64,000 nucleotides of DNA, taken from positions 1 to 64,000 of the forward strand of contig JAWPHD010003092.1 of the NCBI GenBank assembly GCA_037043455.1, read 5' to 3'. The DNA is from Cyrtodaria siliqua. Lineage: Eukaryota > Mollusca > Bivalvia > Adapedonta > Hiatellidae. The notes under the pieces were generated by a model. That model searched no databases and was not told the DNA's origin. It was given only the letters and a program-made list of their open reading frames with translations. The position numbers and the translations under genes are program-made. This document shows, one piece after another, positions 1 to 64,000 of this stretch (position 1 is the stretch's first letter; the number at the start of each line of letters is the position of its first letter).

Positions 1-314
1 CTGCAGGACCAGTACGGCAGTTGCTCTTATCTGAGCTTTCCATGTATTTTCCATCAACAATATGTGAAGGAGAGACAAACATGTATTGATTTAAAAATAT
101 GTGCAAAAAATATAAAAACTTGTGAAGAATTGTATTAGGAAATAAAAGAACAAGGCAAAGATATGATATTTGAATATATAAACACTTGATGAACATTTTT
201 CATATTTAATGGACTGGTAAAGGTGAAAAATGTACATTTTAGATCATATGTTCAAAAGATGGTTGCATAGTTGGCTGGCTAATACACTGCATTAAAGTTT
301 TGGTGACATTACAG
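1..314. other. Intron upstream of first visible USP7 exon
   Basis: AT-rich sequence ending in the TTACAG acceptor at 314. I see no exon or repeat in it. Confidence 0.5.
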
Positions 315-10551
<10,237 letters not shown>

Positions 10552-10990
10552 ACTTGTCTCTGACAGTGTCCTAGTCTCATATCAGTATAGTCAGAATGGA
10601 CAGATAGACAGGCTGGAGGAGATCGGTTTTAATATTATAATAGTACAGTAGAAGGGTCCGAATGAAAACGACCTCTACGATGCACGGAATGATTAAAACA
10701 ATCCGAAACGAGGAAATCAGACATTGTTGCTCCAGATTTCTCTGTGTTGTGATGCTTTCATATTAAAGCAGACAAACGTGTGCAACTTCGGCGTATCATA
10801 AAAATGAGTTTTAACTAACATTATAAAGTAGATAAATATAATATTGTCAAATCCAATATCAGAAACGAAATAGTATTATACTAAGGAAAATGAAGATACG
10901 GTCTGATATTATAATGTATTGATTTGATATTCTATATATTACACAAGTGAAGAAAATGATTTAAGTTTAGCTGTTGGACTGGTCACATAT
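10552..10990 (+). other. Probable USP7 3' untranslated region
   Basis: Non-coding sequence after the USP7 stop. An ATTAAA at 10762-10767 is a possible polyadenylation signal about 210 bp downstream. No transcript evidence; the 3' end could be elsewhere. Confidence 0.3.
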
Positions 10991-10997
10991 AGTGTTA

Positions 10998-11425
10998 GTT
11001 CTACTGGTTTTCTGTGCAGGATGTTATTTCTGCTGGTTTCTTGTAAAGGGTCTTAGTTTTACTGGTTTACTGTAAAGGATCTTAGTTCTACTGGTTTCCT
11101 GTAAAGGATATTAGTTCTACCGGTTTCCTGTAAAGGATCTCAGTTCTACTGTTTTCCTGTACAGAATGTTAGTTCTACTGTTTTCCTGTACAGGATGTTA
11201 GTTCTACTGGTGTCCTATAAAATGTTTTAGTTTCCTGTAAAGGATCTTAGTTCTACCGGTTTCCTGTAAAGGATCAGTTCTACTGTTTTTCTGTACAGGA
11301 TGTTAGTTCTACTGGTTTCCTGTAAAATGTTTTAGTTTTACTGGTTTCCTGTAAAGGAGCTTAGTTCTACCGGTTTCCTGTAAAGGATCTCAGTTCTACT
11401 GGTTTCCTGTACAGGATGTTGACAG
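10998..11425. repeat. ~32-bp minisatellite
   Basis: About 13 imperfect copies of a unit built from TTAGTTCTACTGGTTTCCTG and TAAAGGATC. Variants alternate TAAAGGATCTTAG and TACAGGATGTTAG, so two sub-families are interspersed. It begins about 450 bp after the USP7 stop. Confidence 0.8.
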
Positions 11426-13088
11426 ATGTTCTATAAAACATTTATTTTAAAATTTCTGTGATCATTACGAGATATGCAAATGCACATATAAAGGTGGAAT
11501 GCACCTTATTAATTTATAATTTGAATACCATGGCAGCTTTAAGTGCAGTTTACATTTCTTTACATTGTCATTTGTGTTTACAAAATGCAGTTACTGGTAA
11601 CCAAAATGAAAGGTTACCAAAATGCGTGGTTTTTATACGGCAGTATTCGTCCTTACATGCCCTCTGCTATAAGCGCACTTTAAATACATACATAATTGAG
11701 AAAAGGGGCTGTTTATTAAGAAACATTATTATAATGGTTAACTATTATAAGGGTTAACTGTATTGAAATTTTGAAATTTGCGACTGTATTTCAGTCGTTC
11801 AATCGTTGCAATTTTTGTTTAATGATTACGCGTTAACGGAGCTGTTAAACACGAGTTGCGATCATTAAACGACTGATATACTATCGCAGAAGTCCACATT
11901 TCAATACTGGTTAACCAATTTTTAATGCATTTTAGTGTTTTTGACAGTTTTACTCACAAACTATTTGAAATGAAACTAACTGATGTCACGTTTGTGACGG
12001 TTAACGTCACATGACTGGCATTTGCGACGTGTTGTGCTGTGTACAGGCATTTGTGACTATTATTTGCGACAAAAATTTGAACGTCAATTAGTCTTACTGC
12101 TGGATGTTTGTCAAGTGCGTTAGAATTGTCTTTTTACACTCGCTTTTGACTCGAAACTGATTACTAGAACACAGATTTGTGACTTTTGATCAACGATCAA
12201 TCGTGCTAACATTACACATACAAAATTACTTGTGCACTGGCAGTGATAGAAAACCTGAAAACCATACAAGTAAATTGTTATTTTCTATTTTAATTTGGCT
12301 AACTGATGATAACGGCAATATGGAAAGCTTGCATGGGGCGCTATTAGGGATGAATACAGTAGATAAGAATCAATGCAGTTTTATAATTAATAACGATTTT
12401 TGTTGTACTTCCTTCTGTGTGTGAAAAACTTAAAATAAAATAACCCAAAATCAAATCAGTAGGTACCACGTCGGTGGTTTTGCACATGTTTGAATGAAGA
12501 ATTTAAACGGGTAATGTCGATGGGGCATTTCAGATTTCTCTTTTTGTCATCTAGTGACATTCTTACTAAACACTGTCCATCTTGAAATTGTGAAAGTTTG
12601 TTCCAATATATAACCGAACATGCATTGAGGCAGGTATATAACCAAACAATGCATTAAAGTGGTTATATAATCGAGCCTGCATTTTTAGCAACTACACATG
12701 GAGGAGAACGCATATCAAAACTATCATTCCCGAAGATAAGCTAAAAGACAAATGTTTACGCATATTTCTCGCCACTCGTGTTAAATTATGTTGTTGCTCG
12801 TCGTCTTGGCCGACTTGTGGCAATCGTAGAAATGACATGGGTTTACATATACGTCATGGAGTGGCATTTCTGGCACTGCTTGACAATTAATGGCCGAGGG
12901 GAAATGGACCCTGTGCCTTGTGATAGTTTGACACTATTGCAACCTCTTGTAATGGTACCTTGGCGGTCGAGGAAATCTCGATGTCAAGAATCTGTTTTTA
13001 AAAAAAAGCACTTTTAATCAATGTTGTTTTTAATATGTAAGTATGAAGATTGCAATATGTATATATGTTGTCCTTGTGAGAACAAATA
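11426..13088. other. Intergenic, no recognised gene
   Basis: AT-rich sequence with short open frames only (the longest about 99 codons, without family resemblance) and scattered TTTGCGAC/GTGACG words near 11760-12080. Nothing is supportable as a gene. Confidence 0.5.
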
Positions 13089-13581
13089 CACTGTCTGGTA
13101 TGTGTTTCGGTGTAGAGCTTTTATGATACGCTGTATTATTTTCAAGATGGCGGACAATGTTTACGTCGGAAGGTAGGTGTCCAGTTATTTCACCTGGATT
13201 TTTCATTTCCATCGTTTATAATAAATATAATCGTACTTAAAGTATCAGGGACAGTCCAATGTCTTGAATTATTCCCGTCAATTTCACAGATCTCCGGTTT
13301 TAAAACCAGTCAGCTCTCACAATCAGTGGTTTCCCATTTTTAAAAAATGAAACGAGAGATGACCACTATTTTGGTGTCTGGGAGTCATTTATAGGCATTC
13401 GAATTCCTAGAAGGTACGTGCATAAATATTCGAATCTTTCAGTTTAGAGTGTTTGTAAACATCCTTTGACCACATAACTTGCATAATGTAGATGTTTTTT
13501 TGGGTTTGAAAAATGTCAACATTGTCCACCATCTTGAAAATAATACACCTTACCATACACCGAAACACGTACCAGACAGTG
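13089..13581. repeat. Foldback element with ~70-bp inverted arms
   Basis: The left arm (13089-13162: CACTGTCTGGTATGTGTTTC then TTTCAAGATGGCGGACAATG) is the near reverse complement of the right arm (13516-13581: CATTGTCCACCATCTTGAAA then ACACGTACCAGACAGTG). About 350 bp separate the arms. It looks like a non-autonomous foldback/MITE; no open frame and no clear target duplication. Confidence 0.6.
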
Positions 13582-13989
13582 AAATGCTGAAATAAACTGT
13601 TTCTTTTGTGATGTTTCGTCAGTTGTTCAAATGAAATGGAATGAGTGGACACAAACAAATGCATTTTAATCCAAGGTTGTTTTCCTGACAACTTGTCCTA
13701 CTTTACACGTCCGTGTTCAAAGAAAGGATCGCAAACTTTTAAACTCTTCTAAATTGTAATTTAAGTCTTCTTTACTATGAAAAGTTGTCAAATCATCTGT
13801 TGCTCTAATTAAGGTAATTGGCAACATAAAAAGAGTTGTTTTGGTTTTACCAATAAATTAAATAGTAACAAGAATCTCTAATTTACCAGTTTTGTGGGGG
13901 TTTTTTACTTCATAAACAAATGTTGGTTTACACTGCCCAGTAGGGGTGTTGACAATATGAAATAGTGCTTGACATTCCAAATATCCTTG

Positions 13990-14460
13990 AATCAGACTTG
14001 TCTCTTAGCTTGGAATTGATACGATTATCTCATAGCTCAAAATTCATATATCTTGTAGCTATGAATTTATATTGTAATTATCTCTTGGCTCTGAATGGAT
14101 ATATTTATCTCGTAGCTCTGAATTAAGATCTTTTAGCTCTGAATGGATAAATTTATTTCGTAGCTCTAAATTGACATATTTATTTAGGAGCTCTGAATGT
14201 ATATGTTTATCTCTTAGCTCTGAGTTTGCGAATTGACATATTTTATCGCGGAGTTCTGAATTTATTTTTTATCTCAGAGCTCTGAATGGATATATTTATC
14301 TCGTAGCTCTGCGTTGACATATTTATCTAGTAGCTCTGAATCAATATATTTATCTCATAGTTCTGAATCAATATATTTCTCTCATAGCTCTGAACTGATA
14401 AATTTATCTCATAGTTCTGAATCAATATATTGATCTTGTTGCTCTGAACTGATATTTTAT
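13990..14460. repeat. ~33-bp minisatellite (ATTTATCTCATAGCTCTGAA)
   Basis: About 14 diverged copies of ATATATTTATCTCRTAGCTC then TGAAT. Degeneracy suggests an old array. No coding role is seen. Confidence 0.75.
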
Positions 14461-16212
14461 TTTTCTGATTCTGATATATCGGAGGATATAATTTGTTTGT
14501 TGGGTTGAAGTAGAAATACTGAACAACTTTAAATGTTTTCTAAGAGATGCAAATGTGTGTCTGATATTCAAGGTTACACTTTTTGGGTTGTTTATTATAA
14601 GTTTACTAAATTCACAAGTAAATGTGTAAATACTTTTAACTAGAATACCATTGTCTGGTTGCTGTGACCTACTTACTTTAAAATAAAGGACACGTCTGCT
14701 TTTCGATACACATCCTGAATTGTACTTAATATTAGATTTTGCAGAATATTTGTTAACCAAACTTCATCTGTGTGCCTTTACAGACCTGATATTTGACCTT
14801 TATCCGATATAACAGTCCTCAACTTTTGTCAAGTCCGACTTTTCTCGGCTATAATTCCAACTCAGTATCTCGCACCTTTCATTGCTTAATCGCACCACGT
14901 GGTCATTGTCATTCATGGAGGCATTTCATAATCAATGATGGCAATACTACATTATACCTCATGAAGAAAACAGGTGTTTCCATACATCAGCTGTAGTGAT
15001 AATCTGAATAAAAACAGAGATTTGTAAACGCATTATTCACAAATAGAGTTGTTTGAATTATAAAAGTATTTTCTGTATTTTATTGAATTGAATTGCTAAT
15101 TTGGCACTTCAATCATATACACACAATCAGTTTGTTTTTTATGGAATGCTGTTCGCGACAATTACCCCGTTTCCTGGTATTGTAATTGTAATCTTGTGTG
15201 TATTTAGATGTTCGAGAATCGAGGTAAATAATTGGTGAAAAACAGCTTTTTATCGGCAGGGGCGTACCTGGGCATACGCACTGACGCAGGTGCGTACAGG
15301 CTATTAAGGAAGCAAATAAAAAATGCGAAAATGCGAAAAATGCAATAAAAACTGAAGGTATAGTGGGGTTAGGCACATTTGTGAATCCAAAACTCGATGG
15401 TGCGTATACATAAATTAGCATACAATTAAGCTTTTCTTATCTCAATATCTGAAGAGCTTTTAAGGGGACATAATTTGTGGATGTATTTTTTGAACCCATT
15501 GCAACACGTACTGGAAGTGTCGGCCTGGGGAAGTGTCGGCCTGGACACCCATTGCAACACAGGAAGTCGGATAATGGCGTCAAGAAATAAATCTCATTTC
15601 TTTTTGTAAAAAAAGGAATTTTCACTAATTTAAAGTGCTATGTTTTGTTTATATCACATTGTTGATCTATTTGTTACATTGTTCAAGCATTGCCATGTTA
15701 AGTTTGTGACTTTTTAATTTATTTTGCTTATATGGAAATGAGTGTATGAATACAATATTATGGCATCTCAGTGTTTATGTTTTTAAAGGGACCATTCATT
15801 CATGAGACAAGTTCTTTCTTAGAAGATACATGACCCTCATTTTTCTGTGGATTTTTTGGCAGCATATGTTTCATTTGTGTTGAGAATATAGGTTATTCAT
15901 TTTTAATTTGGGCCTAGATATGAATGACAACATGGCATTTAAATTTTAATTCACACACAACTCAATGCAACAATCAATGGGTGTGTTACACCTATAACAA
16001 AAACAGTATTAAGATACACCAATTTTAGATTTTGTTGAAAGAAAAAACAAAACATTTTATTTTTATAAATTTTAGTAGAGAATTATTAATTTAAAAATAT
16101 TTATTTGTTCAGTTGTTTATTTTGAATCAGTTTGAGTAGATTTATCTATAGCGTACGTACAAGGGGTGATTAAATAGAAACATGTTGTTACTGTTTTATT
16201 CTTTGTGTTACA
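14461..16212. other. Intergenic, nothing recognised
   Basis: AT-rich. A local direct repeat (GGAAGTGTCGGCCTGG twice at about 15515-15545) is the only structure seen. Open frames up to 112 codons show no domain-like features. Confidence 0.45.
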
Positions 16213-16478
16213 TACTAGTGTAATCGGACCTGAAAAATTACATATAAATATTTAAGGCACTCAACGAGTTTGAACTCGGGACACCTTGCATGTGAAGCGG
16301 ACACCCTACCGATATCACTAAAAAAGCTAGCTCTGCGTTTGAACTCGGGACCCCTTGCATGTCAAGCGGACGCCCTACCGATATCACTAAAAAAGCTAGC
16401 TCTGCGGCGAGACAGTAGTAACGCGCTTATAAACCTATCTATTTACATACCCCACAACTGAGTCATATTACACTAGTA
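16213..16478. mobile_element. MITE with 12-bp terminal inverted repeats carrying a tRNA-like dimer
   Basis: TACTAGTGTAAT (16213-16224) and ATTACACTAGTA (16467-16478) are perfect inverted ends of a 266-bp element. Inside are two 69-bp tandem units (16269-16337 and 16338-16406). On the - strand each reads like a degraded tRNA: CGGTAGGGCGTCCGC, TTGACATGC, then CCCGAGTTCAAAC, a near B-box. An anticodon loop of the TTGACAT type would be Val-GAC-like. A DNA-transposon shell around tRNA-derived sequence is unusual. Functional tRNA is unlikely. Confidence 0.65.
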
Positions 16479-16950
16479 ACTATTGTTGTTTTCGTACATT
16501 ATATTTTAAACTGAAAATGACATGGACAATTTTAGAAATATCTTTTGAAAATACAATTATCTAGTACTTATAAAGTTCTGATGACTTTCAAGATTTTATT
16601 TCACCCTCCAACATAGCTGCTAGAAACAGTCAGTCTCAATTTAAAAATTAATCCAAACTCTTATTTATTACAAGCCACAAGCATAATAAGTTCATGTTCA
16701 TTAAATTAAATGTTGATTTAATTGCATGCATATCTTTAACACGTTGTAAGAAGCATGTATGATTGACTGAAACAAGAGAGATGTATATGCGCACATGTAC
16801 CACATGTCGCCTCGTGCATGACGTTTATATTATTTACACAAATTATCTCTCTTTTTTCATATGAATTTGAACTTAAACAAGTTGCATGCATATGAATCCG
16901 TATGGTTTTGTACATTTTTGTGACTGTTGTTGATTTTAATTGGAGGGAAG

Positions 16951-17158
16951 ATTGCTGTCAAAATGTCTTGACGGTCAGAATACTGCTGTCAAAATGTCTC
17001 GACGGTCAGAAAACTGCTGTCAAAATGTCTCGACGGTCAGAATACTGCTGTCAAATGTCTCGACGGTCAGAATACTGCTGTCAAAATGTCTCGACGGTCA
17101 TGACAGCTGTCAAAATGTCTTGACGGTCATGACAGCTGTCAAAATGTCTTGACGGTCG
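16951..17158. repeat. 31-bp minisatellite, about 7 units
   Basis: Units of GCTGTCAAAATGTCTCGACG followed by GTCAGAATACT. The last units change to GTCATGACA, which creates the palindromic junction TGTCATGACAGCTGTCA-like sequence. The array ends at GACGGTCGTC. Open frames running through it are a by-product of the repeat. Confidence 0.85.
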
Positions 17159-17490
17159 TCTTCCAAGCCCAGTTTGTTGTGAAAGTATAATAAATGTGTG
17201 TTAGAAAGGTCATGTGATTCTGTTAACTTTTAAATTAATTGTCTTTTGTGTCAAATATGGCAGTCATCCTTAAATAAATGAAAATTGTCTTGATCCCGTG
17301 TTATGGTTTTCTGATTTATTTTTCCATCTGTCTTGTGTCATACTGTATTGAGGATAAAATGTGAAGAATACTCGTCAGCTTATCTAACGATGCAAATAAC
17401 TAATTCTTTATATTTTGTGACACCTTATTAGACGCGTTGTTACTTCCAGAAATAGTCAAGAAGATTATAATCTTTGTACTATAAAGAACT

Positions 17491-17732
17491 GCAGCGTGGA
17501 TTAGTGGTAGAGCATCGACCTCACACCTGCCGGGTCACACCAAAGATTCATGAAAGTAGATTCCTTTCTCGACATTTAGCTTAAAAATGTGTAGTGCTAA
17601 GATTGTTAGGCCCAATGTCGGTTTGTAACTGTGGAGTACGTTTATGACGTGGTATTCCGGTGTGACAGCACTATAATGTTGAGCTTAGACACTGATATGT
17701 CCGATGAGTGTTAAACCGTACATTCATTCATT
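17491..17732 (+). mobile_element. tRNA-derived SINE (degraded head)
   Basis: Head GCGTGGATTAGTGGTAGAGC resembles a tRNA D-arm/A-box region, with a weak B-box (GGGTCACACC). The body holds GGTATTCCGGTGTGACAGCA and the end is GTGTTAAACCGTACATTCAT with TTCATT repeats. The ATTC tail resembles the 3' end of the LINE at 21852. Confidence 0.5.
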
Positions 17733-17815
17733 GTACCATGATGTTGGATGAATCGGACAATAAGTACTACAACATGTAGATGATTACATAGTTGAAGGGA
17801 CACGGGAATCTTGAT

Positions 17816-18525
17816 TTTTAGCTCTACTGGCCAGGCAAACTTTTGAGATGATGTGTTCTCCATCTGAGATCTCGGACAAGTTCACTGAGTTATCAGCCCT
17901 TGAATGGCAAATATGCGTAACTTTGCCTTGTGGGCACTCTTATCCCTACTTTTTTATCCGATCTTAACCAAACTTGCACCGTAGTTATGGGTAAGTTTGC
18001 CTTTTGGGCACTCTAGCTCCTCCATATCTTAACCAGCCAAATTCAGTCACTGGTCGCCGAGTATGACCCTTAATTATCAGGGAGTGACTATACAGTATAC
18101 TTAATTACTCCCTGGAATTATCAAACATTTTTAAATTTTCCAAGTTGCTTTCATTTTCCATCTTATCCTACCCAAACTTATTTTCCATCTAATCCTACCC
18201 AAACTTTCACAGAATATGCATAGAACTAAGATCTTGGACATGTTTTAACCAAATAAATCTGATATCAAAGTGAGTTATCTACCCTTGAATCTGCAAAAAA
18301 TATGTATTTTGACCTTGTTATACGACCATAGCACTTCCATTTTTATACGACTGTAGGGACGTATTCTGTTGTGGCATTGTCCGTCCATCCATTAACTTTG
18401 ACCTGACAACTGATGGTGGCTTATGACATTTCAAAGTATAAGATCTACAACAATGGAACTTTGTACATATCTCAGCATGATCCAATGAATGCATCTGATA
18501 AAGGCCCATAACTGTCTGGTTCATA
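17816..18525 (-). repeat. Diverged Helitron-like fragments, inverted
   Basis: TTTTTAGCTCTACTGGCCA at 17817 is the reverse complement of the 3' end of the element at 9388-9414. The body is too diverged to define units, although 'accaaact/ttgcac' phrases recur. A second fragment start at about 18338 carries GTCCGTCCATCC. Confidence 0.45.
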
Positions 18526-19256
18526 TTTTTACTACTGATCAAAGATCAGCAGAGCTTATGCCGTGGTGCGCCATCCGTCCGTCTGTAAGCTTTTTTAGCG
18601 ACTACTCCTCTGAAACTACTTGGTTGATTTTCACAAAACATCACATGAATGTTTCTCTTGATGTCTAGTTGATCTTAGCAAAATTTCAAGATGGCCGCCA
18701 CGGCTAAAAATAGATTTTTAAAAAACAAGTTTGAGGCGACTACTTCTTGAAAACTAAAAGTGATATTGATATGGGACTTTTTCTAAAATGATCTGCATGA
18801 CATAATGTTGATCCTTGTCGAAAATTATTTTGATTTGACATTAAACATGGCCGCCAGTGGCCATCTTTGTTTACAAGGAGTAATATAGTAAAAAATTGTA
18901 GTGACTACTCTGAAACTACTAGACAGATTTTTATGAAAATTCACATGAATGAATGCTGATCTAGCTATCAAAACCTATCAGTAGAGCTTCAAGGTCATTG
19001 ACCTCGTTAATTATTCTCCTTTGGTTTAACCTTTAACTTAACCTTGCCTTTTACAAGTGATTGTGGCAAATTACTTTCAAAGTATTAGGTGTACAACAAT
19101 GAAACTGCACCCAGCTTCAACATGATCCAATGAATATATCTTATAATGGCCCATAGCGCTCTGGTTCATATTTTTGAATTATTTCCCTTTGAAAAAGGTT
19201 TAACTATGAACTTAGCCTTGCCAACGACGGACGTATATACCCTGCTAGGTGGTGCC
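18526..19256 (-). mobile_element. Helitron-like pearl-type element, inverted copy
   Basis: Its 3' terminal hairpin CTGATCAAAGATCAG (18535-18549), the GCCGTGGTGCGCCATCCGTC segment and the GTGGCGACTACTCC/CAAGATGGCCGCCA unit landmarks are the reverse complement of the arrays at 42-45 kb and 62-64 kb. Two diverged units are visible. Confidence 0.6.
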
Positions 19257-19375
19257 CTTGTTTATCCAATGTAAAAAAAGTTTTTGTGTCCACGTCCTCC
19301 CTGTTTTCAACTGATTGTTCCAAAACTTTACAAGTTGCTTTAATCCGTAAACATTGATCATGTATTACGGCCATT

Positions 19376-20612
19376 TTTAGCGATCAGCAGAGTTTTGCCT
19401 TGGTGTGTCGTCCGTCGGTTAATTTTTGTGGCGACTATTCCTCTGAAAATACTCGACGGATTTCATGAAACTTCACAGGAATGTTGCTCTTGATGTCTAG
19501 TTGATCAAAAATTCAGGTCGGCCGGAATTCAAGATGGCTGACACTTCTAAAATTAGATTTTAAAACTGCGATTTTATGTGGACTACTTTTCAAAAACCAT
19601 ATTTGGAACCTTTACCAAAATGACTGGCGCGACATGTAGTAGGTTCTAACCAAAGTTCATTTTGATTGGATGTCAAACATGGCCGCCATCTTTGTTTACA
19701 TAGTTATATAGGAAAAACTTGTGGCGACTACTCCTCTAGGTTGCAGAAAACTAAATACTTTCCCATAGACTGCATGTGGTACCTGTCAGCTAATATCTGA
19801 AGAATTATACACCAGATTTTCTTTAAATTACCTTATTTCATAGATATTTTCATCACAAAGCCTTTGAAAGTGTGAAAAAGACAACTTTTCCAGCTCAACC
19901 TCTCTGCACATGTCTGTGTTTACAAACACTATTGAATCCGCACTGAATATTGACATGCAATTTCAATGGATGTTTAATTTTCAAAAACATGAACAAATAT
20001 TTTTTTATTAAATTTAATGATCCTAGCTGATGGGGATTATTTTACCTATAGTTCATCCTTCCTGAAAATGCATATTGAATATTTCGAAGTTATATCTGCT
20101 GACCTCTGTGAACTTTCACTTCTGTACTGATTGTACACAACAAAACGCGGGGCTTAAGCCAGGCTATATTTAGCTGTACGCAGCCTCTAAAACTACTTGA
20201 TGGAATTCATGGAACTTGACAGGAATGTTGCTCTTGATGTTTTGTTGATCCTGGCAAAATTTCAGGTCGGTAGAAAATTCAAGATGGCCGCCACTGCTAA
20301 AAATAAATTTAAAAAATGCGATGTGGCCACTACTTCTCAAAAACTGTAAGTGATATTAAACTGCAACCTTTAAGAAAATGACTGGCGCGACCAAGATTCA
20401 TTTCGACTTGATGTCAAACATGGCCGTCAGTGGCCATCTTTGTTTACATATAATTATATAGGAAAAACTTGTGGCGACTACTCTTCTGAAACTGTTTGAT
20501 GGATTTTCATTAAACTTCACAGGAATGTTGCTCTTGATGTCTAGTTGATCCTAGCAACATTTCAGGTCGGTAGGAAATTCAAGATGGCCGCCATTGCTAA
20601 AAATAGATTTAA
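19376..20612 (-). mobile_element. Second inverted Helitron-like copy
   Basis: Starts GATCAGCAGAGTTTTGCCTT with CGTCGGTTAATTTTT. Unit landmarks CAAGATGGC(C/T)G recur at about 19531, 20281 and 20581. A non-repeat stretch (about 19735-20160) interrupts the array. It is the same family as 42056-43976. Confidence 0.5.
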
Positions 20613-20815
20613 ATCAAAGGACTGAAGGTCCTGAGAGTCGCCAAGATTGAACAGTTTCTATTTTCTTGACGAGGTTAAAGGTTTTTAAATTTACAGTACA
20701 ACATGGACAAACTGTTGATTCGCCGCAAAATGGGGAAACTCTAACCTGTTTTGCAAGGCGTAGTATAACCTTACATGTGTTGAAAAAGAAGTAAAACACC
20801 ATACAAACAAAAATA
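20613..20815 (+). repeat. Retroposed fragment ending GTAAAACACCATACAAAC
   Basis: The 3' end TGTTGAAAAAGAAGTAAAAC then ACCATACAAACAA (20780-20811) is shared with the fragment at 7466-7490. The upstream part shows no clear tRNA boxes. Confidence 0.4.
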
Positions 20816-21669
20816 AAGAGTAGATTTTTATCAGAATCTGAGAATCTTTCCCATATAGTCAATAGAGACTGTTGAACGATATTTGGAAAACATGCACGAA
20901 ACTGACTTTGTTTCAGCCTCCACTGATTGAAGACAGTTAAATATTCAGTGTAAGAAGAAATGAGAACAAGTTATGAAAATGTAATTGTTGACAAAGTTTT
21001 TATTTTAAATCAATTGAGTTAAGAGAATGTTTGAATATTTATATTAAAGACATTGAAAACTTGTCTTTGTTTGGAGTTAAAATAGTTTTTCAACAAATGT
21101 TATGCTAGTTACGACGGTCAGTTTTTTTAGTGGTGGAGGCAGACCACACAATATGATGGAGGCAGACCACCCAATTATTCCTGGGTAAAAGCAGTGCTAT
21201 ATACCTCCCACCATCTGCAAGATTACTATGAATCAAAAGACCTCATACATATAACCCAAAAGCAGTGATTTGAACCCAGGTTAGAGCGCAATCGACTGGT
21301 ATTCAGACATTGTCATTTCAATAGTCAAGTATAGGGCGACAACATGACACTGCTCATGATATATTGCTATAATTTCTCTGACCACATGCATCGTATCAAA
21401 GGTATTTATTGCGATTTAAAAACAACGAAATATGTATATATTTGATTTTCTAGCTTTATTGGCCTACGTAAACAAATGCAGTTTTAACGTAAATTAGTTA
21501 TCCAACTGTATCAAGATACATATCATTCTGCATCATGAATCGTCAATACACATTGTTTTGTTTTGCCATTACAAGCATCATTAGCAAAGTGTATCATTGC
21601 AGCCCTAGTAAAATAAAAGTAAAATACAGCGGAACACAATTCACTTTCTAACGACTGATTTAATTTTGT
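20816..21669. other. Intergenic, nothing firm
   Basis: AT-rich. Short direct repeat GTGGAGGCAGACCAC/GATGGAGGCAGACCAC near 21135-21170. A possible B-box-like GGTTCAAATC on the - strand near 21270 is too weak to call a SINE. Confidence 0.4.
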
Positions 21670-21851
21670 TTAGCCAAGAATGGCAACATGTAATGAAAAT
21701 AGAAGGTGGTCAGTTGTGGTAATAAGTCTATTCCAGAATTGCACATCTCTCTTAATTCTAATCATTTCTATACCCCTAGGTGTCCATATAACTAAATTGC
21801 ACCAATTTACATTGCAAATGTGGAGCTGTCCCTGAATTTGGTAAAAATATG
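21670..21851 (-). CDS. C-terminal end of the YqaJ-like gene, left of the LINE
   Basis: On the - strand, AYFYQIQGQLHICNVNWCN continues to VIWTPRGIEMIRIKRDVQFW and a TAA at 21672-21670. The Y-x-x-Q-x-Q and W-x-P/V-W-T-P pattern is the usual end of YqaJ-like domains. This proves that the two sides of the LINE were once contiguous. Confidence 0.75.
21839..21851. repeat. 13-bp target-site duplication, 3' side of LINE
   Basis: TGGTAAAAATATG, identical to 29212-29224 on the other side of the LINE. Confidence 0.85.
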
Positions 21852-22078
21852 AATAAATGAATGAATGAATGGTGTTTTACGGCACGTCGACACATAAATA
21901 GGTCATATTGTGCGCAAAAATTTATGAAAAATGAAGTATTAATTAAAAATTAATGTAAATATATAAAGATAAAACTATTAAAAAATAAGGGATGATAAGG
22001 TGTAATATAAACTATGTATGTAAATCAACAAATGCCCGTCAACGGGTATATAAACAAGTTAATATATATAAGAACACA

Positions 22079-23029
22079 TTACAATGATTTATATAGTCTG
22101 ATCTCTTTCAGGAAATCTAAAACAAGACTAAAATCTACAGTATCAAATAACTCTCTCATAGTATTAACATTGTAGTACCTTTGACGCATAGGATCAAAGT
22201 CTACACATTCCAATAAGATGTGTTTGACCGTTAACGGTGCAAAGCAGGGTATACATTCTGGTAATTGCTCACCTTGTAATAAATATGTATGAGTATAACG
22301 TGTATGCCCTATCCTGCACCGGGCTAGGACAACTTCCTCTCGACGAATGGGTCTACTAGAAGAACGCCATTCTCCGAGTAACGGTTTAATTGGATGGAGT
22401 TTATTGTTAACTGACAAATCCCAAGCGGCTTGCCAAGAGTTACGAATATATGTGTTAATACAACTTTTAAAATCAGTATAAGGTAATTTGGTATTAGTTA
22501 TATGTAAATCTAATGCTGCCTTAGCAGCACTATCAGCTCTATCATTACCACGTATTCTTACATGGCTTGGAAGCCAGCAGAAAATAATAACATTATCAAT
22601 TATAAGAGAATTGTACTTTTCTAAAAGTTGAAGCACAACTGGGTTATCATGTTTCATTTTACCCAGTGCTTGAAGAGATGAAAGGGAATCAGAAAATATT
22701 ACAAAATGGTCATCATCAGATTCCTGAATATAATTTAAGGCAAGTTCAATTGCCTTAAGTTCAGCTGAAAAGATAGAGGCCTTGTCAGGCAGGCGGCTCT
22801 TTATGCTGTGTTTGTGAACAACAGCTGCTGCAGCTACCTTATCTCCATCTTTAGAGCCATCTGTGTAGATATGTTGAAAGTTACTGTATTTCGATTTAAT
22901 TTCATTAAATTTGCTTTGAAAGACAGTAGGGTCTGTGCTGAATTTGTTATTATTACAAAGATCAAAAATTATTGTTGGTGTTTCCAAAGTCCACGGTGGA
23001 ATTTGTGGTACTTTGTACTTGGCAATCAA
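22079..23029 (-). CDS. LINE RNase H domain and C-terminus
   Basis: 316 open codons. RNase H catalytic signature: HIYTDGSKDGDKVAAAAVV (Asp), FSAELKAIELAL (Glu), VIFSDSLSSLQAL (Asp) and SHVRIRGNDRADSAAK (His/Asp). After it comes a Cys/His segment CRIGHTRYTHTYLL...C..C...TVKHILLEC, typical of I/Jockey-type C-termini. RNase H would remove the RNA strand during cDNA synthesis. This is the best preserved part of the element. Confidence 0.88.
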   Translation of the reverse strand: MIAKYKVPQIPPWTLETPTIIFDLCNNNKFSTDPTVFQSKFNEIKSKYSNFQHIYTDGSKDGDKVAAAAVVHKHSIKSRLPDKASIFSAELKAIELALNYIQESDDDHFVIFSDSLSSLQALGKMKHDNPVVLQLLEKYNSLIIDNVIIFCWLPSHVRIRGNDRADSAAKAALDLHITNTKLPYTDFKSCINTYIRNSWQAAWDLSVNNKLHPIKPLLGEWRSSSRPIRREEVVLARCRIGHTRYTHTYLLQGEQLPECIPCFAPLTVKHILLECVDFDPMRQRYYNVNTMRELFDTVDFSLVLDFLKEIRLYKSL

Positions 23030-23218
23030 ATTTAGGTCGATTTCAGTGTCTCTTAATTTTGGTTTAATACGAAGACCAAATGGTCGAATGGCCTTCGGTT
23101 TTCGATCAAAAAGAGGTTCACAACTAGGATTAAAAACATTATCGAAAGTTGGGTTTGAAGGGTTAGACTTTAATTTAATGGCGTACTGAAGAGCTAATTT
23201 GTCCCGTCTATGAGACAG

Positions 23219-23816
23219 TCATGGTTCATTGGCTTCAACATATAGACTTTCGGCTGGTGATGTACGAAAGGCACCTAAGGCGAGTCGTAATCCATGATTA
23301 TGTATAGGGTCGAGCATCTGCAAGTACGACTTGCGAGTCGATCCAAATACTATCGATCCGTAGTCCAGCTTGGATCTGATAAGAGATCTGTAAAGTCGCA
23401 AGAGGACTTTTCGATCTGCTCCCCAATTAGTGTTTGCAACAACTTTTTAAAAGTAAGTTAAGAGCTTTAAGGCATTTGGCCTTCAAATATTTAAGGTGTG
23501 GTATAAACGTTAATTTACGGTCGAAAATAAGACCAAGGAATTTTATCTCATCCACTACTGGTATTGGTGACCCATCCAGTGTTAGATGAGGGTCTTCATG
23601 ATGTTTACGAAGTTGTCAAAAGTGCATACAATTAGTTTTAGATTTAGAAAATTTAAAACCATTTTCATCAGACCAGGTCTGAAGTTTATTCAGACATTGT
23701 TGTAATTGTCTCTCGATAGTATTCATGTTTTTTGCACGATAACATATAACAAAGTCGTCAACATATAGCGAACAATCCACACCTGGATTGATGCATTTTA
23801 CTATACTGTTAATCTT
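23219..23816 (-). pseudogene. LINE reverse transcriptase, C-terminal half
   Basis: Resumes after the nested insertion with KINSIVKCINPGVDCSLY and the catalytic YVDDF (motif C). It continues with KLQTWSDENGFKFSKSKT, KFLGLIFDRKLTF and MRLYRSLIRSKLDYGSIVFG. A stop and frame change lie near 23405-23450. A stop at 23218-23220 precedes the RNase H part. Confidence 0.75.
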
Positions 23817-25249
23817 AGAAAATTATACTATGTGGACTTGCTATGAAGTTTGTGAAGCACTCATCTTCCTATTAGATAATATTTTCGTCAGGTATGGTAC
23901 CACCGTTTATAGACAAATTGTTGGTATCCCTATGGGTACGAACTGTGCACCACTTGTCGCAGATTGGTTTTTATTTTGCTATGAAAGGGATTTCATGTTG
24001 AGTCTTTCACCAGATACCCAGGCAGATGTTATTGAAGCTTTTAGTGACACCTCTCGGTATCTGGATGACATACTGAACATTGACAACCCTTTCTTTCCAA
24101 CTATGGTTCATAATATTTATCCTAAAGAACTTCGGCTTAATAAAGAAAATATATTTGATAATAACGCTTCTTTTCTTGATTTAGATCTCTCGATTGAAAA
24201 TGGTAAAATAATTAGCAAAATCTATGTCAAGAGAGATGATTTTAATTTTGACATTGTTAATTATCCCCACTTGGATGGGGATGTTCCCCGAGCAACTTCT
24301 TATGGGGTGTATTTGTTCGTTTTTCTAGAGCTTGTACTCGAGTTGAGGACTTCAATATTCGTAATCTTTGTATAACTAAAAAGTTACTCAATCAGGGTTA
24401 CCGTTACCATAAACTTCGTAAAACCTTTGCAAAATTGTATTATCGTAACCCTGATCTTCTTTCCAAATATAAATGTAATTTAAGGACTCTTCTGTGACGA
24501 GGATTATCACAACCTGTCTTCTATGGTGATGTGATTTATAAACTTCGTAAGATTCTTGGTCATGATCATTTTCATACTATCTTTGTTAAACTTGTTAAAA
24601 AGTTTATCAAAAGAGGTTATGACCCTATCATTTTGCAACGTACTGCATGCTTGGTGGGTGACCCTTTTACAGTTCGCCACTATGCTTTCCTCTTTAACTG
24701 TACGATGACCGGACAGGCTGTGGACCCTATGATGACGCCTACCTAAAGCCCATTGGGACGGTGGCGTTTGATGTTTGTCCATGTTCTTTCTTGTCGTGCC
24801 CTTTATGGTGTATTCTCTTACTGCTCTGGCTTCTGCCAAGTCATTGAGTACCTTCATTGTGGCTTTCTAGGCTATTGTTGTTTTGTATTATATTTACACG
24901 AGCATATTTGTGTTTTACTTATATTGCCTACTGATGCTGCCTTGTTGGTTATAGTTTAGATCATGGCGGGGATTACTTTATTTACACTGTCCTGTTTTAA
25001 TGGGATGACAGTAGGGTAAGTGTGAGGTTTGGTGCACCCTAGAACCGGTTTAAACCCCCAGTGGCCTACTTTGCCACTGACCGTTCCAAGGCGGTAGCCC
25101 TATTGTCAACCCTTTTGTGTTTGTGATGTCGTTTGCATTTTTATTGCTTTTGACTTTTCGTTTGTCTGTTTGCGTGTTTATTTTTGTGTTTTGTGGTTGA
25201 CTGTCGTCCTTGAATGCTGCTTTCCCTGTCCGATATTTTTATCCTTCTT
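23817..25249 (+). mobile_element. Retroelement fragment nested in the LINE (Penelope-like, provisional)
   Basis: The LINE protein reads SVTLFNI on one side and KINSIVKC on the other, so about 1.43 kb was inserted between. The insert encodes on the + strand an RT part: VYRQIVGIPMGTNCAPLVAD, SRYLDDILNIDNPFF (catalytic YLDD), IYPKELRLNKEN, ASFLDLDLSIENGKI, then a frame change to TRVEDFNIRNLCITKKLLNQ, a TGA near 24495, and VFYGDVIYKLRKILGHDHF with TMTGQAVDPMM. The G-P-M-G-T/APL-AD/RYLDD pattern recalls Penelope-like RTs; no GIY-YIG nuclease is seen. Its 3' end recurs at 9716-9755. Confidence 0.6.
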
Positions 25250-26240
25250 TATATTAAAAAGTGTGACAGAGAGTATGCTGCCCTGTGGAACACCCATCTC
25301 CTGTTCATGAATATCAGAGAGGGTTGAACCCATTCGGACACGAAATTGTCTATCATCTAAATATTTCTCTATAAAAATGGGTAATCGGCCTCTAAGACCA
25401 AGGTCATGAAGATCATTCATAATACCGTACTTCCATGCGGTACCATAAGCTTTCTCCAAGTCAAAAAATACAGCGACTAGATGTTATTTTTTTATGAAAG
25501 CTTCCCTAATAAATGATTCAAATCGAATGAGATTGTCTGGTGTGCCTCGTTGGCGCCGGAATCCACTTTGATACTTTGTTATCAGCTTGTTGGATTCCAG
25601 GTACCAAACGAGTCTCTCATTAATCATTCGTTCCATGGTTTTACATATACAGCTCGTTAAAGCAATAGGGTGATAATGTATTGGGTCCGTATGATCCTTT
25701 CCATGTTTGGGGACTGGAATAACGATTGATTCCCGCCAAGAATCGGGGAAGTTTCCCGTCACCCAAACCTTATTAAATATATCAAGAAGGGTAGAGAGAC
25801 AGGATTCAGGTAAATGTTTTAGTAATTGATAATGGATATCATCAGGACCAGCTCATGTATCATGAGCCTTTTTAAGGGATTCTCGAAGTTCTTTGAGAGT
25901 GAATAGTTTATTGTATTTCTCCAAGTATTTTGACTTGAAGTTCAGCTTCTTCTGCTCTTTTAGTTTCTTATTTTTCAGAAAATTTGGTTGAAAATTTTCA
26001 GAAGAAGAATTTTTTGAAAAAGTTTCTGCCAAAGTGTCTGTAATATCTTTGACAGATGTTATATCCCCATTATCTGTTTTAAGATGATTTACAGAACTAG
26101 AATTACCTTTACCACTTATTTTCCGGACCATGTCCCATGTCTTATTAAGAGATGAGCGAGAATTCAGCCTAAAGACGTAAGATCTCCAGGATTTCCTCTT
26201 GCTATCCTTAATAGTACGACGGGCTTTCGCACGAAAATTC
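25250..26240 (-). pseudogene. LINE reverse transcriptase, N-terminal half
   Basis: Pieces in several frames: MVRKISGKGNSSSVNHLKTD, NFPDSWRESIVIPVPKHGKD, HPIALTSCICKTMERMINERL, YQSGFRRQRGTPDNLI, then VAVFFDLEKAYGTAW (motif A; the usual AYD is AYG here) and MGVPQGSILSVTLFNI (motif B). It is then cut by the nested insertion at 25249. Confidence 0.8.
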
Positions 26241-27201
26241 TAAAGTTATCTAAATTTGTTTGAGTTGGCCGCAAGTTAAAATTATTTAATGCAGCTTGAC
26301 GATCGGTGACTGCCTTTTTGCAGTCATCGTCGTACCATGGTTTATGTGGGCGTTTAGGATTTGCCGAGGTTTTTGGAATAGTTTGATAAGCTATATCGTG
26401 AAGAGTTTTGGTAAAAAGAGCAGTTGCGTCTTCGACATCCTCGAAAACGGAAGGCTTTAATTGTTCCTCGCAAAGAGATTGAAACGTAGTCCAATCAGCC
26501 TTGCGAAGTTTCCATCGTTGCGTTTTTTCGAGAAGTGGAGGGCCGATATTTTCAAGAAATATGGGGAAGTGGTCACTTCCACAGAGGTCGTCTCCAACTC
26601 TCCACGAAAAATCCATCAAAAGCGTTGGATCGCATATTGTTAAATCAATGGAAGAATGAGAGCCTGTAGCAGGATGTAAATAAGTATGTGATTTATTATT
26701 AAAAAGACACAAATTGTTTTTGGCTAAGAAATCCTCAATTTTCTTGCCTTTATCGTTTATATCTTTACAACCCCAGATGTAGTTGTGTGCATTAAAATCG
26801 CCCAAGAGTATAAAAGGTGATGGCAATTGTGCAACTAGGTGATTTAGATCTTTAGGGTCTAGTGAAGAATTAGATGGTAAATATAAGGAACATATTGTTA
26901 TGACTCTGTGCATAGTAACACTGACCGCAATAGCTTGCAAATTTGTTTTCAACGCAACAGGTCTGTGAGGAATGTTTCGATTAACGATTATCGAAACTCC
27001 ACCAGTCGCCTTGTCCCCGGTATCACAAATATGATTGTATAGTGAGTATTGTTTAAAAGATACCTTATCACATGTCTTCAAGGATGTTTCTTGAAGACAA
27101 AAGGCAATAGGGTTGTGTTCATTTAAAATTAAGCTGATTTCATCATAATTTGGTTTCAAACCTCGACAATTCCATTGAATGATCTTATTAGTTTTACCCA
27201 T
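26164..27201 (-). CDS. LINE APE-type endonuclease domain
   Basis: 345 codons from MGKTNKIIQWNCRGLKPN. Conserved endonuclease motifs are all visible: QWNCRG, CLQET, GGVSIIVN, LGDFNAHNYIWG, SSIDLTICDP and GSDHFPIFLE. The domain nicks target DNA to prime reverse transcription. The final residues from RKPVVLLRIARG are out of frame: a shift near 26240 separates it from the RT part. Confidence 0.85.
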   Translation of the reverse strand: MGKTNKIIQWNCRGLKPNYDEISLILNEHNPIAFCLQETSLKTCDKVSFKQYSLYNHICDTGDKATGGVSIIVNRNIPHRPVALKTNLQAIAVSVTMHRVITICSLYLPSNSSLDPKDLNHLVAQLPSPFILLGDFNAHNYIWGCKDINDKGKKIEDFLAKNNLCLFNNKSHTYLHPATGSHSSIDLTICDPTLLMDFSWRVGDDLCGSDHFPIFLENIGPPLLEKTQRWKLRKADWTTFQSLCEEQLKPSVFEDVEDATALFTKTLHDIAYQTIPKTSANPKRPHKPWYDDDCKKAVTDRQAALNNFNLRPTQTNLDNFRIFVRKPVVLLRIARGNPGDLTSLG

Positions 27202-27263
27202 TATTTAGCGCTAAGGCGATTTTTAATTTTATTTTTATTTTTGGCATTATATTTAGGAGAGCT

Positions 27264-28609
27264 CTAAGGAGACTCAAGCAGCGACATCTCCACTGATGAA
27301 TCCTCCTCCCTGGAAGAAGTCAGCTGAAGTGGCACCTCAACTAACTTTTCATGAGAGGATGGAAGTGGCAGTGCAGCTGCTGGCTCTGAAATGTCCATGA
27401 GCTGTTCGAATTTGTTATGCAGCTCAATAGGGCCGTTAGACACCTTTGGCTGCTCCTTGTGCTCTCTAGTTGGAGAAGCACTAGGCTTTCCAACTTCCTT
27501 AGTTGGAGCAGCACTAGGCCTTCCAACCGAGGAAGTATTAGGCTTCACGACTGGGGAACTACTAGACTTCACAGTCTTAGAAGAGCCCGCTTTCCAATTC
27601 TGAGAAATTGACATGTTCTTGGCATTGCCAGAGCCTGCCGATTTTGTGTTTGATTTAAATGTAAAAGTTTGATTAGGTGAAAAGTTTAATTTTGGTTTGT
27701 TAAGTTGTGTTTGTTGACTTTTGTTTTGATTTGATACTGAGGAAGTATTCTTTGTATTTTGAATTTCTGGCTGTGGTTCGTATTGCGTACTTGCATCCCT
27801 GCATTCTGTGTGTGTTGCTGTTGTTTTGAGAATAGATGCGTAAGAGGTCGGACTTGGAAATTTTATATTTGTCTTCAATCAATTTTCTTGCTTCTGGAAA
27901 GGGAATGTTTTGTGTATATTTAACTGTTATGATTTCTTTTTCTTTTTTAAATTTTTCACATGAATTTTGAATTTGCGTGATGTCCTAGACCGCAGTTGGT
28001 ACATTTGAGGTCGTTAGGACAATCTGATTCGTTATGCTTGAATGCAGACTCGCCACATTTACCACAACGTTCTTCTTTAGTACACCTGGAGGTGCCCAAA
28101 TGCTTGGCAGTTGTAGCAACGTAACGGGTTTGGGATGTAGGCGTCAACATGCAATTGCAGATATGCCACCTTTATTGTTTTTGGTAAGACGGGTGTTGCA
28201 AATGTGAGTATGATAGAATTTTTATTAATAATGTTATCATTCCTCTTTATGGTTATTCGGCGAGCTGCAGTTACCAACTGTGGCGCAAGCTCGTGAATAA
28301 TTTCGTCTTCAGGTACTCCGGAGAGATCCGGGCACCTGATGACGCCTTTGGAGATGTTCATAGAGGTGTGAGGATAGCATTTTACTTTGTTTTGTTTTTT
28401 AATTTTTTAATTTGTTTTACATTTCCAGCAATTGAATGGACAGTTTTCTCGATAACGAAAGGTGACATATCTGTAATAGGTTTTTCCCCGTTTTCCGATT
28501 CGATAATGAGAAAACGAGGAAAGGCTTGATTGATGACTGGTTCCTCAGTATCAGATTCATGTTCTGTTTTTTTCCGTTCGTTAGTAGTTTGTGCGTTTTG
28601 TGATGCCAT
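27264..28609 (-). pseudogene. LINE ORF1, gag-like with zinc knuckles
   Basis: Starts MASQNAQTTNERKKTEHES (28609). The middle holds three CCHC-type knuckles: CYNCQAFGH, CGKCGESAFKHNESDC and CTNCGLGHHANS. The C-terminal part is Ser/Thr/Lys/Pro-rich (27878-27264). Frame changes occur near 28360, 28080 and 27880, so the protein is broken. The expected role is RNA binding and particle formation. Confidence 0.75.
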
Positions 28610-29211
28610 GATGTGGCGTTAGGAATTCATCTTCCACGCTTCTCCCCCACCTCGGAGTCCAACAAGGGGACATTTGCTGTAGATATCCAACAGTCAAAAT
28701 GCCAAGAATACGTGGAAGATATACTCATATAAAGCTAACGCATCAGACCCAACATACCACCAAGCGGACATAACCCCAAAACTAAAAAGTCAAAGAACCG
28801 CACTTATGTTCCGCTTAAAAAGTGGCACGAGTATAGCCATATAGCGTTTTGAAATACATGATTAGCCCGTGCGCCACCGCCATAAAAGACCCTATCTATA
28901 TAATGTTTAAAGTAGAACAATATAAAAGGTAAGTAAGATACAGTGTACTGGTACTGTCTGAATAATAAGGTCGGATCTCTTATAGCTGGCGTGACAAACC
29001 GATTGATCAGATCGGGCCAAATCTGACCGCCCGTCTAGTTGAAGTCCGGACCAAAGTGGTGTGTTGCAACGTGGAGATAACTACCAGATCTCCACGCCAC
29101 TCAACCACCAGGACTCCCTTCTTACATTTCGGGGGGGGGGGGAGGGTCCTACCCCTCTGCTAAGTAACGAGCAGTCGGTTGATTCTTATCACTCCACCAC
29201 CGACTGGGGGA

Positions 29212-29251
29212 TGGTAAAAATATGCATGCTCTGGTAAAAATATGCATGCTC
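29212..29251. repeat. Target-site duplication plus 20-bp tandem copy, 5' side of LINE
   Basis: TGGTAAAAATATG at 29212-29224 is the second target-site copy. It is part of a 20-bp unit (TGGTAAAAATATGCATGCTC) present twice in tandem (29212-29231 and 29232-29251), so the codons for EHAYFYQ occur twice next to the LINE 5' end. Confidence 0.85.
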
Positions 29252-29932
29252 TGGTTTAATGGCAAGCTTGTCATTTTCTTCATTAATACAAATAAACATG
29301 TGTATGACTGCATCTTCTCTTTGATGCAAGTTTGAATGTTTGCTTAAAGATTTAACCTCAACAAGTCCATTGTCTGTAATTCCTGATGATGTATCACAAA
29401 GAGAAACTAACCAGTCTGGACTAGCTACCAAGTATGGGAAGTGTGGACTGACAATTAATCCTATGTCTTGGCCAGACACAATGTAACCTTCTTGCTCTCT
29501 TAGTGTTCTGTACTGAGCAAGAGGCTCTGCTTGTTTTCCCCAATTTGTATGAGCCGAGGTGAAAGGCTTTGGACTGGCTAATCGCTGCAGTAGTTTGTCG
29601 GCTGGAAGTTTAGTACAGTGTGCAATTTCTTTCAAGTTAGATGATGTAAGACGTTTTGATCGTTCAAAGGCCCAAAATTCACCACTAAAACTTTGTCCAA
29701 CAGTATGTTTAGAAATATTCTGCTGTTCTTCTGACGTAGCAACTTTTACATTATTTTCGTAATATTTCAACTCGGCTGCAGTAACATTAAAGGTTTCTTC
29801 AAATGAAACAATTGAACAATTACTTGACTGATTTATATGAGAGCATGAGACTGTTGCTTCAGTCGGAGTACTGTTAGTCTCTGGTACATGATTGTGCACT
29901 GGTTCGAAATTATTTCCCTCCAGAATGTCCAC
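29212..29932 (-). CDS. YqaJ-like exonuclease part of the split gene
   Basis: From ILEGNNFEPVHNHVPETN through WAFERSKRLTSSNLKEIAHC, NWGKQAEPLAQYRTL, IVSPHFPYLVASPDWLVS, GLVEVKSLSKHSNL and KPEHAYFYQ. The order and spacing of G..E, Asp, E-x-K match PD-(D/E)XK nucleases of the YqaJ/RecB-like type, which degrade or process DNA ends. The last catalytic-domain strand (Y..Q.Q) lies beyond the LINE at 21851. Confidence 0.7.
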
Positions 29933-30604
29933 TGATTGCCCTTTTCATAATTATATGAATCCATTTTAATATCTGCAAACCTTATGCATGCCTGCCCTAC
30001 TACTTTTGGTCTGTGCCATGTCTGCAATTTTGAAGTCTGCGACTGAGCTGCAGGTGTAAATTTGTTTCCGGCGCGTTGACAGTCCATGACTTGAAAGAGG
30101 ATTGCAGCAACATGTTTACAAAATCCACCAAAACCGGCTTTGCACATACACCTGGCACCCAGTATAGACCCAGAGTGCTTATCTAAGCAAAGGTGCACAG
30201 GGTATTTACTTTTGGGTTTTGAATTAACAGTTAAAAATCCCTTGTCAAATGATGCAACCACGTCTCCTCGAATAATCATGACTTCGTCATCTACATCAAT
30301 CTTTAACTCTGAACAGATTACTTTGTTCGAATTATAAAAGATCCAACCCTTGTTCCTATGCTTCTGTGCAGCTGACTTTGTTCCATCACACTTAATCAAG
30401 AAATACTGGTAGATGTCACTGTCCTCAATAAGGGGCACATTGTCCAGATAGTTGGTATAGCCAGCAGGTGGTGGGTGGTCCAATATTGCCTGCACAAAAA
30501 CTTGGTGGGAATTGACAGTTTCATCGGTGTATAGTTTTATCGAATTTCTGTCCGAGTTGCTCAAATATTTCTTGTCCCATTTGTTCTGGATATAATGATT
30601 TACT
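29833..30604 (-). CDS. SWIM-domain part of the split gene
   Basis: Reads VNHYIQNKWDKKYLSNSDRN onward. It carries a region with FLIKCDGTKSAAQKHRNKGW and VHLCLDKHSGSILGARC, then the zinc-binding CMCKAGFGGFCKHVAAILF and KVVGQACIRFADIK. The latter continues into the nuclease part after a frame change. No methionine is needed at the start because the exon follows an acceptor at 30605-30606. The codons after about 29945 in this frame are not real. Confidence 0.7.
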
Positions 30605-31728
30605 CTGAAAGTAGACAGAATACAATGTTAACTCCCAGCATTTGATTTTCATGTGCACATGTAATATACAGGCCTGCAACAAAAAAATCAATGATACACC
30701 GATATATTGTGATGCATTTCAATCCAATACACTGTATCAGATCAGCTGTATCGTGATGTAACCGTATAATGACTTTAAAGACATTATTTGAATCGATTTT
30801 GCCACACAAAAACTTATTGCATAGATGCTTTTTCATCATATTTCTTTTGACTAAAGACCTTTTTACAAACCTATAAAGTTCCACAATTTCAACCCAGAAA
30901 CACCAAGACACCGTCAATTACATACTTGATAAACTTCAAGTTGATGGAACATGCTGTTGTGTATAATAAAATAGAAACATTTAAAATAAGAAAAATATAT
31001 TATTACTTTATACAAAAACATCAATTAAGTGAATTTAAAACAATGATGATTAATTAACAGATCTACGGTAGCACAGAGCAGTAATATTTGCAACATGTAT
31101 CACAATGGGTCTTATCACACTACATTACATATTGTGTATTGACAGGTCTGACCTGGGTCCTCGCAATACGCAGCCCTAGTAGATGAATAATAATAATATA
31201 AAGAGGAGATCTTTACACCTATCATCATTCGAGTCCATAATGAAACACATTTATAGAAACACATTTAGTTATATTTACACAATTTACAAACGTACTTCAT
31301 GTGATCGTCCTTTAACGTACTTCAAAAATAATTCATTATCTGCATTACCCAACCCACCCATCATTTAATATGCGAACATTATTTTACCGGGTTCATTGTG
31401 TTAATATAACGCTGTGTCAACGAGAAATTTGACTTCCAACTATTTACCGAGATGGTTTAAGTTATGGGTTATGCGATGTCAAATATACAGACTAAAACAA
31501 TCGGAGTCAACTGTTTACCTTTTTACGAGTTCGGCTTTCTTGCCCGATAGGCTGGCTCCTTTCCTACAATTTAGCCAACGAACAAGTTCAATCTTGGTTA
31601 AAGTTTCGGGCATTTTCCCTCGTAATGATGCCCTAGGAATCAGACTCTCATCAAGATCTGGTTATAAAGCTACAAAAACTCCGGATTGAGTGATTGTTGA
31701 ATTGACTTTCCGCGTTACACAGGTAGGC
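30605..31728. other. AT-rich interval, no gene seen
   Basis: Upstream side of the SWIM-YqaJ exon. It should hold the intron and 5' exon(s) of that gene if they survive, but I find none. Short open frames lack family features. Confidence 0.4.
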
Positions 31729-33300
31729 TATCTCCTTCCTCAATTCCAGAAAATAACATCAGTAAGTATACCATTATGCCAGACATTATTATTTCAGGCA
31801 ATGGAATCCTGAAATTACTTAAAGATTTAAACACCCACAAGGCCGCAGGACCAGATAGGCTAAAACCACTAGTCCTTCAACATCTCCGTGAGTCCATTGC
31901 CCCCATCATAAAGGTAATCTTTCAGCGTTCTCTTGATACAGGTACAGTATACCCAAGGACTGGAAAGATGCAAATGTATGCCCCTTATTCAAGAAAGGCG
32001 ATAAAGGTCTAGCCTCAAATTACAGGCCAATTTCCTTGACATGCATCCTTTGTAAGGTATTAGAGCATATAATCACTACAAACCTTGTTTCACATCTAGA
32101 TCAGAATAACATCCTCTATGATTTGCAACATGGATTCCGATCTAAGCGGTCATGTGAAACCCAACTGGTAATGCTGGTCGAGGAACTTTCAAGAAACGCA
32201 ATAACTGGGAAACAAACAGACCTTATCTTACTAGACTTTAGTAAAGCATTTGATAAGGTAAGTCACGAGAAGCTCCTATTTAAGCTGCACCAGTTCGGCA
32301 TCAGAGGTTATATCCTTCAATGGATTAGGGCATTCTTGTCCAACAGAACACAAACAGTCATCCTTGAAAATGACAAGTCCTCAGAAGTTCCAGTCACTTC
32401 TGGAGTACCGCAGGGAACAGTCCTTGCGTACATCAACGACCTGCCAGAGAACATAAAATCAAAGGTGAGGCTCTTTGCTGATGATACAGCACTCTATTTA
32501 GCAGTGACAAACCTCCAAGATGCTGAAGTCCTACAAAACGACCTTAACCGAATGGAACAGTGGGGAAATGATTGGGACATGGAGTTCAATCCAGGTAAAT
32601 TCGTGTACCACCATACATATAACACGCTCAAGATCTCCAATACCATCCCAGTACATCCTGCACGGCCAGATCCTGGAAACGGTAAGTAGTTCCAGGTACC
32701 TTGGAATTGACATCAGCAGCAACCTCACCTGGAATGACCATATCCAAAGAACAACATCCACTGCAAATAGGACTTTAGGTTTTGTAAAGCGAAACATAAG
32801 ATCACAAAATAAAGGTATACGGGAAGTAGCAAACAAGGCCCTTGTGCGCCCCTTACTTGAATATTCCTCCTCTGTATGGAGTCCATATACCAAGACAAAT
32901 ATTAACAAGTTAGAGATGGTTCAGCGCAGAGCAGCTCGCTGGACGCTAAATAACTACTCGTATTACGCCAGTGTTTCATTCATGCTCAGTGACCTAGGTT
33001 GGCGATCATTAGAAGACCGACGTAGTGACTCCCGATTATGTCTCCTCTACAAAATCATACATGGACTTGTTGCCATAGTAATGCCACCATATGTCACGCA
33101 ACCCACGAGAATATCACGACAGTCCCACCCCCTGGCTTATAGACAGATTCACACCTCTGCTGATTACTATAAGTATTCATTGTTCCCGCTTGCCATTGTA
33201 CAGTGGAACAGACTGCCAGCAGACATAGCAAAGCTTCCAAGTTTGGATTCATTCAAATTGGCCGTTTGCACCGTCTCCCACTCCATGCCTTAAACAAGAA
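31729..33300 (+). mobile_element. 5'-truncated CR1/Jockey-like LINE (RT fragment)
   Basis: RT pieces in order: LSPSSIPENNISKYTIMPDI, LKDLNTHKAAGPDRLKPLVL, DWKDANVCPLFKKGDKG (other frame), LTCILCKVLEHI, DLQHGFRSKRSCETQLV, LILLDFSKAFDKVSHEKL, SGVPQGTVL, VRLFADDTALYLAV (catalytic FADD), then a frame change and SRYLGIDISSNLTWNDHI, QRRAARWTLNNY, LGWRSLEDRR, ending AVCTVSHSMP and a stop at 33291-33293. A short in-frame piece after GVPQGTVL (normally GPLLFL) is missing. Frame changes near 31945 and 32605. No endonuclease part remains. Confidence 0.85.
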
Positions 33301-33473
33301 ACGGTGTTTTTTTATTTTTTAAAAATCACTTTGTCTTGCTCATACTTTTAACAGTTAACCCTATTATCTTTATTTCACCTTCACCTGTTTTTTAAGACGC
33401 CTTTTACCCGTTTTATCTTACTCACACTGCACAGACGCGCACGTGCACATAATCTTCGAAAGAGGGTGTTGCA

Positions 33474-33519
33474 CGTACGAACGAACGAACGAACGAACGG
33501 ACGGACGGACGGACGGACG

Positions 33520-33571
<52 letters not shown>

Positions 33572-33576
33572 CAGGC

Positions 33577-33607
<31 letters not shown>

Positions 33608-33632
33608 GAGAGAGAGAATAGATAGATAGACT
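33474..33632. repeat. Compound microsatellite (CGAA)n(CGGA)n(CAGA)n
   Basis: Four-base repeats change in blocks from CGAA to CGGA to CAGA and end in GATAGATA. This is consistent with stepwise point change and slippage. Open frames across it are artefacts of the period. Confidence 0.95.
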
Positions 33633-33689
33633 TTCGGCCATGTTTACAAAATCCGCTGGCGATTACCCGGATGAAGTTCGCGTGACGTC

Positions 33690-34110
33690 ACGCCATATGC
33701 GTGTATTATTGCGCATAGTATTTCAGTTCGTTTTTCAAAAAAGACACGTATACATGTACTGTATACAATGACAATTATTCGCAATCAGCAGTTATATTAT
33801 TCGGTATATATTACGTTCATGTCAGTCACCTTATGTAAGTTATACTTGATGCAGTTAAAGGAACTACATTCTCGAAGTGCGTAAAACACCCATCCCGATT
33901 TGGGCATATGATATTAATGCGCATAATATTTCGTTCAACCTACAAAAAAGACATGTTTATACTGTATACAATTACAATTATTTCATTATTTCATTATTTC
34001 ACAATCAGTAGTTATATTACTCGGTATACATAACGTTCATGTCAGTCACCTTATCAAATTAAGTTGTATTTGAAGCAGTTAAAGGGGACTACATTGCTTA
34101 CAACGGTAAA
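33690..34110. repeat. Imperfect ~210-bp tandem duplication
   Basis: Two copies share GCGCATARTATTTC, AAAAAAGACA, ACTGTATACAATKACAATTA and CGTTCATGTCAGTCACCTTA. The second has extra CATTATTT units. No gene. Confidence 0.6.
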
Positions 34111-35880
34111 GCGTTTCATCCGTTTTAAAAAAAGTCCGTATTCACAAATTGCACTATACACATATATACACACATATCCTCCAGTAACCTGATTCCGACA
34201 GACACATGATTCCGATATAGTCCATGGGCCAGAACGATATCCGGTACCATTTTGGTGGGCAAATTCTTACTAGTGTCAATTTGGGGGCAGTTTTATGGAG
34301 GTAAGGAAAATGCATTATAGCAATTTCAAAGTTACAGCTTTACATGATTTTAATGCGTTTTTAAACATAACCGCCTTGAAAAAAATGAAAATCACAGAAT
34401 GTCATAAAATGTCACTCAAATAGTTGTTTTTTAAATATTTTATGTATTTTCACTATTAATAATTATGTAAAACAGTTAACAGCCCCGAAATATGACAAGT
34501 ACAATCAGTTTAAATGACCTTGTTTTCTTCTTTTTAGCCAAAAACCTCAATTGTACATGTAAAATTACCCCACCCACTTTTAGAGATTTTATACTTAACT
34601 TACAGATTTCCTGTTTGTTACATAAGCAATACACGTATGTGTTATTTTGAGACAATAAAGCATATACTAAAAGAAAATAACAAGAATTCAAGTGTTTGTA
34701 ATACATTTTTTAAGTAAGCGATGGATAAAATAACCCATTGAATTCTAAAATGAGTGCAATATTAAGTGATATTTTGGCGTTTATAAGCACATTACTTTGA
34801 TATATATCACACTGAAGTATTTTTTCGTATCTCAGTGACGAAATGTTCTAACAACAGATAAAAGTATGTTCAGTTTATTAAATACTGTTCTGTTTTAGGG
34901 TCAATTAATGACTTTTCTTTGCTAAATTTGCATATCAAATTGCCCCACCCACTCAGTATTAAGATCAAAAACTATTCAAATGGACAAAGATGAAAATTGG
35001 TACCAGTTTTAGTGTCAAATTGAAACTATTAACATGTTCTGAGTAAATGTTCAGGTAAAAAATGGAAATGAAAAATGCATGACAATAAATTCTAAATTTC
35101 ATTACTTAGTGGTATTATAGCTTTACTTGATTTCTAATGTGTTTTATACAGGGGTAAAATACCGATTTTCCTCAAAAATTATATCTTCATTTATTAATTG
35201 AATTGAATTGGGGTTTTAAGGCGCACCAACACATTACAGGTTATATGGCGCCTAACAGGCATGAACATGCCAGGCTCATCTTCCATGTACATCGAGATAA
35301 AATTATTAGCAACGGTGGATATATGACTAGAGTTTAAGTGTAAAATGTCAGATTTCTTACAATTTCTTTATAAATAGTATTGTGGAAATTAAAAACCTTT
35401 GAAAATAAAAGGAATACTTTAATAAGTATTTGAAAAGTTACTTCCCTTGTTAATAAATTCACCATTTATTATGCAGAGTAAAACTGTTAACAATTGCAGA
35501 AAATAACATGAAATAAAAAAAAAAAAAGCAAGTAAATATGGCGAAGATGTTTCTTATTGAATTTCATAACTTTATCTTTTGTTTTTAACCCAAAGTGACC
35601 TCATAGTTTGCATATATCTGTTGTAAAGGTAAGTAAAAGTAGACCAACCTCATGAACATTAGCTAATGTCAATGACCTTGCAATGTTAGTATTTTAGTGT
35701 GGCAGAAAATGAAATCTAAAATAGTAGCAAAGTGTTATTAGTTTATCTAATATATACGAGGTCCTTTGAACATTCTATGAAGTAGGTTTGTATTTATATG
35801 CAGTGCTTCGGTTGACTTTATATATGGTTTATATGGAGCTTACAGTTTGCTGAGGCACTATGAGAAAATGATGTAAATGT
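34111..35880. other. Intergenic; LINE-tail-like fragment at 35198-35300
   Basis: AT-rich. The only recognised piece is TTGAATTGAATTGGGGTTTT and AAGGCGCACCAACACATTAC at 35198-35240, related to 6650-6720. Remaining sequence: nothing seen. Confidence 0.4.
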
Positions 35881-36430
35881 AACAATTAAAGTTACCGGGT
35901 ATCTGCCATTTGCTTGGATGGTGAAGGTCACAGCCACATTTGCTTTTTGACACGTGATGTAAAGTTGAAGGTAAAAATTATAAGGTTATCTGCCCTTTGC
36001 CTGGAGGGTCAAGGTCGCATCTACATTTGCTTTGTCACGTTGCGATGTATCACCCAAGATACAACTAAAAACAAAGTTTGAAAGGTGTAGTGCATACAGT
36101 TTGCAAGAAAGTGAGCTTAACGCAAAATAATATTGAAGGTAAAAATTATAAGGTTATCTGCCCCTTTATTGGAGGGTCAAGGTCACATCCACATTTGCTT
36201 TGTCACTTTGCAATGTACCACTCAATATACAGCTATAAGCTACGTTTGAAAGGTCTAGTGCATACAGTTCGTGAAAAAGTGACCTCAACGCAAAAGTTGA
36301 TGGTAAAACTTATTCAGTTATCTGCCCCTTGCTTGGAGGGTCAAGGTCACATCCACATTTGCTTTGCAAAGTTTGAAAGGTCTAGTGCATACAGTTTGTG
36401 AAAAAGTGACCTAAACGCAAAAGTTGAACG
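35881..36430. repeat. Tandem repeat of ~166-bp units
   Basis: Three to four units with GGTTATCTGCCCCTTTGCTT, GGAGGGTCAAGGTCACATCC, ACATTTGCTTTGTCAC and TTTGAAAGGTCTAGTGCATA. The phrase set is typical of bivalve dispersed elements with internal arrays. No coding. Confidence 0.65.
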
Positions 36431-36961
36431 TAAAAACATACAAAACATGGTTATTCATTTTATATTTCACAGAAAAAAATATGCGGAAGTATTTTATGTC
36501 AATAGCTGTAAAGATAATCAAATGGCAAAACAGGTTTCAAAATGTACGGTCGAATTTAAAGAAGTACAAAACACCCCATTCTATTGTAAAAGTTGCATAA
36601 AAGAAATGTCATTGTAATAGTAATAACTGACAAGGTATTCAGAATAAAGTTAATTGGTTAAAATAATGAAATTGGAAATATTTTATAATGTATAGAAACA
36701 TCTGTCATTTACATCAAAAGGAAATGTTTTTGTGAAGAAAACAACTTAAATTTACCCCACCCACTTTATATTGTAATTCTAGTATAATTTGATGTTTAAT
36801 TGTGCTTAAAGATGTTAAAAAATAAAAATAAGAATCAATTGCATCTGTAATTTAATTTGTTTAACAGAAGAATATAAATCAAATGAATCAGTGATACACA
36901 TTTACACTTACTTGAGCTTCCCCATTATAAATTGGTACTTTTTCGTACTGTTCATTGTGTG

Positions 36962-37172
36962 TGTGTGTATAAGCGTTTATTTATCCTCGCTGTATTGCAC
37001 TAAGCATTTTAGCGAGCAGACCTAGGTTTAAAGTCTCATCCGAAGGACTGGTAAGGTAGGAAATATTTTTTGAAATATTTCGATAATTAACCAAATTCGG
37101 TCCTGGCTGGGATTGAACGCGCGATCCCTGGGTTACTAAGCCGCAATGCTAACCATTACACCACGGCGCTAC
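36962..37172 (-). mobile_element. tRNA-derived SINE
   Basis: On the - strand it starts GGTAGCGCCG. It has a perfect A-box TGGTGTAATGG (complement of 37153-37163) and a B-box-like CGTTCAATCCC (37109-37119). The body is CCAGTCCTTCGGATGAGACT then TTAAACCTAGGTC, and the end is an (AC)n run at 36957-36966. The CCTTCGGATGRGAC-TTAAACC segment is a body seen in many metazoan SINEs. It is not a functional tRNA because the stems do not close. Confidence 0.75.
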
Positions 37173-37559
37173 CTCTACTGTTCATTGGAAAATGAACGTA
37201 GCTTAAATTGATCATGTGATCGTCCTTTAACCAATCACATTGTTTGTATCATCTAAATATTTGAGTGACTGCAATTACAGTTAAATAAACGTTAATTTAG
37301 AGTTATGTCTTCATATGATTTGTGTATAACATTCTTCAGTGTGCGTAATTACTGAAATTGACCGCCGTAACTTATTTTATGAGCATGTGATGACGTTACC
37401 TATCAGAATCATGTGACGAGCTTGCTACTGGATGAAACTTTTTCTTCGCTGTGATGTCTATTGTATTGACGTTTATGTTTACCGAGGTTTCGGAGGAATA
37501 GGGCAACTTAATAAATTTTGAAATTAAGTTTGCTTGTTAAACTATCGGAATCTGGTAAT

Positions 37560-38820
37560 TTAACTCCTTGATACGTGATTCCAAAGAGTCTCAAAAATGC
37601 GACTGTGGCGAGTACTACTCAAAAACCGTGAGTGAATTGGAACCTTTACCAAAATGACTGGTACAACATCTTGCAGGCTGATCAGGGTTTACACTGTCTG
37701 GGAGCTCATCAGTCATTTGACCGGAACACCCCTTCGTACTATAAATAGACTGGTCCAAATTCAAAGAAAGGACAGTCCATTATACAATCATAAAGGGGTA
37801 AGGATTAAGTCTCCTTTGCATTTTTGGCTCTCAGAAAAAGACTGAAAACATGTTGTAGGATTTTAAGATTTATTATTTTGATTCTGATTTTCCAACTATA
37901 ACCACTGAGACAAGAGCAAGTCTACTTGTACTGATGAGATAGTAACCTAAATCTCAGGAGAAATTGCGTAACATGACCTGTGACCTGGTCACACACCGCT
38001 TTATTTATGAATACGGATCATTCCATTTATGTTACAAAAGGGTGATTTGGAGAAATTACTGTTGAGCAGAAAATAGGATATCCTAAGGTTGATGTAAGGG
38101 ATTTAATTGATATAGCTTTATAATTTGTGGTAGCATTATGACATTTTTATAAGCTGGAAAAATATACATTCTTTAGACTAGGATAAAATTGAATGAGATT
38201 ATAATGTTGCATAGGTATTAAATGTTGCATAATAACTCATTATATAATATTTAGGAATATAGGAATGTTGCTCTTGATGTCTAGTTAGTCCTAAGTAAAA
38301 ATCAGGTTGGCCTAAAATTCAAGTTGGCCACCATGGCTAAACAGATTTGAAATACAATTTTGTGACGACTACTCTAAAACCATATTCAGTGGTATCAGTT
38401 TGGTACCTTTACCAAAATGACTTTCATAAAACTTTATAGGAATGTTGGTCTTGATGTCCAGTTAGTCCCAAGTAAAAATCAGGTTGGCTGAAAATTCAAG
38501 ATGGCTGCCACAGATTAAATACAAGTTTGTGGCTACTACTTCTCAAAAAACATAAGTGGTATTGATTTGGAACCTTTACTAAAATGACTGGCATGACATG
38601 TAGTTGGTCCTAAACAAAATTAATTTTGATTCTATGTCAAAAAATGTCTGCCAGCAACCATCTTTTTTTACATAGTGATATAGGAAAACCTATATTGGGA
38701 AGTCTTCTCTGAAATTGTTGCGTCTTATTTCCATAAAACTTCACAGGTTCCCATGGCTGATCAAAATCTATCAGTAGAGCTTCAAGGTCATTGATCTCGT
38801 TTCTTCAAATTTTACGTTAA
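37560..38820 (-). repeat. Diverged Helitron-like array, inverted
   Basis: Landmarks CTCTTGATGTCYAGTTAGTC, AAAATTCAAG(A/T)TGGC and AAATGACTGGCATGACAT recur near 37650, 38275, 38450 and 38590. They are the reverse complement of unit segments at 42-45 kb. Ends not defined. Confidence 0.5.
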
Positions 38821-39689
38821 AATCAACACAGCTTTCAACTGATTGTTTTGAAACTTCACAAGATGCTTAATTATGATGTCAAGATGTGCATATCGTCAGT
38901 TCTACCTTCTTTTACCAATAACTGCCATTTTCCCCTCAAATCTACATTAAAATATCTTGTGTGTCTGTCTCCACCCAGTTTTCAACATAGATATAATGTC
39001 ATCCAGGTGTATGCGTGTCGGTCTGTATAATAGTAATATAGGTCATGTCCGTTCTCCCCTTCGACATGCATATCTAGTTTCTTTCTGGATTTACTACCAA
39101 ACTCCATCAGAATGTTCCTTATATGCGTCGAACATCACATGCACAATTTTTGTTCGCTGTTTGATAGAACCCTGAACAGACTTTGGCAAAAAATAAAATC
39201 GCAGATAATTTAACTTCAGGATTAATTTTTAAATATTTTTTTCACCTGGGGCCATAGTATGATTTTAATGCAAATGACACTGATCGTGTACAATTATACT
39301 CCACACAAAGTATGCAACACCTCCAATAAAGTTGAAAATAAACATACTGTGGCTTAAAGAATCGAAATTATCATGCGTTCCTTTAAAATGTTTTCTACTT
39401 CCTGCAACTCTATGCTTCACATGCAAGAACAGGGGCCAAGCATACAGGGCCAATGCTTGGCCAAGCAGAGGGTAAAATCCACCTCGAATTCATATCCATT
39501 TTGTTATTTGTTGGCACGTTCATTCAAGTCATCATCTCTGATTTTTTCAGTTCTACTCGAGTGGTAGCAAAAAACAATGATTCTGGCTCAAGCAAAACAA
39601 GAAGCACTGCACATTGGTGTAGATGCTCGTCTTTCGAGGCCTGGACTATTTATTGTGAAACTAAGTTGAAGCCATATTCTGCTTAATTG

Positions 39690-41381
39690 CCTAACATAAT
39701 TATGGCACATGTTGCATGATGTTGTCTAATGATGCTGAATTACACGTGTGAAGTTTCAATCTATTATGTCAAGTAGTTTTCGAGATACAAGCTTACATAC
39801 AAAACTTCAACCAAATTTTCCAAGTATAAAAAGGGCCATAACTTTGTTTAAAAGCAGGAGTTGTAGAACCTGACTGCATGATGTTGTCTAATGATAATGA
39901 ATACATGTGTAAAGTTTCAATCCCAGAGTGGATTTTCAAAAGTCACTTGCCCTGCCCATAATGTCACTTGCCCCACAAATTGGCGCTGGCCATTATTCGT
40001 GTTAAACGGGACGGACCGCCGCATAATTTGGATCATTATACTTAGTTAGAAAAGGAAGGGAGAATGTATTTTCTTCTTTTGTGTCTATTACATTTTTGTG
40101 TTACTTAAATCATAAAATGATGAGACAGTATACAACCTCATTTTATTCTGCCCTCCCACCCCACACAACCCCATCATTTTTGATGACCATCCAAAAAAAA
40201 AGCTTGGCAGCTAGTGTATGGAACTTTTAATGTCACAGTGTGTACAGTTAACCTTTTGACAGAAAAAAAAGAAGCTATTGTATTCATTTAAATGTGCGAC
40301 AAGCAAAGAAACAAGACAAAAACGTTATTAAAAATATTCACTTGGGCCCCAATTTCTGCAACCGTGGTAACATTCCTACGGCTTTGTATTTTAACTAAAG
40401 GGAATTATATGAAAGCAAGAGGCATGAATAGGGGTTCCCTAGGAATTGTTTAAGAATTAGTAGCAGTGACCTTATTTATCAAAAGCGAAAGTTCAGAACT
40501 TGAGAAAATGTTCCGTGATTGGTTTTGAAATCGCGAAAACCCATGACATGCGCATATCGCTATGTTATGTAACTTATTTGTGTAGTATGCAATTCCATGT
40601 ACGTTTAATTACAGATTATATCAATGAAATACACCAAATACCTCATAAAAGCGCATTGGTAAACGAGTGCTTCGAGTAAAAATAATGTATTTTCGTTACG
40701 AAACAATCTTCGGCAAAATTATCGAAACAAAAACATAACGTCACGTGGGTCTGTCAATCATTATTTTGACACATTAAATTTGCAAATTAAGAAAGAGTTT
40801 TCTAATTTGATTGGTGAAAGGTCCAAATGACGTTCAGAGATTTCTGAATTTATGGTTGGAAGGTCACGGACATAATTGCCGCGATTTCATTGGCCGATGG
40901 ACACACGTCTGACGGTCGTGTCAGGATTGTTGTTTTCAAACGGTGTGAAATGCGCGTGTGGGTTAATTAGGTTGTTTATTGAAATAATGCCACAAATTAA
41001 GCTGCCTGGGGCGAGATTGTTGATTTGTACCGAAAGTTGTTTGATCTTATTAACAATTGCTAGCGGCGAAAAACAGCGGCAAGTTTTATTCAGTTATCAA
41101 AATGAAATTCTGATATGGCTAGTTTGTCACTTGATTTGTTCTGGAATGGAAATGTCCGTCGGGCAAGTGGCGGGCAACCAGATTTGCGAAGGTCACTTGC
41201 CCGCACCCAAAATCCACTTGCCCGGGGCGTCGGGCAACCGTATTTCCGGAACCCTGAATCCATTATGTAAAGTAGTTTCGGAGATGCAAGCTTACATACA
41301 AATCTTTAACCGGACACGGACGACGACGACGACCAAGTGATGACAATAGCTCTTTTTTTCTTCGAAAAAGTAGAGCTAACA
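39690..41381 (+). mobile_element. Helitron-like element (GATGTTGTCTAATGATG family), split by an insert
   Basis: Left part 39690-39923 and right part 41257-41381. Units carry GCATGATGTTGTCTAATGAT and AAGTTTCAATC(T/C)ATTATG then AAGTAGTTTTCGAGATRCAA. The 3' end has (GAC)n, TAGCTCTTTTTTTC, a hairpin arm GAAAAAGTAGAGCTAA, matching the GTAGAGCTAA end of the other families. Its end abuts the start of the next element at about 41378. Confidence 0.6.
39924..41256. mobile_element. 1.33-kb non-autonomous DNA element, 5-bp target duplication
   Basis: AATCC flanks both sides (39919-39923 and 41257-41261). The element starts CAGAGTGGATTTTC and ends GGAACCCTG. The neighbouring repeat unit at 39757-39770 shows the same site without insertion (CAATCTATTATG). 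Both ends contain CACTTGCCC / GGGCAAGTG words. No transposase; the 154-codon open frame at 40876-41340 crosses the right edge and has no family resemblance. CAG-type ends with 5-bp duplications would fit hAT5-like elements. Confidence 0.65.
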
Positions 41382-41505
41382 AGAGGTCAATGCTCTTGAA
41401 GCTCTTCTGACAGGTTCTGATAGCTAAATCAGCATACCGGTGAAGTTTCATGAAAATCTGTCAAGTTGTTTCAGAGTAGTCATTACAAGTTTTATATATA
41501 ACCCT

Positions 41506-44367
41506 CAGGGCTTCTAAAATTTTAAAATGCAAATCGGTCCAGGTTTTTTACTGCCGCAAGAATCGCACTTATTTTGAAAATCGCCTTACCCCACCCACCA
41601 TGTCAGCTGCACCATGCATTTTTTCCGTTTAGTCATTTATATAGAGAACTATATAAAATTTATGTTTGTATTATATTTGTATTATTTATAACTTACTTTA
41701 TCACAATTTGTACATTTTAATGACTGACATCATGTCTTCGCTTTACTGAATGAATAACTTTCACTCAATATTAAAATTGTTGATCATTTGAGGAATTGAA
41801 CCGGAAGTGTCTAATAAACCGGAAGTCGCGTGAAGAATCACCGTGGTAACCAATGTAATTTAGAGGCAGTCGAGTTCATTTGTCGGTTCTAACATTTTGT
41901 TTGATCACTTTCATTATTTAATGTCATTAATATTATTAATGTCATTAATATTATACGTAAAGTTATTGTAAAAAAAAAAATCAAAGTAACACCGCTCGGT
42001 ATTTTAATTTTTTTTAATGATGCAAACAAATTTCAGTCCCAGCTTTGGCCACTTAAAAAAAAAAGAGGTCAATGACCTTGAAGCTCTACTGATTGATTTT
42101 GATTTCAGGAAGTAGTGACTACAAACTTGATTTTTGAAAATCTATTTTTAGCCGTGGTGGCCATATTGAATTTCCGGCCGACCTGAAATTTTGCTAGGAT
42201 CAATTAGACATCAAGAGCAACATTTCTGTGAAGTTTCATGAAAATCCGTCAAGTACTTTCAGAGGAGTAGTCGCTACAAGTTTTCATTATATAACTCTAT
42301 GTAAACAAAGATGGCCACTGGCAGCCATGTTTAACGTCGAATCAAAATAATGTTCAACTCGGATAACCATCATGTCATGCTGATCATTTTAGAAAAAGTC
42401 CAATATCAATATCTCTTAAAGTTTTCAAGAAGTCGTCGCTACAATCTTATTTTTTTTTAATCTATTTTTAGCCGTGGCGGCCATCTTGATTTTCCGGCCG
42501 ACCTGAAATTTTGCTAGGATCAATAAGACATCAAGAGCAACATTCCTGTGAAGTTTTATGAAAATCCGTAAAGTAGTTTCAGAGTGGTAGTCTCTACAAG
42601 TTTTCATTATATAACTCTATGTAAACAAAGATGGCCACTGGCAGCCATGTTTAACGTCGAATCAAAACGATTTTCGACAAGGACCAACATCATGTCATGC
42701 TGATCATTTTAGAAAAAGTCCCATGTCAATATCACTTATAGTTTTCAAGAAGTAGTCGCTACAAACTTGTATTTTGAAAATCTATTTTTAGCCATGGCGG
42801 CCATCTTGAATTTCCGGCCGACCTGAAATTTTGCTAGGATCAATTAGACATCAAGAGCAACATTTCTGTGAAGTTTCATGAAAATCCGTCAAGTAGTTTC
42901 AGAGGAGTAGTCGCTACAAGTTTTCATTATATAACTCTATGTAAACAAAGATGGCCACTGGCAGCCATGTTTAATGTGGAATCAAAATAATGTTCGACTC
43001 GGATAACCATCATGTCATGCTGATCATTTTAGAAAAAGTCCCATATCAATATCACTTATAGTTTTCAAGAAGTAGTCGCTACAAACTTATTTTTTAAAAA
43101 TCTATTTTTAACTGTGGCAGCCATTTTGAATTTCTGGCCGATCTGAAATTTTGCTAGGATCAATTAGACATTAAGAGCAACATTCCTGTAAAGTTTCATG
43201 AAAATCCGCCAAGTAGTTTCAGAGGAGTAGTCGCTACAAGTTTTTACTATATAACTCTATGTAAACAAAGATGGCCGCTGGCAGCCACGTTTAACGTCGA
43301 ATCAAAACAATTTTTGATAAGGACCAACATCATGTCATGCTGATCATTTTAGAAAAAGTCCCATATCAATATCACTTATAGTTTTCAAGAAGTAGTCGCT
43401 ACAAACTTGTATTTTGAAAATTTATTTTTAGCCGTGGCGGCCATCTTGAATTTCCGGCCGACCTGAAATTTTGCTAGGATCATTTAGACATCAAGAGCAA
43501 CATTCCTGTGAAGTTTCATGAAAATCCATCAAGTAGTTTCAGAGGAGTAGTCGCTACAAGTTTTCATTATATAACTCTATGTAAAAAAAGATGGCCGCTG
43601 GCAGCCATGTTTAACGTCAAATCAAAACGATTTTCGACAAGGACCAACATCAAGTCATGCTGATCATTTTAGAAAACGTCCCATATCAATATCACTTATA
43701 GTTTTCAAGAAGTAGTCGCTACAAACTTGAATTTAAAAAATCTATTTTTAGCTTTGGCGGCCATCTTGGATTTCACATCAACATGAATTTTTGCTAGGAT
43801 CAACTAGACTTCATGGGCAACATTTCTGTAAAGTTTAATGAATATCCATCCAGTAGTTTCAGAGGAGTAGTGGCTACAAATTAAAGTTAACGGACGGACG
43901 GACAGACGGACGGAACGGACGACGGACGCCGCACCACAGCATAAGCTCTGCTGATCTCTGATCAGTAGAGCTAAAAAACCGACACAAGCAAAGAGGCTAA
44001 CACCTTACGACTAACGGTATATCAAAGAAATTACAGACGGTAACACTCGCTTTAGTGAACCGACAGAACGCGTGATATACTTTCTCATGCTACCCAGCTA
44101 TAGACTCTTCCGGAAAACTCCCTACTATCGGTAATGGTTTAGTCCAAATTGACCTACTTTCGCACAGCGAGCGACAAACAGTCGTGTTATGGATCAAAGA
44201 ATATTGCAGCAAGGCATAGTTTAAGGGTAAAGGGCAATTGTAGATTTTTTAACGACCGATAGATAAAATATCTGGACAGATTTAAACAGAGATTTTGAAA
44301 AGAAAAACGGTCTGGAGAAACAGATTTCGGTCTGGGAACTGATAAACCGGCGATTTTAGAAGCCCTG
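41506..44367. mobile_element. hAT-like element with perfect 8-bp target duplication
   Basis: Perfect 15-bp inverted ends: CAGGGCTTCTAAAAT (41506-41520) and ATTTTAGAAGCCCTG (44353-44367). Perfect 8-bp duplication ATAACCCT at 41498-41505 and 44368-44375. CAGGG ends with 8-bp duplications are the hAT signature. No transposase; about 1.9 kb of the interior is another Helitron-like element (42056-43976). Related units read ATAACTCTATG at the same site without insertion. Confidence 0.85.
42056..43976 (+). mobile_element. Helitron-like element with six ~318-bp units
   Basis: Starts AAAAGAGGTCAATGACCTTG and GAAGCTCTACTGATTGATTT. The landmark GACCTGAAATTTTGCTAGGA recurs near 42180, 42500, 42820, 43140, 43460 and (diverged) 43780. 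It ends with an ACGG-rich microsatellite (about 43888-43925), CCGCACCACAGCATAAGCTC, a hairpin CTGATCTCTGATCAG and TAGAGCTAAAAA. It lies wholly inside the hAT-like element. No coding. Confidence 0.7.
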
Positions 44368-45317
44368 ATAACCCTATGTAAACAAAGATGGCCTCTGGTA
44401 ACGATGTTTAACGTCGAATCAAAATAATTTTCAGCAAGGACCAACATCATGTCATGCTGATCATTTTAGAAAAAGTCCCATATCAATATCCTTATAGTTT
44501 TCAAGTAGTCGCTACAAATTTGTGTGTTTTTTAAAAATCTATTTTTAGCCATGGTGGCCATCTTGAAATTCCGGCCGACCTCAAATTTTGCAAGACATCA
44601 ATTCTGTTAATTTTCATGAAAATCCTTCAAGTAGTTTCAGAGGCGCTGCATGTTTTTACTATATAATTCCATGTAAACAAAGATGGCCGCTGGCAGCCAT
44701 GTTTATGTCGAATCGAAATGATTTTCGATACGGACCAACATCATGTCATGCTGATCATTTTAGAAAAAGTCCCATATCAATATCACTTAGTAGTTTTCCA
44801 GAAATAGTTGCTACAAACTTGTTTTTTAAAAATCTATTTTTAGCTGTGGCGGCCATCTTGAATTTCCACCCGACCTGAAATTTTGCTAGGATCAACTAGA
44901 CATAAAGAGCAACATTCCGTCACGTAGTTTCGGAGTAGTCGCTACAAGATTTTACTATAACTATGTAAACAAAGATGGCCGCAGCCATGTTTAATGTCGA
45001 ATCAAAATGAAGGACCAGCATCATGTCATGCTGATCATTTTATAAAAACTCCCATATCAATATCACTTACAGTTCTCAAGAAGTAGTTGCTGCAAACTTG
45101 TTTTTTAAAAATCTATTTTTAGCCGTCTTAAATTTCATATCAACGTGAAATTTTGCTAGGATCAACTAGACATCATGGTCAACATTTCTGTAAAGTTTCA
45201 TGAAAATTCATTCAATAGTTTCAGAGGAGTAGTCCTACAAAAATGTTTACGGACAGACAGACGACGGACACCGCACCACGGCAGAAGCTCTGCTGACCTT
45301 TGATCAGTAGAGCTAAA

Positions 45318-46797
45318 AAATAAATAAGCAATTTGCACAACACTGCAGTTTTGCTGGTAATTAAGTTCTAGGCACATTCTGAATATTTTTATTTCGATGT
45401 ATACTGAGTGTTGGCATGGAATATTTGTTTCTGTTGGTGCCATGTTACTGTTGTGTTTGTCCACCATATTAACCCCATTCAACTTCACTTACTGCTTTAA
45501 TTGATTAAAACATAAAGGCTTAACTAAAGAGCCACAACTATGATCAGTAACATGTTTATTGCAGGGGTATTAGCTACATGCAATAAAATCAAACATAAAA
45601 TAATGGATTCTAATTCTTAACAACTCTTTAAAATGTTAATACTCTGCAAGTATATCATACAGACAGACATTTGTTAGGATTATGTATTACAATACACGCA
45701 CTCATACAAACCCAATTTGATCATGTAATAACATTTTCTTGGACACAAATTACTGGAAATTTCTGCGGACTTCTGCATTGGTTCTTCATGACGCTGTTCT
45801 ATCGAGATAATGTTGTTGTTTCTACATGAAGTTGTTGTTAATACATTGTATATGTTACAATATACCATGTAGCATTTCAAAGAATTTGATGGTCCAACAC
45901 TTGACCCATTGTAATTTATTATACACGTTTTGTTAAAACTTAATTACAGTCGAGACTTGTATTAAGCACCGACATATTAATAAACAGGTAGGAAAGTTCC
46001 TATCTTAACCAATGAAGTAACCAAAATATCATGTGGCACCTTAACTTTTCCTTCTATCTCCTCTCTCAATTATTCACTGATTTTGATGAGAATACATTCA
46101 AAAGATTCATAGTGAATAGCAAAATGGCATTATAATAATTTATATCTATTTTGAAAATAAGAAATTGTATAAAAAGATGTTATAAAGTTAAAAATGTCAT
46201 CATTTTTCTCTTAAAAAGCAAGGTTTTGACAATGACAAGTAAACGTTTCCGTCAAACTCCTTGTTTGCTCTAAATGTAAGAGAAAGAAAAATACTACCAC
46301 TTGAAAGAAAATTAAATTTGCGATGGGATTTGGCATGAATGAAACTATCTACAAAACTCATGATATGTGAGCTCAAGTTGGGAAATAATTTGTGAAATTT
46401 TCGCACAGTGCCACATGAAATTTAGATAATTTTTGTAGTGTCCACTCTATTTGTTATTTGCTTAATAAAACGGTCATGGAATAGAACGAATAGAAAACCG
46501 TATCCGAAAACAGCGTTATCTGAATTTGAGTCTACATTTAAAGTACCGTGACGAAAGCAAAAGCAAACATTCAGCTGAAATTTACATTGTAAATGCATGT
46601 TTTATGATATAGTTGTCTGTCTCAAACGTCAGTTTCGTATCAAACGTTTATTTCTCTCTTGTTTAACTGAATGGTCAACTGTTGAGTATTTATCAGTAAT
46701 TTTGCACGAGTGAAGGAAATTTAATGTTTGTTTTCCCTATAAAAGTCAAGGTCAATTATTATCTCAAATCTTGCGAGACCGCTCAACAAGAACACTC
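45318..46797. other. AT-rich interval, nothing recognised
   Basis: Short open frames only (up to 96 codons), without family features. No repeats that I can define. Confidence 0.4.
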
Positions 46798-46802
46798 GGC
46801 TA

Positions 46803-48203
46803 CAGGGGTGTACAAATCCTATAGCCCGACGCCCGGGACTAGTCCAAAACCAAAGTCGAGCGTGTCACTTTTTCAAAGATTTCAGTCCCGGATTAGTCCA
46901 ATTTTACAAAAAGAGAAAGTCGGGCGTGTCACTGTTTGAAAGATTTCAGTCCCAGATCCCAGATTTGTCCAATTAACAATGTCGGCCACTTGTCATAAAA
47001 CAACCCCAGCACACTTCTCAACGTAATCCTTCAATTGCACTCGCTTATTTAATGCAATTAGCATCCACAGCGGCGATTAGCGATTACCCCGGGCAGTTTT
47101 ATCAACAATCAACCATGCCGGAAGTGCCGCCTCCAAATTACTTTAATTGACAGTCGGCATTGTCGACATTATCCAATCAATTGACCCGATCTATTTTTAT
47201 CCAGACCCGCTAGCCAATGAAACGACTACTACAGGTAAATCACATGTTCGTCACGAGATTACCTGTTCGTCACGTGTTGAGCTGAAAATGGCGATACACT
47301 GAAACAATAACACTAACACGTTGATTAATTAGCAATCAGGCCGATTTGTCGGCAACCTTTCGATGAGTAAAGAAACTAAGGACTTTTGATAATGGAAGTA
47401 AAAATGGTAGGTGTGCTTTTTTTATTGTTTCTCAGTGTATTGTTGAGCGTAATTGTAAAAGACATGAAAGCACGTGGGGTAACGGTTTGTGCATAGTTAG
47501 TTTACTAATTACGTTCGAAGAATTGAGTTGCCAAAAAATTAAATAAAAACAAAACGAACTGATATACATAATCAGTTTGATTTCGTATTTGGCAGTGCTA
47601 ATGTTTACATTTCAAAATGAGTTTGTTGAACTTTTTCAGTGTTAAAAAAAGGAAAATATGAAAGCAAAAGTGAAAGTAAAAATGAAAAGAGGAAAAATGT
47701 AGAATGTGACGCACAGCCAATCTCAAAGTCAAAATCATCTGGTGTAGTGGACAAAAACATAAAAATAAAATGTTTATATTGATTCACGTTATTTTTTGCA
47801 TTAGGTAAAGTGGTAATAAAGTTAAGAATCTCATTTGTAGCCCCTTACCTATATAAAGTTATGACTTTTTTTCTCTCCATTAAATGATTATCTGAACTGT
47901 AATATGAAACAATATCTATATTGAAATTTAAAAATGCAGATGTGATTCTTACTGTTGCTACTGTTTCGCCCAAAGGCAGTCTACAATCTATACCACTGAA
48001 ACATACATTAATTGTCTGAAGAGCAAATAAGGATTTTTTCCTTTACTGTGTGTAATAAATTGTAATGAGTATGCAAGACGCAGTTTTAACATATTGAGAA
48101 ATCGTAAGAATTCAGGACTTGTGTCCATTGTTTGGGACTAGTCACTTTTGACAGGGTGACTAGTCCCGGACTAGTGTTTAAAAAAATTATTTGTACAGCC
48201 ATG
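46803..48203. mobile_element. 1.4-kb non-autonomous DNA element (CAGGGGTGTACAAAT)
   Basis: Left end CAGGGGTGTACAAAT and right end ATTTGTACAGCCATG are imperfect inverted repeats, flanked by GCTA (or GGCTA) at 46798-46802 and 48203-48207. Sub-terminal GGGACTAGTCC/ACTAGTCCC words occur at both ends (46844 and about 48139-48175). No transposase seen. Confidence 0.65.
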
Positions 48204-48207
48204 GCTA

Positions 48208-48702
48208 ATATCCTTCAAACAAAATAATCCTTTAATTAGGAATGACCGAGAATGTTGCGATTGATCCGATTGTCTTGCGACAAAAAATGTTGTTCACAAC
48301 TCTCCCACTTCAACTGATAACAAATAAAGGCGTGATTATCCAATTTGGACATGATAAGCCAATAATTTATGATTTGATAATCCACTTATCTCATTAGCAG
48401 TGGCTTAATGATCGAAATTATTGATATTTGGTGTGAAAACAGACGGTCGATGGTCGCGGTAGATGGTCGCGTAAGGCAAAAGTCGCTTAATGCACTTAAA
48501 ATATAGAAGGAAAATGATCGGGGGGACTCAGATGTGGCCGTATCAGACAATTCGTCACACGTTGTTGCATGAGCAAATTGACTGTTTTGAAAGATTTGTG
48601 CATATTTTGCTGTTCGCTTGCTATAGGAAAAACTTTATCAGCAACAAAAGAATTGAATATTCAATCAATTGCATTTAATCAGTATTACAAAGTAATTGAA
48701 AA
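48208..48702. other. Interval downstream of MRE11, nothing recognised
   Basis: AT-rich with a GGTCG word cluster near 48445-48470. No gene. Confidence 0.35.
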
Positions 48703-48703
48703 A

Positions 48704-48880
48704 GGGCTATTCCATTAAAACATACCCAGGACCCAGGAAAGAAATTTAATATAAAAAAATATGGGTGAATCATATTTTCTGAATTTTGTTTCTTTAAACT
48801 CAATTTTGCAGATCTATCTGGATGTTCAATTTGAAAAGTGCCTCCCTTGGGGTCCTGGGTATGTTTCAATGGAATAGCCC
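48704..48880. mobile_element. 177-bp MITE (GGGCTATTCCA ends)
   Basis: GGGCTATTCCATTAAAACAT at the left and ATGTTTCAATGGAATAGCCC at the right, with ACCCAGGACCCAGG / GGGGTCCTGGGT just inside. The inverted ends are about 36 bp with few mismatches. A second copy lies at 61831-61995. It lies about 285 bp beyond the MRE11 stop and may be transcribed in its 3' UTR. Confidence 0.75.
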
Positions 48881-49164
48881 TAATCAATAAACTATATATT
48901 AACAACTGAAAGTACAAATATTCACTCTACGACCTTTCATGTTGACTTACAAAATCATATACATGCTCTAGTAGTCCACAAATACAAAAGTAAATACACA
49001 CAATCACAAATTCATCATTTTTCACACACCTTATGTTGTATGTAAGAAACCTATTTATCTATCATGAAGGATCTTCTGAGCAATTTGCAATTTTACTCTT
49101 CCATTATTCTTTTGAATCAATAGCACAATGATTTTATATAACACCCTAATTTCAACATCCTACA

Positions 49165-49369
49165 TCATCGTTTCCTCTTTTTCGTAGGGAAGTCATCATC
49201 AGAGTCCGAGTCAAACATAATGCCACCTCGTTTTGCTGGTGGTTTACCACGTGGTGTGGGTTTTGACTTGGACTGTTGTGGTTTGCGGTTGGAACTTGCT
49301 GGCATATTGAAGGGGTCGTCGTCACTAGAATCTGATAAAATTATCGCGGCTTCTTCTTCTGATTCGGAC
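49165..49369 (-). CDS. MRE11: MRE11 last exon and stop codon
   Basis: After TTGCAG it encodes [40 protein letters not shown], a Gly/Pro/Lys stretch and [16 protein letters not shown], then TGA. Human MRE11 also ends in an acidic DDDDDPF segment followed by basic residues. The KKRKR end could serve as a nuclear localisation signal (inference). Confidence 0.94.
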
Positions 49370-52300
49370 CTGCAATATAAAATGTACTAGTACATTCTGC
49401 ATTCTTTACCAATACCAGCATGACTGTGTATATGGAATATGGAACTAATTTGAAAGTCACTTAATCACAAACTAGAAACGCCCCCACTATTATCTTAAGT
49501 AAGGACTAACTCCTACAAAAGTCAATGGACAGGAACAGCTTGACAGTATGTGCAACTAGACTTCATATTGAAACTAACTCCCTACCAAGTCTGTTCAAAA
49601 GTTCACAAATAGGCCGAATGTGTGATCTATGTTGAAAGGGTTTTGTATGTACAAAGTGAGTCAACGGACCAGAACAGCATGACGATGTGCCCAACTACAC
49701 GTCATACAAATACTTTCTATCAAGTATCGCCAAAATCGGGCGAGAAGTTCAGAAGTAAGCCGAACAAGAAAGTGTGCAAGTATCATTTACGTACAAGCAG
49801 TTGATAAAAAACTGGGTATTCCTTATTTCGTTCATGTTTTGATATGCTTTCACTGGAATTTAAATGCGTAGAAAATTTAAGTTTTTTAATAGGGTATTTA
49901 CACAAATACGCTATTCATCTGTTGCTTTGGTGATGTACATAGTTCCTACGAAGTGTCGGAGAAATCTGTTGGAAAGTTCAGGCGTAGACTGGATAAGATA
50001 GTGTGACTTGCATACAGAAGTATGACATACGAACGGACAAAGTGTGATGCATGAACGTACGAACAGACACGGGGAACACTTTATGCCCCTATATATGGCG
50101 AGAGGCATAAAAAAGCTAGGTTGTACAACTGTTTAATAAACGTCATTAAGAACTGAATTGTTGTCAACACATTTATTTTTTTAAGCTGCCCCAGAGTTAG
50201 GGCAGGATACATAGAGAATATTATGTCAGTGCCTTTTACTATCAAGTTTATTAGGAGAGGCTTAGAAAACAAAGAATGGCGGTGCTCTGCCCAGCCATTC
50301 TTCGTTTTCGTGCCGAGCCTTATAAACTTGGTAGTAAAAGGCATTGACATAACATTCTATTTATCATGTAGATTATCCATTTTCCTTTTTTTTATGTCAT
50401 CAGATAACGTTACGTACACGACGTCAGATAACGTTACTGGTCAGTACCTTATTTATTGGTCAGTACCTAATAAAGCAAAATTTATTTGGTCTCCCCTTTA
50501 TTAGGCAGAAAAGTGCAAATCTGCATGATAAATAGGTTTCAGGGAACTAAAAGTCAATGAACTGAACAGCGTGTTAATATGTGTATTTATGAAGTATTAT
50601 GAGTGTAGGATTAATAGTGTCATAGAAAACGGTCCAAAATGAAGATCAAGTTCTGGCATGGTGACCTAATTTTAGATATGGAGGGGTTGTCAACATCAGT
50701 GTGTGGTAAAAGTTTGAACATATATGTATGTATACAGTTTGAAGACTCTATGTTTTAGAGACTGATGTCATACTTCTCAACATAGACTCTTCCTACCTGA
50801 ACCTTCAAATGGTCATCTCTTCCTTGTTTATAAACCAATTTTATTACTGTTTCATCGTTTACCAAGCTACAAATATATCAACATTCCCTTTACATGGGCT
50901 CTATAATAAGAACGACTGAAACAGTCTGATGCATTAATTATATAAAACCCACAACCCAATTATGAGGACAAAATTATTATCAAGCTGTCGTACTATGCAC
51001 TTTGTTATTTTAAATAGGCCAAATAAAAGTGTAGTTCTTTTTGGGCAGTTTTTGCCAAACCTAATTGCTTTTCTGGTAAAATTACGAACATATGTGGGTC
51101 AAATAATCTTCCTCAGAAAAAGATGCAACTCCAGTAAGGTTAAATCTGTTTCCTATTTTACCGACCTACCTATTTTACCGACCTACCATTCCTATTTTTT
51201 TCCCAAATGTAACCTGAACCACATATATTATTGTTTTTGGCCATTTCAAGAAAAATTAACCCAACTTACATATATTGGGACTTCTTCGGGGCGGCCTTCT
51301 TTGACCTTCCAGAGGACACAAACGAGTCCATGATGGACTTCTGACTATCTTCTACGACCGGGTTCTTACTCTTTGCACCTCTCCCCCGTCCTCTTGTCCC
51401 CCGTGTGCTTGTAGTTTCTCCGCGACCTCCTCGTGATGCACGACCACCACGTGAACGTGAGCCTCGACCACCACGTCCGCGACTAGTAGACACCTCGCTT
51501 TCATCAGAATTGTTTCCATTCATCTCTACATCGCTGTCTATAGTCACGTCTTCATCCTTGGGACGTTTCACGTGGGCTCGCTTGATTGCCTCTGCTACTT
51601 CATCGTCATCTTCGTTCTTCTTTTTCCTGTCATCTTTGTATCTTTGAACCTCATCATCTATAACATCTTCATTTGTGCTTCTCTGCTTTAGGTACCCCTT
51701 AAATATGGAATTTAAAAGTTGTCAAGAAAATCCCACGGGCAGTCTCGACAGTTTTTGTTCAATTACCAAAAATCTAGTTTGGCAATGCAGGTTTTCAGAA
51801 GCACGACAGTTTGTTTTGTTTAACTCACAATCTTAAGGTCTCACAACACTATTATCTGATTCTCCCATGAATACTCGTGCCCTACAGATGAAGGAGGTAG
51901 ATAAAAAATCCGCTTTTGTACATTTTACAGGATACATTGATTTATCTTTACCAGGTTCTAAATCTACAGCATTTTAGGAAGAGATCACAGAAAAATTCAT
52001 GTTGATATAAGATTTCTAGCTAATTCTGCGTCATTTTACACAGCATGGATCTAATCACCACGGGGTTGTAATTTGTCTAAATTTTGATATGTGTCACGCA
52101 ATCATGAAATTAAAAAAAGTTCAAGCTGGTAAATATTTGTTAATTTTGTTTCAAATTGCAGATATTGGATCAATGAAGGAGTTCAGCATAAATACATTTT
52201 GTAAATTTTTTTTTATCTCTATGCCATTACAATGGGACCCTATGGAAAACTAATAGTGGTGTGTGACCTTAAACACAATTACTTTATCACAACAAATGTA

Positions 52301-55300
52301 TTGTGATTGGATACAAGAGGGTCGTTGTCTTGCCTGGTAACCTAACCCTTAAGTATTGAACAACTAGGACTGTCACCCTTTGGGGGTCGACTTATATGCC
52401 CCTGCTACCGACTTCATTGGTATATGGTGCAGCGGTTGGTGACATCAAACTATTGACACCTAAATCAATAGGAGTGTCCTACTCTCACTGAGGACAGTAT
52501 GCCTGTGAAGTTTCATGACTATGACTAAGAAGGTCGAGGAGTTGTTCAAGATCAGATAACAAGATCATATAACAGTGACCGTTCAACCAAAAACCAATAC
52601 AGGTCCTCGCTCATAAAGTGTGACTACAAAGTCGAAGAGTTATGGCGCTCACAAGGTTTTTGATGACTGGGTCATGTTGACCTTTGAATACTGACCCCAA
52701 AATCAATAGGGGTTCTCTTACCAGGGACAGTTTTTCTGTGTGTTTTTTTATAAGATTTTGTGACAAAGTGTAACAAGTTATTATATAGGTAAGTTTTTCA
52801 TGATCAGATAAAGGTGACCTTGACTTTTGACCTACTGACACCAAAATCTATAGTGATTGTGCTATCAATGAGGAAGTTTCACAAGTGTAACTATAAGGGT
52901 TGAGTTATGCAGACAAGGTTGTGTCTACAGACGGATATGCCGAATTCAATATACTCCCGACTTTGTGGTGTGTAGGTACAACAAGGAAGAAGGACTGAGT
53001 ATTGCACCTGTGTTTTTTCAAGCCAGTACTGTGTGGTGTGTAGGTATAACAAAGAAGAAGGACTGAGTATTGCACCTGTGTTTTTTCAAGCTGGTACTGT
53101 GTGGTGGGTAGGTACAACAAAGAAGAAGGACTGAGTATTGCACCTGTGTTTTTTCAAGCTGGTACTGTGTGGTGGGTAGGTACAACAAAGAAGAAGGACT
53201 GAGTGTTGCACATGTGTTTTTTCAAGCCGGTACTGTGTAGTGTGTAGGTACAACAAAGAAGAAGGACTGAGTATTGCACCTGAGTTTTTTCAAGCTGGTC
53301 CTGTGTGGTGGGTTAGGTACAACAAAAAAGAAGGACTGAGTATTGCACCTGTGTTTTTTCAAGCTGGTACTGTGTGGTGTGTAGGTACAACAAAGAAGAA
53401 CCGAGTATTGCACCTGTGTTTTTTCAAGCTGGTACTCTGTGGTGGGTAGGTACAAAAAAAGAAGGACTGAGTATTGCACCTGTGTTTTTTCAAGCTGGTA
53501 CTGTGTGGTGGGTAGGTACAACAAAGAAGAAGGACTGAGTATTGCACTGTGTTTTTTCAAGCTGTTACTGTGTGGTGGGTAGGTACAACAAAGAAGAAGG
53601 ACTGAGTATTGCACCTGTTTTTTTCAAGCTGGTACTGTGTGTTGGGTAGGTACAACAAAGAAGGACCGAGTATTGCACCTGTTTTTTTCAAGCCGTTACT
53701 GTGTGGTGGGTAGGTACAACAAAGAAGAAGGACTGAGTATTGCACCTGTTTTGTTCAAGCTGTTACTGTGTGGTGGGTAGGTACAACAAAGCAGAAGGAC
53801 TGAGTATTGCACCTGTTTTTTTCAAGCTGTTACTGTGTGGTGGGTAGGTACAACAAAGAAGAAGGACTGAGTACTGCACCTGTGTTTTTTCAAGCCGTTA
53901 CTGTGTGGTGGGTAGGTACAACAAAGAAGAAGGACTGAGTATTGCACCTGTTTTTTTCAAGCTGTTACTGTGTGGTGGGTAGGTACAACAAAGAAGAAGG
54001 ACTGAGTATTGCACCTGTTTTTTTCAAGCTGGTACTGTGTGGTGGGTAGGTACAACAAAGAAGAAGGACTGAGTATTGCACCTGTTTTTTTCAAGCTGGT
54101 ACTGTGTGGTGGGTAGGTACAACAAAGAAGAAGGACTGAGTATTGCACCTGTGTTTTTTCAAGATGGTACTGTGTGGTGGGTAGGTACAACAAAGAAGAA
54201 GGACTGAGTACTGCACCTGTGTTTTTTCAAGATGGTACTGTGTGGTGGGTAGGTACAACAAAGAAGAAGAACTGAGTATTGCCTGTGTTTTTTCAAGCTG
54301 GTACTGTGTGGTGGGTAGGTACAACAAAGAAGAAGGACTGAGTATTGCACCTGTGTTTTTTCAAGCTGGTACTGTGTGGTGTGTAGGGACAACAAAGAAG
54401 GACTGAGTATTGCACCTGTTTTTTTCAAGCTGGTACTGTGTGGTGGGTAAGAAGGACTGAGTATTGCACCTGTGTTTTTCAAGATGGTACTGTGTGGTGG
54501 GTAGGTACAACAAAGAAGGACTGAGTATTGCACCTGTTTTTTTCAAGCTGGTACTGTGTGGTGGGTAGGTACAACAAAGAAGAAGGACTGAGTATTGCAC
54601 CTGTGTTTTTTCAAGATGGTACTGTGTGGTGGGTAGGTACAACAAAGAAGAAGGACTGAGTACTGCACCTGTGTTTTTTCAAGATGGTACTGTGTGGTGG
54701 GTAGGTACAACAAAGAAGAAGGACTGAGTATTGCACCTGTTTTTTTCAAGCTGGTACTGTGTGGTGGGTAGGTACAACAAAGAAGAAGGACTGAGTATTG
54801 CACCTGTTTTTTTCAAGCTGGTACTGTGTGGTGGGTAGGTACAACAAAGAAGAAGGACTGAGTATTGCACCTGTTTTTTTCAAGCTGGTACTGTGTGGTG
54901 GGTAGGTACAACAAAGAAGAAGGACTGAGTATTGCACCTGTGTTTTTTCAAGATGGTACTGTGTGGTGGGTAGGTACAACAAATAAGAAGGACTGAGTAA
55001 TGCACCTGTGTTTTTTCAAGATGGTACTGTGTGGTGGGTAGGTACAACAAAGAAGAAGGACTGAGTATTGCCTGTGTTTTTTCAAGCTGGTACTGTGTGG
55101 TGGGTAGGTACAACAAAGAAGAAGGACTGAGTATTACACCTGTGTTTTTTCAAGCTGGTACTGTGTGGTGTGTAGGGACAACAAAGAAGGACTGAGTATT
55201 GCACCTGTTTTTTTCAAGCTGGTACTGTGTGGTGGGTAAGAAGGACTGAGTATTGCACCTGTTTTTTTCAAGCTGGTACTGTGTGGTGGGTAAGAAGGAC

Positions 55301-58300
55301 TGAGTATTGCACCTGTTTTTTTCAAGATGGTACTGTGTGGTGGGTAGGTACAACAAAGAAAAAGGACTGAGTATTGCACCTGTGTTTTTCAAGATGGTAC
55401 TGTGTGGTGGGTAGGTACAACAAAGAAGGGATGAGTATTACACCTGTGTTTTTTCAAGCTGGTACTGCACAAGTTCCCCGATGGCATCTCTCTCCTCTTT
55501 GTCAACAAACTCCTTAACAGCGTCGCCGATACCTTTCTCCGTCAACACCTGAAGCTTCAGTTTCTGAAACAGAGATGTAATAACATGAGAGAACGGGGAT
55601 ATGGCGTCTTCTGAATTCTAACATGTCAGCATCTTGAGAAGTTGAACAAACAAAATGAGTTTTTTTCTCAGTCTCTGCTGACAAGTTAGTTATTACAAGA
55701 AGAACAATTACCTTTAATCCTTTTGTAAGTATTGGTAACTGACTATTTGTCAACTACTAAAACAATATTAGCTGAAACTTAAATAAAGAGAATTTTTATC
55801 TTAAATTAGTGCTCCAGATAACTTAAATAACCATGTATTTCATGAGATTATTATCAGATATTGTATAAAACACATCTGTATCAAGTATTAAAGTACATAT
55901 TTGTCCCAATATTTTAAAAGGATAACATATGCCACATAATCAAGTTTTTATGTAGATATAGATGTTTATGTGTTCTTTGAAAGTTTTCTTCAAATCAGAG
56001 ACACCAGCTATTTAAAAAATAAGCATTTAGATCTCTTTAATTTTTTGATTTATTTAGTAGGTGATACTGTGGTCTGTATGCACTGTTCATACTGATAATC
56101 TTGAGAACATCTGATTTCCTGAAATCCCATGATTCCTAGGTATTTTTTGTAACAAGCCTCAATTTTCAATGTTTTAACTGATATATGTTTAGTCTAATTA
56201 ACAGGTTTGTAATAACAGATCTAAAGTTTTCATCAATTAATAATTAGTAAAGAACTAAAATTTTAATACTGGAAAAAAATATGTGAAACAAATTAACAGA
56301 TTTATTATAAAAGAGTTAATGTAACGAGTTAAGGCCCACAGGATTTTATTAATCTGCACTTTGTATGTAATAATATTAGGCAAACGTTCGCAGTAATGCT
56401 ATACACTTTTGATTAGTACAGCACAGGGTTTCCCCCAGAACATTGTGAAGGCATGCTGTTCTGACATTACATTTACCAAACTGGGCTTGAAAAAAATAGT
56501 GCCTATTAATGACAAAATGGCAAAATGGCAAAATAACATACTTTTATGATTTTGGTGCAAAAGGAACAAGAATCACCATAGAAATTCTATTTTTCTTCTT
56601 TAAAACCTGTTATTCATGAAAATTAAGAAAATCTTAAGGCATGTTGCTCTGATGAAGGCATGTTGTTTTTCCTTTCTTTTCCAGGAAGGCATGTTGCATG
56701 CGACATGCCTTATGATCCTGGGGCATGTTGCATGCGACATGCCTTATGATCCTGGGGGAAACCCTGCAGCACATGGATAAAAAACATCATCTGAAGCACT
56801 GCTTAAATATATACTCAATTTTCAATGTTTTAACTGATATATGTTTAGTCTAATTAACAGGTTTGTAATAACAGATCTAAAGTTTTCATCAATTAATAAT
56901 TAGTAAAGAACTAAAATTTTAATACTGGAAAAAAATATGTGAAACAAATTAACAGATTTATTATAAAAGAGTTAATGTAACGAGTTAAGGCCCACAGGAT
57001 TTTATTAATCTGCACTTTGTATGTAATAATATTAGGCAAACGTTCGCAGTAATGCTATACACTTTTGATTAGTACAGCACAGGGTTTCCCCCAGAACATT
57101 GTGAAGGCATGCTGTTCTGACATTACATTTACCAAACTGGGCTTGAAAAAAATAGTGCCTATTAATGACAAAATGGCAAAATGGCAAAATAACATACTTT
57201 TATGATTTTGGTGCAAAAGGAACAAGAATCACCATAGAAATTCTATTTTTCTTCTTTAAAACCTGTTATTCATGAAAATTAAGAAAATCTTAAGGCATGT
57301 TGCTCTGATGAAGGCATGTTGTTTTTCCTTTCTTTTCCAGGAAGGCATGTTGCATGCGACATGCCTTATGATCCTGGGGCATGTTGCATGCGACATGCCT
57401 TATGATCCTGGGGGAAACCCTGCAGCACATGGATAAAAAACATCATCTGAAGCACTGCTTAAATATATACTAAGTTTGTCTTACTTCATCGGCCTGGTCA
57501 AAGTATTGCTTCACCATGTCCTCAACGCGACACTTGTCAGTTTCTACAATGATGTTTTCAAACTCCTCATCACCTGACAAATAACAAGCAGATATTAAAA
57601 CCAATCACCAACATATTGCTTTCTGCTGCTACATGTATGCCATTAAGGCAGGCAGCTAAAAGAGACAAAGAGCAAGTCATTGTTCCCAAACAACATCAGG
57701 GCACGAAAACACTCGTCCGCTGGCAATGACCAGTGCTCATGGATGCAGGATATTATGTAGGATGAGTAACTCAGAAACAAATTTTCCTGCCCTGAAAATC
57801 ATTCGTCTCTATCTACCATTTGATACCTGGACTATGAAAGTAACCTTTCTGATTTAATAGATAAATATTCCAAAATATACATGTAAGGCCTAAAAAAAAA
57901 AATTGTTTGTTTCCACTGACATGGCCAAAAAAAATAGGGTCGGTAGGTAGGCAAATAATTTTATTTTTTTAAATATTTTTTTTTAAAGAAAACCTCATAA
58001 ATATGCATCTTCTTCTCATGTTTGGTGTACAACTGAATGTATAATCACTCTGATGATGTATATAATGTTATATGGTTGTATTTAAATGTTAATATATGAA
58101 ATAAATACTTACTGTTCATGTTTACATTTGTTGCTTTTTTTATTTCCAAGTTTAATGCTGACTTCTGGCAACGGCATAATTTCACTTTTAAAAACTGAGA
58201 TATTAAAGTGTCTTTCATATTGTACTTTAATATCAGTGTGCATCTACATATGAAGTTTTAAGACCCTAGGCAGTACCTTGTCCATTCTATGACCAATTCA

Positions 58301-61300
58301 AGGCTTAACTATTAGAGGTCACAGTGACCGTGACCTTTTACCTACTGACCTCAGTGTTTATAGGGATCATTTACTGGTGGGGGGTCACTGAAGTTTCAAG
58401 ACCATTCACCAAAGGGTTAAGAAGTTATATTGTCAGACAAAGTTTGTGGACGGACAGACAGACTGACTGACTGACAGACAGACAGAGTGATTTAATCGGA
58501 CTGATATCACAGGCAATTAGTATGTACATGTATGTACAGACCGTCACACCTGTAACATGTCAGAGAAATATTAATTATCTTTTGACAGAATTTATTTTAT
58601 TATTTTTCTCAAGCAAAATTATGCAAATAAAATGTCAATTAAAATCATGTTTGTCATCATCATACTTATACTTTGAGACAAAAACAATATCATATTTTGA
58701 TGATCTCAAAAATCCTTTGATATCGCTAATTTAGTGCAGTACGACCTAATGTGGGTGGGGTGTAGTCCATGGTGCCTTTAATAGCTTCAGAAAAGTATAT
58801 ATGCACTTATTTTAATATACACATACCCATCACTTTTCAATACGATACATATCTATTAAAATATAAAAAATATGCTGCAAAACTCACACGTTTTCAACTG
58901 ATTCATACCTTCAATAACCATGACAGACCTTTTTGGATTAAAAAAATAATATTTAATCCATATTAACTACTCAAACGAGGAAAGAAAAACAAAAATAATG
59001 CCGTTTAAATTAATATCAGAATTCATTTAGTAATAAAAAAGTTATTGCAGTTTAAACTCTTAACATCTTTTATTTTTATCTGCCAGATTTTGTGTATAAA
59101 CAACCCGCGTCATCAGCTGAAGAGTGAATTGCGCTCTACTACTTTCAACAGTTACGTGTAACACCTGCTTTATTTGTAGGCATTGCGGTAAAATGCGCTA
59201 ATAGATAAAAACAAAAGACAACATGCTTTTTAAAGAGTAAAAAAAATGCTTTCCAATGGTATATGACCGCCCCTTCACATCGGATTATTTCTATGTGAAA
59301 CTAGGCCTCAAAGTTGATCAACTTTGACCTCGATTTAAAAATAGAATGAATCAAAATTTTCCACTACATTTTGTTGTCATATATTACCCATAGTTCCATG
59401 TAACATTATCATCTAATTTGAATAATGAATTTCATTGGTTATCCAAAGAAAACACCATTACATCACAAGCACCCTTCTGCCAGGAGCTAAAAATAGCGAA
59501 CAGGTTTTCCGAAATCCGTCGCGCGTGCAATTTTCAGAAAACGTTTCTTCTATGATACTGGCTAGAAATTTACAGGTTAAGACATCAAAGTTATAAATCT
59601 GACTTTAATTGACAATATGACTTTATTCTGATAATTTTTAAGCCATTATTAACAGAGATATTGGTTATTAAACTTGACCTATTTTGCATTGAGGCAGATA
59701 GGAAACTCAAATATGGCGGATCTTCTGTCATGGTTACCTTCAATCTCGAAACTTTCAGATTTCTCAATATTCGTCTTGCATTTCACTTTGCAAGTAATCG
59801 TTTTGTCACGAGATTTTCCCTGGCTGTGATTTTCTTCAAATATTTCCTGTAACAGCTTTGTGTACGGAATGTTTTTAATTAGTTTTTTTTCCTCGGAGTG
59901 CTGGCATTTGTGAAATGTTAAAGCAAGAACAGAGGCAGCGAACGAGCAGGGCGCCGCCATCTTGTTTGTATAAAGTTGAAAGTTTATTGCGCGGCGCCGA
60001 AAAAATATCCGGCCCGATTTTGCGGCCAAAAAAAGTTTAGGGTCGGCGGCAAAAAATTAGGGACGGTCGGGCCGCCGGAAACAAACAATATTTTTTATTA
60101 CGCCTAATAACATTTTCTGAACTAGAAATATGTCCATGGGACATGGATGCCCCCACGGAAATCATAAAACTTTATGAAAGGGCTGTGACTCAGCTACTAC
60201 AGTCGATTGTGACATGGTATTGATATGCACATCCTGTAAAGTTTCGGAACAATCGTTGAAAACTGTGGGAGGAGATTGACACACAAGATTTTTAACATAA
60301 TATTTGAAGGAAAAACAAATGGCCTAACTCCGGTTATGCCAGGGTGAATTTGATGCGGAATCGATATGGGTATCTTGATATCATAGGTAGACATCCTGTA
60401 AAGTTTCCAAACAATCGGTTGAAAACTGTGGTAGGAGATACACAAACATTTCAGGACAAACTTATGCAACAATAGACTTAATGGTTTGGAATAAATCGTA
60501 TAAAATTCCTTTATGTTAAGCCATACTTCCTATCATCTAAGGTAGTGAATGTTTACGCGGACGGACATGGCTAACGCTATATCCTCCCTTACCATTCGGT
60601 GGTGGGAGCATATAAAGGAAATACTTTTCATAATTGTACTTAGGATCAGTGTATACAACAATACATTGCTTAACATTGTACCCATTCACATTGTTACCAT
60701 TGACATAATTCCCATTGACATCGTTCCCATTCACATTGTTCCCATGCAAGGTCTGGACAAGTAAACTTTGTGTTTTGACTTGCAGTATAAAACTGGTCAA
60801 CCTTCACAGATTTAATAGATCAACAAGCCATACATTGCCTTGGAACATGCAAAATATAATAACATTTTTTGAAGAAAGGAATCACATTTCACAATTGCAA
60901 GCAGGTACAACACACAACACGAGAGTTTATCAGGGTTCAAATCCAGTACTCACAAACTTGTAAAATGGTGTGTAGATTTGAACAAATATGAGTTGAACTT
61001 TTCAGCACTCACAAAAAAACTGTGATCTTTTATGTGCAAGGTAATTAGCATGATTAAAAAATTGAAACAGAAAAACAAAAGCAGTTTGCGGACACATGTC
61101 TTTTACAACACAATCTTATATAAGTATTGTATAAACTATTTATGAGCAGAAAAATGTCTGACCAAAAGGAGAAAAACATGCCACTAAGAGTGCATTTTTG
61201 TGAATTTCATCAGTATCTGCGCTGGCAAATAAAAGCAAGTGGATAAAAGTTAAATTCTCTCCCCGAGTTTTATCAAATTATGTAAGCAGTGAATACCTTC

Positions 61301-61394
61301 TCCTTTTGGCTCTTTCTTTGTTACAGCTTTCTTTCTCATGAAGTAGATCATGTCCTTTGGGTTTGCCACCCTGTCAACAAACTTCTGGCCAAAC
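49165..61394 (-). CDS. MRE11: MRE11 double-strand-break repair nuclease, 3' exons (partial gene)
   Basis: Five exons on the - strand: 61394-61297, 57573-57485, 55563-55444, 51697-51270 and 49369-49165, with the stop at 49167-49165. All borders are GT/AG and all phases join. Protein landmarks in human order: [71 protein letters not shown], a Gly-Arg-rich tract ([20 protein letters not shown]), then [18 protein letters not shown] and KKRKR. MRE11 is the nuclease of the MRE11-RAD50-NBS1 complex that senses and trims DNA breaks in the nucleus. The phosphodiesterase domain lies beyond the right edge. The Gly-Arg tract is a methylation and DNA-binding site in the human protein. This copy appears intact here. 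Confidence 0.96.
49440..50115 (+). mobile_element. Helitron-like element ending in a TATGCC hairpin
   Basis: Two diverged units: (CCAGAACAGCATGACGATGT; GGACAGGAACAGCTTGACAG) and (AGTTCAGAAGTAAGCCGAAC; AAAGTTCACAAATAGGCCGA). Then come ACGAACGGACAAAGTGTGAT, CGTACGAACAGACACGGGGA and an end with hairpin TATGCCCCTATATATGGCGA plus GAGGCATAAAAA (50091-50112). Located in the last MRE11 intron. No coding. Confidence 0.5.
50216..50357. repeat. 142-bp near-perfect hairpin
   Basis: GAATATTATGTCAGTGCCTT... (50216-50280) is the near reverse complement of ...AAGGCATTGACATAACATTC (50294-50357), with a loop of about 13 bases (GGTGCTCTGCCCA). Arms of about 64 bp carry few mismatches. Either a foldback MITE or a long-stem transcribed hairpin; it lies in an MRE11 intron. 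Confidence 0.8.
51270..51697 (-). CDS. MRE11: MRE11 exon with Gly-Arg-rich segment
   Basis: A 428-bp exon. It starts [20 protein letters not shown] after a weak acceptor (CCATATTTAAG), continues [20 protein letters not shown] and an acidic stretch, then at least ten RG/RGG dipeptides, and [20 protein letters not shown]. It ends in phase 2 before GTAAGT. The Gly-Arg tract corresponds to the human GAR motif. Confidence 0.95.
52300..52925. repeat. Dispersed repeat with tandem 'GTGACCTTTGACCTACTGAC' units
   Basis: Units carry GACCTTTGAATACTGACCCC, AAATCAATAGGGGT and GAAGTTTCATGACTATGACT. It is related to 58270-58500. It sits between MRE11 exon 51697 and the minisatellite. No coding. Confidence 0.5.
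52961..55467 (-). repeat. MRE11 splice-junction minisatellite, ~38 units of 67-68 bp
   Basis: On the - strand each unit reads CAGTACCAGCTTG, an A-run, (CA)CAG, GTGCAATACTCAGTCCTTCT, TCTTTGTTGTACCTACCCAC and CACA. The first 24 bases equal the 3' end of the MRE11 exon at 55467-55444; the next bases equal its donor and intron. The rightmost unit overlaps the real exon. Two length types occur: 68 bp (AAAAAACACAG) and 67 bp (AAAAAAACAG), plus shorter deletions lacking part of CAACAAAGAA. Blocks offset by 789 bp share rare variants, showing a higher-order duplication. Open frames through the array reflect exon-derived sequence, not a separate gene. Confidence 0.95.
55444..55563 (-). CDS. MRE11: MRE11 exon whose 3' end seeded a minisatellite
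   Basis: A 120-bp exon, phase 0 at both ends, after GTTTCAG. It encodes [32 protein letters not shown] and QYQLEKTQ, matching human [20 protein letters not shown]. The donor is GTGTAATAC at 55443. The last 24 bases (QYQLEKTQ) plus the donor and adjoining intron are the source or one copy of the repeat unit that fills 52961-55467. Confidence 0.95.
56424..56766. mobile_element. MITE with perfect CAGGGTTTCCCCCAG ends (copy 1)
   Basis: Left end CAGGGTTTCCCCCAG and right end CTGGGGGAAACCCTG are perfect inverted repeats, flanked by CAGCA on both sides (5-bp duplication). The right part has two tandem copies of GGCATGTTGCATGCGACATG then CCTTATGATCCTGG, itself palindromic (CATGTTGCATGCGACATG). Non-coding, hAT5-like by ends and duplication length (inference). 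Confidence 0.75.
57080..57422. mobile_element. MITE with CAGGGTTTCCCCCAG ends (copy 2)
   Basis: Second copy of the element at 56424, carried along by the 656-bp segmental duplication rather than by its own insertion, since the flanks are identical as well. Confidence 0.75.
57485..57573 (-). CDS. MRE11: MRE11 exon ([10 protein letters not shown])
   Basis: An 89-bp exon after TTGTCAG, encoding [20 protein letters not shown] and KQYFDQADE, before donor GTAAGA. It matches human RVEDLVKQYF. A 656-bp tandem duplication in the intron ends only 15 bp from its donor side. Confidence 0.95.
57885..60107. mobile_element. 2.2-kb non-autonomous DNA element (TTGTTTGTTTCC sub-termini)
   Basis: Left end AAGGCCTAAAAAAAAAAATT then GTTTGTTTCC. 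The right end is the reverse complement form GGAAACAAACAATATTTTTT then ATTACGCCTAA. Both ends carry TAGGGTCGG and GGCCAAAAAAA words in inverted order (57935-57955 and about 60025-60045). The interior holds a 'GACCTACTGAC' repeat with a GACA microsatellite (58270-58495); no transposase. Lies in an MRE11 intron. Confidence 0.6.
60117..60620. repeat. Dispersed repeat (ATATGTCCATGGGACATGGA)
   Basis: Starts with palindromic TGTCCATGGGACA. It has two units with CATCCTGTAAAGTTTCSRAA, CAATCG and TTGAAAACTGTGG then AGGAGAT, a short GCGGACGGACATGG microsatellite-like stretch, and CCTCCCTTACCATTCGGTGG. Another Helitron-like family by layout. Confidence 0.5.
60675..60746. repeat. 15-bp minisatellite (CCCATTCACATTGTT)
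   Basis: About five copies of CCCATTSACATYGTT in an MRE11 intron. Short open frames across it are repeat artefacts. Confidence 0.75.
61297..61394 (-). CDS. MRE11: MRE11 exon ([11 protein letters not shown])
   Basis: A 98-bp exon after TTTTCAG, encoding [20 protein letters not shown] and [24 protein letters not shown] is identical to human MRE11. It leaves one base that joins GT of the next exon as Gly. Confidence 0.95.
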
Positions 61395-61607
61395 CTGAAA
61401 ATGCATCACATGTAGGGGTCAAAATTCCACTCGTCCGCTAGCCATGATGAGTGGTCATTGATGCAGGATAGAATTCAGATAAATTCTTTAACAATTTATC
61501 AATTTGACAATTCAAATATTACGTAGGGCGAGTAACTCAGAAACAAATTTTCCTGCCTTTACATCTTATATGGACTTCAACTTTGGTAAGTTTACTGCTT
61601 AAATGGC

Positions 61608-61800
61608 AACCTTGTGGAGCGCTGTGGTTTAGGATAGATCGTTGGACCCATGATCCAAAAGTCGTAGGTTCGATTCCCGCTATTGCCATTATATGCATTG
61701 TGTCCCTGAGCAAGACACTTTATCTGCATTGCTTAGTACTGGTTCTACCCAGGAAGACATCGAGAGTGATTCAAATACGTTCATAGAGCTTTCGTTACAA
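61608..61800 (+). mobile_element. tRNA-derived SINE
   Basis: A-box-like TGGTTTAGGAT (61624-61634), perfect B-box GGTTCGATTCC (61667-61677), then a body ATTGTGTCCCTGAGCAAGAC and ACTTTATCTGCATTGC, a motif common in metazoan SINEs. The 3' tail is not well defined. Located in the MRE11 intron at the right. Confidence 0.75.
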
Positions 61801-61830
61801 TCAATGTAAAAATGTCACTCCTCGAGTAAA

Positions 61831-61995
61831 GGGCTATTCCAGTAAAAAGTACTGGGAGCCCCAGGAAAGAATTTAAATAAACAGCTATGGGTGAACCCTA
61901 TTTTTTGAAATGACATCTGAGCTCACTTTGCATCTATGGGTTTAAATTCAATAGTGCCTTCCTGGGGTCCTATGTATGTTCTAATGGAATGGCCC
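61831..61995. mobile_element. 165-bp MITE, second copy of GGGCTATTCCA family
   Basis: GGGCTATTCCAGTAAAAAGT at the left, TATGTTCTAATGGAATGGCC at the right, with CCCCAGGAAAG / CCTGGGGTCC inside. The interior shares GAAAGAATTTAAATA... and ATGGGTGAA with the copy at 48704-48880. Confidence 0.7.
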
Positions 61996-62336
61996 AAATA
62001 TATTTTCTTCACTGATTTGCCCAAGACTTTCCTAAATTAATGATGGCATTTTACTCAACAATGAGGAACATGTTGACATGATTTGTTCTAAACTATGGTA
62101 TTTAAGAAATTATTAAGTATTATTTGTATTAAAGTATTCAAAATGTGTAGAGAAACTAGCAAAATGCCTATCATTTTTTTAAATTAATATGTTAACATTT
62201 TAAGACCGCTGTGCTTCATTAAACATTTTTATTGAATTTTATTGAATTTTATCTACAAATACCATTTAAATTGAATAACTTAAGTGATTTTTGTATTACT
62301 TCAAGCTATTATATAATCAAGGGTGTTTATTACTTT

Positions 62337-64000
62337 TGCATTCAATGACCTTGAAGCTCTACTGATTGATTTTGATTTCAAAAAGTAGTCGCTACAAACT
62401 TGTTTTTTGAAAATCTATTTTTAGTGGAGGCCATCTTGAATTTCCGGCCAACCTGAAATTTTGCTAGGATCGATTAGACATCAAGAGCAACATTCCTGTG
62501 AAGTTTCATGAAAATCCGTCAAGTAGTTTCAGAGGAGTAGTCACTACAAGTTTTCATTATATAACTCTATGTAAACAAAGATGGCCGCTGACAGCCATGT
62601 TTAACATTGAATCAAAATAATGTTCTACTCGGATAACCATCATGTCATGCTGATCATTTTAGAAAAAGTCCCATATCAATATCTCTTATAGTTTTCAAGA
62701 AGTAGTCGCTACAAAACTTATTTTTTAAAAATCTATTTTTAGCCATGGTGGCCATCTTGAATTTCCGGCCGACCTGAAATTTTGCTAAGATCAATAAGAC
62801 ATCAAGAGCAACATTTGTGTGAAGTTTCATGAAAATCCGTCACGTAGTTTCAGAGGAGTAGTCGCTACAAGTTTTCATTATATAACTCTATGTAAACAAA
62901 GATGGCCACTGGCAGCCATGTTTAACGTCGCATCAAAATAATGTTTGACTCGAATAACCGTCATGTCATGCTGATCATTTTAGAAAAAGTCCCATATCAA
63001 TATCACTTATAGTTTTCAAGAAGTAGTAGCTACAAACTTATTTTTTTTAAATCTATTTTTAGCTGTGGCGGCCATCTTGAATTCTGGCCGATCTGAAATT
63101 TTGCTAGGATCAATTAGACATCAAGAGCAACATTCCTGTGAAGTTTCATGGATATCCGTCAAGTAGTTTCAGAGGAGTAGTCGCTACAAGTTTTCATTAT
63201 ATAACTCTATGTAAACAAAGATGGCCGCTGACAGCCATGTTTAACATTGAATCAAAACAATTTTTGACAAGGACCAACATCATGTCATGCTGATCATTTT
63301 AGAAAAAGTGCCATATCAATATCACTTATAGTTTTCAAGAAGTAGTCGCTACAAACTTGTATTTTGAAAATCTATTTTTAGCCATGGCGGCCATCTTGAA
63401 TTTCTGGCCGATCTGAAATTTTGCTAGGATCAATTAGACATCAAGAGCAACATTCGTGTGAAGTTCCATGAAAATCCGTCAAGTAGTTTCAGAGAAGTAG
63501 TCGCTACAAGCTTTCATTATATAACTCTATGTAAACAAAGATGGCCGCTGGCAGCCATGTTTAACGTCGAATCAAACGATTTTCGACAAGGACCAACATC
63601 ATGTCATGCTGATCATTTTAGAAAAAGTCCCATATCAATATCTCTTACAGTTTTCAAGAAGTAGTCGCTCCAAACTTATTTTTTAAAAATCTATTTTTAG
63701 CCGTGGCGGACATCTTGAATTTCCGGCCGACCTGAAATTTTGCTAGGATCAATTAGACATCAAGAGCAACATTCCTGTGAAGTTTCATGAAACTCCGTCA
63801 AGCAGTTTCAGAGGAGTAGTCGCTACAAGTTTTCATTATATAACTCTATGTAAACAAAGATGGCCGCTGGCAGCCATGTTTAACGTCAAATCAAAACGAT
63901 TTTCGACAAGGACCAACATCATGTCATGCTGATCATTTTAGAAAAAGTCCCATGTCAATATCCTTTAGAGTTTTCAAGAAGTAGTCACTACAAACTTGTT
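62337..64000 (+). mobile_element. Helitron-like element with ~318-bp units, runs off the window
   Basis: Starts near TGCATTCAATGACCTTGAAG and CTCTACTGATTGATTTTG. The landmark GAAATTTTGCTARGATC recurs near 62455, 62775, 63095, 63415 and 63733. Very close to 42056-43976 in sequence. Its 3' end lies beyond 64000. It occupies the MRE11 intron upstream of exon 61394. Confidence 0.7.

Follow-up and report, generated by a model that had tools for sequence, protein, structure and literature searches.

What kind of structure repeats the end of a coding exon of the DNA-repair gene MRE11, together with its splice donor, dozens of times in the intron that follows, and would the copies play any part in splicing? 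We addressed this question for an array in the window (the whole stretch of 64,000 nucleotides analysed here), beginning with the gene that carries it.

Four MRE11 exons were located, all on the minus strand; the edges of exons a, b and d were read by eye. Exon a (61297..61394, 98 nt) encodes part of the Mre11_DNA_bind domain (Pfam PF04152, E 2.5e-8) and corresponds to residues 372-414 of human MRE11. Exon b (57485..57573, 89 nt) fits the joined frame and the human alignment, and its match to human MRE11 when taken alone is non-significant (-1.9 bits). Exon c (55444..55563; 120 nt, 40 codons, phase 0-0), the founder of the array, is flanked by TTTCAG and GTGTAA and matches human residues 445-482 (E 4.2e-12), and its 40 residues alone hit no Pfam family. 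Exon d (51270..51697) encodes the RG-rich tail and matches human residues 484-630 (E 1.1e-8). Its acceptor, TTTAAG|GGG, was placed by eye, and its far end is uncertain, since the position reads either as a donor (AT|GTAAGT) or as a stop codon.

Joined across the array, exons a to d form one open frame of 244 residues that aligns with human MRE11 381-629 (E 2.5e-46). The join between exons c and d is free of gaps (KTQ|GYLKQR against KTQ|RFLKER in human), which places the array within an intron. This intron is 3746 nt long, and the array takes up 2480 nt of it (66%). Because the joined frame is open, a transcript that skips the array would yield a normal MRE11 over this stretch; from protein conservation only, we infer that real transcripts do so. 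A missing small exon within the array was considered and set aside, as the joined alignment needs no extra exon between c and d. When the three frames of 40001-52980 were compared with solved structures, one returned MRE11, one nothing, and one a weak unrelated match (E 0.13). A search with ten short motifs of animal MRE11 proteins gave two matches, at 46217 and 22114, both outside the gene stretch.

Two other features lie in the gene stretch. The intron between exons b and c holds an exact direct repeat of 658 nt (56158-56815 and 56814-57471, offset 656 nt), with 13 nt between its right edge and the end of exon b; it reflects either tandem duplication in the very recent past or an error of assembly. 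Just upstream of exon a, on the opposite strand, a tRNA match of 34.7 bits (61618-61688, plus strand) could represent a genuine tRNA or a SINE derived from one.

The array consists of 38 tandem units on the minus strand, running from 55467 to about 52964, with unit starts from 55467 to 53031. The consensus unit is 68 nt, of which 24 nt are exonic and 44 nt intronic. Thirteen units have the consensus length, 11 are 67 nt, and 13 others fall within 54-69 nt; the final unit, 77 nt as found, includes nine flanking nucleotides. Tandem Repeats Finder described the same stretch as a 134-nt double unit in 19 copies. Units share a mean pairwise identity of 88% with gaps counted, and 28 distinct sequences occur among the 38. 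At its left margin the array passes into different intron sequence (CACCACA/AAGTCGGGA). A blastn search of the consensus unit against the rest of the window (E up to 0.1) listed no match outside the array. The preliminary description had counted about 38 splice-site copies downstream of the real donor; 38 is the total number of units, and since the rightmost is the junction of exon c itself, the downstream copies number 37 (52964..55402).

The relationship between the units and the exon is direct. The last 24 nt of exon c, CAGTACCAGCTTGAAAAAACACAG (55467-55444, encoding QYQLEKTQ), recur at the head of every unit, with 24 of 24 bases identical in eight of the 37 copies and small changes in the other 29. 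Chance similarity between unit and exon, which had been named as grounds for abandoning the idea, is thereby rejected. The first unit (55467) is continuous with exon c, so the authentic junction forms the edge of the cluster and the real exon end is the rightmost copy, as had been proposed. Upstream of the shared segment the likeness ends abruptly at CAG: the exon reads ..GAACTTGTG, the copies typically read ..CCCACCACA, and the two are unrelated. What precedes CAG in the copied units is the tail of the previous unit, typically CCACCACA. On its intron side the real donor reads GTGTAATAC (55435..55443), where GTG TAA would bring an immediate in-frame stop unless spliced. The conservation of exon c between this gene and human MRE11 sets the direction of copying, from exon to array. 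The human match and the joined frame thus bear out the earlier reading of the array as derived from an MRE11 exon-intron junction and placed in the intron beyond the real donor.

A transposon or dispersed repeat as founder is unsupported, given the conservation of the exon with human MRE11 and the lack of any other listed match to the unit in the window. There is no microhomology at the exact break of the founding join (exon ..GTG/CAGT, intron ..CACA/AAGT); AGT is common to both sides one base beyond it.

Every copy had been described as carrying an authentic 5′ splice site. This holds in part: AG|GT is intact in 33 of the 37 copies, whereas GT is gone from two (u07 and u19), one G is missing from u30, and u35 reads AT|GT. 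A single copy has CAG|GTGTAA, the string of the real donor, and 28 of the 33 intact copies read CAG|GTGCAA. Using the U1 5′ end as pairing partner, we predicted a duplex energy of -6.7 kcal/mol for the real donor; among the 33 copies, 29 reach -6.8, one is at -6.7, and three, which read GTGCAG, are at -9.5, a value that may be a pairing artefact. Pairing in every intact copy is therefore at least as strong as at the real donor. For exons a, b and d, the exon ends gave -5.7, -4.5 and -5.4 kcal/mol, the last for an uncertain exon end. Sites of this strength are scarce nearby, with two of 80 GT sites in the remainder of the array-bearing intron and none of 93 in the preceding intron reaching -6.7. 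As the real donor has no advantage by U1 pairing, its choice would have to rest on position or exon context. Recursive splicing through a zero-exon site is unsupported, because A-rich bases precede AG|GT.

The copies also carry an acceptor-like sequence, a part absent from the preliminary description. CACAG directly precedes the exon piece in 36 of the 37 copies, after a pyrimidine-rich stretch, and the AG is found in all 37. Positions -25 to -5 hold 14-16 pyrimidines of 21 in the copies, and 13, 14, 15 and 13 of 21 at the real acceptors of the four exons, in the order a to d. Since the join between units supplies CACAG in front of the exon piece, each unit resembles a 20-21-nt exon with both splice sites, a pseudo-microexon as well as a donor copy. 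Of the 33 copies with AG|GT, 16 have a 21-nt exon piece, stop-free in 15 of them, and 17 have one of 20 nt; an in-frame stop occurs in five of the 33.

We compared variation in the exonic and intronic columns of the 37 copies. The mean minority fraction was 0.030 in exonic and 0.017 in intronic columns, so lower exonic variation was not found (1375 of 10000 permutations gave a difference as large), in a test that is rough because related copies are not independent. By this rough measure there is no sign of coding selection on the exonic columns. Unchanged columns number 14 of 24 in the exonic part and 30 of 44 in the intronic part. The AG of the pseudo-acceptor is invariant in all 37 copies, and the donor GT columns are free of substitution in the 35 copies that have them; such constancy might point to use, but it is shared by many other columns. 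Over lags of 1-19, units 12 apart are the most alike, with a mean edit distance of 4.19, compared with 4.84 for neighboring units (lag 1) and 4.92-6.95 for all remaining lags. Units u04-u13 differ from u16-u25 by 0-3 edits per pair, at a spacing of 789 nt. A block of 10 units, at a 12-unit spacing, was evidently duplicated on top of unit-by-unit growth.

These features could be read as a set of optional microexons, in which splicing would add one or a few blocks of seven residues (phase 0; YQLEKTQ or YHLEKTQ) to the protein, beyond the helix with which exon c closes. The 15 stop-free 21-nt pieces, pyrimidine counts like those of the real acceptors, and U1 pairing as good as at the real donor and the other exon ends agree with such use. 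Coding microexons would, however, be expected to be open, to keep the frame and to be under selection, whereas 17 of the 33 pieces would shift the frame, five contain stops, and exonic columns are not conserved above intronic ones. In addition, only about 47 nt separate a donor from the acceptor of the next unit at consensus length, and exons of 20-21 nt are very short for exon definition. We consider this reading quite improbable. Its stronger form is highly improbable: here the array would be a reservoir of seven-codon, phase-0 microexons that vary in number between individuals and give MRE11 variable YQLEKTQ-type blocks beside that helix. Were it true, expansion of a splice-junction minisatellite would be a route to new exons, observed while under way in a gene for double-strand-break repair.

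The array might instead act through RNA-binding sites, with many sites for U1 and for pyrimidine-tract proteins slowing or tuning MRE11 splicing and copy number altering the MRE11 level. The crowding of 33 donor-like sites of real-donor strength into 2.5 kb, against their scarcity in the surrounding introns, would suit this, as would the CTTCTTCTTT-like tracts found in most units. The motifs show no excess conservation, however, and comparable amphioxus arrays are reported to leave splicing undisturbed (PMC3087553, PMC3902484); such modulation seems very unlikely. Assembly could also be at fault, either for the array itself or for its copy number. The exact duplication in the preceding intron (56158 and 56814) might be an artefact of haplotype merging, in which case local assembly errors are possible. 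The array, by contrast, has 28 distinct units among 38 in an ordered succession of variants, a pattern that spurious multiplication of a single junction would not be expected to give. Misassembly is thus extremely unlikely as its source, although the exact unit number could be off despite the variant pattern.

In the reading we favor, and hold to be highly probable, the array is a minisatellite of the "mirage" type within an intron, which arose by duplication of the junction, is spliced out with the intron and evolves neutrally. A segment of 68 nt, made up of the final 24 nt of the MRE11 exon and the first 44 nt of the intron, would have been duplicated in tandem, and the array would then have grown by unequal exchange or slippage, with the block duplication coming later. 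Selection on MRE11 would have maintained the exon's own copy of the junction, and the copied donors and acceptor-like sites would be by-products. The real donor would be joined to the real acceptor of exon d, and the array would leave with the intron. The 20-nt pieces, the stops and an exonic variation that is not lower than the intronic fit such neutral turnover of a minisatellite that is presumably spliced out.

Other repeats and elements occur elsewhere in the window. Three arrays of 319-320-nt units lie at 7731-9308, 42103-43879 and 62376-63997; GACG/ACGG microsatellites come after the first and second arrays, and the third reaches the window end. The second and third are 92% alike, and the first is about 59% similar to both. 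A half-unit similarity (65% over 122 nt) was found in the first array, and none in the other two. The layout is reminiscent of the "pearl"-type elements of bivalves. Between 22079 and 33293, where four of the eight ORFs scanned had a Pfam match, we identified fragments of retrotransposons, namely ORFs encoding RNase H, endonuclease and reverse transcriptase domains, as well as an ORF with a YqaJ domain. An Rfam SECIS_1 element is located at 24721-24781 on the plus strand (39.4 bits, gathering threshold 35). When 15001-24722 was scanned against Pfam in the three plus-strand frames, allowing readthrough of TGA, no family reached E 0.01; the exons of the corresponding selenoprotein, if there is one, could be short.

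The array is a test case, provided by nature, for how the first donor prevails, since 33 decoys with a near-identical exon flank and U1 pairing no weaker than that of the real donor follow it in the same intron. Donor choice is usually explained by site strength and context. If this intron is spliced normally, position and exon definition would outrank site strength. So extended a series of decoys, no weaker than the donor itself and placed in a core repair gene, merits study at the RNA level.

Literature searches combining MRE11, bivalve, intron and tandem repeat returned no report, and no MRE11 array appears in the titles or abstract openings of the matches listed, which come from a collection with a minority of subscription papers. 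Arrays across exon-intron boundaries are known from amphioxus as mirages, in Adh3, BflGb6, BflGb9, TnC and PGBD5 (PMC3087553, PMC3902484), the latter source adding PGBD5 and TnC. Their unit sizes are quoted as 10-72 nt for Adh3 and 150-160 nt for the globins, and BflGb6 haplotypes have six and three units (PMC3087553). AG/GT occurs in many but not all of their copies, RT-PCR indicated that regular splicing is undisturbed, and mirages were proposed as a source of new introns (PMC3087553). The MRE11 array shares with them a unit that spans the exon-intron boundary, an authentic junction beside the copies at the cluster edge, AG/GT in many but not all copies (33 of 37 here), and homogenized units with divergent cluster edges. 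It differs in its host gene, in its 68-nt unit and in its length, with 38 units against the six and three of the BflGb6 haplotypes. Mirages can thus reach dozens of units and, if the animal is not a lancelet, would extend outside cephalochordates.

In intron gain via tandem genomic duplication, a duplicated exonic segment becomes an intron (PMC3443670). The MRE11 array is similar in that copying of AG|GT produces new potential splice sites, and differs in that its copies sit within an intron. In human segmental duplications, internal tandem repeats at exon-intron boundaries form novel introns (PMC2812944). They too are minisatellites that straddle the border of an exon and can open new splice choices, but they average four units of 30 bp, lie in recently duplicated primate genes and are backed by transcripts (PMC2812944). 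The preliminary description had called a minisatellite of this origin rare. As to kind this was overstated, given the published amphioxus mirages and their human relatives (PMC3087553, PMC3902484, PMC2812944), and neither rarity in kind nor a functional consequence is supported. Measured against the parts of these reports cited here, the MRE11 array is a real, clear and long case of a known but little-studied phenomenon, the mirage, with more units than the counts quoted for others of its type.
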